The notes under the pieces are model-generated. The model saw nothing but the letters and a program-made list of their open reading frames with translations. It was not told the DNA's origin and did not search any database. Below, piece by piece: positions 1-64,000 of a stretch of 64,000 nt of DNA; position 1 is the first letter of the stretch, and every line of letters begins with the position of its first letter. The stretch is taken from the NCBI GenBank assembly GCA_022605425.2, contig CM061256.1:612573-676572 (forward strand). Reading direction: 5' to 3'. Source of the stretch: Hamiltosporidium tvaerminnensis. Taxonomy: Eukaryota > Microsporidia > Dubosqiidae. Both the position numbers and the translations under genes were made by a program.

Positions 1-1
1 A

Positions 2-424
2 GAAGTAATCGAAGAATTGTTACAAACACTAGAAAAAAATATAAAAGAATTTCATAAAAAAGCCTATGAAATTTATTTGTACGATGAAAAGATAATAAAA
101 GCCCGTAACAATTATTGTAAGATACTTGATACTTTAGAAAGAGAAGAGAGTAGAATATTAGAATTAGAAGAAAATTTAGATTTTTTTGAAAAATGGATTT
201 CTGATTTAGAAAGTAATTTAAATCTTAAAGAAAATACAAAAGATGAGTTGATAAGTAATATTGATGAAATAGAAAAATTGTATGAAGATTTTAATAAAAT
301 TGTAAGTGAATTGAAAGATGAGGATGATGAGGTTATGTGTTTGATAAATGAAAATCATAATTTAGTTAAAATGTTGGATAGAAAAGTTGAAGAGTTTAGT
401 GAATTTGAAATGAGTTTTGAGTAA
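2..424 (+). CDS. C-terminal part of a nucleoporin Nsp1/Nup62-like coiled-coil protein (5' end outside window)
   Basis: The frame is open from base 2 and ends with TAA at 422-424, so the gene starts left of the window; no ATG near its visible start is convincing. About 140 residues are visible, almost wholly heptad-patterned helix with many Glu, Lys, Leu and Ile. The segment YLYDEKIIKARNNY, followed by LEREESRILELEENLDFFE, has the spacing of the Nsp1/Nup62 C-terminal domain (a W/Y-D-x-x-L start, then paired helices with a Q/E-x-x-L-E pattern). Nsp1/Nup62 family proteins form the central-channel complex of the nuclear pore through this coiled coil, while the FG-repeat half would lie upstream, unseen. 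Any long coiled-coil protein could mimic this, so the family call is tentative, but the coding call is strong. Confidence 0.5.
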   Translation, partial: EVIEELLQTLEKNIKEFHKKAYEIYLYDEKIIKARNNYCKILDTLEREESRILELEENLDFFEKWISDLESNLNLKENTKDELISNIDEIEKLYEDFNKIVSELKDEDDEVMCLINENHNLVKMLDRKVEEFSEFEMSFE

Positions 425-801
425 TTTTATGGATTTTTTTTAGTAAATTTGTCATTCTTTTAGTTGGATTTGAAGTAAAATTTATTTATTGAACTTTATA
501 ATTTCTTTATAAGAAGAATCTATTATATAATTTTTAATAATTTATTTTAAATTTTATATTTTATTATGGGAATATAAGCTATAATCATTATTTCTAATAA
601 TTTATTTATCGAACTTTATATTTTATTATAAGAATATAAAATAAATAAAAAATAATTTTTTAAACTAATCAATATATTTTTTATAAGAATATAAACTAGA
701 ATTATTATTTCAAATTTTTATTAAACTAATATTAATATTCTCCTATGCCGTAAAATCCTAAAATAAGACATTAAAAATATTTTTTATAAACCAATTATCA
801 G
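425..801. other. AT-rich convergent intergenic spacer
   Basis: This lies between the convergent Nsp1-like gene and the minus-strand gene ending at 802. It is about 85-90 percent A+T, with loose repeats of a TTATTTATTGAACTTTATA-like phrase (near 483, 540 and 601) and of TTTTATNAGAATATAA. These may be 3' processing signals for either gene. No coding frame is convincing. Confidence 0.5.
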
Positions 802-2055
802 TTATTTTACTTCAATTTCGTTTTCTTTAATATTTTCTTTTTCATAAGAAAATTCGATGGAAAAAATATTTATTTTTTGAAATATTTTAAGAATTTTATT
901 TCTTATTTGATTTAAAAAATGGGTATTTAAAGGATTTATTTCTATTTTATATTCTGAATTTTTTATTTTAAGTTTCAATTTTAAAGAAATATTTTTTAAT
1001 TTTTTGTATGTTTGATGTAAATTTTTTAAAATATTTTTTAAGTAAAAAAAAAATTTTTTGGTTGTTTCTGGTATTTCATAAAAAATTAATTTTTGTATTT
1101 CTTTAGATATATTTTCTAGAAAGATTATTTTGGTGGCAATTTGTTGAGAAATTATATTTTTAATTGTAATTAGTGTTTTAAAAACTAAATCTTCATAATA
1201 AATTCTATTTATATCAATTTTTTGAGAAATTCTGTAATTTAAAGTTTTCAAAAAATATTTAAAATTAAATATTTTTGGTGAAATCTGTTGTTTAAAAATT
1301 CTTAAAGTTTTATTGGAGACAAGAATGTAACTTTTATAAAGAAAAGTGGCTAATTTGATTCTTATATGATATTTCATACGTTCTAAACGTATTTGTATTT
1401 TTTCTGAAGTATTTAATTTGGTATTTGGATCTATTAATTTATAAAATATTTCTATTAAATCTAAAAAAATACCAAAAAATACTTTTTCTGTATTATTTTC
1501 TATTTCTTCATATTTATTATTTAAAATTTGAAATCTTTTATATGATTCGATACTAAAAAAAAATATTTTTTTAATTCCAAAATATAAAAATACGTGTGGT
1601 TTTCTAAAATATTCAGAAAAAAATACAATTTTTAAAAAATCTATGTAAGTTCTTATTTCAAGTAATTTAGGAAATAAATAAATATTTTTGATAAAAAATT
1701 TTTCATTAATTTTCTCTTTTAAAAGATTTATATTTTGTAAAATAAAATTCTGTAAAAAAATCAAATAAAATTTTGAAAAAGTATAAATTTTAAAAATATT
1801 CTTATTTTCAGGTTTCAAAATATTTTCTTGAACTTGCTTAAAATATAAAAAAATCTCTTTTTTTACTATTTTTCTTTCTTCTGTTGATCTATATAGAATA
1901 GAAAATACTTCAGTTCCTTTATTGATCAGATTAAAAAAAATTGATTGATTTTCTTTGGTATTAGATAAAATATAATCACTATGTTTTATACTTTCATTAC
2001 ATCCACTTATAATAGTTGCTAGGAAAAGCAAAGTTCTGTTTATTATCCAATACAT
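802..2055 (-). CDS. Hypothetical secreted protein, 417 aa
   Basis: This is an intact 417-codon frame. The first ~18 residues (MYWIINRTLLFLATIISG) form a typical signal peptide ending before Cys19, so the product probably enters the secretory pathway. The rest is rich in Ile, Lys, Asn, Phe and Leu, with long amphipathic helical stretches and no internal membrane span that stands out. It has no recognisable catalytic motif, and it matches no family I know. The start is supported by the signal peptide and by CCC placed immediately before the ATG (GGG at 2056-2058 on the + strand), the same start-proximal motif seen at the Hsp110-like gene. It converges with the Nsp1-like gene. Secreted, fast-evolving, Lys/Asn-rich proteins of this kind are common in microsporidian subtelomeric regions and are often considered candidate host-exposed proteins; that role is inference. 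Confidence 0.75.
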   Translation of the reverse strand: MYWIINRTLLFLATIISGCNESIKHSDYILSNTKENQSIFFNLINKGTEVFSILYRSTEERKIVKKEIFLYFKQVQENILKPENKNIFKIYTFSKFYLIFLQNFILQNINLLKEKINEKFFIKNIYLFPKLLEIRTYIDFLKIVFFSEYFRKPHVFLYFGIKKIFFFSIESYKRFQILNNKYEEIENNTEKVFFGIFLDLIEIFYKLIDPNTKLNTSEKIQIRLERMKYHIRIKLATFLYKSYILVSNKTLRIFKQQISPKIFNFKYFLKTLNYRISQKIDINRIYYEDLVFKTLITIKNIISQQIATKIIFLENISKEIQKLIFYEIPETTKKFFFYLKNILKNLHQTYKKLKNISLKLKLKIKNSEYKIEINPLNTHFLNQIRNKILKIFQKINIFSIEFSYEKENIKENEIEVK

Positions 2056-2058
2056 GGG
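2056..2058 (-). promoter_or_regulatory. CCC start-proximal motif of the 802-2055 gene
   Basis: On the minus strand the sequence reads TATCCCATG, with CCC touching the start codon. In an upstream region with almost no C runs this is conspicuous. It fits the CCC/GGG-like signal reported near microsporidian translation starts. Confidence 0.5.
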
Positions 2059-2816
2059 ATATCAAGTCTCAATCATTTAAATATATCTTTTTACAAAATT
2101 TGTTTCAAGTTTGTTACAATTCTGTAAAATTTATAAACTAATTTATGAATTAAAGTTCTTCTTAAAGTTTAATTCATGATTTTGGAAACAGATTTGTTTA
2201 AAATAGAAAATAGAGTTAGAAAAGATTTTTAAAAAATGAAAGTAATTTCTTTGATATAAATTCTGATATAGAATCAAATATGAATTCCTTTGATATAAAT
2301 GCTATTATAAGTTCCTTTGATTATAGTTCTGATATAAATTTCTTTGATATAAATGATAATATACATTCTAATATATTTTATTATAAATTCTGATAAAAAT
2401 TCTAATATAAATCAAAACATGTTTTTTTTTTTTTTAAATTTTGTACAATGCTCTTTTACAAACAAATTATACTTTTTTTTAAATTTAATTTTCTATTTAT
2501 AATTAACTTTTTTTTTAGATTATTAAGTATTTTTACGTAGATAGAATTTAATTTTTAAAATCAAATATCTTAATTCATAAAAAACGATAGAAACCTTCCT
2601 ATTAGACAAGCGTATCTAGAAAATACGGTTTTTGAAAGGAAAGCCATGACACACTTTTGATTAATAAAGTTTTTTATGAAAGTTAAAGGCTAATATATAC
2701 AAAATAGATATTCAATGCTATAATAACGAAAAAACCTTATATTCTTGTCTCAAAAGTCTCTTAGATTATTTTAATAGTTTATTTGCTATAAAATCGTATA
2801 TGGAAAAGTGGTGGTC
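2059..2816. other. Intergenic region between secreted gene and RLE retroelement
   Basis: Upstream region of the minus-strand gene, very AT-rich. It includes a degenerate minisatellite (2250-2405). The stretch 2580-2810 is less AT-biased and may be the 5' remnant of the adjoining retroelement, but no frame could be followed there. Confidence 0.4.
2250..2405 (+). repeat. Degenerate minisatellite, unit about 21-24 bases
   Basis: The phrase TTTGATATAAAT and its variants (TCTGATATAAAT, CTTTGATTATAG) recurs at least six times. One frame stays open for about 45 codons with a Ser-Phe-Asp-Ile-Asn-like period, but there is no usable ATG in that frame. It is either a repeat only or a scrap of a low-complexity protein gene. 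Confidence 0.5.
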
Positions 2817-2843
2817 TGAACTCGAAAGCTTCCAAGTGAATTG

Positions 2844-4216
2844 GTTGAAAGTAAAATTTTGGACCTTATTAATCGAATTATCGGTGAGTATGCTGATTCT
2901 TGTGTGACGATGACAATAACGGCAGTGGCACAGATAATCCAGGAAGCCCAGGTATGCTATGACGAGGCAACACGCAAAGAAAAGCCTAGATCCGCTGGAA
3001 GGAAAACATAGAAAGTAAAATTTCTAAGTTAGTACTTTCCAAAGATCTTCTCGAGAAGGCTCGTAAGCAGGAAAAGCTCTCCACTTCGGAAACGAAGAGC
3101 CTTAAGAAAATCATGCGAGAGTTTAATTTAACCTTGAGCAGCGTAACTGATCTTTCTGAGGCTTTAGTTAAGAAGAATGAGTCTTTGAATGTTTACCAGA
3201 AAAAAATTACGATGCATGAAAGTAGGAAGCAATTCCGAAAAGAGAATCGTATGTTTGAGCTTTTCCGAGGTCGATTTTATCGTGGGTTATCTGAGCGTGT
3301 GGAATCTGAGCATGTGGTAAGCCGTGATGAAATTGTGAGTTTTTGGTCTAAAATGTGGAACAAAAATAATGACACAGTCACGTATGATGATTATTTGATT
3401 CCATTTGTATCAGATAATCATCCGACCACGTTTCCTTCACTTGATAAATTTGTAAATACCATTAATTGGCTCCCTAATTGGAAAGCTGCTGGAATTGATG
3501 GTATTTACAATTTTTTCATTAAGAAACTTACAACTCTTCACAAATATCTTTATGATATTGTGAAAGTTATATGTTTAGAAGGAACACCTCAAGCTGATTG
3601 GTTTTACTGCGGGCTTACGTATTTAGTACCGAAAGGAATTCCACGAAGAGGCTCTGACTACAGGCCAATCACTTGTATTTCCAACCTCTACAAGTTAACG
3701 ACAAAGTGTGTAACGAAAGTCGTTCAACTTGAAGTGGAAAGGCGAGGGTTGCTAGCAGAGAACCAGTTGGGACCAGTTAGAGGTGTGCAGGGAGCGAAAG
3801 AGCAGGCTCTACTGAATATTGCCTTAAATAAAGAGTATGGAAATAATCTTAAGGCAACATGGATTGATGTTAAAAAAGCTTATGATTCAATAGATTATGC
3901 TTATTTAACTCAATGCATTGAAAACCTTAGTTTACCTGATTGGATCCTGAAATTTATTAAGGTAATTATATCAAAATAGAAAATTTCTATATCAGCAGGG
4001 CCTGAAAAAATCATGAGCAAGAATATTGATAAAAGGATTCTGCAAGGAGATAGTTTGTTACCTTTGTTATTTGTTTTGTGTATGGATCCATTAAGCCGAA
4101 AGCTTAATGAAAAATACACAAAAGTGACGGTACAAACAGATGCAAAATCCCATTCTACTAATCATCTCTTGTTTATTCATGATCTGAGCTTTTTGCATAA
4201 GACAGTTCTACATTGA
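2844..4216 (+). pseudogene. RLE-LINE reverse transcriptase, N-terminal half (broken)
   Basis: From 2844 one frame reads as a helical N-terminal region up to the motif EKPR (near 2985). The sequence then continues in the frame of 3113, where it stays open upstream to 2990, before the ATG at 3113. RT signatures follow: WKAAGIDGIYN (fingers), DYRPITCISNLYK (motif 2), ENQLGPVRGVQGAKEQ, and the catalytic block TWIDVKKAYDSID. An in-frame TAG at 3977-3979 interrupts the chain right after this block. The frame resumes with ILQGDSLLPLLF (equivalent of LPQGxxLSP). The usual Y-x-D-D catalytic box is FIHD near 4173-4184, so one of the two catalytic aspartates is lost as well as the reading frame. The frame ends at 4214-4216, with a frameshift near 4200 leading into the next piece. 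The product cannot be an active reverse transcriptase. Confidence 0.85.
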
Positions 4217-5889
4217 ATGCTTTGACAGACAGAGCAAAGGAATTTTTAGAGGTGATTTGCCTAGAGATTAACAAAGAGAAGTCAGCCACAAATAATAAGT
4301 GTTGTGAAGATACTGCTACTCTTCTAGAAGGTGTTAGTGTTTACAAATATTTAGGAATAATAGAAGATAGCAGAGGAATCCCAACACGTAGCTCATTTGA
4401 AGAAGTACAGAGCAAACTTATATCAAGAGTTGAAAGACTTTGTCACACTAGATTAAATGCAAAAAATTTATTTTCTGCAATCAATCAACATGCGATATCG
4501 TTAATCAACTACCACATAGGAGTACTTCGACTTGAACCGGCGTACTTCTCTAAGTTAGATGATGCAGTGCGTGCGGTGTCGGTGAAGATTACGATACATC
4601 TTCGCTCAGGATGTAAAGAGCGATTGTATCTACCTAGAGAAGAACTTGGAAGAGACCTAAATAGTGTTGATTTGCGAAGCGAACATATGCTTCTGCAACT
4701 CTTAGAATGTCTAAAAAAAAGTAAAGAAATATCAACTAGACGAGCAGAAATCCTTAAGGTGGAAAATAATAATAAAACCCATCTTGCACTAATAAAAGGT
4801 CTCTTAAAAGTAAAGTACTGGTTAGTAGAAGAAGTCACTAAGAAAAGTCTAGAAGAAGCTCAACTTGCAAAACTATATAACGAAATAGAAAAACGAAAAC
4901 TCCATTCAAAGTTATATAATGCAAGAAAAAATGAGCTTGTGAGTGTTAGTGACTCTTCAAGATGGCTAAAGAGAGGAAATATTAGGCCACGAAATGAAGC
5001 TGTGTTCTGCTATATCCAGGATAGAAATGTATTCTGGGGAGCAGATGGTGTGTGTCAACATTGCGGGAAGTCTGGTAAGACTGTAGATCATCTAGCAACT
5101 AGATGTGAAAAAATGCTAGGCCATGATTACACTAGACGGCATAATGAAGTGGTTAGATGCCTACACCTTCTTCTTCTAAATAGATATAAGTTTAAGTCTT
5201 CAAAACGAATAAGGAGTCACTCAGTTCAAGAAATTCTTGATAATGAGTATGCACAGATAAGAGTGGACACCAGAATTAAAACTGATGTTAAAATTCGGAA
5301 TAACAGACCGGACATATTTATTTTAGATAAGAAGAAGAATAAGATAACACTCATTGAAGTAGGAATCACTTCCCAAGATTCACTTCAAATAGTTGAAACT
5401 GAAAAACTTAGGAAGTATGACCTGCTAGCCAATGAGTTAGGTCTTATTTATAAGTGTAGTGTTGAGATAATCCCCTATGTGATGACCTGGGACGGTATTG
5501 TGACAAAATACTATAAATATCATCTTAAAAGACTAGAAATACCCATGAATGTAGAGGCATACATTCAGTCTATAGTACTTAAGAAAACAGTCGAAACAAT
5601 TTCCTTTGATCGACGAAGAGAACTTGAGTCAGGACTAAATGCCGAAGAGAGCTGGGAGAGAGCGTCAATGGGTGTTATTATGAGATCAGAGATACATGAG
5701 GAACCAATACCCCCTTTAAAAGAAGCGAAAAGAGAGGAAGATGGTGTTAAAACTTTAAAACCAAAAAATAAAGCCCCCCTTATTTCACAAGGAGGAACCA
5801 CTTTGGAGGAACCGACCAATAACATAAATATAGAGTCGGATTTGGAAGAAGAGACAGTAGTGGTTAAAGAGGTAGAAGAAAACATATAA
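4213..5889 (+). pseudogene. RLE-LINE C-terminal half: thumb, CCHC zinc knuckle and restriction-like endonuclease
   Basis: This is an open frame of 558 codons, but it is the displaced C-terminal half of the retroelement ORF rather than a free-standing gene; its ATG is internal. The order is thumb/linker helices, then CQHCGKSGKTVDHLATRC (near residue 275), a CCHC knuckle. Next comes YTRRHNEVV, the conserved R-H-N helix. Then RPDIFILDKKKNKITLIEVG gives the PD...E-x nuclease core used in this clade to nick the target before target-primed reverse transcription. A Glu-rich, repeat-free tail closes the protein. The length and uninterrupted frame suggest recent inactivation of the element. Shorter decayed copies of this same half occur at 12650-13075 and near 39560-40075. 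Confidence 0.85.
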
Positions 5890-5930
5890 AAATAGTAAAA
5901 ATGGTTTAACCCAGAATTATATTAAATAAA

Positions 5931-8274
5931 TATGAGCTTTAAATAATAGAAACTAACTAAAAATATAAAATTCTATAGAAATAAGCAAATTTACAAGAAA
6001 TTTACTGTTGAATTTTTTATTTTTGAGTAAACACAAGTCATTGATAAAAAAATAGAAAAGGATTTTGTAATATGAGAAGATTTGAATTGTGATGGATTTT
6101 GTTTGAATAATATATTTTATAAGTAAATATCAATTTTTGGTATTGTATGATCATAATGAAATCTCTTTTTTTGCCCAACTGTTTTTAAAGATTGATTTTA
6201 CTTATAATTTACCTGAAATATCTGAACAAAAAAGAAAAACTCTTTTGGAAAGATTAAAATACATCAGTAAAAGTTTAGATTTCTTGATCTATGAAGGTAA
6301 CAAAACATTGTAAAAATTTAGAATATAAGTTATCAATTAAATTAACCAATCATTTTCGATATTAAAAATAATATATACGTATGAGAAATAAGTTTAAAAA
6401 AACATACAATCTTGTTAGAATAAATCAGATCAAAACTGATAAATTAATTTTTCGAAAAACGCTTATGGAAATCGTAAAATATATATAAATGAATTATTAG
6501 ATTAAAAAAAATATTATAATTTAGTTTGAATCATATATAGAGAAATATTAAGATATATATCAAAATATTTTTTTTTCTTTATCATATTACATATCTTGGA
6601 ATATGAAAGCTCTTAGGTTTTTAAAAATTGAAATCTATTATTAATTTATATCTAATTCTATATCTATTTTGCACAACAAAATCCCAGGTTTCTAATTATT
6701 TCTAAAAAGTCTAATTATAATAACTGATGCATCAAAAAAAAGATTCATAAAGAAATTGGGGAAGAAAGAGATAAATAACAGAGTTTAATAAATTACTAAT
6801 TCTGATATTATATTATAGGAAATGACATTGAACTTTTATTAACCAAAATACAAGACAATATAGTGTTTGCTAAATAAATTATAAAAGAATCATCAGAATA
6901 AAATTTTGAGAAATACATTTAGAATAAAAAATAAGGAATTTAAACTTCTTCGTATAGTAAAGTTAAAAAATAATTAATTTGATTTGATTTAAATAATTTC
7001 TTGCAGATAGTGAATACATTTCTGTCTTTTAATTATTTCAGTAGTTTTTTTTTTTAACAACTATAAAAACAGTGAAATAAAAACTAAGTCTTTTGAAAAG
7101 TTAAAAGCAAAAATAATAAGAAATTGTAACAATTATTAAAAAAATAGTTTCGTTATAGAATTTTATCAGAACATATTGTCTTGTTTAGTAGTCTGCCTTC
7201 GAAACATATTATTTTGTTTTTTCACAAATAATTATAGAAATATTTAGTTGATGAAATTGTTGGAATTAATTGTGGTATATAAGATAAAATTAAGATTTAA
7301 ATTGTATTTTAACTTTTTTAAGAAATAAACTTTATATAAATTTTAAATTTATACTTATTTTTAAGATACCACTGGTTGAAATAGTGGAAAGCATTATTTA
7401 AAAGAGAAAAATTTGTTAACTCAGAATTTTATTAAATTAATTTTTAAGCTAGCATTTACTGTTTATTACGAATAAATTTGGCGGTTAAAAATTACTTCGA
7501 CTATTAAGCAATAAAAAGATTTTTTTACCAGAATCTACTTTCTGTTTTTTATCTATATATATATAAAACTTAAACTTTTCAAAATTTATTCCGATTGCGA
7601 GCACAATGACAGAAATAAAATTTATACCAATAATAGAAAACTGTTGATTTTGAAATATTATTAAATACATTGTTTTAGGCTTTGTATTTATAAACTTCTT
7701 AAAAAAAGAACCACATTTGAGTTAAATATTAAGAATTAGAGAAACCAAGAAAATAAATTGAAAATATAAAGTGGTTTTGATATAAGAAAAAACACTTAAA
7801 AAAACATTAAAAAAAATAAAACTTAAAATTTATACAAATATAAGGATCTGTGGTTTATCCAAATGCTTTTAAAAATATCAATTCATTAGATATTGAATCC
7901 GTTGGGATATCATATTTTATTCTAAGAAATAATATATTTAACTTGATAATATTTTAAAAAATTATCAAAGTTAGATTAATTTATAATTTTATTTCAATAT
8001 AAGACCAAACTGAAATATAACATACAATCATAAAATATTTGTGAGGTATTGAAATTTTGAAAACATGGACGTAGCCAAGAAAATATTCTTATATATACGA
8101 TAAGTTATATTAAAATAGATAGGTGAAGATAAATTTTGATGTTACTTTAAGGTTTTTATAAACAAGCTTGAATAGATTCTTTTATTATATTTAGTTTCAA
8201 ATGTTTAATATTTAGATATAAAAAGTTGAAAAATCGTTGTAATAAAAATTTATATGAATTAGATTTACCTTTAA
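5931..8274. other. AT-rich region without a supported gene
   Basis: Very AT-rich, with short chance frames only. It contains one relic of the RLE element 3' end (7365-7450). I see no RNA gene or other structured feature. Confidence 0.5.
7365..7450 (+). repeat. Relic of the RLE retroelement 3' end
   Basis: The run from ACCACTGGTTGAAATAGTGG to CAGAATTTTATTA follows, with many substitutions, the last codons and 3' flank of the RLE element at about 5855-5930 (GTAGTGGTTAAAGAGG ... CAGAATTATATTA). The order and spacing are kept. Too decayed to code. Confidence 0.4.
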
Positions 8275-8555
8275 AACTATACTTTATTCAAAAGTATCAC
8301 ATCTTTTTAAAACAGTGGCAAGTGTTATATTTGTTTTCATGACATTAACGAAGTTCTAGGTTTAACATAAATGACTACTACCCCACCACTCTATCGGTAA
8401 TCCCTGCGATACCTACGTCCCAAAGCCTTTCATTTACCAGGTGTGTAGAACCTAATTAATAGGCGAGGCAGTTGCCCGGCGTTAGTTAATGTTCGTTGCA
8501 TAGAGTGTATTCGAAGGCCGAAGCCCCCTAGGCTCCCCCAAGATTATGCAGCATT
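8275..8555 (+). repeat. Dispersed repeat family X, copy A
   Basis: The sequence from about 8275 to 8555 is nearly identical (by eye well over 80 percent) to the reverse complement of 20880-21165. It includes the shared strings GGCAAGTGTTATATTTG, ATTAATAGGCGAGGCAGTTG and CTCCCCCAAGA. It is much richer in G+C than its surroundings. The copy stops abruptly after GCAGCATT at 8555. No ORF is common to the copies, so it is more likely a noncoding part of a mobile element than a gene. Family unknown. Confidence 0.8.
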
Positions 8556-9278
8556 ATGAATTAGATTTATATATTAATTGTATTTAAGAATATTGTATTT
8601 GAAATATATACATTCTACTGTATATCTACCAAATATAAGCCAATATTGAATATGGTAATATAAAAAACAGCGATATTAATTTTAATTAAATTTTTAACAG
8701 ATCTATAAAAGAATATTAAGTACTATTGATAGAAGTAGTAATAATTGAGAATAAAATTACTTGGAAATAATGAAGCAAATAATTATTATTTATTACATAA
8801 AAATTACACTTTTTGTAACATAAATATTGAAATATATTATACAAGTAATATATCTAGTGATATAAGTATTAATAAAAGATTAAACTTAAATATAGATTAT
8901 CTTTTATGTTATTTGACTGATCTTTAAAGAGATATCCGGGAGATAGACACAAAGTCTAGTAAAATAATATTTTATTTAGACACGAGATACATATTATTTG
9001 CAGAGAATATATGTGTTGTGGGGAAAAGATAGAGTCGATGAAATATTTTTGAACAATAGTAACAGCTGAATCAAGAAAAACCAGACTTGGCGAGGAATAA
9101 TTTAAAGATATAAGGGGGAATATTTTTCTAGATATATTCTCTCATTGCTACCTTTAGATTTTTCTAGAACATATATTATAGAAATTTAAAAGAATTGAAT
9201 TTCTATTATGTATAGACTCTTAATAAGAGTACAAAAATTTTCGCAAGGTTTAAGGATAAACACAGGCTGGTACAAAAA
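8556..9278. other. AT-rich region without a supported gene
   Basis: Short chance frames only (for example 8745-8927). Weak minus-strand coding flavour continues left from the 9279-9800 relic, but it is interrupted by many stops. Confidence 0.4.
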
Positions 9279-9800
9279 TTATTTGCTCTTAAATGTATCG
9301 AAGTAAAAGCTAATAAGCTTAATTACAAAAATGTAAATATATGGAATCATAAGATGTACTATTGTTATAGATGATCTTGAAACAAATATTATAATTAAAA
9401 AAAAAACGTCCACATATTTAACGAAAGGAAATGAAAGTGGTAAAAAATATATGAATTTTGTTTTAAAATACAAATAAAAGATACTTGGTTCAAAAAAAAA
9501 GATAAATGACTGATCTTTAAAGATAAATCTGATCATATAGTAACCATTGAACACTTAAATGACTAAGTATTTAGAAATAATGCCTATAAGACGAGCAGTC
9601 AGTAAAATTTTCATTCTTCTATCCCAAGGTATGAAAAGATGATTTTGATCATTAAATTGAATACGAATAAACAGAGACAATATAATCATAAATAAAATAT
9701 ATGGAAGTGAAAAAAGCCCGACTAAATATCTAAAGAAAGAGAAAAATTCTTTAGGAAGCCAGTGCTTTAGAGCAGCAGCAGCTCCATCGAGTACAGATTA
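9279..9800 (-). pseudogene. Relic of a multi-span membrane protein gene
   Basis: Reading the minus strand from about 9800, one frame without an early ATG gives some 78 codons of good protein character. It has an Ala-rich DGAAAALKHWLPKEFFSFF start, a hydrophobic span (LVGLFSLPYILFMIILSLFI), and IPWDRRMKILLTARL, ending at a stop near 9565. A second frame from 9554 to 9279 adds about 90 residues with three further hydrophobic stretches. The composition is unlike the chance frames of the AT-rich surroundings. I do not recognise the family, and a missing start plus frame change argue for a dead gene. Confidence 0.35.
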
Positions 9801-10154
9801 TTTTTTTTGAGAAAAATTTATTTGTTGAAAAACAGCAAAAGTAAGTAAGAATCGCAAAAATATAATTAATTTATAGATAACTGACTTTACACTTTACGAA
9901 TACAAATGCATATTTTTTATAAAAGCTTTTGAATTCCTGATAAGATGCTTAGAATAATACGTCTCAAAATGAATATATCCATAAAAAATAACTGTGAAAA
10001 TATTTTAATAATTTTTTAAAACAAACGCATTCTTTATTTGAAATTCAAGGCTTTAAATTATTTTTTAAATTCATTTCCTATGCAGACAAAATCGAAAGAA
10101 GATTGTTTTTCAAATCTTCCGTTTTTTGAGAAAAAAAAACTTTTAATATAATAT

Positions 10155-11447
10155 CTACACACTCATTAATGCGTTAGATATATATTGTTCTATTCTTTTC
10201 CTAAAATCTCGAAATATAACTTGTCCCTCGAATCGATCCTTTTCATTTATTTGTGTAATTTCATAATTTGAATTTCCAAGAACAAATAATAAACGATTGT
10301 TTATATCGTTTATTGAATCAAAAAAATTCATAAAAATTTTTTTTGAATCTGGTTGTACATTTTCATAAATGATTTTTACAGTGAAACCTCGTTGTAAAGA
10401 AGTATACACGTAAAAAAATAAAAGAGTTGAGTTATTTGATAAATTTATCAGTGAAATTTTTGTTAACCATTTCAATTCGTACTTAAATATTATATTTTTA
10501 AAAATTTCATTTCTAGAATTAATTTTTCGAATGCTAATCTCTTTTTTATCCTGATTTGCTTTTAATACATCCTCGTGTATTTTTAATTGATCTAAACCAA
10601 TTATATAAACGTCTCGTTTGACAAAGGCGTCTTCGTTGCTAACAAGAGGACATCTATGGGCACTGAAACTATTTAGTTGGATTGTTTCAAAAGAATAGAA
10701 GGTGTCTAAAAATACTGGTGTTTCGGAAAAAGTTTTAAAGTGATTTTCAACAGATTTTTGTAAACTATCGTTTATAAAAATAAATACTTTTTTGTCGGCA
10801 AAAATTGTTCTTTTTGCCATAAAATTTATGATTTCACGTAATGCAAATATTTCCATCCTTCTTAACATTCCTGCAAATACTATAAAATAGGTGCATTTCC
10901 TCATGTCCATACAGGAAAAATCATCAGATGCATCATGAAAAGTGTCTTTGGATATAAATTTAGATAATGATTCTACTTTTTGCATTTTATGTTCATTTTC
11001 GGATTCGAAGAAGTCAATATTCTCTAGAACATCCAGATTTTGACTTACGGGAATTTGCTTAATAGAATTTCTTTGCCACTCCAAAATCATTTTCGCAATC
11101 TCGTCAGAAATTGAATGTCTTTTTTCAGCAGTCAACCCACTAGATTTTAACCCAACTCTTACAACATTTAATTTATGTTCATTTTCCTCTACAAAAGAAC
11201 TTATCAAGTCATTTACTATATATGAGCCAATTGTATCTGCACATTGTAAAACACAAATTTTTTTTAAAGACTCACATTTCAATTTCCCAATTCTCTGCAT
11301 CAGATCTCCACACAAATTTTTCACCGAATCGTATACGTCATCAAGAGTTTTTGGTTCGATTTCTTCATAAATTCTATCCAAGGACTGTGTACATAAAATT
11401 ATATTCACCGTTACTAAAAGAATATTCATTATTGAGTTCCTTCTCAT
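10155..11447 (-). CDS. Hypothetical secreted protein, 430 aa
   Basis: This is an intact frame of 430 codons. The N-terminus (MRRNSIMNILLVTVNIILCTQS) has a basic head and a hydrophobic core typical of a signal peptide; cleavage near CTQ-SL is likely. Translation could also begin at Met7, which still leaves a signal peptide. The mature part is mixed helical, with a cluster of five cysteines between about residues 45 and 70 (LCGDLM, KLKC, KKICVLQC) and others at SCMDMRKC and HRCPL. This suggests disulfide bonds in an extracellular or ER setting. There is no transmembrane segment apart from short hydrophobic strands, and no catalytic motif I recognise. It stands alone between AT-rich spacers. A host-exposed or spore-associated role is possible but is inference only. 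Confidence 0.75.
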   Translation of the reverse strand: MRRNSIMNILLVTVNIILCTQSLDRIYEEIEPKTLDDVYDSVKNLCGDLMQRIGKLKCESLKKICVLQCADTIGSYIVNDLISSFVEENEHKLNVVRVGLKSSGLTAEKRHSISDEIAKMILEWQRNSIKQIPVSQNLDVLENIDFFESENEHKMQKVESLSKFISKDTFHDASDDFSCMDMRKCTYFIVFAGMLRRMEIFALREIINFMAKRTIFADKKVFIFINDSLQKSVENHFKTFSETPVFLDTFYSFETIQLNSFSAHRCPLVSNEDAFVKRDVYIIGLDQLKIHEDVLKANQDKKEISIRKINSRNEIFKNIIFKYELKWLTKISLINLSNNSTLLFFYVYTSLQRGFTVKIIYENVQPDSKKIFMNFFDSINDINNRLLFVLGNSNYEITQINEKDRFEGQVIFRDFRKRIEQYISNALMSV

Positions 11448-12649
11448 TTTTTTATATTTAAATTAATTAAATTAAATATTTTCGAAATTTTTTTTCAAAT
11501 TAAATTTTGTCTTTTAAACTGCTTCTTTTAAATAATTTCTATAAATAGCTATTTAAAAGTCTAGAATTGAAAAAAAAATCAATAAATAATATCGATAATC
11601 GATTATTTTGTGTTTAAACAGTATTTTTAGAATATTAAAGAGAAGAAAACAAATCTACAATTAAAAATATTAATTTATTCCCAATATTTTTATCAACATT
11701 TTTGTTTTTTTTAGAAATATATAATCATAAATTTAGGTTTTTATCAAAATTATTCTATGCTTTTTTTAGATAAAAAATTTATAAAAAAAAAGCATAGAAA
11801 TTCTTAAATATTTTAAAAGCATATAGACTCGAGAATTATTCTTATTTTCATGTAAAAAAAATATTTTATACAAATATAATCTTAATTAAGAAAAAATGCA
11901 AAGAATAGAAAAAAAAATCTAAGAATTTAAATTATATTTAGGGATATTGGCAGTAAAAATGTTTTTTTACTAACCTTCTTTATTCAATTAAATCAAACGC
12001 ACTATTTTTATCCAAAAAAATACTAAAACCAAGGTCGAATTCTTTCAAAGGTTCACAATCAAATGTAATACAAGAATCGAAGAGGCACTATCAATACCCA
12101 TCATACATATTCATTATTAATATATATATTAAAAACAAAAACTAGAAATATTTAGATCCTAAACCCCTATCAATATGTTGAAAATCAAAGATTAGCAAAA
12201 ATATACAAAAAAATATTTAAATATGAAAAAAAAAGACAAAATTGAACAAACAAAGAGATTATATTGAACCAAATTAAAATTTAAGCAAATTAACCCTGTA
12301 TTAATCCGCTTAATTCTATAGAATTTATACATCAGAACTTATAAAAACTTTAAATTATATAAAATTAGAATTAAAACTAATTTAGTTGAGAAATTATTTT
12401 AGATACTTTCATACCTAAATCAATGCTGAAAAACCATATCTTCTATTACAAAACAAAAGAAATCATTATAAGGTTAATAGAGTATTTTGGAAATTTTCCC
12501 AAATTTTTTATAAACTATCAAAACTTAAAATACTAAATTCATAGAAATAAATATATTGCTTATCACCAAGAAATATAAAAATCTTAATTTATAATTTTTT
12601 TAGATGATTGTTAATTCTGATTTTAAAACAAAATTTAAGTAACTTTATT
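11448..12649. other. AT-rich upstream region without a supported gene
   Basis: Around 85 percent A+T, with homopolymer runs. I see no gene, RNA or clear repeat. There is no CCC motif at the 11447 start. Confidence 0.45.
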
Positions 12650-13075
12650 TATAAAATTCTTAAAAATGAGTATGCAGAGATAAGAGTGGACACAAGAATA
12701 AAAACCGAAATAGTATTTTTGAATACTCATTCGAATATATATATTTTAGATAAGAGTAAGAATAAGATAACGTTCTTAATGTCGGAATTACTTCAAGAGA
12801 TTCGCTTCGAACAAAATCTATATGAAAGAACAAGTAAGTTCGTGGTGACTAATTTAAGATTTTTTTTTATCAAATGTTAGGTAAATCTGATATGAAATAA
12901 ATTGGTATTGTTACGAAATATTAATAGCTTATTACAGAATATTCGTAATATGAGTAAGAAATAGAAACAAATTCTCCTCCTCAAACAATTCCTTTGATTA
13001 ACAAAGAGTTTTGAAGTTAAGAACTGCTAACCCAAATGAAAGCTGGAACAGACCATTCAGAGATGTAATACTAGA
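12650..13075 (+). pseudogene. Decayed fragment of the RLE retroelement (endonuclease and C-terminus)
   Basis: The frame near 12658 reads LKNEYAEIRVDTRIKTE, then YILDKSKNKITF. This closely tracks LDNEYAQIRVDTRIKTD ... FILDKKKNKITL of the 4213-5889 piece. The RPD of the nuclease core has become HSN, so the key Asp is lost. Beyond 12830 the frame is lost, but the nucleotide match continues (GGTATTGTTACGAAATA against GGTATTGTGACAAAATA; GAAAGCTGGAACAGA against GAGAGCTGGGAGAGA). The match can be followed to about 13075. It is an older copy than the one at 2.8-5.9 kb. Confidence 0.8.
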
Positions 13076-13539
13076 GCCCAGAGACAGACTCAATTTACTT
13101 ATATACAGATATAAATTTACGAGGAATAAAATTTTCAACAAATAATTTTAAAAATTAATTATCAAAAAATATTTGCCAAAAAAATGGCCAAAAACAAAAA
13201 TTTATCTCTAAATATAGAACAAGAGTCAAATAGAAAAATTCAAAAAAAAGATAAAAGCGGTTGAGAAAAGCGAAAGCAAAATATGTCAGAAAAAACCCAG
13301 TAATTCCCATAATCTAATAATATTTTTACATCAAATATTTATAAAATTATTTCCTCATTTCTTATAATTTTTTATAATTCAAGTTTTTTTGTCATCGAAA
13401 TCTTAACTCTCAACAATTTTTCTAAAAATCACATTTTTTGTTCTAAAATTACTGTTCAATCAATAAGAGTATTATTTAATCCAACAATGACTCTATTATC
13501 CATCACATCCTTTCAATACATTTCTATCTCTATGTGACT

Positions 13540-13755
13540 AATATTTAACGGATCTCTAGCCCTATCACACTAATCTTAATCACTTACCACTCTATTAACC
13601 ATCACACTAATATTAATAACTTACCACTCTATTAACCATCAAACTAATATTAATAACTTACCACTCTATTTACTATTACAATAATATTTAACGAATCTCT
13701 AACCAATGATATATCACACTAATCTTAAAACCCTTAACACTCTATATATTTTTAT
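13540..13755 (+). repeat. 37-base minisatellite upstream of the Hsp110-like gene
   Basis: The unit beginning CTTACCACTCTATTAACCAT starts at 13583, 13620 and 13657, exactly 37 bases apart. Degenerate half-units lie on both sides (for example TCACACTAATCTTAA at both ends). The + strand is C-rich and nearly G-free here, unlike neighbouring DNA. It lies within the probable promoter-proximal region of the 13828 gene. Confidence 0.75.
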
Positions 13756-13817
13756 AGAAATTTTTTAAATTCTCTAGAAATTTCTAGAAATTCCATTCTA
13801 TTTATAAGAAAAAAAAA

Positions 13818-13820
13818 CCC
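13818..13820 (+). promoter_or_regulatory. CCC start-proximal motif of the Hsp110-like gene
   Basis: The sequence AAACCCTCCTAACATGG puts CCC 7 bases before the ATG at 13828, after a run of nine or more A. This decides the start together with the Hsp70-type N-terminus that follows at once. Confidence 0.5.
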
Positions 13821-13827
13821 TCCTAAC

Positions 13828-16470
13828 ATGGAAAACATCGGTATAGATATCGGAACATTTAAAACTGTAATTTCTTCTTCTCACGAAAAAGGAAGAATAA
13901 TTTACGACGAACTTTCAAAGCGGTCATTTCCCACAGCCATACAACTTACATCTCCAAAACGAAGATTTGGCAATTTAGTTATTCAGTCACGAATAAAAAT
14001 TAACAAATTGTTTACCACCGACCTCACCGACCAACATAACCTAACACACACAAACATGTTTCTTCAATACTGTCGCCGACTCATTGCACACACAACACCC
14101 ACCACAAACATAACACTTTCTATTCCATACACCTTCACAGACATACACAAACGTACAATTCTTTCTCTTTTCTCACATCCCACCTCCACAGTCACTCTTA
14201 TACAAGACACAACAGCCACTGCATTAGCAAGTTTACTTAAAATTGAAAAAAAATCAAAATTTTTAAATATTATAGACCTTGGATACTCTAAAACCACATC
14301 TTCTTCCTTTACACTTACCTCCTCACTAACTCCTATATACCTCTCTGGTATACCAATAGGTTCTAAAGATATAGATAAAGCTACATTATCATACCTCTCT
14401 ATAAAATACCCATCCATTATAAATCATACACATCGTATAGATATTGATTATATGAAAACACTTTTAAATTCCACACCCACAGTACAAATGTGTATTGAAT
14501 TACCAGAAACATCTCAAAATATAGAAATATCACAACAAGAATATGAAGAAGCAAATAAAGAAGTTTTATTAAATTTAGAAGAATTCTTTTTTAATTATCA
14601 ACAACACATCATTAAGACAAGTAATAGTTTAGAAGATGATGAGGATATTGAAGGGGGTGTTAATAATAACGGTAGTAAATTAGAGGGTGTTAATAATAAC
14701 GGTAGTAAACAACAGGGTGTTAATGACACTACAAATGAACAACAGGGTGTTAATAATAGTACTAATGAACAAGACCCTGTTAATAACACTACTAATGAAC
14801 AAGACCCTCTTATCAATAATAACAATCCCTCTATAATTGTTGTTGGTGGTAACAGTAACAACTATTTGATAAGAAAAATTCTTACAAAATATTTCAAAGT
14901 TTCTTTTAATTTAAACGCAGACGAGTCAGTATCTAACGGGTCAGCATTTTCTACCTTTTTTTATTCTCCATTTTCTTTATCAAAAGTAACTTATAAAGAT
15001 ATTTTATATAACACTATATTTATAGATAACCAAGTACTTTTTAAAAGTGGTACTCTTATACCTTCACCACCTCTTAAAGTTACTTATAAAAAGAAAAATA
15101 ATTTTAGTGTTTTTTTAAAAGATAACAATGATAAAATAGGAAGTGTTAGTGTTTTTCTTAAAGAAGATAAAACAGTAGAAGTTAGTTTATTTATAGGATT
15201 GGATAGAAATGGTATTGTAAGAGTAGAGAAAGTAGAAATTAATAATAAAGAGATAGATGAGTCACAGGGTAGTGTATGTGGTGGTGAGAATGTAGAGAAT
15301 GTAGAGGATAATAGTAATATTAAAGATACAACTACTAAAGACAATACAAATGACAAGGATGATGGTTCTATTATAAATTCTTACAAATTCGAGATAAGTG
15401 GATTAAATCAAGATTATATAAAGATAGCTTTAGAAGAAGAATTAAAATGTAGAAAAAAAGAAGAAGAATATGAAATAATAGGAAATATGAGAAATGGATT
15501 GGAAATGGGAATAAAAAAATTATTACAAAGAATAGAGGTATTAGGTGTGGAGGGAGAGGGAAGAGGAATGGTTGGAGTGGTAGAAGAAATAAAGGAAGAT
15601 TTGGGTTTTATGGAGTTGAGTGGAAGTGTGGAGGAAGAAAACAAATTAAATGAAGAAATTCGAATAAAATTAAAAAATGTGGATAATTTGTTGAGAGGAA
15701 TAGAAGAAGAAAAATATAAAAAAATAAATGAAATTTTGATGGAAGCAGAGGGAGTGGTTAGAGAAGCAGAGAGTGTTAAGGGAGATGTAGGGTTAGGGTT
15801 GGTTCTTTATAAATTAAAAGGTGGGTGTTTTAGAATGAGAAAAGTTTTAAGTGAATTTGAAAATATTGATGTTTTGTTTGGAGAGACAGTGGATTGTAGG
15901 ATTGAGAAGGAAGTTAGAGAAATGATAGGCAAAGTAAGAAGTGAAATAATAAGAAGAAAAGAGGAAATAGAAAGGGAAAGGATTGAGAGGGAGAAGGAAG
16001 AGAGAGAGAAGAAGGATAGTGAGAGTGTGAAGAATGCTGAGAGGAAGGAGGAGAAGAGCGACAAACAGAAGATGGAGGAAGAAGGTAGGAAGAGTGGTGA
16101 GAGGAAGGAGGAGAAGAGCGACAAACAGAAGATGGAGGAAGAAGGTAGGAAGAGTGGTGAGAGGAAGGAGGAGAAGGGTGACAAACAGAAGATGGAGGAA
16201 GAAGGTAGGAAGGATGGTGAGAGGAAGGAGGAGAAGGGTGACAAACAGAATATTGAGGAAGAAGAGAAGGATCAACCTACGACAGAGGTAGAGAATATGG
16301 AGGGTGAGGCTGATTGTGTTATTGTAGAGGAAGTGATAGAGGAGGTAACAGTAGAAGAACAGGGTGTTAATGATAATAAGGAAGGTATTGAGAATAAAAC
16401 CTTTAATGATAATAATTTTATAAAAGAAGATCAAAGGAAAGATAAAAAGGTAAAAGAAGGAGAAGAATGA
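13828..16470 (+). CDS. Divergent Hsp110/Hsp70-superfamily chaperone, 880 aa
   Basis: The N-terminus (residues 4-13, IGIDIGTFKT) is the phosphate-1 loop of the Hsp70/actin ATPase fold. LSIPYTFTDIHKRTI matches the conserved VPxxF...R motif, and IIDLGYSKT (Asp near 150) is phosphate-2, lacking the usual DLGGGT glycines. VVGGNSNNYLI (near 339) is the adenosine-binding motif. The second half is a beta domain followed by long acidic coiled helices, as in Hsp110/Sse nucleotide-exchange factors for Hsp70; there is no signal peptide or ER-retention tail, so the cytosol is likely. Length fits Hsp110 (about 700-850) plus insertions. One is a 10-residue repeat block (about 276-329) inside the ATPase domain, and the other a 20-residue Lys/Glu repeat (about 736-814) near the C-terminus. 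The degenerate phosphate-2 loop suggests weak or no ATP hydrolysis. Sse/Hsp110 rather than classical Hsp70 is my best reading. Confidence 0.8.
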   Translation: MENIGIDIGTFKTVISSSHEKGRIIYDELSKRSFPTAIQLTSPKRRFGNLVIQSRIKINKLFTTDLTDQHNLTHTNMFLQYCRRLIAHTTPTTNITLSIPYTFTDIHKRTILSLFSHPTSTVTLIQDTTATALASLLKIEKKSKFLNIIDLGYSKTTSSSFTLTSSLTPIYLSGIPIGSKDIDKATLSYLSIKYPSIINHTHRIDIDYMKTLLNSTPTVQMCIELPETSQNIEISQQEYEEANKEVLLNLEEFFFNYQQHIIKTSNSLEDDEDIEGGVNNNGSKLEGVNNNGSKQQGVNDTTNEQQGVNNSTNEQDPVNNTTNEQDPLINNNNPSIIVVGGNSNNYLIRKILTKYFKVSFNLNADESVSNGSAFSTFFYSPFSLSKVTYKDILYNTIFIDNQVLFKSGTLIPSPPLKVTYKKKNNFSVFLKDNNDKIGSVSVFLKEDKTVEVSLFIGLDRNGIVRVEKVEINNKEIDESQGSVCGGENVENVEDNSNIKDTTTKDNTNDKDDGSIINSYKFEISGLNQDYIKIALEEELKCRKKEEEYEIIGNMRNGLEMGIKKLLQRIEVLGVEGEGRGMVGVVEEIKEDLGFMELSGSVEEENKLNEEIRIKLKNVDNLLRGIEEEKYKKINEILMEAEGVVREAESVKGDVGLGLVLYKLKGGCFRMRKVLSEFENIDVLFGETVDCRIEKEVREMIGKVRSEIIRRKEEIERERIEREKEEREKKDSESVKNAERKEEKSDKQKMEEEGRKSGERKEEKSDKQKMEEEGRKSGERKEEKGDKQKMEEEGRKDGERKEEKGDKQNIEEEEKDQPTTEVENMEGEADCVIVEEVIEEVTVEEQGVNDNKEGIENKTFNDNNFIKEDQRKDKKVKEGEE
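14656..14815 (+). repeat. In-frame 30-base repeat inside the Hsp110-like gene
   Basis: About five units of 10 codons encode GVNN-type decapeptides (GVNNNGSKLE, GVNNNGSKQQ, GVNDTTNEQQ, GVNNSTNEQD and so on). Each begins with GGGTGTTAAT. The same decamer recurs near 16369 in the same gene and, with variants, in the spacer after it. The block sits in a surface position of the ATPase domain just before the adenosine motif, where an Asn-rich loop could be tolerated. Confidence 0.85.
16034..16265 (+). repeat. In-frame 60-base repeat in the Hsp110-like C-terminal tail
   Basis: Nearly four units of 20 codons encode a Glu/Lys-rich heptad-like segment (GERKEEKSDKQKMEEEGRKS). Adjacent units differ at only a few bases (AGAGCG against AGGGTG), so the array was amplified recently. 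It is fully purine-biased on the + strand. Confidence 0.9.
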
Positions 16471-16479
16471 TAAATAACT

Positions 16480-16650
16480 AAAGGGGTTTTATTTTTATGT
16501 AATTCTATTTTATTATAAAGGGTGTTAATTATTATATGCTAAAAACTTTTAAATAAAGGGGTTATATTCAATAGTAATTCTACTATATTATAAAGGGGTA
16601 TTAATTATCATTTTGTTATAGTGTTATAATAAAGGGGTTTTAATAACCCA
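16480..16650 (+). repeat. G-run degenerate repeat after the Hsp110-like gene
   Basis: AAAGGGGTTTT, AAAGGGTGTTAAT, AAAGGGGTTAT, AAAGGGGTATTAAT and AAAGGGGTTTTAAT recur about every 30-65 bases. The motif TAAAGGGGTTTTA is the complement of the C-run motif in the adjoining block (TAAAACCCTTTA), so the two blocks are inverted relatives. Confidence 0.7.
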
Positions 16651-16724
16651 TATAATAATAGAGAATTAATACCTTTTAGAAACAACAAAAAAAAATATTT
16701 TAATAGAATAAAACTAAACCCTTT

Positions 16725-17235
16725 AATTACCTTAATGTTAACTAAAACCCTTTAATTACCTATAATGTTAACTAAACCCTTTAATTACCTTAATGTTAAC
16801 TAAAACCCTTTAATTACCTATAATGTTAACTAAACCCTTTAACTACCTATAGTCTTAACTAAAACCCTTTAATTACTAATACTGTTAACTAAACCCCTTT
16901 AATTACTAATGCTGTTAACTGAACCCCTTTAATTACTAATACTGTTAACTAAACCCCTTTAATTACTAATGCTGTTAACTGAACCCCTTTAATTACTAAT
17001 ACTGTTAACTAAACCCCTTTAATTAATTATAGTGTTAACTAAAACCCTTTAATTACCTAACCTATTCTCAACTTCTTTAATTACCTACCACTATTCTTAA
17101 CACCCTTTTAATTACTTATAATGTTAACTAAAACCCTTTATTTAACTACCATCATTAGCAACACCCCTTTATTCATCTTACTTTATACTAAGATCCCTTT
17201 ATACCATCCTCTTTATACTAACACCCCTTTATTCA
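16725..17235 (+). repeat. C-run minisatellite (about 28-30-base unit) between convergent genes
   Basis: About twelve units of the form AACTAAACCCTTTAATTACC plus TATAATGTT, with paired variants (ATACTGTT/ATGCTGTT alternating near 16880-17000). They grade into degenerate ACACCCCTTTATTCATC units that reach the stop codon of the 17238-18128 gene. The array would be transcribed G-rich from the minus-strand gene and C-rich from the Hsp110-like gene. It could act as a bidirectional 3' end region; that is inference. Confidence 0.85.
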
Positions 17236-17237
17236 TC

Positions 17238-18128
17238 TTACTTTATTTCTTCACTGTTAATTTTAATGTATCTCTTCTTAACATACTGTTGGTACATTTT
17301 AACAGTCGAAGTAAAAACAAGACCAGCCAAAAGAAAAACAATTCCACCCAACAAAGCTCTCAACCCAAAATCTCTAGAAATTTCTTCTTCTGACTGTATA
17401 ACCTCTTTAGGAACAACATGTTCAGAGACATTAAGATTTACAATTTTTCTTTTACCGTCTTGTAAAATACGTTTTCTTATAACAATGACTTCTTTATATT
17501 TATGAGGATCAAATAGAGGAGAATGCATATTTTGAATTGTATTGGTTATTTTATTGTTTAAATCAACAGAAACATCATCAAACTCGTGGTGGAGAAGGTT
17601 TGTGAGGTTTTTAGGTGAAGTTTTGACTTTTCCTTGTGTAATGGATTTATGAAGAGAATTGTGAGAATTTAAAGATTTTTCGTTTTCTAAATTTGTAGAT
17701 AAAGAATACTCCGGCTTGTCTTGTGACTCAAATGGATCCGAAGAAGGAACAGGCATGTCGTATTTGCCTTGTACTTTTTCCTCGGTAAATTGCTTGCTCA
17801 TCAAATTTTTATTAAAAAATTTCGAAGAAAAATTGTTGGGTTTTGTAAAGGAATTGGTATTTTTGTTGAAAGGTAAATATTTTTGTGATAATTTACTTCC
17901 TTTATTGTATTCTTCGTCATCGGTATCACCAGAATACGGTTTATATCTCGGAATAGAAGAATAGTCAGGTGTAATCTTTTCAATTTCATTATCTTCAAAT
18001 GTATCCTGTGAATATGTGGTATTGTCACTACTGTCTTCCATTGTATGACTTAAATACAGTGGTGGTGGCTGTATTGCAGTGGTAAATAAAATGTAGAAAA
18101 ATGAGTAAAAATTTAGAAATATTTTCAT
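17238..18128 (-). CDS. Hypothetical secreted single-pass membrane protein, 296 aa
   Basis: This is an intact frame of 296 codons. The first ~20 residues (MKIFLNFYSFFYILFTTAIQ) are a signal peptide. Residues ~30-250 are polar, Ser/Asn/Asp/Lys-rich and probably disordered, without cysteines. Residues ~258-276 (ALLGGIVFLLAGLVFTSTV) form one strong membrane span, followed by a basic 20-residue tail (KMYQQYVKKRYIKI...). This predicts a type I plasma-membrane or spore-membrane protein with a short cytosolic tail. No family recognised. It converges with the Hsp110-like gene across a minisatellite that ends at its stop codon. No CCC motif is seen at the start, which is chosen on the signal peptide. 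Confidence 0.75.
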   Translation of the reverse strand: MKIFLNFYSFFYILFTTAIQPPPLYLSHTMEDSSDNTTYSQDTFEDNEIEKITPDYSSIPRYKPYSGDTDDEEYNKGSKLSQKYLPFNKNTNSFTKPNNFSSKFFNKNLMSKQFTEEKVQGKYDMPVPSSDPFESQDKPEYSLSTNLENEKSLNSHNSLHKSITQGKVKTSPKNLTNLLHHEFDDVSVDLNNKITNTIQNMHSPLFDPHKYKEVIVIRKRILQDGKRKIVNLNVSEHVVPKEVIQSEEEISRDFGLRALLGGIVFLLAGLVFTSTVKMYQQYVKKRYIKINSEEIK

Positions 18129-18279
18129 TTTTGTTTTTCTTTTTTTCTTAGTTTTTTATATTTCTTTTGAGTTACATAAGTGTTTCACTATGAAACTTTT
18201 GATTGTAATAAATTGGTTTCAAAATTATTTATAAAATATTTTATAATTTAATTTATAGTTTATTTTTCATAATAATATC

Positions 18280-18440
18280 TTTTAAACTCACTATGGTTTA
18301 TTTTAATTTATCTAAGAGTTTATTTTAAAGTATTATATATTTTATTTGAGTTTATTTTTAAAGTATTATATATTTTATTTTTATGGTATTCTATAATTTA
18401 TTTAAGAGTTTATTTTTAAAGTTATTTTATTTTCTAATTT
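18280..18440 (+). repeat. Degenerate AT-rich repeat upstream of the membrane protein gene
   Basis: The phrase AGAGTTTATTTTAAAG followed by TATTATATATTTTATTT recurs three to four times with a spacing of roughly 48-65 bases. It is noncoding. Confidence 0.5.
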
Positions 18441-18834
18441 CCTTAAATATAATATAATAAATTATTAAAATAACCCCTCAAATAGTATTACCTTGAACAT
18501 AAAAAAGGTTTAGAGATTTAAAAAGATTACATGTTTAGAATTATTTTTATAGGAATTTTAAAGAAAATTTAGAAACTATTTTTCTAATTTTTATGAAATT
18601 AAAATGTGTTTGACTATTTTTAAGAGATTAACATGGTTATGGATTTTAGTAGATAATTGCTCTCATAACACTGCATTAGAATTCTTTAGATACTTACATT
18701 CAAAAGCTTTTCATCTTTAAAATGTTGAGAAATTCGTTTCATACTGAAGAGGTTGCCTTTGTGCTCGTATATTACTTTTGCCTAAAGTGTGTTACTGTAG
18801 TTTGAAACATATTTTAAGAACTTTCAAAACCAGC
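18441..18834. other. AT-rich spacer without a supported gene
   Basis: Nothing definite. Base composition becomes more balanced from about 18640, so repeat family X may extend further left than I could align. Confidence 0.4.
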
Positions 18835-19210
18835 GGAATTCCTACTTACTCTACACTTACCGAACCCAATAAAGTCTCCATTAAGATATATATTGGCAAC
18901 TTAGATAAGGCCTATCTAGACAGAGCAATGTCATATTAACAGATATAACCTGCTATTTAGATTTCCCAGTTTTGTAAAGGTTTTTATTTTTATATTTTAT
19001 CCAAGCGCCAAGTCTTCTAACCCGAAGAGCAAAGCCATTTCCATGCTTTTACATAGCAATTACCTACAAATTAGTCCGGATCTCTGATCTAGTTACATAA
19101 AAAACTACAAAATCAATTTGTAAACAAGGTTTCGTAGACCCCCTTCTACATATAAAAATTCCTAGAGGACACCGAAAATTCAAAATTTTAGTTTCACATA
19201 CTCATGATCA
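18835..19210 (+). repeat. Dispersed repeat family X, copy C
   Basis: Matches the reverse complement of 20460-20890. Shared strings, with small changes, are ACTTACTCTACACTT, GCAATGTCATA, AAGTCTTCTAACCCG and TTTACAT-CAATTA, then the phrase ending TAGTTTCACA-ACTCAT near 19195. It is more diverged than copy A is from copy B and carries deletions. It is in the same orientation as copy A and inverted relative to copy B. Confidence 0.65.
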
Positions 19211-19495
19211 AGCATATAATTTGTAATTGTTTATCTCCTTTTCTCATAAATAATTTAGACAAATGGATTTTTAATTGCAAAACTATTACATTTTGCTATA
19301 TTTTCAATGTATTTATAAATATAAGTCCTCAATATTTTTTTTAATTTCATTATAATTTATCGATATAGGCTATAAAATATACGGTAAAATAAAATTTTAT
19401 ACTTTGATTGTAAAAAATTGGTATTCTCTATCAAAAACACTTCTAATAATGTTTTGAACATCTTGGTAGCTTACTTTTAATCATTAAATGCGCTA
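19211..19495. other. AT-rich spacer
   Basis: No gene or structured feature seen between repeat copy C and the short minus-strand frames. Confidence 0.4.
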
Positions 19496-19687
19496 TTATG
19501 TGTATAGATCTATCTTACTATATGCATATTTAAATAGAGCATGTGATTGTTGTATTTCCAAATTTTGATAGTATATGTATGTATAAAAAGATTCATAAAG
19601 AAGTATAACTGATTTGAATTTCTGCAAGAGATGTTCATATTTAATTTTTTTAAAAAATTGTGCTTTTTCCTTAATTTGTTCAATCAT
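19496..19687 (-). other. Short frame related to the 19920-20204 frame (63 aa)
   Basis: The frame contains EHLLQKFKSVILLYESFYTYIYYQ. This lines up with EHKVLKHILAAKKSYESYILWQ in the frame 233 bases further right on the same strand. The nucleotide sequences also match loosely (TATGTATGTATAAAAAG against the corresponding stretch near 20020-20050). This points to an old tandem duplication of a small coding unit, now probably decayed. No known domain. Confidence 0.25.
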
Positions 19688-19814
19688 AAAATATATTTCT
19701 TACATACCTATTTTAGTACCCTTTTACCTTTTAGTTTCGGCGTTTCACAAATGAAAGTTTTTGATCTTTTTCCTTTTATCTTTTGTAATTTGAAATTATA
19801 GGGTTTGGGCCTAT

Positions 19815-19925
19815 AGATCCTGTGTGGTTATTATCTCACCACAATAGCAGAAATAATTTTAATACGAATTGTACACACTCATTGCCAAAAAGTTGGTTTT
19901 TAATATGGTTAACATCTCTTCACTT
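19815..19925 (+). repeat. Dispersed repeat family X, copy D (fragment)
   Basis: GTGTGGTTATTA-CTCACCAC, then ACACACTCATTGCCAA and ATGGTTAACATCTCTTCACT, follow the order of the reverse complement of 20440-20545 in copy B. It may be the displaced end of copy C, with the 19.2-19.8 kb segment inserted between them. Confidence 0.55.
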
Positions 19926-20204
19926 TATATAAAATTTATACAAAACGAAATTAGAACAAAGTTTATTTAAAAATAAATGTAAGTTTGTTTTTTTAAATAT
20001 ATTATTATTTTTCATTTGCCATAGTATGTAAGACTCATATGACTTTTTTGCAGCTAATATATGCTTGAGAACTTTATGTTCTAAACCATCTAATTCTTTT
20101 TGAGAATATTCACCAAGTACATATGACCTAATTTCAGATTCCTGCTTTTTGTATTGATTTGTATATTTCATGCCTTCATTTGAATAATTCAAAGTTTCGG
20201 TCAT
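19920..20204 (-). CDS. Possible small hypothetical protein, 94 aa
   Basis: The frame of 94 codons is polar and helical (MTETLNYSNEGMKYTNQYKKQESEIRSY...), with a hydrophobic C-terminal quarter. It has no signal peptide and no known motif. GGG sits just before the start (TTAGGGAATG on the minus strand), which resembles the start-proximal signals elsewhere in the window. A related frame lies at 19496-19687. Its 3' end overlaps repeat copy D, which argues against a conserved gene. Chance or relic is about as likely as a real gene. Confidence 0.25.
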   Translation of the reverse strand: MTETLNYSNEGMKYTNQYKKQESEIRSYVLGEYSQKELDGLEHKVLKHILAAKKSYESYILWQMKNNNIFKKTNLHLFLNKLCSNFVLYKFYIK

Positions 20205-20439
20205 TCCCTAAGGTCGATTACGATATAGATTGCTAGAAGATTTGAGAAATGAATTGGTATTCCGAACATTTGTGTGAGACATCTTAAAACATACAAGGAA
20301 AAATATGAAAAGAGAAAGAATCATTTGAGATTATATTTTGGTATAATTTATAAATGATTTTACTAAAAGAATTCTAATTCGCCAAAAAGTAAAATTCCAT
20401 TTAATTTTATATAAACGCAATTATGTATTGTTTAGTGAA

Positions 20440-21165
20440 GGAAGGATAACCACATAAAAAACTTTCTGCTTGGCAATGAGTGTGTGAAACTGGTGTGAAG
20501 ATAATTGTTTGGATTTTTGGTGGTAATACAACCACACTACATCTTCGGTTGTTCATGGGAGTTGTTATGAAGGGGAGAGGTCTGAGAAATGGAGAAACTT
20601 TTTCTACAAATTTATTTGGTGTTTTTTACGTAACCAGATTGCAGACTGCAGCTGAACATGTAGATAATTTCCATGTAAAAGCTGGAAAACTAGCCTTGCT
20701 CACTCGGGTTAGAAGACTTAGCGCCTGGGAAATATAAAAATGTAAGTCATTTAAAGCCAGGAAAGCTAAGTAGCAGATTATACCTGTTGGTATGACATTG
20801 CACTGTCTAAAGGGACCCATGTAAGTCTCTGAAATATATCTTAGAATGAAGTTTATTAAGTTCCGAAAGTGTAGAGTAAGTGGGAATGCTGCATAGTCTT
20901 GGGGGAGCGCAGAGGGGGCTTCGATCACACTCCATGAAACGGACATTAACGAACCCTGGGCAACTGCCTCGCCTATTAATTAGGTTCTACACACCTGGTA
21001 GATGAAATACTTTGGAAAGTAGGTATCGCAGGGGTTACCGATGGAGTTTTGGGGTAGCAGTTATTTATGGTAAACCTAGAACTGCGTTAATGTCATAAAA
21101 ACAAATATAACACTTGCCACTGTTTTAAAAATATGTGATATTTTTAAATAAAGTAAAATGTATTG
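20440..21165 (-). repeat. Dispersed repeat family X, copy B (longest copy)
   Basis: The longest copy: its right half is the inverted match of copy A (8275-8555), its left half matches copy C (18835-19210), and its left end matches copy D. It is relatively GC-rich. Two overlapping frames (20480-20737 + and 20626-20946 -) cross it, but neither is kept open in copies A or C, so I do not call them genes. The element is at least about 720 bases long. No terminal inverted repeats or target duplication were seen. Confidence 0.75.
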
Positions 21166-22353
21166 GTTAAGTTTGATTACAACCTGAACATATCCTTTAA
21201 TGTTTTAATTTTACGTGTTTAAACTCCAAAATAATAATTTTTTAAGTTATACGCTAGAAAAAAAACCATAATTTGATAGCTTGAAATCACTCGTTTATAA
21301 GCTTAATTTATTTAAAGATAGAAAACAAAAAAAGTAGTAAATTTTGTTCGAATTAAATTATTCAATATAATTTATAATAAAATATTGATTTTTTCAAAGT
21401 ACTTGTTAATATAGTAAATGAAATTAACGAGTAAAAAATTTATTTTTAAAATTTGATTTGAATGAATATTACAATTTACTTTTAGACTTTTGAATCTATT
21501 TTTCTACTTCAATAATGGTTTAAAGCTTTCTTTTTAAAAAAATTATTTAAATTTTATATTTTTATAAGATAATCACAAAACAGAAGTAATTTTATTAAAC
21601 ATTCGAAAATAATTATTTCAGTTGAAATTATATACTTTGTCCCAAATACTTACAAAGAATATAAAAAACATAAATTAAGAATGAATTATAAAAATAGCAA
21701 AAATTGGTTAACTTGGTATCAGAACTAATTAAAAAAGAAGACATTTATGACTTTAGATTTGAAAAAATAGTCCTTTATTATTCAATAAAAACCTTTTCTA
21801 AGGAGCTTTTATCGAAATGAAACATTTAAAAATACAAGACTTGCTATATTTATTTGAAAATAGTCTTTGTTCAATAAATGACAACAAGAAAATATTTGAG
21901 TATTTAAGATGTCTGATTGGGTTTAAAAATAATTAACAATAAATTATGAATAAAATTGTTATAAACTTTAAAAACAAACTTGATAAACTTTATCAAAAAA
22001 TCTACCTGATATATAACAAAAAAGCCTATTCACAGTAATTTTTTTAGTCGAGAATGTTTACAGCGATTCTTTTAATTCTTAACCTCAAATATAAGTTAAA
22101 TTCATCTGGGTTATTTATGGTATCAAAGCTTAATAAATATGTTTATACTTTGTAAATCAGGCTTTTTTGCAGTCAAATAGCTTGTAACTTCTTCTAAGAT
22201 TCGGAACAATTTTTTAAGTTTTAAAAAGAATCTACAATTATTCTTTAATAATTAATGTAAAAAATAGATAAAATAATCGTAAAGATAGAAAAAAAATTCA
22301 TAAAAATATACCTAACGAAGGTCCAAAGAAAAAGAAAATTTATTTTAAATATT
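21166..22353. other. AT-rich spacer downstream of the pseudokinase gene
   Basis: No gene supported. A possible very weak trace of RLE retroelement 3' flank near 21690-21720 could not be separated from chance. Confidence 0.4.
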
Positions 22354-23652
22354 TTAATAATATTTAATTCTCTTTGGTATCCGCCCTTCATCTCCATATT
22401 CCTTCCTTTTATTCTCTTTTATGATCTTTTCAGGCGTAATTCTAGGCTCTTTATAACAACTTCTCTCACTTAAAAACGTAAAAAAAATATTACGAACAGC
22501 TTGATATTCGCTGTGTGATAATTCGGGTAAAAGTCTGATTACTTTGTTTGTTTTCACAGCAAAGCTTGAAGCTTGACTAAATTTAAATTTTTCAATTTCA
22601 GTATCATCGAACCAATAAGGATTTTGGTGTTGAATTTCAAGCTTTCTTTTTTCAAAAAGTTCTTTAGATATTTCAGAGCATTTACAGTAAATTGAAAATC
22701 TTTTTCCATTCCCTTTCACCGAAAACCTTGATTCTACTTTTTTACACTGAAAACCTTTACTTCCAATATCGAAATCGTTAAATTTACAAAAGCAAAAAAT
22801 AAAATCATAAATTTCATCAAAAAAACTGCTGAATCGCGCACCATAAGCACTCAGCCTTTTTCTAGGTTTCCGAAGAAAATACTTAGCAAAATGTTTATAA
22901 TCAGGATCCAAAAGATTAAATACTTCCGTCTTTCTTCTTTGTTTCGGATCCCTATACATGGACAAAAATAAGTATCCAAAACTCTTCATATCTGTTTTAG
23001 TACCGTGTTTTTGCTTCACTTTAATTCCAGACCAAATTTTGCAATATTTAACTTTTGTTTCTTCCAAAGATGACCTAAAAACATGCATTCTAATCCTATA
23101 TGCAGTATAAGACAATCTAAAATCTGTCAAAACAATTTTTTCGTTTTTGTCTATGAATATGTTATATAGGTCAATAGCATTGTGACAAATATCTTTATGA
23201 TGCAAATACGCCAAAGCATCTAAAATTTGTTTTATAATTTCTTTTTTCTTAACATCGAATACGTCTAAAGTAGGAATATAATTATATAAATTATTTTCAT
23301 AAATTGGCATTACAACACACGGTCTTCTTTTAATTTGTAAAGTAGCTTTTACCTTCCAAAAATTTTCGTGTTCTATAATATTAGAAATATCACTTTTATT
23401 TTGAAATCTAAAGCCGTGTTTTTGTTTTCTTGGAATTACAATACCGACACTTTCTTCGGATAGCACGTATTTAAAACAATAAACATATGAATATTTTCCA
23501 GCGAAAATAAATTTCCCAGAATAATAACCATGGTTCGATAAACCTTTACTAAATTTCTTCAATACATAGTTATGATCTCGCTTAGATTTAGTGCACATTA
23601 CAACATATAAAAACATTAATGAATAAATTACATTCCATCCAAATATTTTCAT
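22354..23652 (-). CDS. Secreted protein-kinase-fold pseudokinase, 432 aa
   Basis: Residues 1-21 (MKIFGWNVIYSLMFLYVVMCT) are a signal peptide. From about 45 to 300 the chain follows the protein kinase fold: a glycine-loop-like AGKYSYVYCFKY, a hinge CVVMPIYENNLYNYI, the helix IIKQILDALAYLHHKDICHNAI, and ILTDFRLSY-type activation segment (KIVLTDFRLSY). The catalytic loop reads HNAIDLYN (157-164) where active kinases have HRDxKxxN: the catalytic Asp is Ala, the Lys is Asp, and Asn164 is kept. DFG is DFR (177-179). The VAIK lysine region is aberrant (VGIVIPRK). It should be catalytically dead and act by binding. The C-terminus ends KRK-EYGDEGRIP-KRIKYY, a bipartite nuclear-localisation-like motif (415-430). 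A signal peptide with a nuclear motif suggests export to a host cell and entry to its nucleus; this is inference. Confidence 0.75.
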   Translation of the reverse strand: MKIFGWNVIYSLMFLYVVMCTKSKRDHNYVLKKFSKGLSNHGYYSGKFIFAGKYSYVYCFKYVLSEESVGIVIPRKQKHGFRFQNKSDISNIIEHENFWKVKATLQIKRRPCVVMPIYENNLYNYIPTLDVFDVKKKEIIKQILDALAYLHHKDICHNAIDLYNIFIDKNEKIVLTDFRLSYTAYRIRMHVFRSSLEETKVKYCKIWSGIKVKQKHGTKTDMKSFGYLFLSMYRDPKQRRKTEVFNLLDPDYKHFAKYFLRKPRKRLSAYGARFSSFFDEIYDFIFCFCKFNDFDIGSKGFQCKKVESRFSVKGNGKRFSIYCKCSEISKELFEKRKLEIQHQNPYWFDDTEIEKFKFSQASSFAVKTNKVIRLLPELSHSEYQAVRNIFFTFLSERSCYKEPRITPEKIIKENKRKEYGDEGRIPKRIKYY

Positions 23653-26600
23653 TACCGCATTTTCATTTCTTAATATATAAATATATTTTTAATTTTGTAA
23701 AATTTCTAATTAAAGAATATTAATTTCTTAGATATATTAAGATTTATAAAAAAAATTCGCTTTTTATTGAAAGTTGTTCTAATTAAAAAATATAAATTTT
23801 TTAAATATATTATAATCTATGAATGAACATTGAATTTGCTTTTTATTTAAATTTGTATTATAATAAACTAAATTTTTTTAAGATTTAAGATTTAAGATTT
23901 AAGATTTAAGATTTACGTTTTAAACTGCGAAATTATTTTTTAAAACAGATTTTAGTGTTGTAATTTTTTTAAATATATTAAATTACTATAAAAAGAAATT
24001 TCTAAATTTTTTTTTACAAATAAAAAATTACAAATTATAAGCTAAAACCGATATTAAATTAAATGGAAATAAAATTTATTGCATGAAAATATAAAAAAAT
24101 AAATCATTTGATTTAAAATGTATCTCTGAAATTTTTGTTAAATTCGTCAGAGATATTTACGTTTGCATTTTAAATACTTTTTTACGTCGTCTGACAAATT
24201 TTATTTCGGTTGGTTACCTTCTTTTTTCTTGGTTTGATAAAGAATGTCTGTGAGTAAAATATAAACTATATAAGCAGCCACCTTGGTTTATATTACAAGG
24301 TGTTGAATCTGTTTGAATTATCTTAAAATAAAATAGAAGAATTTCAATTAAATACATTTAAGGAATTATAAACGTCAGAATTTTTTTTTCTAATTTGACA
24401 TTTGAAATCAAATAATTTTTTTTACAAAAATTAAAAAGAAAAGTTTAAAAAACTAAACATTAGAAAATTATATTTTTAAAATGAAAATTTAGTTTGAAAA
24501 TAAAAATGAATTCAAACAGAAAAAAATAAATTAGCAAATTAATTTTGTTGTAAACTCACTTTATCTATTACTTATTATGAAAATAAACGTAAAATAAGCT
24601 ATACAGATCCAACCAGACGGTATAAAAATCTAGAAGCTTTAAAAATTTTTATGTTAAGCATTGGAAAAAAAAATAAACTGACCAAAAAACTCTTTGTAAA
24701 ATTGTTGCTGCTACAACTTATAATTAATAAAAATAAAAACCGTAAAAAATGGCGCAATTAAATCCGACAGAACAATATTTTTTTAAAAAAACTTGTATGA
24801 AAAAGAAAATGCAAGGCTATTCCATATTATTCAAAATATTCTATAGAAGTAAGAAAAAAAGAGAGCCAAGTTAATTTGGGAGAAAGAATTTTTTAAGGCA
24901 CATAGACAAATTTCAACGCCCTTATTTTGGATATAAAAATGGAATGACTGTTACATTTACATAAATTCGGATGACATATATGCGTTTAGTTGTGAAAGGA
25001 TTAATGTTATTAGGCGATTTATAGGTTTCCTAATTCTTGTACTTTTGAAACAATCTGAATCGCTTTGAGAATTGTAAAAAAAAAGACTCGAAAACATATT
25101 TAGAAAGAATTTACTGATCCACAATTTTAAACAAAACAAGAATCTTGGAATTAAATTTGTTTTTGATTTCAAATAAAATATACATTTCAAGTAAAAATTT
25201 AGATAAACTCTGACAAAAATGTCCCGGAATGCCTTTTGCCTCTCTTTTACAAAGAAGTACCCATGGAATGCAGTTTTCAATATTTCGAAATAATCTTCGA
25301 ATAATATTTTACAGAATAGTGCTTATTATCTAATATAAAAAGAATCATGAGTCGATCTTGACACAGACCAAGGTGTAAGTTGACCAAGCAAACTAAAGTC
25401 CTTACCTACTTTGGCAAAAGCATACTCTAACCACCTCTTAAAATATTGGATTCTATACTCAATGAAGTAATATATAACTATGATAACACATGATTCAATG
25501 TTATTCGCTGTTTCTGATGCGCGTTTAAGATTTAAAGATAAATAAAACAAATTAATTCATTTTAAAAATAGAGCAGAATTCTGAAAGTACTAAAATTTAA
25601 ATACTTCTGCAGATGAATTTTTATGGCAAACAAATATTTCAGATGATTATGATTTCTTTGTAAAATATTGATAATTAATAAATTTCTGTACGAGCCTTAA
25701 TTTAATAACAAAGTAATACATAAAAATTTTTGAAAAGTAGAGCCGAACATAATATATTCAATACAGATGTAGAAGTGCACAGAACCAATTATTTTTATAA
25801 AATTAATGAGATGCTGATTTTTATTATTAATAGATTGAGATTTATACGTAGAGATATTTTAATCCTGCTAAATAATTTTTATACAAAAATATTTAGAATA
25901 CTTAATTGAAAATAACTTTCTAGAATTGTGTTTAAAATATTGTTGAGCCCGTGGGGAACTATCTGGCGTGCGTGTCTAAACAATAATTCGTATTATAAAA
26001 ATATATTTCTAGTTTGACTAAACAAACCAATCATTCTTATAGACTTCTGTTATTCTTTTTTATACTTTATCGGCGAGTAATATCGGAGTCAAAAACTATA
26101 TTTTACACACAGCGAGAAAGAAATTAAAATCATGTAAATTTATAATTTTAAATTTCATTATAAAATCATATTTTTATGCCTTAACATTCTCTTTTTAGAT
26201 CCTCTTACAAATATATTTTAATTGCCATTTTTTTAGCACTTCATATTCATTATTTTAGCAGGTCCTTAGCAATTTCAAAATATAAATTTATTATTTTTTC
26301 TTCTCAGCATATTTTTCCTCTTCCATTCCCCTTGTTTTTAATTTTTCAGAACATCAGTCTGAATTTCTGTCTCATTCTGGTAAGTTAATCTTCTTTTTTT
26401 ATTTTATTTTGTCTTTTTTATGATAAAAGTTTTTTTTTTAAAGTTTTATTTACCAGAAAAAAAAGTTCTTCTACATACAAATGCAGTATTTAACAAAATA
26501 ACTGTATAATTCATTTGTTTTTCTCATTATTAATCTTACAATTTAAATAAAAAATTCCATTGAATTGTTAACGAATTTAATTTTTTATTTATATTCCTAT

Positions 26601-26840
26601 TAAGGATATAAATAATATAATAAATTAGTTAATAATAACATCATTTCTATTTTTCAATTGGTTATATATTGGTAAAAAAAAGTATTATAGATAATATTTA
26701 AAAGACTGATTCAAATCAAATATTATAATTTAAAATAAAACATAATTTATGAATAATTGCGGTATAATGTCCCAACAAATTACAAAGGCTTTTAAAAATG
26801 TATACTACGAATAATTTATGAATTAAATGTTTTAAAGTTC
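23653..26840. other. AT-rich region with weak coding relics, no supported gene
   Basis: It holds a short heptamer array (23881-23915) and two minus-strand frames (24957-25280 and 25326-25550). Their composition (for example RIQYFKRWLEYAFAKVGKDF) is less AT-driven than chance, so one decayed gene may lie at 24.95-25.55 kb. I cannot identify it. Confidence 0.35.
23881..23915 (+). repeat. Heptamer microsatellite (AGATTTA)5
   Basis: Five exact tandem copies of AGATTTA, then a break at ACGTTT. Confidence 0.9.
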
Positions 26841-26900
26841 TTCTAATTCTAATTCTAATTCTAATTCTAATTCTAATTCCAATTCTAATTCTAATTCTAA
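26841..26900 (+). repeat. Hexamer array (TTCTAA)10, telomere-like
   Basis: Ten tandem TTCTAA units with one TTCCAA variant. On the minus strand this is TTAGAA, which differs from the telomeric TTAGGG by two adjacent transitions. It lies 36 kb from the telomere. Confidence 0.9.
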
Positions 26901-27554
26901 ACACTATTATAAGTTGTAATAAATTAATCAAAAAATGAAAAGAGTTATATTATTGTTCAAGAAAATAATTGGTGACTTAAAAATTTCTAACCAATTTAAC
27001 ACTTAGAGTACATAGTATGTAGTCATTACCATATTCGATTATAAAAAGATTTCAAAACTTATATCATTTAACTTTATTTTGAGATTTATTTCACTTTAGT
27101 AAGTTTGAGTAAGCTATGTATAAAAAACAGATTTAATTTCTAAAAATATTTTTTATTTTATTATTTTGATTTTATTATTTTTTATTTTATTATTTTTTAA
27201 AAAAATAAAAGAATTTACAATTTAATTATCAGAAAGAATAGAAATAAGATACATTTAATTACTGTAAATATATATGAATGTTAAATCTTATTACATTAAC
27301 ACAATTTTCAAATTCTTTTGTATTTTTTATGATATTCGCTTTTTTACGAATATAAAAGATAATTTCTAAATATCTTTAATTTTTATGAATTGTGATAATT
27401 TCTTTCCTTTTTTTGTTTAAATAGAAAACCTATATAATAAGTTATAAATACTTAAAGAATCTTAAAGAATACAATAAGAATACAATAAGAATACAGAAAT
27501 AATACTCAACGATTTGAATAAAAAAAATTAAAAAACACATTTTTTTAGTCGATT
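26901..27554. other. AT-rich spacer downstream of the M1 aminopeptidase gene
   Basis: TTTTATTATTTT-type simple sequence (27140-27200) and short direct repeats of AAGAATACAATAAGAATAC (27460-27495). No gene seen. Confidence 0.5.
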
Positions 27555-30113
27555 TTATTCCAAATTAATATTTTCCACATTTTTTCTGAAAGTAGATCTT
27601 ATTTCAATACGCTCCATTACTTTCATAAAACTTCTTTCATATCCTTTAAGATCCCTCTTACTAAAGAAATTTCCCAATTCTTTTAATTCACTTTCTTCAC
27701 TTAAAATACCAAATACTCTTTCTACAACATAAGAAACCATAGAAGTATTTCCTTCAAACATTTGAAGAATACCATCGAAATTTTCCATAACAAATTTAAT
27801 TACAGAATCTCTGTATTTTAAATTGGCGATACACGAAAAATAAACATAAATTTTATCTTGTAAATTCACCTTATTTTTCATACTTTCACTTAAAAAAGTT
27901 AGAAAATAATTTATATCGGATGAAGATCCCAAGGAAGATAAAGCCATCAATTTTTCATCAATAACAGTGCTGGTAGTGTAAATATCAAATATTTCTTCGT
28001 AAAAATCCTTTGGTTTCATTTTCATTAAAGAATTAAACATTGAAGTTCTAAACACTGGACTTACAAGTGATCTGTCTTTTTTAAATTTCGGAAAAATTTC
28101 TACAAATTTTTTTAAAATATTGGAATCCTCGTTACCCACAGAAGAAGATATTAAAAGAGCATTTAAACTGATTTCATTTAAAGAAGTCCCAGGTTTTGCC
28201 AAATCAATTTTAATAGCCCGCCTAGAAACCAATTCTAATATTTTATTTCTAAAAAATTCTTTTTTAATTTCATTTTTATAGAAAATTGATTTCAATTCAT
28301 TCAATCCTCCTAAAATAGAAGAAAGCACTTCATAATTCTCCTCATCTTTAAAATACCTTACAAATAATAAAAAATCATTAATTTGAAAATAATTTGCCAT
28401 TGTAAGACTAAAAAAATCATTAATAATGTTTAACCGATCCCTAGGTTCTAACATTTTTTCTTCTAACATTCCTTGTATTTTATAAAGCAGATCTCCTTTA
28501 TATAGAACTCTGTAAAAACCATAAGCACCATAATTTACTTTAAAATATTTTTTAAAATCACTTTCAACTAAAATTTCTTTTTTATTTTTCATTTCCACTA
28601 AAATATTTTCCTCATTTTGAAATCCAATTCTTACTGGAATGAACCAATGACTTTGATTTTTCTCTTTTATATTGACATTATTTAAATAAAATCTTTCTTG
28701 TTTCAAACTCAAATGATTTTCATCTACCATCTCTACAGAAATATAAGGAAATCCTTCTTTAGCTGTCCATTGATCCATCAATTTTTTTACTTCACTGACA
28801 CCTTCTACATTGTTAGAAAGAGATAGCCATAAGTCATCTGTAATTGCATTTCGATATTGAAATTTATTCAAATATTCTTTCAAACCGTTTCTAAAATTTT
28901 CCTGTCCCACATAATTTTCTAACATTCTTATAAGAGAAGCTCCTTTAGAATAAGAAATTCCATCAAATATTTGATTTATATCATTAGGATCGTAAACCGG
29001 AACCTCAACTGCGTGTGTAGATTGTAAAGAATCATAAGACATACCTGCTTCTACATCCTCGGAAATAAAAGAAGTCCAAACATCCCAATCAATCAACTCT
29101 CTACTCAAATTACTTACACCTAAAGCAGCAGCCCAGGTAGCAAATCCTTCATTTAACCACAAATCATTCCACCATTTCATAGTAACAAGATTTCCAAACC
29201 ATTGATGTGCCAATTCATGACAGACAGTTTCAGCGACTCTTTTCTTTGTTTGAATTGCACTGTTATTTTCATCATAAAGTAAAGAACTCATTCGATAAGT
29301 AATTAAACCCCAATTTTCCATCGCACCCATACTAAATTCAGGAACAGCCAACATATCCAATTTATCCATCGGATATTTTATAGAAAAATAAGATTCAAAG
29401 AAAGTCAAACACTCACTACAAACATTTAAAGAAAATCTACCGCTTTCTATATTATAACCCTTTGGTATATAAACTCTTATTTTCACGCCATTTTTACTTT
29501 CTGTTTCAATAAATTCTAAATTTCCAATAGCAAAGGCAACAAGATAAGTCGACATTTTAGGTGTTTGATTGAAAATTACGGTTTTAAAATTTTCATTTAT
29601 TTCTTCTGTTTTAACACTCATATTACTGATGCATGTTAATTCTTTAGAATGTGTAATTTTTATATTAAAAGTTGCTTTCATATCAGGTTGGTCAAAACAA
29701 GGAAAAGCTTGTCTTGCAGCTGTTGGTTCAAAGTGAGTGGAAAGTAAAATGGATTTTTTATCTTTAATGGTGTAATTACTAACGTAGAAACCATTCATAT
29801 TAGTTTTTAGAGTTCCTGTAAAACTTATTTCAAGTTTTATAATGCTTGGTTCAATGGTTTGTGGAAATTTAAGAATTGCTTTTTCTTCCTTCACATCGTA
29901 TTCTATCAATGCATCAATAAAATTATTATTTATAAAGACTTTTGCATAAACAATTTCTATGTCGCATGAATTTATAAAGAGTTGATTGGTTGGTTGAGTA
30001 ATCTGAACGTCTATTGATTCCCATCCAGTGTATGTAAGTGTGTCAGGTTCTGTTGTTATATGTAGGTCGTAATTGATAGGATATACAGTGTCTGGTAATA
30101 CTTTTCTTTCCAT
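27555..30113 (-). CDS. M1-family zinc aminopeptidase (glutamyl/puromycin-sensitive type), 852 aa
   Basis: Removes N-terminal amino acids from peptides. Counting from the upstream ATG at 30167, GAMEN (281-285) is the exopeptidase substrate-amine site. HELAH (317-321), with NEGFA Glu340, gives HExxH-18-E, the zinc ligands and general base. LPxxxxPxxYDL (RKVLPDTVYPINYDLHI) is the usual N-terminal beta domain start, and the C-terminal third is the helical ERAP1-C-like domain. All catalytic residues are present and the length is normal for the family. Two starts are possible. The frame opens 18 codons earlier at 30167 with a hydrophobic MKNYLILIFIFLT that would act as a signal peptide. I prefer ATG 30113 because MERKVLP matches where cytosolic relatives begin and because CCC lies just before it (AGCCCTTATGG). 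If the upstream start is used the enzyme would be secreted or ER-targeted. Confidence 0.9.
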   Translation of the reverse strand: MERKVLPDTVYPINYDLHITTEPDTLTYTGWESIDVQITQPTNQLFINSCDIEIVYAKVFINNNFIDALIEYDVKEEKAILKFPQTIEPSIIKLEISFTGTLKTNMNGFYVSNYTIKDKKSILLSTHFEPTAARQAFPCFDQPDMKATFNIKITHSKELTCISNMSVKTEEINENFKTVIFNQTPKMSTYLVAFAIGNLEFIETESKNGVKIRVYIPKGYNIESGRFSLNVCSECLTFFESYFSIKYPMDKLDMLAVPEFSMGAMENWGLITYRMSSLLYDENNSAIQTKKRVAETVCHELAHQWFGNLVTMKWWNDLWLNEGFATWAAALGVSNLSRELIDWDVWTSFISEDVEAGMSYDSLQSTHAVEVPVYDPNDINQIFDGISYSKGASLIRMLENYVGQENFRNGLKEYLNKFQYRNAITDDLWLSLSNNVEGVSEVKKLMDQWTAKEGFPYISVEMVDENHLSLKQERFYLNNVNIKEKNQSHWFIPVRIGFQNEENILVEMKNKKEILVESDFKKYFKVNYGAYGFYRVLYKGDLLYKIQGMLEEKMLEPRDRLNIINDFFSLTMANYFQINDFLLFVRYFKDEENYEVLSSILGGLNELKSIFYKNEIKKEFFRNKILELVSRRAIKIDLAKPGTSLNEISLNALLISSSVGNEDSNILKKFVEIFPKFKKDRSLVSPVFRTSMFNSLMKMKPKDFYEEIFDIYTTSTVIDEKLMALSSLGSSSDINYFLTFLSESMKNKVNLQDKIYVYFSCIANLKYRDSVIKFVMENFDGILQMFEGNTSMVSYVVERVFGILSEESELKELGNFFSKRDLKGYERSFMKVMERIEIRSTFRKNVENINLE

Positions 30114-30115
30114 AA

Positions 30116-30118
30116 GGG
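30116..30118 (-). promoter_or_regulatory. CCC start-proximal motif favouring the inner start of the M1 aminopeptidase
   Basis: The minus strand reads GAGCCCTTATGG. The outer ATG at 30167 is preceded only by A/T-rich sequence (AAAAACAAATG). If CCC marks real starts here, as at 2055 and 13828, the inner ATG is the one used. Confidence 0.4.
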
Positions 30119-30167
30119 CTCTTTCTTTTGTTAAAAATATAAAAATTAGAATCAAATAATTTTTCAT

Positions 30168-33100
30168 TTGTTTTTATTTTTTGTATTTTTTTAAAAGAAG
30201 AAACTGAAACAGAATTTCAGATTTATTTTGTTATTTCATCAAAAGTAAATAAACTGGTAAACTTAAGTAAGAATAAACTTAAGTTTGTTGTATTTGTAAA
30301 CCTAATAATTTTTTTTTAATTAAATATATCTAAGATTCTATTTTAGATATTTTTATAATTAAAAATAAATGAATTAAGTTTTATAGTTTTGATACTTATT
30401 AAAACATTGATATTATTCTTTAAAATAGCAAATCAGAGTACGGATTGACTTTTTATTGTATATTCTTATTAAATTATTTTATAATTCTCCAATCCATCTA
30501 GTCTGAATAGAAGCAGTTTCACAGAATAAAAGCAAGAAATTGACTTGATATATACTATCAGTTTTGATCCATAATAAAGCATATAAAAATAAATATTATA
30601 TGTATTAAAGAAAATATTGTCTAAAGTTAAAGGTGATGAAAGTAAGAATAATATATCCTATAAAGATAAATTATATTTAATTCGTCTTTTTCGATCTCCA
30701 CAAGCTCAAAAACTGTTCTAAGTTATTAAATATGATTTTGAATTCTATTTTATTAATTTATATTTTTTATTTAAAATATTACTATAGGTATATTTGTCTG
30801 AAATTATATCACTTTATAATCAAATCACCAGTCTTGTTTGAAATGCTTATTCTCAATTTTTTTTGAATTACTATGGTAGAATTATCGTTCCTTAAAACCA
30901 GCTTCTTTCATTTTAAATATGTATTCAAATTAAAATAAATTTATTTAAAACTTAATATATTTATACGAAACTAATAGAATAGATTATCATTTTTAATTAT
31001 CTATCAACTTCATATGTACAGATGAAGATCATATCATGAAATAATAGGAGTAAAAGAAAAGAAACTATTTAGCTTCATGATACTAGTTTATAAAAAATAT
31101 GTCTCTTAATTATTTTTATGACTCGAAATTATATTTAGTAATAGAAAAAATGAATATATAATTCCTTTCTTTAAGTCGAGGTATAGTCATATCGGATCCT
31201 TTTTACATCAAGTTTTCAAGTGTTCTATGAACTATTTAGAGTGTCCAAATGTTTAAATTTCTGATATTCTCAAAATTAAATATTCTTACTTAAAATATTA
31301 TAAAATCAAGATTTTTAGGCTAGCTTGTTACGTATTTAAATAGATTAAAAACAATAAAACATCATTCTTACTATTCATATATTTTATAGTATGTTTCTCA
31401 GTTATATATTTGTTAATTTTATTTTTCTTTTATTCTCACCATTTTTAGTTTTTATTTAATTGGAAGGAAGCTCTTTATCGGGAATATTAGATTTATATTT
31501 ATATTATCAGAATTTAGATCTTCTGGTTGAAACCTATACTAGAAAATATAAAATCAGAAGTATATCTCCATTTCAATTCAACATTTTTAAAGCTTCTAAA
31601 ATTCGAATTTAGCCGGATAAATCGCTTCTAATACACTGGCATAATATGTATCATATTTTGGATCAACATTCAAATTATCAAATGCAGAAAAAAAGAATTA
31701 GTATAAATCTTATTTCACTACAGTAAGTGTATAAAAGATATATAAGATATTTAATTTATTTAATAAAATTTTAGCATTTAATTTAATGCAAAAATCTTTG
31801 AACTCTGTCTTAAAACCTACATTTATCTCTTCGAATGTACATTTTTTTTGGGTTTAGATTCCCAGAAAATATTAGGTTTAAGTATTTCAAAACATTCAAA
31901 CCTTCTTATGCAGCCGTTCTTATGTAGATTTATAATCTACAGGGGATTTTTTTGTAAATGAGTAACCTTATTTTTTTTACAAAAATACTACATTCCATCG
32001 GTCATAGCTGCTAGTATTCTTCCAATTGTACAAGATGGTAGAAATAATCAATAAAAAGAGAGACTTATTGAATGATGGTTGTCTATGCGTGTATTATAAG
32101 GTCATTGTGTTTCCTAAGGTTTTAACTGAATATACCAATATAGAAATTTCTAAAACAAATATTTAATCTGTAATAATTACAATTATAGAAAAAATTATTT
32201 TTAAATATGCTTTACAATTAAAATTCTGTAAAAACATTGACTCTGAATTAAATAATTAGTTTTCAATAAAAATTATGTAAAAAATCCCTATTCAAGATTT
32301 ATAATCTTCAATCTTTAATTATGAATAATTTTATTCGTTTATTAGAAATATATTCCAATAGAAATAAAAAGTACAGAATTATGATTATTTGTTAAACATA
32401 GAGGGATTATCTTAATCAAACAAATGGTAAATGTAATTATGCTACAAACTGTAACATATGCTATCTTTTTAATCAAAATATAAATCTCTATGAATTCATC
32501 TATCATTTCGAAAAACATATTTGCATATTTCCCGAATTTAATAGAAATTTTTTAAGGAAAAAGAAGACGTTTTTGCCACTGTTTTGTTGAAGTTTCATTT
32601 CTAATAATATTTTTTGCTTGCTTTTCAAAGTAATGAACACATACCACTAAAGAAGTAATTGAGAAAAATGTGTTTTTTCTTCAAAGCCAAATATTTAAAT
32701 TTGTATTGCTTTAAATAATAATTCACTCTAAATAAAATAAGTAAAATCATAGTGATTAATAATGTAACAAATATTATTCAGAATAATGTTTAGTTTTAAA
32801 ATTTTCTTTACTGTATTCTTTATGTCCTTGTAATCTTGAGTTTTTACAATTAGAATATTTTATTGAACAGTTTATATATGTTTTTCTCCAACTTAATTAT
32901 AATTTTAAAATTTATTTGAAATATATTATTTGGCAAAATTGCTATTTGCTCATCCTAAAACCTTTCTTACGCGTTATTAAAGATTGTATTTGTCTTTTTT
33001 CTATATCGAAATAGAGGAAATTATCAAGAATGAACGGAATATAACACATTAAGCTTAAATTTTAAATGTATTAAAAAGACAAAAAAATGATTTTTTTTAG

Positions 33101-35539
33101 CGAAACAAAAATTTTAAAATATATCGCGGTTTTTTATGTACAATAACAAGATATCATCAGAGTTCATGATGCCAATATCTTTATAAACTCGAGCAATGAC
33201 ACGAAAAAACAAACCATTTTATATGTTTAATTGATTTGAAAATTAAAGTTACAATAATGGTTTAGTTATGAATGGGACTCTTATACTTTGTTTATAAATT
33301 TTACACAACCAAAATATTGTGCAGAGATAGACCATGAAACATTTTAAATGTTTGCTTGGTTCAAAAAATATACCACTATCTATGTTAAAGGATATTTCTA
33401 TATTTCAGGACATCTCAAAAAAATTATTACAAAATAATTTTTTACTTTTTAAAAGTTTCGATTTTAAAAGCAAGATTATTTGTTAGAATTTCTTTTTAAG
33501 CTTTTTTTTCGGATGTATTAATATATTTATACAATATTTATGTTTTTTCTCTCGACAATTTAATTATACATACGTAAAAAAGCTTAACTACAAATATTTT
33601 ATGAATATTCATATAGATTTTTATACGTTGCTAAATCAAAAGATTTGGAATAGAATAAGTAGAAAGTTATAAATCCAATTATTTGAAAAATAAACATATC
33701 GCTATTAGAACCGTTGTTTAAGACAAAGGAAAAACTCTATATAGATCAAAAACAATCAAAAAGATAGAGGTTTACAGTGAAAATAATAGGTAAACATAAA
33801 ATAAAAATATTAAAATAATCATCTAAAGCTTCTAAACAAATCCAACGAAAATATAAAAAAGTTGCTGCAAAATATGCAGATTAAAAAGAATCCTAAGTTT
33901 TTATCTACAATTGTTTAAAAAAGACTAAAAACTTAGACATAAAAAATCAAAAAAATACAAAATAGAAAAAACCAAAGAATGAATTAAACCTATTTGAAAT
34001 GAACTGGAAATTAATACTCAGATAGTCGAGCTTAAAAAGATAAATCTATATTTCAGATTGTTTTTTTCTAGAGGTAAAATCTAGTCCTTTTTACTGGCTT
34101 AATGACTACTATTGATGATATAGTTTTATAAATGAAGTGAATAAATTTTTATTTAAATTCATTAAAATAATAATTTATGTAGAAAGAGCTTTTCTACTCG
34201 AAAAATGTGAAAAACCATACCATACTATGAATATGATCATATAAGATAAGATAATATATTATGCATTAAGTCTAATATGTTTCGAACCGGTTGATTACAA
34301 CTATAGATGAAGTCTTTAATTAAGATTAGAAAGTAAATATAGACTCAACAGAAATACGTGTTAGAACTCAAAAATATGTTTACGGCTTAATGAAACCATT
34401 TTAATGTCTGAAATTATATTAATACAATAACTTGGTCATTTTTTGATTAAAAAATTAATATTCCTAAATTATACAACTTTCTAGACAGTAAAAATATTTA
34501 AAATGTTGTTTTTACTCGGATTCTAACCAATAAAAAGCCTCAATATAGATTAAGTCAGGTTTCAACAAAAGTTCGTTTGAGATGATATCCAGTTTTAAGT
34601 AAACCATATAAATTCAAATTTGAATCAACCAATATCTACACAATCAATTAAACTTTAATCGTCATAGAACGAATTATTGAGGATGAAAAAATGTAAACGA
34701 TAAAACACCAGAACTCTATTGTAAAGAAGATATTCATTGATAATGTCATGCCAAAGATTTATATTATAAGATTTTATTCTATTTAAAATTCTCTTTGTCA
34801 ATAAATTTAAATATATATCTGATATAATTTTAGGTATATATAAGGTATTAAAAGCAATAATAGCTTTTTAAATGCACTTATGAACTATTTAACGGTATAA
34901 ATTATGAAATAATCAATTTTTAGATTTAAAAAAGTATCGAAAAAAGGATTTAAAAATAATTTATATTTACATTCCTAAAAATTAAAAATATAAACTTATT
35001 CGTTAGCTAATATGTTAAATCTAGATACAATATAAAAAAATATATTCTAATTAAATAATAAAAATATCTCGTATTATTGAAAATGAACAAAACGTGTAAT
35101 TGTTCAATAAAATTTAATATTATTTATCTATGATTTACAGAACATATTAAACATTTAGTAATCGCTAGATTAAAAATAAGTTGGAGTACCAATATATCAT
35201 TCATAAATATGATTACTTAAGAAATAAGACATATATAAAAATTCATATCAAATTAAAACAGAATCAAAAATTTTACAATTTCTATCGAACTAAATTTTAT
35301 AAAACATAAATGCTGAAATATATAATGATAAAAATAATTATGAAAATCGACTAAGTTAAAATTTAAATCTTGAGTATAAAAGATCAAACATCTAATATAT
35401 TATAGGTAATCTACAGAGTTTTTTACTATAAAAATAAATGCAAATGCCCACTCTATTCTATTTGTAAATAAAACTAAATGTAATGATTAGACCAGGAAAA
35501 TTTGCCATGAAATTCTATTTCATTGTTTTATGTAGATAT
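30168..35539. other. Gene desert, AT-rich, with faint decayed coding stretches
   Basis: No intact gene. A minus-strand stretch near 32480-32700 has protein-like frames broken by stops (for example KTHFSQLL and LKSKQKILLEMKLQQNSGKN), so it may be an old gene. Otherwise I see only AT-rich simple sequence. No RNA gene recognised. Confidence 0.4.
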
Positions 35540-36830
35540 AGCAATAGGCAGCGATTAAAATCGGTGTAACAAGAACGACCGGTATCCAAAGTAACCTAAA
35601 AAACTGATTAATGTAGAAGTTGATTGATTTCGTCTTGATTTTAGAACAAGGGCTTGAGGTAAATAAATATAAGATCTTTTTCATTTTTTCTGGGGCGAGT
35701 TTTCAATTTCTACTTAAAATATATAAAAAAATCCAATCCTCATTAGGCGTAAATCCTTCATGAATTTATATTGTTTTTCTTGGAATGCTTTTCTGATTGT
35801 GATTCAAATTTTTCTTAGAGGAGGAATCGCAAAAATATATGCAACAGCCAAAATTTCCAATAAATTAGAAGATCTATGTAAAATATTACAATTTAATGTA
35901 TATCGGGCCAAGTTTTAAAATATTTTATAAGATTTTAATTAAGACATGTTTTTTGTTGCTTTTATAAAAGACATTCTATATGCATTTAAGATTTAAGCAG
36001 TTTTACATTTTCCATATTCTGTTTTTAAAAAATCTGCAAGAAATATTATTTCGAAGATGGATCTGAGTTTTTTTCCTTGCAATTATTTCTTTGCAGCCTT
36101 TTGCCTTTAAAAAGAATACCATGAATATATATATTCATGGTATTCTTTTTGTAAAATCTTCCTGGAAAAACTATAAAGAAATAATATATTTCTTCTCAAT
36201 ACTTTTTAGAACCAATGGATAAATTTCTTTTAAAACCTTTAAATTTTTGGAATGGTATTCGGTTGAACGGCATTTACAACAAATCTTTATATTTTAGAAA
36301 ACTTGTTTTGATCATTCGATATTTTTTCTAAAAATGGATTTGAAATATCCACACGATTTTTTTATAAGAAAAAAAATAGTATTTTTAAAAAAACGATTCT
36401 ATAAATAACGAGGTCGGCATCGTAGAAGATAAATTTTTCATAGGTGTTGCAAAAGATTTTTCAATTTTATTTTCATTGGTATATTCTATATGTTTATTAT
36501 GGGTCAAAAAATGCATTGTATGAATAAGAAAAAATCAAAATAATTTTCTAGCATTGCATCGGCAAAATGAAACCCAAAGTATGCACAATCTATTTAAAGT
36601 TGTTTAATATGTAATCTTATATTCTTTATACAAATCCATCTTTTTGGTTATCTGTATGTAGGAAATTTTTTAAAGTCTTACAAATTTGCAGATAATATTT
36701 TTTTAGTATATCGAAATATTTTTTGGCCCACTCGGAGCATTTAAACCAAAATTCTCTACTATATAAGTTATAATATATTCGCAAATTTTTCTAATTTTCA
36801 AATTAATATTTTATCTTTTTGCTTATTTCA
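35540..36830 (-). pseudogene. Decayed membrane protein gene
   Basis: Reading the minus strand from about 36830 to 35540, protein-like segments follow one another with stops and frame changes between them. In order they include SREFWFKCSEWAKKYFDILK, GFHFADAMLENYFDFF, LRSIFEIIFLADFLKTEYG, SNLLEILAVAYIFAIPPLRK, TIRKAFQEKQYKFMKDLRL, and finally INQFFRLLWIPVVLVTPILI. The last is a clear membrane span near the end. Codon and amino-acid use are unlike chance frames here (several Trp, Cys and Ala). At least five interruptions make it a dead gene of about 1.3 kb. Family not recognised. Confidence 0.4.
36109..36150. repeat. Perfect 42-base palindrome
   Basis: The arms are 21 bases each with no spacer: AAAAAGAATACCATG, then GAATATA to the centre (the first arm ends at 36129), and the second arm is its exact reverse complement. 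It lies within the decayed gene at 35540-36830. It could form a cruciform or, if transcribed, a hairpin ending in U-rich sequence. Confidence 0.95.
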
Positions 36831-38499
36831 ACAAATTTACCAAAAGAAATCAAATTAACAAAACTAATCGCCTAGTTTTTCGTAAAATTAACTGTATTAT
36901 CATGATAAACAAAGAAAACAAATACAAGTCTATGATGTGAATGAATGAAAATTCGTGTTTAAAAATTTTTGAATATTCTAAAATAAATCTTATAGTTAGA
37001 ATATTTTCTTCTTTTCTTTGGCCTTGAATAACAAGATTAAATTGAAAATACATTCTTTTACTTCATTTCTATTCCCTATTTCAAAGAATTTCCATATACA
37101 TGCTTTTTTTTGATAGTGAATTTTCTGTAATACCAGTACATTCAAATTTTGATGAGACATTATTTAAAAATTAAAGTAGGAAAAATTATGGAATAGGACT
37201 ATTTGAACTTTTATAGGCAATCGTTCATAAAAAAATCATCATTTTTTTAAGAACATTTTTGTTTCTTTTCTTTGGTTCATCACTATAAGAGTTTAATTAA
37301 ATGAAGTCATTCAATATATTAACGGTATTATTTCTTTTTAATATATTTGTTCAATAAACCAGATCAAACAATAAATATATTTTTTTATTTTTGCTTGGAC
37401 AGTATCAAACCAGGAAAATAACTTTTACACCATAAATTTTACAAAGACTATTTCCCTAAAAAAACATATTTAATAAACTAAAACTTTTATAAGAAAAAAT
37501 CAATGATTAAATTCATATATTATTTATGATTTAAGAATAACATGTTATTTAATCAATAACACGATTATGAACTTAAAGTTGCATTTGGTATATATATTAA
37601 AATACAAATCTATCCAATTTTTTTGTATTATATCTCCATAAGTTTTTTGTAATTTCATTTTGATACTGAAATAAATTAAAAAGAAAATTAAATTTTAAAA
37701 ACATGATTTTTTTAAAATGGTAAATTAAATTCTTCTATTAGAACATTTAATATTACTTATATTTTGTAAACATAATTTTTTATTATAAAATTTGTTAATA
37801 TATGAATTATTAAGATAATTAATTGTGTTTCTTTACTTGTATTTCTATTTAGAAAGGTATTCTCTTTTTTACCTTGATATATATGCCATATAAAGGCAAG
37901 GATGTATTTTAAGTAAATAGCTTTATTTTCGACTTGTGCAAATAAAAAGAAATCAATATTTCATACAAAAACGAACGATCAAAAAATCATCATCAATAAA
38001 TAATTCCTTGTCATTGCATTTTTGCGCTCTTTCTGGGTACATTTGGCTTAGTGCTTCAGAAATCTAGGTCGACTACTTTAGTGGTTATAAATTCAATCTA
38101 TCGCGAGAAACCTAAACGTCTTGATTTGAAAATACTGTAAATTCTAATAAAAAATGAGTTTCAGCTTAAATGCAGAACAAAGATTACGATTATGTCTCAA
38201 TGATAATTGTATGGTTCCTTTTGAATAAGAAATTAGTCAATCCTGTTTTTGTCGCAGGATCTATAACAGTATAATCAAAAAATTCCAACATATAATAGGC
38301 CGTGTTGAAGATATTTATACTTTTTTAATTAAAATATACACATCTTTAAAAATATGTTTATATATGTTCACTTCCAAATCTACAATAGAAATTAACAAGT
38401 AAATTCGTTTTATTCTGAGCTGACTTATCTGATTCAGGGTAAAAAAACTACAAAGAGACTATGACTACAAGATTATAACTTTCATGATAAAAAAATGTG
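36831..38499. other. AT-rich region without a supported gene
   Basis: Short chance frames only. No repeat or RNA recognised. Confidence 0.45.
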
Positions 38500-38579
38500 C
38501 AGCAAAAGCAGTAGAGTTCGAATAAAGAAGCGATGGCTATATGCAAATAATCCATTAACCGCTTTAAAAAGAGTGCAGA

Positions 38580-39765
38580 AAGCAAACAAGCAGGGTTTTC
38601 CAATGTCGTTCTCAATAATCAGTTTGGCAATAACTCGAGGGTCACGTGTAGCAATAAGAATAAGAATACACTTACTATTCAATATATATTGTTTATTCGA
38701 GCGATTCATGCAAACCCCAAATTCTCCAATAGTGATCTCGAAAAATTTTAGAGACAATAAATCAAAATAAAAAGTTGATATTTCAAAAGACCTGCAATTC
38801 AATATAATCAGATTGAAAGACAACATCCCAAAGAAAGCTTGTCATAATTTGTGCAATGTATAAATATTTAAGGTAAAAACCGAACAAGTATTAGACTAGA
38901 GCCAAAATACATAATGATGCAGTATCTCACGCCATTAGAATATCTATTGGTTCTTAATAATTTCGCTCTCTATTGTCAGCATGTAAACGTTAATATTATG
39001 ATTTATAACGTGAAATGGGCTTAAAGTTAATGATTTAGAGAAAACAAAGCTATTATGTCAAATTAGTTACCTTTGCCTGATATAATATGCTCTAAAATAC
39101 TTCGGCATTTATAGATATTAGAAAAACCATAACAATACTAGAGGTAATTAGAAAAGTAGTTCATTCGAAGAGATAAAGCAGATAAATCTATTTGCCAAAA
39201 ATCTTTATCCTATTAGATAAAATGAAAAATTTTCACTCGCCATAAATCAACATTAGAAATTGTTTCACACCTATTCAAAATAGTATTTTGAATAAGACCA
39301 GCTGGCTTCTCAAATTAGATAATGTAGTGCCTGAAGTGTTTTCAAAAAATAAGAACCTCTAGACAATAAATAAAACCCGATTATAAATCCCAAAAAACTA
39401 TGATCTAGTATAAATAAATCTAAGTCCTAAACTAAAATATGCCCCATATCTCTTGAATTTTTGTATAAAAAGAATTATTAGTCTAAGATAAGCGATTTCA
39501 TAAACTTAGAATAACGATAAACCCATTTTTCACAAATTAAAGCTTCTAAAAAGTATAATATAGTTAAGAAGAAAAGTACACTAAGAAAAATCCAGAGAAA
39601 CATAACTTGCAAAATTATATAACGAAATAGAAAAAAAGTCAAGCAATGTTATTAAAGGCAACTAATCCCAAGCTAAAAGTGTTAGTGATCAGCCACAAGG
39701 CTAAAAAGAAGAATATTAGGCAAAATGATACAGGAGTGTTTGCTATATCCAGGATATTTTTATCT
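38580..39765 (+). pseudogene. Heavily decayed RLE retroelement copy (RT to linker)
   Basis: The right part (39560-39765) clearly aligns with 4805-5035 of the 2.8-5.9 kb element. Shared strings are ACTTGCAAAA-TATATAACGAAATAG, AGTGTTAGTGA and GCTATATCCAGGATA, with a deletion. The left part is weaker. AATCAGTTTGGCAATAACTCGAGGGT (in two runs near 38620) resembles the ENQLGPVRG region, and ACTAGAGCCAAAATACATAA near 38897 resembles the LEPAYFSK region. All frames are broken. Confidence 0.6.
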
Positions 39766-39814
39766 AATAAAATTCGGATTAAAACTTCTTTATGACTGTT
39801 ATAAATTCCCCTCT

Positions 39815-40075
39815 ACCTCTTTAACCACCAAAGTTCCGTATTTTGAATCTGACACGTTTATAATTATCTTCGATTCCTCTAATAAGGTTCTTCCTTCTGA
39901 AATAAATTGTTGAATCTTTTTGTTTTTCATTGTACAACACAATATTGATCGTTAATTCCGGTTTTAGAAGTTTTATTAGTTCCACGTGCATTTAGACTCT
40001 ATCAAAAATACCAATTGACGCACCTTTCAGCTCTCTACGGCATTTTGTTCCATTGAATTTAGGTATAAAATTTTC
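39815..40075 (-). pseudogene. Inverted RLE retroelement fragment (C-terminal coding end)
   Basis: CTCTACCTCTTTAACCACCA, CGGTTTTAGAAG and ATACCAATTGACGCACCTTT, then CAGCTCTCTACGGCATTT, match the reverse complement of 5640-5880 in the RLE element in the right order. It lies head to head with the + strand fragment ending at 39765, so the copy has been broken and partly inverted. Confidence 0.65.
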
Positions 40076-43000
40076 AAAAAAGATTATTGAAAAGGTGAAA
40101 AAAGCAAAAATTATATCCGCAAAATAATTTATTTATGTTTTTATAATAAGTAATATTAAGTTATTCATTTCCAAAAACTAGATCGTAATAAATATATTAT
40201 ATATGCCTTATATAAGCTTAAATCAGTTGTATCAAAGAAAAATTGCCGAAACTATATATGTATTATGTTTAAAATAACAAAATTGATTTTACATGAAAGA
40301 AACAGAGAAAAAAAACAGAGTATTATAACAAAAAGATTACAAATATCTTAAATAAATGCCAATTAATGTCTATTTTATACATACAAGAACAGATTTCAAT
40401 CATCTTGAAATTAATATATTCCAAATAAAATTTCTTAGCTAATGATTATGTTCTTTTATACTACAGCATTCTTAAGAACTTCAGTAGCAATTAGAAATTA
40501 TATTCAATATACTAAAATTTAATTTAAATTTATTTCTTTCGATTAATTACCCTTTTTTTTTTAATTTGTTTACTATTTTATTAGATTTTGATTCTATATA
40601 TCTTTTAAAATAAATATCAAGCAATTATAATAAAATGAGCTTTTTTTATAACAAATTATAATTTTTACTGTACTTTAAGGCAAAAATTCTCTAATTTCTT
40701 CTGTTTAGCAAAGAGTCCTAAAGAGAAGTTCTTTAAATAAATCTAGACTAATTGCAAGAAAATTGAAATTTAACATAAATTTACAAACACTATAAGCTGC
40801 TAAAGATTACCATTACTAAATATCCGAGTTTTAATGAAGATATTTAAAATCAAAAAAGCCTAAAGTATCTCTAAAGCTTTTTCAGACAACGTATAACAAT
40901 CTTTTTGTTTCCTAAAAAAAATATATTTTTTAAAAAGGTAGAAATGTGCTAATAAATTGTACTAAGATGATTCAAAAATATTTAAACACTGCTTTCTATA
41001 ACCTAACCTCATAATTTTTATTCGAAACTAGCTACAACGTTATTATTGTAAAATATGTAAAAATCGACCATAATTGATTTTAATCAATTCTTTGTCTACA
41101 CAAATAAAAAAGAAATTTATTTCTCAACAAAAATTTAATTTAATATATAATTAATATTTTTATTGAAAAACACACGAAACCCATATTTAAAATATCTTCA
41201 GTATAAAAATATTTCGATCTTAATTTTTTTTCAATTTAGAGCCATTTTTTTCCCTATAATTTAAAACACGATAACATGTCAATTTCTCCTCCCAACATAT
41301 TTCATAAAAATAAAAAAACTAAAAGACCAATAAAAAGCTAGTTCAAATAAATATTTTTATTTGAGAAAAATGTATTTAGATGAGAAACCAAAGTAATATA
41401 CTCTGCTACCACCAACTTGTATAAATATATCACGTAGTCTGAAAAAAAAATATTGTTTAAAAGTTCGTATATGAATGAATCGAACTTGACACCATCATTC
41501 AAAATTTATAGAATATTAAAACAGAATATCAAGCTTTACACATTCAATCACAACTCGAGCACCAGAAAAAACATTCACACACCTTTAAATCACCGTCAAA
41601 GATTAATAAACCACTGTTTGATTCGCTAATCGCAAGCAGCCTTGTTGCGCTATCGTGTTTTATAAAAAAATTCTTCTTATTACCGAAATAAAACTATCGA
41701 TTTGTCGTTTTAGTTTGTACTTTGTATGTTGGTAGTCAGTAAAACCAATATATATTTGACCGATCTTCTCATTGAGATTTCTGTCAATAAGTTATTTGAA
41801 TTATTGTTGTAAAAGACAAATGGTGGTTTGTAACTCATTTTTTTAGATTAGCCCTTTAAATCTTTTAATATGGCTATAATTTCTTTTGATTTAACCTGAT
41901 TGTTTTTAATCCCAAACATAACATTATCTAAATAGAATATAACCCTAGAAAAGCACATGAAACTTATAGTTATTCAAAAAAGCATAAGGCTTTAGCAATA
42001 AACCGAATCGAAAGCTTAAATTATATGATAAGAAGTCAAGATATATATCAAATAAAAAACTTTTAAACCCAATCTACATTATATAATAAATTACATAAAG
42101 ATGTTCTGTGTATAGCTTCTTGTAGTATACATGCTCTAAGTATGAGTTTTATCCAAAAATTATAGTTGCTCCATATTAGAGCCAATTACCGTAAAGCGTT
42201 TGTAAAAAAGTACATTAATCTGGTGAGGTTAACTCAAAATTTTCCAAGAGCATCAATATCTTATTCTGAATGATTCAAAATTATACATGATTCAATGAAT
42301 TTTATCCATTTCGCTTCGAGCCATTTCATAACAAAGCAAATGGTCTTATATGTAATTTTATAAAACAAATCAGTCAAATTAGCTCCAATATAGTAAACAC
42401 AATGCAAATATTTGTGCTAATCTTTTATGAGAAAAAATGGCATTGATTCCATTGTTTTTTCGATCAGGTGGTACCTTTCAACATGAAGAGAGCTATTTTA
42501 AGTGCATTTCAAGACATATCTGATAGTATTTTGTTAACATTTCCGTAGAGTAAAACCACACATATATATACCTTTTTTAATCTTGTCTGGCTTTCTTTTA
42601 AGTACATATAAAATATGTAAATGAGCCTAATATTATTAAAAATTATAATTAATCTACTACTCGTCAACCATAATATTAAATTTCAATTGTATTACGTGAA
42701 TGATCTCTACCATTCCGCCTTTGATTTTGCTAATTCAGTAGTTCATTAAAATATTTCGATATTTAAAGTTTTTAATACACGTTAAGCTATGCATCCCAGT
42801 TGCTTTCTAGCTCTCATTCTTTACAAGCCTACATTCACATTCTATTGCTAAACCTGAATTTATAAATACCTAGTCCTCAAAAAAAATATTAAGTACAAAA
42901 AACAATGCTAATATTTCCTATAATATATTTTAAAGATTTGTCTTATATTATACAAAATAAGCGTGCCTAACCGCATAGAAATATTTTCCAATCAATCTAT

Positions 43001-43312
43001 ACCCAAATTATAGAAAATTTAATTTGAAAAATTGCATATGCGTATAAAATCTATAGTTGCAGAACTTTTAATGGATTTATATTTAGCTAAGCGCTCAGTT
43101 TAAAAACAAATTACAATAAATTGTAAAATCTATGTAGACATAAGTGTATACAATAAGTATTTTAGTGAAAAAGACGATCACATTTATCTAAATAGAAATT
43201 ACCTTATAAGAAACATAAACACCATTTGAGTATTCTGTACAGTTTTGGAAATAGCTATGAAACCAACTGAAAGCCATTTGATTTTAGAGATAAAGACTCA
43301 AGATAAGGTAAA
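40076..43312. other. AT-rich region left of the telomeric retroelement chain
   Basis: No intact gene. Between about 42110 and 42560 the minus strand has protein-like pieces (GANLTDLFYKITYKTICFVM, KWLEAKWIKFIES), interrupted by stops, that I could not assign. The region ends at the first telomeric junction motif. Confidence 0.4.
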
Positions 43313-43337
43313 GGGTTAGGAAGAAAGAATTTTATTT
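43313..43337 (-). terminator. 3' tail and telomeric junction, copy D
   Basis: In element sense, AAATAAA (43331-43337 on the complement), a 10-base pyrimidine-rich spacer, then CCTAACCC as the last bases. AAATAAA contains AATAAA, the usual poly(A) signal. There is no poly(A) tract; the telomeric octamer stands where one would be. Confidence 0.7.
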
Positions 43338-43655
43338 GTATAGTTCTAAAATTAAATAATCAGTTGAGATTTTTGGTATGAAAACAAAACCTAATTTAAG
43401 CAAATCAGGTAAATTAGTTTAAACAAAAATTTCTCAAATGATTAATAATTTCACATCTACCACTCACTAGAATACGAAACATCACTATTACACCGCCTCT
43501 TACAATATTTTTTGCATTCTTGGTGTTATTAATAGTACAAGCAAATTTAAAATACATTTCTTGTAAAAATAAGCACCCCCTCTCCTAATATTCATTTGCT
43601 CATTCGGGTAAATTAATTTAAAATATTTTTTTTCATCTGTAAAATTATATAAATA

Positions 43656-43686
43656 AGGCAGTAACGTCCCAGTGGGCTCCCCGCCT
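43656..43686 (-). promoter_or_regulatory. Conserved 3'UTR hairpin, copy D
   Basis: In element sense: outer stem AGGC...GCCT, inner stem CCC-ACT-GGG, then GACGTTACT linking back. About 343 bases from the element 3' end. See the copies at 48621, 50154 and 51374. Confidence 0.65.
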
Positions 43687-44039
43687 CGCCATTAGTGATA
43701 CGTTAGTAAATAGTTAGACCAATTTAATATTTTTGTGTTTTATTGTGTTTGGCCTGTGTTTGATCTTTGAAAGTCTGTTAAAATGATGTCAAGATTATCT
43801 TTTTCATGTATTGGACTGATAATTTCAAGAATGATTGAAAAACTGTTTTGTGTTTGTGCATTAAAATTGTAATTTTTGAGGATTTCATAATCCGAAAATA
43901 AGTTCTAGTTAATTTTTAAGTTTTTCTTTTTAAGTTTTTCATATCTTTTTTTGAAATTATCAGCTGTGAATTTTTGAATATTTTCCTAAGATTGTGTTTT
44001 AAATTCTTGATATTCTTTGTGTTATCTAAGTTCAAAAGT

Positions 44040-46470
44040 TTCTTGACAATTGTGTGTTTTAAGTTTTTAAACTTTGGGGCAATAGAAAATCTAGGTCTAT
44101 TTGATCGTCGAGTCCAATTTTCTATAGGGAATAGAGCATAGATAATTTTGGACGGTGTTTTAAAGAAGATTCTGAAGAGGTATTTGATAATTCCTTTTTG
44201 AATTCTATCAGCGGCCCCAAGGAAAGTTTTTTACAACCAAAATTCCTGTATGATAATCCAAATGAGGTCTTACATATGATTTAAATGCTCTCAACTTAAA
44301 CTTGTATTTGTTTTCTGAATTGAAATATCTTGTGAGCTTCATATTTTTGTTTATAATAGCAGTTGCTCTTATCGTTTTTTCTCTAATAATTTTAAGAGTT
44401 TTCCTAGTATCCACACATCTGTTATTAAAGTAAAATCCCAAATACTTTAAAGGATTTTGTCTTGTTATTTGTGGTTATATATAGAAATATTTATCTCTTT
44501 GCCAGAATTATAGTAGGATTTGTGTGGATTGAATACATAATTGTTGTGTTTGGCATGTTTACATCACACTTTATCATTTTTCTTACATGATTAATACTCT
44601 CAGAAAATAAAACAATATCATCTGCATATAGAAGAATATTTTTTCTCATAATTTTTTGTATAAAATGTATGATATCGTTAATGAAAATATTGAATAAACT
44701 CGGTGAAAGTATGCTTCCTTGAGGTAAACCAAGGGAAGCTGTTTTAATTTGACTTCTTTCTTTAGAGTTAGAGATCATATATTGGTTGTTTTCTATTGAT
44801 CCGGAATTAGAGTTGTGTCTTTTAGGGATAAGTTTTGATTTGACAACATTTTATGATACAATTCGGATCGATTAACGCTATCATAAGCTTTTATGAAGTC
44901 CAGTGTTACACATATAAGAGATCCATTTCCATGTCTTAATTCTGTTTCCAGAACCATAGCGTTATTGAGAGTAGAATATCCTGGTTTTAAACCAGATTGT
45001 TGTTTGTGAATTTTGAGATTTATTTGTGATAAAATTAATTCTTCAAATAATTTTCTGGTTTTTTCGATTGAAAAATTAGGTCTAAAATCATCAGTATCTT
45101 TAGGAATAGGAATTATTTTGTGAATTTTTCAAGAATCTGGTATCGTTTGTTCAATTATTATAAAATTATAAAGATTGTCAATTCTTGTGTAAAATTTAAA
45201 GGTAAAATTTTAGAAATTCATTTCTGATTCCAGAAATTCCACCAGATTTTCCCGTTTTTAAAGTTGCAATCTTTCCTATTACTTCGTTAGTTGTAAACCC
45301 GTTGATCTTATCTTCCAAATTAAAGTTTCTGTTGTTTTGTCGCTTGTTGTAAAAGTCAGTTATGTTTTCGACAGTTTTATCTGGGTTTATCAAGGGTCCG
45401 TCAAGTATAAATTTATTAATTAATTCATTCAAATTTGGGTTAATTTTTGATATTGGCAAACCATGGAACTTAATTACCTTCATAAACTCAGATGTATTTA
45501 ACCCGATATGATTTGGTTCTGAATTCGGAACATCTTTTTTATCAAATCTTTTCTTTAAAATTTTGATATCTTTTCCTAATTCATTGTGTAAATCTACGTT
45601 AGTGTGTCTAGCTTCTTAACATCATACCCTTAAGCTCTGGATTATAGGGGGAATTGCTTCAGCTCTACATGTTCTTATCTCAATTCTTTTCATAGTATAG
45701 CTTATAATATTGTGTAAAAATTTACAACATTTATTAATGCATATGTAATCTATGATAAAATATTTTTTTTTCTATATGGTTATGTATCTGTTTTGTAAGT
45801 GTATCTACTAAATCTTTATTTTTTAGTAGATTTAATTTGTATTTCGGCTTCTTAGTTTCACACAGTGCAATAGTATCAACAAGAGTTAGTTTATCGTTAA
45901 ATTCTTAGAGAAATTCATTTTAATTAAAATAAAGTAATTTGTAAATACTTTATCAGCTGTTGAAGATTTTGTGTTATGACAAACGTTGTAAAATTTAAGT
46001 TAATTTCATAAAGTCCGTATTACAGGTGATTATCAAGAATTTCTTGTTCAAGCGCCGGTTTTTGTTCTAAGTTGTAGTCTCCCATAATTAGTGTGTTTAG
46101 ATATTTGTAATTTATCAGATTTTGTTGTAGAATTTCAACTTTATTTGAAGAATTATTCCTTAGCTAAAGATAAATAAATTATATATGTGTTTTATTGTTA
46201 TTCCACTTTCCGTTATGTTGTCAATTTTTGTTAGGGTTAGATTTTTCGTAATCAGTATGATGGTTCCTTTTTTACGAGAGAATATGTAATCTACTCTTAT
46301 AGAAAGTTTAACAGCAGCGATTGCATACTTTTTTGAAATAGGTGTAAAAGTATCTCTCCACGTCTCAACCAAAGCAAGAATATCAAAGGTGTTTTTATCA
46401 AGAATTTCGTTAATCTTTTTAATTTTCAGATCAGATAGGCCGCCCACATGTAATGAAGCCTCTTTTCTTT
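44040..46470 (-). pseudogene. ORF2 of copy D: endonuclease plus reverse transcriptase (broken)
   Basis: Pieces in order are HVGGLSDLKIKKINE and LALVETWRDTF (endonuclease start), GDYN near 46080, then a region near 45860 where the usual SDHxL reads FNDKL. KGRSGGISG-type fingers (TGKSGGISGIRNEFL) follow near 45230. RT motifs LGLPQGSILSPSLFNIFIN and LLYADDIV follow (YADD at 44617-44628). The thumb is GFYFNNRCVDTRKTLKIIRE. Frame changes separate the endonuclease, the middle and the thumb. The YADD box is intact, but the protein as encoded cannot be made. Confidence 0.8.
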
Positions 46471-46506
46471 ACCATAATAATAAGAATGTGAGAGGAATCC
46501 CGGTAT

Positions 46507-47513
46507 CTAGTCTTTACTAAACTTGTTGGTCTCAGGTTTAGAATTTCTCAGGATATCGAGCAGTATGGATTCCTTAGTAGTTATGTTTACTGCAGAATTT
46601 TTACATTTTATGTCAATGTTTTGTTCCTCTTTAAATCTTAAATCAGTTTTTGAGGTTGTTTTTTCATTATTTAATTTACCTTTTTGGTGTAATTTTCGTA
46701 AATTTATGAATTGTTTTGTTGAAAATTTTAAGATTAATTTTCTTGTTACATCTTTTATCTTTCTTATTAATATTTCAATAAATGTTTCCGCGTTTATGAA
46801 GTTCAGATTGTTGATGTAATTTTTGTGAGAATTTGATTTGTAAGAAATTGTCAATTTACCTTTTTTTTTATAAATTTGTTAAAATTTTTAAAAAATAGTT
46901 TCTATTAAATAAAGGTGTTTTGTCGGATTCGTAGGTAAAAGTTTTTTCATTTATGATTATGAAATTCCTCAAATATTTGTGTTTATGTTTAGGTCTCGTG
47001 CCTTTTTTGTGATCTAGTTCAGATTTTATGAATCTTTCGTTATTGACGTTCATGGCTGATGTTATGTTATTAACATGTTTGTGTGTTTTCTTCAATTTTT
47101 TGTTTTCAGATTTTGAAAATTTATATTTTCCAAATTTTTTGTGTTGGTTAGACAAAATATCTTCGGTGTCAATCACTGTTTTGTAATTAAAGTAATTAAT
47201 CTAATGTTTATGTGTTCCGAGGTTGTTAATTTTTGTTTTATCTCGGTTGGAGATAAAGTTAAAATTATTTTTTGTAATTTTTTCTGAATTTTCTGTCCAG
47301 GTAAGACATTTATGTTCTGATTTACTTTTTTTTGACTGAAATTATTTTGTCGAACAAATGTTGGTACGCATTCAAGACATTCTATATATCGTTGATTTCT
47401 TATTTTTGAATTATCCAAGAGTAAGTCTGATTGTATGTCTGTTGTTTTTGTTTTGTAATGTGTTCTTGTTCTAATGAAAAGTCAACCAAGTCTGAATAGG
47501 AAGAAATTGCCAT
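46507..47513 (-). pseudogene. ORF1 of copy D (broken)
   Basis: Starts ATGGCAATTTCTTCC immediately after the telomeric motif. Three main frame pieces remain (47418-47173, 47176-46868 and 46854-46507), so at least two frameshifts have occurred. They are Lys/Asn/Thr-rich with RNA-binding-like basic clusters (KKGTRPKHKHKYLRN) and no zinc knuckle. The last piece ends in NSKPETNKFSKD. ORF1 proteins of LINEs usually bind the element RNA; here only position and composition support that. Confidence 0.6.
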
Positions 47514-47538
47514 GGGTTAGGAAGAAAGAATTTTATTT
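47514..47538 (-). terminator. 3' tail and telomeric junction, copy C to copy D
   Basis: AAATAAA (47532-47538), 10-base spacer and CCTAACCC in element sense, followed at once by the ATG of copy D ORF1. It thus serves as the tail of one element and the immediate upstream sequence of the next. Confidence 0.75.
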
Positions 47539-47606
47539 ATATAGTTTTAAAATTAATTTATCAGTTGGGATTTTAGGTATTAAAACAAAACCTAATTTAG
47601 GCAAAT

Positions 47607-48382
47607 CTTTTTTTTTTTAAAAGGCACAAATTTATTTTAATATTTGAAGCACTAACTCCTCCTACTTTGTAATAATATATTCTTATTAAATTTCTCTTCA
47701 ATCAAATGAATAGTTTCTTCTGGAAACTTTCAATTATTGTATAATATTTCAGTCCAAAGTAACCTTCATTAAAAAACAAAAATTTTATCCAACGGTAGGC
47801 CTTTCCCTGTATATCACATGATATAAATAGGACATCTTCAATCTTCTTATAATTTGCAATAAATATCAAATCTTTTTCTGATATATTTATTTTCTCTAAC
47901 TCATTCTTTTTATTTTATATTCTTGTGAGGCACAAAATAATTCTGAAAAACTAATATTTTGAAAATAAATTCTAAGAATATGAATTTCTTTTAGATTCAA
48001 TAAATTACTAAATGCTTCTACATCTAAATTATCAATAAAAATTGCACACCTGTAAATCCTTTAGACTGCTTAGATCATAGTTTTGAAATAAAAACTTTAT
48101 GGAATCTATAACATATTCAGAATCCGAAATATCTTTATTCGTGGCTTTAAAATATAATTTCTATTATTTTCTGAAAGTTTTACGAAATCAATCATTTGAT
48201 TAATATTCCAAAGACGCAACTCTTTAATATAGAAAATTTGATCTACCGAACGGTTTAATTTTATAGTATTTGCTTTCTCAAAGTATATTTCTTGAAGACC
48301 CATCATAGGAGCAAATAATTATATTTATATATTTTTAAAGGTAATTAATCATCATGATATTTGATTAATGATTTTCCAGAAA
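47607..48382 (-). pseudogene. Inserted retrocopy of a leucine-rich-repeat-like gene, with poly(A) and target duplication
   Basis: The 3'UTR of copy C matches copy D up to AGGCAAAT at 47599-47606, and the match resumes at AGGCAAAT at 48383-48390 followed by TGGATAAATTAAT. The ~776 bases between are foreign. On the minus strand the insert ends in 11 A residues just before the 8-base duplicated target. Its coding flavour is leucine-rich-repeat-like: LQEIYFEKANTIKLNRSVDQ, IKELRLWNINQMIDFVKL and LKEIHILRIYFQNISFSEL, with stops and frameshifts. It is presumably an mRNA copied by a LINE and inserted here. The longest intact frame is only 66 codons (48306-48106). Confidence 0.65.
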
Positions 48383-48620
48383 AGGCAAATTGGATAAATT
48401 AATACAAACAAAAAATCATGATGATCATTTACTCTCATCCAACACTTTCTTAAAAATAACACTAATAAAAATTCACCCGCCTCTCATATAAATAGTTTCG
48501 CTCATCTGGGTTTTTATAATTGAAAATAACACCACCTCTACTATTTTCTTTTGCTTTTTTGGGATTTTAAGTATTAGAAAATTAGGCATTTTCGTACTCT
48601 GTATTAAAAATATCTAAATA

Positions 48621-48652
48621 AGGCGGTAATGTCCCATTCGGGCTCCTCGCCT
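48621..48652 (-). promoter_or_regulatory. Conserved 3'UTR hairpin, copy C
   Basis: Element sense: outer stem AGGCG...CGCCT and inner stem CCC-GAAT-GGG. The outer closing pair is G-C here but A-T in copy A (GGCA...TGCC), a compensatory change that supports a real RNA stem. Confidence 0.7.
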
Positions 48653-48815
48653 TTGCGTTGGTGATAAGTTTTTGAACAGCTAGGCCAATTAACTGTTTTG
48701 TGTTTCAATGTGGGTTGCAGATATCATATCTTTGAAATTCGACGAGTATTTCGTCAAGATTATCTCTTTCATGATGTGGTCCGATAATTTCCAGGATTGT
48801 TGAAAAACTTTATTT

Positions 48816-49816
48816 TTATTGTGATTTAAAATTGTAAAATTTAAGTATTTCAAAGTCTGAAAATAGCTTTAAGTTAATTCTTAAATTTTCTTTTTTAAAT
48901 TTTTCACATTTTTTCTCGAGTTTATCGGCTTGAAATTGTCTATTTACTTTGTTGACAATTTTTTTAAAATGTTTGACATTTTTTGTGTTATCATTTTGAT
49001 ATAAGTGTTTGACAATTGAATTTTTGAGATTGCTGATTTTTGTTGCAATAGAGAATCTCAGTCTAGTGGATCTTTTAAACCAGTTTTCAATTGGGAAAAT
49101 GGCATACAATAATTTTGAAGGTGTTTTATAATAAATTCTGAATATATATTTTATAAGGTCTTTTTGAATTCTGTCTGCTGCCTCAATAAAAGTCTTGTTA
49201 CAACCTAAAAGTGAAGTGTGATAATCTAGGTGAGGTCTTAAATAGGCTTTGTAGGCTCTCAGTTTGAATTTATACTTGTTTTCAGAATTAAAATATTTTG
49301 TTAGTTTCATAGCCTTGTTAACTATGGCTGTTGCTTTGATTGTTTTTTCTCTAATTATTTTAAGTGTTTTTCATGTATCTACACATCTGTTATTAAAATG
49401 GAATCCCAAATATTTTAAAGGATTTTGTCTTTCAATTTGTGTGTTGTAGATTGATAGGTTAATTTCTTTGCCAGAATTGCAAAAACATTTTTTGGGATTC
49501 AAAATATAGTTGTTAAATTTCGCGTGTTTTGATACACATTTGATCATTTTTCGAATATAATCATATCTTTCAGAAAATATTACTATGTCATCAGCATATA
49601 GAAGTATGTTTTTTCTTATTTCTTCTGGAATAAAGTGAATGATATCGTTTATAAAGACGTTAAAAAGACTTGGTGAAAGTATGCTTCCCTGAGGAAGTCC
49701 CAAGGCTGCTGTTTTGATTTGGCTACATTCCTTAGAATTTGAAATCATATATTTGTTATTTTGAATTAGATTGGCAATAGGTGTTGTATCTTTGAGATAT
49801 AAGTTTTGATTTAAGA
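48816..49816 (-). pseudogene. ORF2 fragment of copy C (reverse transcriptase, C-terminal half)
   Basis: Contains LGLPQGSILSPSLFNVFIN and LLYADDIVIFSERYDYIRKM, then the thumb-like YLGFHFNNRCVDT. A single in-frame TGA (49371-49373) follows at the position of the Arg in copy D. The frame then resumes and runs to 48816 (RPHLDYHTSLLGCNKTFIEA, DRIQKDLIKYIFRIYYKTPS). Apart from the 5' truncation only this one stop breaks the frame, so the copy is rather young. Confidence 0.85.
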
Positions 49817-49851
49817 GGGTAGGGTTAGGGTGAAAAAGAAATGATTTATTT
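49817..49851 (-). terminator. 3' tail and telomeric junction, copy B to copy C
   Basis: Element sense: AAATAAA (49845-49851), a 14-base spacer, CCCTAACCC and then CCTACCC-like sequence; two adjoining telomere-type units remain. Copy C begins directly after it. Confidence 0.7.
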
Positions 49852-50153
49852 AAATACTTTTAGTAGATCAAAACAGATCTAAACACGTCACAACACAAAA
49901 ACAATTAACTTCTACGCTGATAATCTTGCCCCGCACATCACTAAAAACACCAACTACCTTCACGACTGATATTTTCGCCAGTTTCATTGATAATATCAAT
50001 GTCTCAAATCAATCACATGCATTTTTAATTGTTGTCTTAGCAATTAATTTGATAATCAAAGCAATTATTGGTTTCAAAAAGGGACCAATAATCGTAAAGT
50101 ATAATTTTGGATGGTTCTATACACTTCAATCTATTTTATAAAAGCATTACAAA

Positions 50154-50186
50154 GGCTACTACGTCCCCTAATGGGGCTCTGTGCCC
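50154..50186 (-). promoter_or_regulatory. Conserved 3'UTR hairpin, copy B
   Basis: Element sense: outer GGC...GCC and an inner stem lengthened to CCCC-ATTA-GGGG, so both sides gained a pair. About 337 bases from the element end. Confidence 0.6.
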
Positions 50187-50189
50187 AAC

Positions 50190-51130
50190 CGTTTCTGCAA
50201 AATCGTATCTGCTAATGTCGACTGGCCAATGTCAACATACTTTTATGGTGGATTTTATTTTTTTGTCGTTCATAAGTTCTAAAATTTCTTCAAACTTTTT
50301 CTTTTTCTTTTCAAAGTTAACTACCTCTAATAGTTTACTTAATCTTTCTTTAGTTTCTGTATTCCAGTTAAAATTTTTTAGGTTTTTAAAATTGTTAAAT
50401 ATTTCTAAGTTCTGTTGTAAATTTTTCTTCTTAGGTTTAGTAATTGTAGCTGAAAATTTTATTGTTGTTCCTTGGACCATCTCTTCATTTATATGTTCAA
50501 AGTAAAGTTTCTTCATGGTTTTAAAGATTTTAGTATTGTTATTTAGGAAGTTCGTGTATAAATTTGTTCTTTTACCATTCAGAATCTTGTGAGTGTTAAT
50601 TAAGCTTAGTCGTCTACTTCTTTGCTTTTTTTTTCTATAGAGAAGATTCCGTAAATGATTTTACTCGGTGTTTTGTAATATATTCCAAAAAGATTTTTAA
50701 TAATTCCTTTTTGGATTCTGTCGCAATCTTCAGTGAAAGTTTTGTTTAGACCAAGAAGTGTAATAGGGTAATCTATATGTGGTCTTACATATGATATGTA
50801 GCCACGTAGCATGTATCTAAAAATGTCACCCGAGTTATTAAATATATTCTTTCTTACAGCACTTTTTAAAATCGCTGTAGCTTTTAGGGCATTTGTTCTA
50901 GCTATTTTAAGATTTTTCTTTGTATCTGCGCATTTCAAATTGAAATAATAGCCTAGGTATTTGATTGGCGATTGTTTAACTATTTCTATATTATTAACTC
51001 TAATTTCAATCGTAATATTTGTGTTATAAAAACATTTTTTCGCGTTTAACAGATAGCTATTGTATTTGGCGTGTCTTTCTATGTTAGCTATCATTTCATG
51101 GATTTCATCTATTCTGTTCGAAAATATCAA
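50190..51130 (-). pseudogene. ORF2 fragment of copy B (RT thumb and C-terminus)
   Basis: The frame from 51130 to 50606 reads FSNRIDEIHEMI, then YLGYYFNLKCADTKKNLKIAR, RPHIDYPITLLGLNKTFTED and DRIQKGIIKNLFGIYYKTPS. All of these match the corresponding parts of copies A, C and D. A frameshift near 50610 separates it from the second piece (50516-50232, ending KSTIKVC), which is the C-terminal Lys-rich region. Confidence 0.8.
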
Positions 51131-51155
51131 GGGTTAGGAAAAGGAAATTTTATTT
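51131..51155 (-). terminator. 3' tail and telomeric junction, copy A to copy B
   Basis: AAATAAA (51149-51155), 10-base spacer and CCTAACCC, then the truncated ORF2 of copy B begins with TTGATATTTTCG. Confidence 0.75.
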
Positions 51156-51373
51156 AAATATTTTTAAGTTCTGAAAAATTTCAGAATTTACATACAGTTA
51201 ACACCCCCCTCCTGGTATGATACATGACACCCGTTACTACAGTTTCATCTAACCCTTATACTTCCACGAAGCCTCATATGGAATTCCTTGAGGTTCCAGA
51301 TTGTCTTGTTTCATGGGTATCTTCTCAACCTGATCTGCTTTATAATATTAACTGGTAAAAGTTTTTTAAATAT

Positions 51374-51403
51374 GGCAGTAACGTCCCTTGCGGGCTCCCT
51401 GCC
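51374..51403 (-). promoter_or_regulatory. Conserved 3'UTR hairpin, copy A
   Basis: Element sense: GGCA...TGCC outer stem and CCC-GCAA-GGG inner stem, the loop being a GNRA tetraloop. About 243 bases from the 3' end. The best-formed of the four copies. Confidence 0.7.
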
Positions 51404-51458
51404 TTAACCTACCTGCTAAATAGTATCTTGTGGATTAATAAGGTCAATATTAACCCCG

Positions 51459-54205
51459 CTAAGTTGTGTGATCTTTATTATGCTGAATAAATTTTATTAA
51501 AATTTGAATTATATTTTCTCTTTTATAGTCTGGAGTAAGAATATCTAAAAAAGCTTTAAATCTTGTTGTTGGAATCCTTTTGAAATCTTGCTGCCTTAGA
51601 TTCTCGAAAGAGTTAAAGATTTGGAAGTTAAGACGCAAATTTTCTCTTTGCCACCTATTATATTTTGCTTTAAATTCATTTCCCTGAATCTTATTCTTGA
51701 TATACTTGCAATTTTTCTTTATATCTTTAATATTTTTGGATTTATTCGGTTTGAATATCCATCTTAACAGTGTTTTTCTTGTGTGTATGATCTTATAAGC
51801 AACATTGCTCCTGAGTCTATCTGCTCTTTGCTTTGTATTTTCCAAGGGAAATAATGCGTATAAGATCTTCGTTGGCGTTTTGAATAAATTTTATATAGAT
51901 ATTTTATTATGCCTTTTTGTATCCTATCAGTGCCTTCAACAAACGGTTCATTACAACCGAACAGCTGGGCATAATAATCTATATGGGGGCGTAATAATTT
52001 AGTATACATTCTTAATTTTGATTGATAATATTGCAGGTTATTATTACTATATTGTGTCTTTCTTAATAACTTATTTGTAATCACTGCCGCTCTAACGGCT
52101 TTTTGCCTTATGAATTTAAGGCTTTTCATGGTACCTGCACATTTATTGTTAAAATAATATCCTAAATATTCCAGAGGGACTTGTTTTTCCAACCTGGTAC
52201 GATCTACATAGAAATCGTGATCTGTTGAAGCATTGTAAAAACATTTCCTTGGGTTTAATTTATATCTGTTGGCTTCCGCGTGCGATTGACATTGATCTAT
52301 CATGTATTGCATTGTGCTATGCCGTAAGCTAAATAATGAAATGTCGTCTGCGTAAATAATTATGTATGGTACCAGGTGCTATGGCATTCTTATCACGATA
52401 TCATCAATAAACACATTAAATAAAATTGAAGATAAAATGCTTCCTTGGGGTAATCCAAGAGCAGCAGTTTTCCAATTATTATTTTCTATTAATGTGTTGA
52501 TCTTGTACTCGTTATTCTCGATCAGTGCAGCTATTAGAATTGTATCTTCTCTTGAAAACTTCTTCTTTATCATTAGTTTCTCGTACAACCTCTTACGATA
52601 TACACTGTCATAGGCTTTGGAGATATCTAAAGTTACACAGATTCCTTCTACATCGCCATGTCTTAATCTGGTGTCAAGTGTTAAGGCGTGGTTAAGGGTC
52701 GAATGCTTCAGTCTAAAACCAGCTTGTTGTCTTTTCAGCTTTACCTCAAATTTGCTAAAAATTAGTTTTTCGAATAGTTTACGTGTTTTCTCTATCAATG
52801 AAATAGGTCTAAACTCGCTATCATCTTTGTGTATTGGTTGTATCATGTGTTTCTTCCAAATCAAAGGAATCTCTTTATCCGTAATAATCTTGTTAAACAT
52901 GTATGTAAGCTCCACTATAAAGTTGCGCAGACAAATCTTAAGGAATTCATTCTTAATACCGCTAATCCCACCCGCTTTGCCACCTTTTAATATCTTTATA
53001 CATTTCTCTACCTCTTCAACACTTAGCTGGTTTATCTTATTTTTTCTCTGTATGGTGTGTTTGCTAAATAAACTATTGTGGATGTTTTTTATCCACTTAA
53101 TTGTTTCCTCTAAGCTTGTTATCTTCCGATCTAAAACAAAGTTATTAAGTAATTCTTTATTATAATTCTGTCTACTGTTTGGGATTGCGTTACCATGAAA
53201 ATTCATAATGGCTTCTAATTGTGATGCTTCCAAACCAATGTGTTCTACTTTGAGGTCACGAGTATCAGTATCCGGTAGGTTTTTGGTTAATCTCTTTACT
53301 TCTTTACATAACCTTTCAAACAAGATTGGATTATTGTGCCTTGCTCTTTCAAGTGCTCTCCTAATGTGCTGAATGACTGGATTGAAGTTCGTACGACTTT
53401 GTTTGCGTATTATGAGTCTATATACACCAGAAAGTATGATATTATGTAAAGCTGTGCAACAGTCATTGATGTTTAGAGTTCTTATAATATTCGAATTCTT
53501 CTTAATTAAAATCTCTATTTTATTTGTAATATTTGCTACTACTTTTGGTCTAGTCAAGAGTCTTATATTATACTTAGTTTTCTTTTTTTGTATTTCTATC
53601 GGTTTTAATATTAAGAGTTTGTGATTTAATCCCACAATTGGAGAAATCTTAATATCTACTATCGTGTTTGTAAAAATCTTATCAGGTTTTGATTCTTTAT
53701 TATTGTGTTTGTATGTATTTGTTAGAATGTCGATCTCTGACAATCCATACATTGCGTGGTTATCTAAAATTTGTTGTTCAAGTGTCTTGTGTTGTTCTGA
53801 GTTATATTCTCCTAAAATGTATAGTCTTTTGTACAGGTATTGGTTTAATGTAGGTTTTACGATGTTAAATTCTGTACTTTTTGGGGGTCTATATATAAAA
53901 ATAAAAATTTGGTCATTCACTTTTATTGAAATACCTTCATCTGTTATATTGTCAATTGCCTCACTAACAATCGTATCCCTACCCAATACTATTATACCTT
54001 CTTTGTTTGAGTATCGGTCTCTTACTTGGACAGATTTCTTACTGTTTAACACTTTATATCCTCTTAAGAGTGGCGTTATATTATCTCTCCATGTTTCAGC
54101 CACTCCGAGGATGTCCAACATATGTCCTTGAATTAAATTATTTATCTTAAAAATTCTATTATCAGATAATCCCCCAACATTGATATACCCTACTTTAAAA
54201 ATCAT
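51459..54205 (-). pseudogene. ORF2 of copy A: APE-like endonuclease plus reverse transcriptase (one stop, one frameshift)
   Basis: Residues from ATG 54205: an APE/EEP endonuclease with Asn9 (INVGGL), Glu37 (ETW), Tyr105 (YRPP), GEYN at 132-135 where GDxN is usual, Asp175 (DKIFTN), and LNHKLL near 193-198 where SDHxL is usual. RT follows: GGKAGGISGIKNEFL, EFRPISLIEK, RLKHSTLNHAL, LDISKAYDSVY and LGLPQGSILS. The YADD box (52343-52354) is intact but lies just after an in-frame TAG (52379-52381 on the complement). The thumb is GYYFNNKCAGTMKSLKF. A frameshift near 51850-51880 moves the C-terminus into the 51845-51459 frame. The altered endonuclease residues would reduce or abolish nicking; the RT core residues are kept. 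Confidence 0.9.
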
Positions 54206-54274
54206 AGAGTTTATTGTTCAAGCTCGAAGTGTAATCTATCTAAATATTATTGTCCTTGATATTGAGAATTTTTA

Positions 54275-55764
54275 TCATCTCGTGAGTTTGATGCCTTTAC
54301 TCTTGAGTATACGAACTGCTAGACTTCTTAGTTTGTCGTTCTTGTTGCCCTGTCTGTCTTTAATCTTCTTCATTCGTGTAAATAACTTGCTTATTTTAAA
54401 AAGACCATTACTATCTACTTCAGGCGAGTTAATCAAGTGTTTGGCTCCAAGCATTCTAAAAATTCTAATCACCTCCTTTTGCACAGACCCTTTGCATATC
54501 ACTTCTAACACAGTATTAGAGAGAAACTCCATGTTTACAACCAACTTACTAGCACCCGGTTGAATGTTCTCCAAAGCGAGCCGAAATAGTGATATTTTAT
54601 TAGAAGTTAAATTACAAAGTAAAGTAAAACGTGTCTAGCATATGTAAAAGGTGATTTACCTTGTGTTAAATGCGCAAGATGCTCAGCAGTTAGTTTAATT
54701 GGGCTGGACTTCTGCTTCATATATTCTTTCTTCTTTAGAATATTGTTTCTTACTGAGATGGCTACCTCAGATTTGTCACTTATAGTCTCCTTGATATCTG
54801 CTTGGTAATTTATTTTCTTTACTTGATCTTCTCCTATTTCACTATTTGTTGTTTCCAAACTTCGTTTCCTATAGGGTTTCTCAATTTTTTGAATGTGAGT
54901 CAAGCTTCAAGGTTTATCTTCAAGCCTTAATGAGATACTTTTCTGTTGCTTTGCCACGTCCGTACCACCTCTGAGCGTGTTCTGTTTCGGGACTGTACGT
55001 ATAAGAACTCTGACTCTGGGTCTTGATAGTATCTTACGTGTGGTTTTATTGCCGTTGCTAGTGAGCGTATTGTTGATGTGTGTAATCTGTGTTGTTTCAT
55101 AGAGTGTTGTGGTATCAGAATTCGTGTTCTTGTTATCAGTAGCATCAGTCATCTCATTTACCACGTTTGCATTATTATCTTTTGTTGAAGATGTATCTTC
55201 TGTTTCTATCCTATCGAAATCCTTACCTTTTTTCAAATGTGCGTTTTCAATAGCAGAGGGTAAAACATTTTTCCCTTCTCTTGATTTTTGAAAAATATTA
55301 TCTTGGGTGTTATTTGTATGACCAGAAAGAAAAGAAGAGGTATCAGCTTTAGGATTGATGATGGTATTTCTTTTTTGACATGTTGTTAAGTTTGTGCTGT
55401 GTAACGAGACTGTCTGTTCATGCGGCGTATCACCAAGGTCTCTACCCCGTACCCTTGGTTTAACAGCTTGAACGATCCGCGATACTTCCGTTGTGTTCAA
55501 TTCATTATTTCGTTTAGTTTGTTTCTTACTAGTACAACGAGTCTTGTTTGTAAATTCCGCACATAGATCTGAAGTTCTTGTAGATGTCTTATCTAGGTGC
55601 AAATTAGAGTTTCTAGCCATGTTCCAAAAGCCATTGCAAAGTAGTTGAACAGTTTCGTTTTCTGTATTTGTTCTGTCTCTTAGTGTATTTCTCTGTGCAA
55701 CTTTATTATGAGTTGGATCTTTTGTATTTTTATCAGAATGAGCTAAGGAATATTTTGTAGCCAT
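54275..55764 (-). pseudogene. ORF1 of copy A (broken)
   Basis: The first piece (55764-54907, 285 codons) is Thr/Asn/Lys-rich and basic, with no zinc knuckle seen. It ends at a TGA at 54907-54909. The same frame continues (LTHIQKIEKPYRKRSLE...) to 54607, then a frameshift leads to the last piece (54574-54275), with ENIQPGASKLVVNMEFLSNT and a basic end KSKGIKLTR. The product would be an RNA-binding ORF1p-like protein by position. The ATG is preceded by CTTAACTC, a two-base variant of the CCTAACCC seen at copy D. Confidence 0.7.
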
Positions 55765-56100
55765 GAGTTAAGACAAGAAAATTTTATTTAAACATTTTAA
55801 AAATTCTGGAAATTTCTATACTACCTCAATTAAACCCCATCAAACAATTAGAAAACTTTAGAATATTAACCAGATCTTTTTGCACTATTGTTAATAACAC
55901 ACGCCTATAACACTGTATAGAGCTTAACATCTTTTGAATAACAACAACAGAATTAATACCCTTAACTACAAGTAGCACGATAACACAGATAGTGCTTGTC
56001 TTGTATATGACACACTCCTTTACTGTATCACTACAGTTAGCAGGACGAACTATTTGATCCGTATGGAAATTAGCGCACTATTTGCATAAGCCTTATTAGA
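55765..56100 (-). mobile_element. 3' tail of a fifth chain member (copy E), rest lost
   Basis: In element sense the sequence entering copy A ends AAATAAA (55783-55789), a 10-base spacer, then CTTAACTC next to the ATG of copy A. The flank further right resembles the copy A tail for about 40 bases (TTTAAAAATTCTGGAAATTT against TTTTTAAGTTCTGAAAAATT). No hairpin or RT sequence is found to the right, so only a short 3' scrap of a fifth element remains; its right edge is a guess. Confidence 0.5.
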
Positions 56101-59100
56101 TTATACAGAAGGGTTTTTAAAGATAGCTTATGAACAGAATTTCAAACTTAATATTTTTCAGTAAGAACTGTGGGATAAGTAAAATAAAGTTCAAATTGTT
56201 CATAAACATTTATACAATTTGCTTTACTGACTGACATAACGTGTTTAGCTTCAATGTTTTAATTCCTTTCGTGTATCGCTCAAATGAAAAGTTTTCATCT
56301 TAAATTACAATTTTTTTTTTCGCAATCAGGCTCATTAAATAAGATTGACATTAACACAGATTATGGCTGAATGGATTATATATTAGACTTTTAAAATTGA
56401 ATATAATCCCTTGTTTGAGCGAATCCGTATTTTTCACGAGATTAAACAATTTATTTATACTACTCTATGAATATTATCTAGAATTTTGCAAATAATCCTA
56501 TATTAGAATTTTCCGAAATCATATCACCTAACAACCTAAAGTTTGAAATAAATATTCAGCGAATATCATAAAAATAGATATATAGGTGGTATTTGATATA
56601 AGGCTTAAATGAAAATATAGGAAAACAGAGTTATAAAAGAGTATACAAAATACTACCCAATGACAGAAGAGCTTTAAGACATAGAAATATGAAATGTTTT
56701 TATAGAGGAGATGTTCGAGATTAAGAACGTACGCTAATTTATAGTTTTTAATATAATAAATATAAATTGGTAAAATCAAAGAAAAAAATAGCCCCTGTCA
56801 TCCTGATAATATAAATAAATATCTTACCCTTTTGAAATCATTGTATCTGGCATATGCTCTAATATAATAGACCACACAGATCTATTTTTAGCTTATAAAC
56901 AAACCTTCTCTATAAAAATACTTGGGAAAACTAAAACTACTCTAATCATTTCTTAATAAACTGACCAAATTTTTCTATATGTCTGTATAAATTTAGGTTG
57001 TATATGAAAATGTATATTATATACATTCCAAAAACAGGTGTAAGTACTGATTTTTAGTAGAAAGTATTTCTAAATCCCCTGTTGAAGATACCTATTTTAA
57101 TTCACAGTTAAACAGTATATACTTGCTTTGATCTGGAAAATACATCTATTCTAATTACAAAAAAAACCCTTGTATGATATTGAGTATAGTAAATAGAAAT
57201 ACGTTAACCAAGTACATACGAAGAACTTCTAATATTCACTGTGTTGAATAGAAAGCATACTTAATTTTATTATATAATTAGAAACGATACCGAAAAGTAT
57301 TAACGATATTTCTTTCAACCCTATCAATTCTAAAATTACTACGTTCTTAAAAAATACATAAGCCTAATTTTATAAAAAAGTGTTTTTGAATTACTAGTAG
57401 GCTCGATCGTCTGAAAAAAAAGTATGAAAAGTGTACAAACCACATAAAATCTTTTTAGATCAGTCTGGCGTTTTCTTTAAGATTAAAATCTATATAAAGT
57501 TAATAGTATTTTCTTAAATTAGAAAATACATACAAATTAAGTCAATTAAAAAATACTTTGTTTCTTTTTCGTTTTTTTAAAAAAAATATTAATCGCTAAA
57601 ACAATTTCTTTAAATTTTTTTCTACAATATTCTAACGATTAGAATTATCGATGTTTTTTTGCTATCTGTCTACACAAAATGCATAATATATTTTTAACCT
57701 CTGAACCTACATATTTATCAAATATAAGTGGCAAAGAAGGGAGAAATTTTACTTACTCAATCTAATGTTTTAAACAAGCTATTCTTAAATAAAAGTTTCA
57801 AACCTAGATCCAAGACAGGTTAAACTTATAATTTACTAGGTTTTCTTAGCATTTTCTTTTTCAAGTAAACTATAGGAGCATATAAAATAATCACCTTTTA
57901 ATATATTTCAAAAAAAAATTAGCCAATGATAAAACGAATTCTCTCAAAACACTTATATCTTTAAAGAAATCATAGAACTGACTGTTTTGATATATTCTCT
58001 AACTGAATAATAGACATAAAAAGTAATATTATATAAAACGAAAAATTTACTTCCTAATTGTGATTAAATAGCTAAAAACATGCACCTCCGAAGTTTAGAA
58101 TTAATCAACCATAATTTTAAGATAAACCCCCTAATCATAAACGTACTTTCAAATTTTTTATTTTTGTAAATTACTAAAAAATAAAAAAAAAATAACCTGA
58201 TGCATATTTCCTAAAAAACTATTAACATGAGTGTTGCTCAAAATTCGGTATTTTCATAACGAAAAAAAACAATTTGTCTTCATTTTAAATGTACTTTTTT
58301 ACGACTAAAAACTCTTCTGAAAATTTTCAATTTCTTAATTTGAATATAATTTGCGAAGGTAACACATAAATTCAGAATGAAATATGCTAAGGTGCTATAT
58401 CACTTTAGTAATTTGTTTGAAAAGTTAAATTTGTACGTTTAATAGATTCTTTCAAACAAATTTGAACTTAATATTTTCGGCTTGGCAATATTTTTTTTAA
58501 TTTAGAAAGTAATTATTATTCAAAGAAAGTCGTATATTTATCAAAAATCTTAATTTTCTCACAAAAAAAGCTAGAATTTTGCACATAGTAGGTAGAAGTA
58601 GAAAGAATAAGACAATTTATAGATATTATAAAGCCCTGGTATATATATTTATCATAAACGGATACATAAAAATAGTAGACAATTTTAAACATTGTAATAA
58701 AATTATAGAGGTAAAAATTTTAATAAATATAAATATACAATTACATTTAAATTTATACAGTACTAAACCAAACCACAGGAAGGTAAAAAATATATAACTG
58801 ACTAAAAAATTTGCAATGAATTGTAAAAAGTTATAGAATACTAAAACGGAACAAAATATTTTGAATTTGTCCAAAGAATTCCAGGGAATCTAACCCTAAC
58901 TTTATACGGTTTTTGAAAACGCAATTTTTCAAAAAAAGTATGTAGAAAAATTCACTTTTTAGTAAAATGTAGACAAAAATAAAACAATATAAACAATCGG
59001 AACTTTCATAGTTACAAATTTTCAAAAAAGTCATTATCAAATTTAAATTGTTTTTAATATTTAAATATTTTCAGATAGAATAAAGGTATTTTTATTCTCA

Positions 59101-59110
59101 AATATGTAAT

Positions 59111-59141
59111 TGATCCAAACCCCTTCAGGGGTGGGTGATCA
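59111..59141. repeat. Nested GC-rich inverted repeat
   Basis: Outer arms TGATC/GATCA enclose CCCC-TTCA-GGGG. This is a short GC island in nearly pure A/T DNA. It could be a structured RNA end or a protein-binding site; nothing else supports either. Confidence 0.6.
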
Positions 59142-60109
59142 CTCTAAGAGATAATCCGAATAAAATCAAATTTCAAGACCAGAACTAAAAACTGAAAGAA
59201 AAAGAAAAGTGATGCCCGTTTTTATTCTGACTAATACACCAATAAACTTTTTACTATTCGTTTTTTTACCCCAACCTACTTACTTCCCTCTATCACTATT
59301 TCTGAAAAATGTACCTTGAAAATGTATCTCTCATACCATAATACTATTCCAATTCATCACATTCTTTTCCCTGTATTATTTCAGACCAACTATTTTATAA
59401 ACATTACCTAGACTTCAGAATCTCTTTATCATGATTCATCTTTAAAGAAGGATTACCAAACATACTAAAAATAATTAACTAAACCAATTAAGTTAGAGTT
59501 TAAATTATTTTTTTGGTTTTGGCTAGCATGGAATGGCAAGTTTAATTAATTCCGTGACAATCCAATTCAAATTTACATATTAAATTTTTCTTCGTAACAA
59601 TTTTCTTTATTTTTTTCTTATTTTATATATTACTTTTCTTCCCAATTTAGAAGAGATTCTTATAAAACATTTTTTTGTTTATTTTATCTACTATATGTCA
59701 ATTCACGTTTTTAGAACATTTTTGGGGCTTACATTCCCTAACTTCACAAAAGGTAAATTATTACAAAAAGAAATTTAAATATATTATTAGATTAATATGA
59801 TTCTAAGAAGCCTTTTCAAATCTAAATTTGTGTATTTTCATAGTTATAGAATCTAAGAAAAAATATATTTTTGAAGAAGTAAATTTACTAGCAATATAAA
59901 TTTTGATATATAAAAACTTTAAGTGGAAAAATATTGGTTAGCAAAGATTAAAATACGGTTATTACTTGGATAAAAATTACAGGAAACTACTTTTTATAAA
60001 AAAACAAACATGGTTTCATACCGGTGGATAAGGAAAAATAGAAACTTAACTTTTGGATAAGAGAATCATTTTTTTTAAATAATTTCTATTTTTTTACCCC
60101 AATTTATTT

Positions 60110-60960
60110 TTCAATAAGAATAAAAAAGTTTGGGAGAAGAAAATAATGCAAGAAAAAAAAGATTGTAGTTAAAAACAAAAAAAATTATTGGAGAAAAAAA
60201 GTTAAGAATAAATCGTGAGAGTAAAATTAGAGTAGAGATGAGCATTGGGTTTTACATCTATTAAGAAAGTTTTAGTTAGGGAAAGAAAAATTGTAGCTAC
60301 GGAAAAAAGATTTTAGCTAGGGAACAGGTATACGAAGGAAGAAAATTAGGTATGTGAAAAGAGAATTAGTTGGTAATAGGGTTTAGGGAAAGTGAAATCA
60401 GGCCGGGGGAAAGGATTTCTAAGGAAAAAGTATTGTTTTTTAAAATTTAAAAAATACTAAGGAAAGTTAAAATTGGTAGAATAAGAATCTGTTAATTAGA
60501 AAAAAATTGTCAGAATGATAATATTTAGTTGAAATTAATAGAGTCGGGCATGTTATTAAAATTTGTTTTAAAGATACAAGTTTTAAAAAAAGAAAATAAT
60601 TTGAACAGAATAAATAAAAATTACTTTTGTAAAGAAGAATTGTCCTGAAGGGAAACAAGTTTATGGAAAAAAGAAAGTTAGGGCAAAAGAAATTAATTGC
60701 GGAAAAAATAAATTTAAAGATAAAATGATTTGGCCAGAAAAATGATGAAGTTATTTAAAATATATTTAAATATAAAGAAATTAGGGGGTGAGATTCTGTT
60801 ATGTAAAAAGAAATCAGGGTAAAAACAATTGGGATAGGGAAATAATAATAGGGTCGAAGAAAAACGTTTGGTTTTGGGGGATTAAAAAAAGGGAGGGAAA
60901 GCTTGTTAGGAGTGGTATGAAATTAATTAGTTGAGTGAAAAAAGTTTTTGCTATTTTTTA
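60110..60960 (+). repeat. Purine-biased block with scattered TTAGGG-like runs
   Basis: The + strand carries G runs every ~20-40 bases, many as TTAGGG or TAGGG (60275-60281 GTTAGGG, TAGGGTTTAGGG near 60378, GTTAGGG near 60678, ATTAGGGGG near 60780), separated by A-rich sequence. C is rare. It looks like a strongly degenerated array or telomere-derived tract about 3 kb inside the telomere. Confidence 0.45.
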
Positions 60961-62349
60961 AAAAGAGTTTGGTTTTTAGAAGTATTTGATTCTGCATATG
61001 CTCAATAAAATATTGTTGAGCAACAGTTTAAAAATTCTGATTGCGGTTAATTGAAAAAGGTATGTCTAATTACAAATAAATTTCTTCTTTCATTAATATT
61101 CAGCTGCTTTTAATTTTTTTTTAATTTTTGTTTGAGGAATTCTTTTTTAAAACATAAATATATTTGGTTCCAAGGTATTAAGAGTAGTTTTCACTGGCAA
61201 TAGTTATGGAATCTGCTAAATTCAAATTATTACATGTAAAAAATCATTTGCTATTAGGACAAAGTTTTTTTTAAATTTCAGATGAATAAATTCAATACTT
61301 ACTTTTTATAGTTGAAAATTTATTTTAATTAAAAATATTAAAAGCAATACATTTACAAGCGTTTTATTTTTATATTCAAAAGAAATGTCGCTATTTCATG
61401 CATAAGGGTTTTCAATGTTAAATCAATGTATGAATTTTTACTTACTTTTATAAAAGCAAAAAAATCATGAAAAACTTTTAAAAAAAGCGATTTCAATGGG
61501 CATTAAGGTATATCTTTATTCTATTTCTATTTATTGTAGATTCGTACTAAATGAAAAACTAAAATTTTCTAAAATCGACCAAAAAATAAAGACTTTTAAT
61601 TTACTTGGAGAAAAATGAAAGGCTTAATGCAAATCACTCAAATGCAAGTTAAAATTAAAAATAAAAAAGTTAATATATTTGGAAAATGTAATAGCACTTA
61701 ATACCATTCCAATTAAAATATTTTGCTTTCACTAACCTAAGTCAGGGAAATACTTGGGAAATATAGTAGAGAAAATATTATTTACCTAACCTGTAGCAGT
61801 GAAATACTTGAGAAAGTAAGTTTTTTAAAACATTAAAGAAATATGAGGTTTGATTAACATTACAATGTCCTTACTTAAGTTCTGTAACATAGCTAGCAAC
61901 AAAGTATGTAAAACCTTTAGAAAAATAAAACGAACACATTTATTTAAATAGAAATGTAAATACACAAGAACCTACACATATGCAAAATATTATAAAAGAC
62001 ATATTATTTTTGATTGTGACCGAATTAAAGCACTTAAAAGCATACAATCAAAATTGTAAGATATTGTAAATAATAAATTAAGGTTGTTCGTAAGATGATT
62101 TAAAATTTTTTTGAACAGTATTTTGATATAATTTTATTATATAGGGTATATTTCTTCAAACAACTTTTCTATCTAAATAGGCAGTGTTATCCTAGTATTT
62201 GGCTCATTACCTTAAAGTTCCTGTAAATACAATTGATGTTGCAGTTAAGATTATCTAAACGCATTACAAGATTGTTAAAATCACTAATTTCAAATTTTTC
62301 GATTTTTCAACAAGAACGAATGTGATTTGAGATAGCTATACAATTAATC

Positions 62350-62604
62350 ATGTTTAGACCCATGGGGATAAACATTAATAAATCTTTCTATAATCCACCA
62401 ATTAGGATATATACAGATGCAGCAAATATAGCTGCAAATATTACAGAGAATTCATATCCGTGAACGGTGGCATTTGTTATATTTGGCTTCCACTTCATTG
62501 CAGTCATAGCTCTTGTAGTTTTAAAGATGAAGAGCTTTTCCTATAGAGCATCAGATGTTTCAAACATATTCTTGAACCTAATCGTAGAAGATGCTACAAA
62601 ATGA
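62350..62604 (+). pseudogene. Relic of a small membrane protein gene with one in-frame TGA
   Basis: ATG at 62350 opens MFRPMGININKSFYNPPIRI, then YTDAANIAANITENSYP, TGA (62461-62463), then TVAFVIFGFHFIAVIALVVL and KMKSFSYRASDVSNIFLNLI, and a stop at 62602. Apart from the single TGA the 84 codons are of protein character with a clear membrane span. It may be a fragment of a larger gene. A second frame at 62653-62835 could be its continuation. Family unknown. Confidence 0.4.
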
Positions 62605-63224
62605 AAAACCCTTGCCTTTTATACTTGTGAATTTTTTTACAATCAATGTCACTTGAATCAAATTTCATTTAATTCGTTCAGTATCTTGATAGATATTTTT
62701 CCAAAGCAATCAATCCAGTTACAATATGAATTAGCTCAAGCCACAATTGTTAATTATAAAATCCACTGTTTACCCTTCTATTCCATTTTAAAGTATAACA
62801 ATACACATTTAAATTATGTTCTTGGCTTCTTTTAAATCATACTAAAATATTCTATAAGTATATCCCTACATATATAATTTTCTTCATATTCTATTTCATA
62901 TCTGAATTTATTACTTGCATAAATTTAAATAAAAAAAAATTATAAAAATAGCTGTAAAATAAATTAATTTCAAACCATGTATTATCTAAAAAATCTATTG
63001 TTTAATACGTATAGAGATATATTTAAAATAATTGCTACATGAGTTCTGCTAAATTATTATTAATAATATAAAAAAACATAAAAATCTTTATTTGTTAAGC
63101 TGCATATCATTTGACCAAAGTTTTATTTTTAACAAATTCACTTAAACCAGAAAAGCTTTGTATAAGCGAATATGTATCCACGTAAATTTTTTATTCTTTA
63201 TTGTAAATTGTGTACATGAGAAAA
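62605..63224. other. AT-rich sequence abutting the telomere
   Basis: One short frame (62653-62835) of uncertain status; otherwise AT-rich with no feature. The telomere begins abruptly after GAGAAAA. Confidence 0.5.
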
Positions 63225-64000
63225 TTAGGGTTAGGGTTAGGGTTAGGGTTAGGGTTAGGGTTAGGGTTAGGGTTAGGGTTAGGGTTAGGGTTAGGGTTAG
63301 GGTTAGGGTTAGGGTTAGGGTTAGGGTTAGGGTTAGGGTTAGGGTTAGGGTTAGGGTTAGGGTTAGGGTTAGGGTTAGGGTTAGGGTTAGGGTTAGGGTT
63401 AGGGTTAGGGTTAGGGTTAGGGTTAGGGTTAGGGTTAGGGTTAGGGGTTAGGGTTAGGGTTAGGGTTAGGGTTAGGGTTAGGGTTAGGGTTAGGGTTAGG
63501 GTTAGGGTTAGGGTTAGGGTTAGGGTTAGGGTTAGGGTTAGGGTTAGGGTTAGGGTTAGGGTTAGGGTTAGGGTTAGGGTTAGGGTTAGGGTTAGGGTTA
63601 GGGTTAGGGTTAGGGTTAGGGTTAGGGTTAGGGTTAGGGTTAGGGTTAGGGTTAGGGTTAGGGTTAGGGTTAGGGTTAGGGTTAGGGTTAGGGTTAGGGT
63701 TAGGGTTAGGGTTAGGGTTAGGGTTAGGGTTAGGGTTAGGGTTAGGGTTAGGGTTAGGGTTAGGGTTAGGGTTAGGGTTAGGGTTAGGGTTAGGGTTAGG
63801 GTTAGGGTTAGGGTTAGGGTTAGGGTTAGGGTTAGGGTTAGGGTTAGGGTTAGGGTTAGGGTTAGGGTTAGAGGGTTAGGGTTAGGGTTAGGGTTAGGGT
63901 TAGGGTTAGGGTTAGGGTTAGGGTTAGGGTTAGGGTTAGGGTTAGGGTTAGGGTTAGGGTTAGGGTTAGGGTTAGGGTTAGGGTTAGGGTTAGGGTTAGG
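63225..64000 (+). repeat. Telomere, (TTAGGG)n about 129 units to the window end
   Basis: Uninterrupted TTAGGG units from 63225 to 64000 apart from two variant units: TTAGGGG at about 63441-63447 and TTAGAGGG at about 63869-63876. The G-rich strand runs 5' to 3' toward the right end, as it must at a right-hand chromosome terminus. Whether 64000 is the true end or an assembly limit cannot be told. Confidence 0.98.

Follow-up and report, generated by a model that had tools for sequence, protein, structure and literature searches.

The window analysed here, the whole stretch of 64,000 nucleotides, forms the right-hand end of contig C11 in Hamiltosporidium tvaerminnensis, a microsporidian that parasitizes water fleas and whose telomeres are built of TTAGGG repeats. 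It carries a chain of LINE units, all on the minus strand and each with its 3′ end inward, which runs outward from el1 through a chimeric unit, el2, el3 and el4 to the tail of a further element:

43313..43320, plus strand: stub GGGTTAGG, where the 3′ end of el1 meets single-copy inner DNA
43321..47513, minus strand: el1, a full-length decayed LINE that begins with its ORF1 ATG (5′ end at 47513)
47514..47607, minus strand: LINE tail of the chimeric unit, 94 nt, of el1 type by pairwise alignment with the el1 tail; stub GGGTTAGG at 47514-47521
47608..47618, minus strand: A11 run (T11 on the plus strand) of the chimeric unit, a host-mRNA poly(A) remnant
47619..48304, minus strand: 3′ portion of an mRNA from a host multigene family, 5′-truncated inside the coding region
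48305..49816, minus strand: el2, a 5′-truncated LINE with the C-terminal half of the RT and a hairpin at 48611-48653
49817..49831, plus strand: stub GGGTAGGGTTAGGGT, the longest inner stub in the chain
49832..51130, minus strand: el3, a divergent, 5′-truncated LINE whose hairpin is related yet distinct
51131..51138, plus strand: stub GGGTTAGG, the 3′ joint of el4
51139..55764, minus strand: el4, a full-length LINE with its ORF1 ATG at 55764 and a hairpin at 51363-51405
55765..55772, plus strand: stub GAGTTAAG, a two-base variant, separating el4 from the outer tail
55773..55816, minus strand: tail belonging to one more LINE on the outer side, AATAAA plus 11 nt, of repeat family D7; its upper limit is undefined
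56300..63200 (about 56.3-63.2 kb): subtelomeric repeat common to contig ends C4L, C15R, C1R and C7L at 92-95%
63225..64000, plus strand: terminal (TTAGGG)n tract, 776 nt

The initial annotation had described a head-to-tail minus-strand LINE chain with every 3′ end facing the chromosome interior and with telomeric motifs at five junctions, and this orientation and all five junctions are present. Its four elements and tail of a fifth correspond to el1-el4 and the outer tail, two having full 5′ ends (el1, el4) and two being 5′-truncated (el2, el3), but it had overlooked the chimeric unit at 47514-48304 and a sixth junction at 48305, which consists of TAGG only with no further telomeric repeat. 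The motif at the el3 junction proved longer than was given (GGGTAGGGTTAGGGT, 49817-49831), and the chain, placed 8-20 kb from the telomere, lies about 7.4-20 kb from the tract that starts near 63225. On the plus strand GGGTTAG occurs at 43313, 47514, 49822 and 51131, and LINE tails start exactly at these four sites (families D7, D13 and D20; el3 by reading of the sequence); some three occurrences would be expected by chance in the whole window, and a few others are present, for example at 46234 and 51249. The full-length el1 and el4 start precisely at the ORF1 ATG, and tail motifs adjoin the ATG in all three full-length copies seen. The inner flank (40800-43312) is nearly single copy, matching itself and two weak partial sequences (70-71%) in the assembly search, and so no empty site for the el1 joint was found in the assembly. 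The subtelomeric repeat has partial matches at further contig ends (76-83%). Telomeric tracts of at least 100 nt cap 22 of the 34 contig ends, three of the other 12 being masked, and the host encodes a telomerase, recognized by a Telomerase_RBD match of 72.1 bits in a 911-codon frame.

By its coding content the family is a two-ORF, APE-type non-LTR retrotransposon, and its copies display no LTR, 5′ truncation and a defined 3′ end, as expected of LINEs. In the chain, RVT_1 matches fall on pieces of el1, el2, el3 (weakly, 16.6 bits) and el4, the ORF2 of which encodes both EN and RT and is broken by an in-frame TAG and a frame shift. The RT of ORF2 is recognized as RVT_1 at 110-125 bits in the copies L006, L007 and L008, while Exo_endo_phos appears below the cut-off in L006 and L008 and is not listed for L007. 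In a profile alignment the N-terminus is collinear with human L1 ORF2p from residue 10/11 of the latter, and the aligned endonuclease positions that we take to be catalytic are mostly kept, the Asp before the catalytic His being Asn in 13 of 14 Hamiltosporidium rows. Pfam listed no C-terminal endonuclease for the ORF2 of L006, L007 or L008, and R2 proteins match ORF2 in the RT region only. The 3′UTR contains a hairpin in which 97.2% of cells are paired and whose covariation score was reached by 3 of 500 shuffles. The el1 hairpin (43646-43687) scores 55.9 bits with the model R1, which did not recover the held-out el3 at E up to 10, and el3 alone folds alike. At the gathering threshold Rfam gave no match for the hairpin within 42000-57500. 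A pattern search returned 13 matches, about half of them copies used to write the pattern, and misses el1, el3 and the C1R/C15R/C4L copies, in which a base is missing or different.

The segment at 47514-48304 is no part of a LINE element but a chimera, a host mRNA 3′ end followed by A11 and a LINE tail. The host part matches dispersed genes at 78-82% over about 700 nt in five of five comparisons, and the A11 run corresponds to just 4 A in the genomic copies compared. Judged from this structure, the unit is a template-switch retrocopy of RNA origin, and such a chimera requires reverse transcription. The host mRNA family appears leucine-rich-repeat-like by eye; Pfam returned no match for the one relative searched.

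Throughout the family the tail consists of AATAAA or a variant followed by 10-14 nt. Of 20 tails read, 16 have AATAAA, 16 end in TTCC and none has oligo(A) at the 3′ joint; the twentieth, on C1 near 63.4 kb with CCTAACCCTTAAATT and 7 matching bases, enters this count only. Among the 19 distinct joints, which include one, before C4A, whose tail has no AATAAA and is recognized as that of a LINE from its resemblance alone, 15 continue with at least 2 telomeric nucleotides and 7 with at least 5, mostly about one repeat, against backgrounds of 12.7% and 0.55% that were drawn from fetched loci including these very joints and are slightly too high. No inner stub in the joints read exceeds about 2.5 repeats. 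An RNA-encoded stub was considered, since CCTAACCC is common to el1, the chimeric unit and el4, and was rejected because nearly identical tails (C9A, C4A, C5 and C6b) run on into different bases.

When all copies in the assembly were sought, the check by which the initial annotation had proposed to refute itself, each of the 30 clusters found had its 5′ end outward as predicted and lay at most 185 kb from a contig end, 23 of them within 70 kb; of the candidates in the underlying searches, 72 of 188 and 150 of 456 were scored, making the totals lower bounds, and five weak internal matches (E 4e-7 to 4e-4) are excluded, being regarded as members of other RT lineages. Before clustering, 62 of 65 copies were outward in the search that scored 72 of 188 and 43 of 43 in another. 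As a control, other RVT_1 loci are outward in 68 of 138 cases, with 11 of 138 within 70 kb of an end, where 11% of the genome lies. Some of the clusters are interdependent: a single joint is common to C1R, C15R and C4L, a second one to C13 and C7, and the flanks of the third-lineage copies are shared among C2, C13, C16, C3 and C14. The anatomy of the chain is repeated at seven contig ends with different joints. The telomeric tract ends on the same base where a LINE starts at C9L (668) and C3R (771/772), and at C6L a LINE lies within 272 nt of the tract. The copies C9A and C4A are 99.2% identical over 3879 nt and differ in both inner and outer flanks; their dN/dS of 0.47, on few changes, gives no strong sign of selection, and between lineages dS is saturated, with the C16 (L017) rows left out as that copy is cut across a frame break. 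The el4 block together with the 7 kb outer repeat recurs at C11R, C1R, C15R, C4L and C7L (92-95%) on three inner flanks, each of which begins at the LINE 3′ end. Two pairs of copies bear on the state of the target: C13a lies on a break in an element of which C7 retains a longer part, a pair that involves related 3′UTR repeats, and C9B sits on a repeat that C2 retains.

That the family is found near chromosome ends, in one direction and often stacked, suggests copying of its RNA onto ends that are worn or broken. We consider it probable that short or broken G-strand ends acquire cDNA made on LINE RNA, that telomerase re-caps the product and that subtelomeric recombination spreads the resulting blocks. 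The element RNA would end at its polyadenylation site, mostly in TTCC, the terminal CC of which would pair with a G-strand 3′ end in ...TAGG or ...TTAGGG, offered by a nearly eroded telomere or by a break with a few telomere-like bases. End-primed cDNA would leave each copy with its 3′ end inward and its 5′ end outward, the latter truncated through incomplete synthesis or later erosion, and the 3′UTR hairpin probably marks the template. Another copy would then join the newly exposed end, giving head-to-tail chains with joints of about one telomeric repeat or less, and telomerase would re-cap the end afterwards while some blocks spread by recombination. Priming at an existing end rather than at a nick inside the tract, the role of the hairpin and this order of events are what we infer from the copies. 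Several observations count against addition to ends: an endonuclease is encoded and mostly conserved, dispensable as it would be for an end-primed element, with Asn for the Asp before the catalytic His in 13 of 14 rows; 12 of 19 joints have fewer than five telomeric bases; the block outside the el4 3′ end is common to five contig ends, so that recombination made some of the pattern; the evidence from cut-off targets comes from two pairs of copies; the model R1 missed the held-out el3; and the dN/dS of C9A and C4A gives no strong sign of selection. The initial proposal of insertion into, or addition onto, TTAGGG ends is upheld in polarity, location and telomeric joints, which accord with targeting and with exposed-end priming alike, and its suggestion that repeats are re-added between rounds is borne out by about one repeat at 7 joints, the other 12 having fewer than five telomeric bases.

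Site-specific insertion like that of TRAS/SART or MoTeR, in which the APE endonuclease would nick the G strand within (TTAGGG)n and short-stub copies would persist as longer interstitial tracts break, expects the same fixed polarity, accounts for the mostly retained EN residues and suits the 5′ ends that meet the terminal tract at C9L and C3R. A truncated MoTeR1 of Magnaporthe is reported to lie one TTAGGG away from the telomere boundary, stable interstitial tracts in that fungus having at most two repeats (PMC7367193). We nevertheless hold nick-and-insert to be rather unlikely, as no copy among the joints read has a long tract on both sides, the recent C4A has a non-telomeric joint, and C13a and C9B stand where older sequence was cut off. 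Recombination alone, with interstitial telomeric stubs seeding break-induced replication that stacks existing LINE blocks without new retrotransposition, would explain the recurrent el4 block with its outer repeat and the two shared joints, and such replication between chromosome ends is known from the Y′ arrays of yeast. As a sole cause it is improbable: the mRNA-A11-LINE chimera demands reverse transcription, C9A and C4A are unlike in both flanks, and chain joints lie at LINE 3′ termini beside variably truncated 5′ ends.

The decay of many copies and their presence in segmental duplications would suit ordinary LINEs that insert anywhere, survive only near gene-poor ends and abut telomeric bases by chance. 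This reading is very improbable and is already contradicted by the polarity count, since survival would explain neither why all 30 clusters point the same way nor why 3′ joints carry telomeric bases, and other RT loci in the assembly are dispersed and unpolarised. Least credible of all is a misjoining of tandem LINEs by the assembler; the ends are repeat-rich and 12 of 34 lack a long tract, three through masking, but like anatomy recurs at seven contig ends with different joints and the published assembly is described as built with long reads (PMC10542269).

Returning to addition at chromosome ends, a broader reading is offered tentatively: the APE-type LINE may serve beside telomerase as a second RNA-templated end healer, primed GG-on-CC by eroded or broken G-strand ends and able to carry host mRNAs onto them. 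In this reading an element would have no 5′UTR promoter of its own, and the short tail of its outer neighbour plus telomeric CCC, besides being a poly(A) signal, might supply the next element inward with a promoter of microsporidian type. H. tvaerminnensis, of a lineage known for genome reduction, makes testable the healing of ends by LINEs beside telomerase, the choice between end priming and nicking, and the neighbour's tail as promoter. It offers a telomerase together with intact ORFs and recent copies that are nearly identical, and long-read and Iso-Seq data for it have been published (PMC10542269).

A close likeness in arrangement is to MoTeR of Magnaporthe oryzae, non-LTR elements with the 5′ end outward at chromosome ends, 5′-truncated copies, arrays, short stable interstitial TTAGGG stubs and subtelomeric recombination (PMC7367193), features shared by FoTeR of Fusarium oxysporum (PMC12857005). 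The H. tvaerminnensis family likewise combines 5′-outward clusters (30/30) with telomeric 3′ joints (7/19), but has an N-terminal APE-like domain in place of the restriction-enzyme-like endonuclease of the CRE/SLACS group to which MoTeR and FoTeR are assigned; MoTeR1 is described with a telomere-like run at one terminus, whereas the H. tvaerminnensis LINEs have an ATG at the 5′ end (PMC7367193; PMC12857005). FoTeR 3′ ends are given 3-7 repeats, compared with about one or less here (PMC12857005).

Template-switch chimeric retrogenes, in which a cellular RNA copy is fused to a LINE 3′ part, are described from Magnaporthe grisea and for mammalian U6 (PMC2104539; PMC4476161), whereas the H. tvaerminnensis chimera is one link in a chain near a chromosome end. 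The initial annotation knew of no such system in microsporidia, and our literature search likewise found no paper describing a telomere-directed LINE system of this kind there, within the text available for the sources; in Microsporidia sp. MB, however, LINEs of up to 10 kb are reported to flank the telomeres of most chromosomes, with a 4-mer telomere (TTAG) and, in the available part of that account, no report of joints, polarity, hairpin or mechanism (PMC13174016).

The chains of H. tvaerminnensis also resemble HeT-A/TART in being head-to-tail, 3′ inward, variably 5′-truncated and attached to chromosome ends, possibly too in a promoter in the neighbour's 3′ end, and differ in the host's telomerase and TTAGGG tracts, the encoded endonuclease and joints without oligo(A). 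HeT-A, TART and TAHRE are added to broken ends in head-to-tail chains, 3′ end inward and variably 5′-truncated; HeT-A and TART have oligo(A) at the 3′ joint and are transcribed from a promoter that the next element outward carries in its 3′ end, and HeT-A is not known to encode an endonuclease. TRAS and SART are APE-type LINEs and, like the present family, are telomere-associated in hosts with telomeric repeats. They are described as lying within those repeats, as R1-clade members and as opposite to each other in orientation, while HeT-A, TART and TAHRE alone make up the telomeres of Drosophila (PMC10088271). The H. tvaerminnensis family has a single polarity and, in the joints read, no tract on both sides. 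The family acts in the manner of MoTeR or HeT-A but, by the features tested, belongs to neither.

In Hamiltosporidium tvaerminnensis, a parasite of Daphnia magna water fleas that belongs, as the initial annotation had it, to the microsporidia, this LINE family occurs solely at chromosome ends and in a single polarity. The window forms the right end of contig C11 (612573-676572), and the closest protein matches bear the names H. tvaerminnensis and H. magnivora. The assembly searched comprises 21.64 Mb in 17 contigs with 34 contig ends, and six-frame searches gave at least 65 matches to the endonuclease-reverse transcriptase (EN-RT) part of el4 and 43 to the RT part of el2. Merged, and with five weak internal hits left out, the matches listed form 30 clusters, all of which are oriented with the 5' end facing the closer contig end and lie within 185 kb of it, 23 of them within 70 kb, a zone that holds 11% of the genome; with the weak hits retained, 62/65 of the el4 EN-RT matches listed face outward. 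Among 138 other loci in the 150 RVT_1 matches listed, taken as a control, 68 face outward and 11 lie within 70 kb. The cluster count includes duplicates and exceeds the number of events, the 19 distinct 3' joints being a fairer count, and these share one polarity (19/19). Internal copies and both orientations, the pattern at odds with the telomere-directed chain first proposed, were looked for across the assembly and not found. On contig C1 (589890-622232), three intact-looking RT frames of another, weakly related lineage (E about 5e-7) lie on both strands and are possibly the LINEs that a 2025 comparison mentions at rRNA operons (PMC12449221).

Within the chain, repeat family comparison bears out related tails at 43313, 47514, 51131 and 55765, each preceded by GGGTTAGG or a variant of it, and a more divergent LINE tail, preceded by GGGTAGGGTTAGGGT, can be read at 49817. 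The four elements originally listed (el1 to el4) are present, with RVT_1 matches in pieces of each, all on the minus strand; el1 and el4 reach the ORF1 ATG, and el2 and el3 end within the RT. That list had overlooked a tail at 48305 and, with it, a separate unit, set out here with other features of the window:

2990-3979, plus strand: further RVT_1 piece (E 2.8e-8) by the inner edge, outside the chain
47514-48304, minus strand: chimeric unit between el1 and el2, 5' to 3' the 3' part of a host mRNA, A11, 94 nt of el1-type LINE tail that closes with a stub (short telomeric bases at the joint)
56300-63200: subtelomeric repeat of 7 kb that adjoins el4-type LINEs on their outer side, 92-95% identical at five contig ends
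58886-58900, plus strand: short telomeric motif CTAACCCTAAC, in the opposite orientation, within the subtelomeric repeat

The host part of the chimeric unit includes the stop codon and 3'UTR up to a base 12 nt past AATAAA. Dispersed relatives of the captured mRNA match it at 78-82% as far as the poly(A) site in all five compared, and each has four A there versus eleven in the chimeric unit. Because it joins an mRNA end, A11 and a LINE tail, the unit shows that RNA was copied in the chain, and its make-up is characteristic of a LINE-encoded reverse transcriptase starting on its own RNA and then switching to a cellular mRNA. Chimeras of LINE tail and cellular RNA are reported in other organisms (PMC2104539, PMC4476161). 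The captured mRNA stems from a dispersed multigene family in 28 places (e.g. C3:554299, C8:97752), with proteins of up to about 790 aa that are leucine-rich by eye; a Pfam scan of one member returned no match.

AATAAA lies 10-14 nt from the end in 16/20 LINE tails, TTCC is the terminus in 16/20, and no oligo(A) follows any of the 20 tails read. In H. tvaerminnensis mRNAs the average distance from A[A/U]UAAA to the 3' end is 20 nt (PMC10542269), which places the LINE 3' end at about the expected mRNA cleavage position. The next bases match the telomere over at least 5 nt at 7 of the 19 joints, at least 3 nt at 11 and at least 2 nt at 15, against backgrounds of 0.55%, 5.0% and 12.7%, respectively, in bases after TCC runs. 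Carriage of the stub in the LINE RNA was ruled out, as nearly equal tails in copies elsewhere continue differently (C9A, CCCTAATAAC; C4A, CCCTTCTTAA; C5, CCCTAACCCCC; C6b, CCCCTAAATT); the stub would instead be part of the target or be added at the break. Over 3879 nt, C9A and C4A share 99.2% identity and have unlike flanks, so the non-telomeric joint of C4A is not simply old. The joint of copy C13a lies within the 3'UTR of an element retained longer in C7, and that of C9B within a subtelomeric repeat retained in C2, and both seem to mark a point at which an older end had been lost.

Telomeres of the published assembly are (TTAGGG)n (PMC10542269), and a tract of at least 100 nt caps 22 of the 34 contig ends. 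At three of these 22 (L and R denoting left and right), LINEs turn their 5' side toward the tract, whose last base is 668 on C9L (ORF1 homology from 668), 771 on C3R (ORF2 homology from 772) and 574 on C6L (ORF1 homology from 846). Head-to-tail joints of two or more units occur at C1L, C4L (the outer unit there being merely a tail-like stretch), C6R, C7L, C9L, C11R and C13L. The right end of C4 (L063) and both ends of C5 (L064, L084) bear G+C-rich degenerate CCTGGCC-like repeats and no clean TTAGGG tract. As a telomerase gene is present in the assembly and most ends are tract-capped, end extension by LINEs could be no more than an additional route.

Recombination, too, acts on these LINE blocks. 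C1R, C15R, C4L and C7L likewise carry the el4 copy together with the 7 kb repeat on its outer side, el4 being 93% identical to the C1R and C7L copies (the two compared), and the inner flanks of el4-type copies are of three kinds, each beginning at the LINE 3' end. Separate el4 insertions may have gained the common outer block later, replication may have copied it from a stub, or both processes may have taken place. Partial matches to the repeat (76-83%) occur at further contig ends.

The full-length 5' ends seen (el1, el4, C4A) all start 0-3 nt ahead of ATG-GC, directly after the neighbour's tail. Microsporidian mRNA 5'UTRs are reported to be shorter than 7 nt, with a CCC-like motif immediately upstream of the start in most E. 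cuniculi genes and an AAATTT-like motif upstream of ribosomal-protein genes (PMC2803860). Tails resembling such motifs stand ahead of C4A (AAAATTTTTCTTTCCCATC) and el1 (AAATAAAATTCTTTCTTCCTAACCC), and that neighbouring el4 is degenerate. An in-frame ATG is listed for eight of nine ORFs inspected (the telomerase gene plus eight ORFs of the window), with CCC nearby in three of the eight, telomerase included. These tails might have a promoter-like function for the next LINE.

Uninterrupted ORF2 frames of 914-939 codons are found on C9 (two), C13 and C4. ORF2 carries RVT_1, with Exo_endo_phos below cut-off in 2/3 scanned (Pfam), and its profile is collinear with the endonuclease and RT of human L1 ORF2p. 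The catalytic positions typical of such endonucleases (Asn, Glu, Tyr, Asp/Asn, Asp and His) are retained; the residue preceding His is Asn in 13/14 Hamiltosporidium rows versus Asp in L1. The 3'UTR bears a 30 nt hairpin with 5 bp in its outer part, 4 bp in its inner part and, in many cases, a GNRA loop; 97.2% of cells are paired, and 3/500 shuffles attained its covariation score. Its pattern, with up to three mismatches, occurs in 13 places, about half being the known copies from which it was written, all within the family and in the expected polarity; the reversed pattern occurs in none, and an Rfam search with the hairpin region gave no match. A third lineage (L011, L012, L017, L023, L024; C2:1801022, C13:49532, C16:183302, C3:1392754, C14:49352), with an ORF1 of 307 aa and an ORF2 of 915 codons, uninterrupted on C2, lies in subtelomeric segmental duplications with common flanks, and neither hairpin nor tail was recognised in the flanks inspected. 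A metagenome protein of like EN-RT order (P0012; 921 aa, 37% over 47% of the query) is perhaps from another microsporidian.

The single polarity would follow from priming of first-strand synthesis by the G-strand 3' end, which could be the chromosome's own, as in HeT-A, or be supplied by a nick inside the tract, as in TRAS/SART or MoTeR. A nick accords with the endonuclease encoded by the family and with Magnaporthe, where stable interstitial tracts are given as at most two repeats (PMC7367193), and is a less probable alternative; the short or missing stubs, the recent yet non-telomeric joint of C4A and the cut-off targets of C13a and C9B favour chromosome-end priming. Telomere-bound LINEs are a known kind. 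The main text of the H. tvaerminnensis genome paper contains neither 'LINE' nor 'retrotransposon' (PMC10542269), and what appears new, as far as the literature was searched, is a documented microsporidian family of APE type whose stubs measure about one repeat and whose chain includes an mRNA chimera. LINE stretches adjoining telomeres were already noted in an account of Microsporidia sp. MB (PMC13174016).
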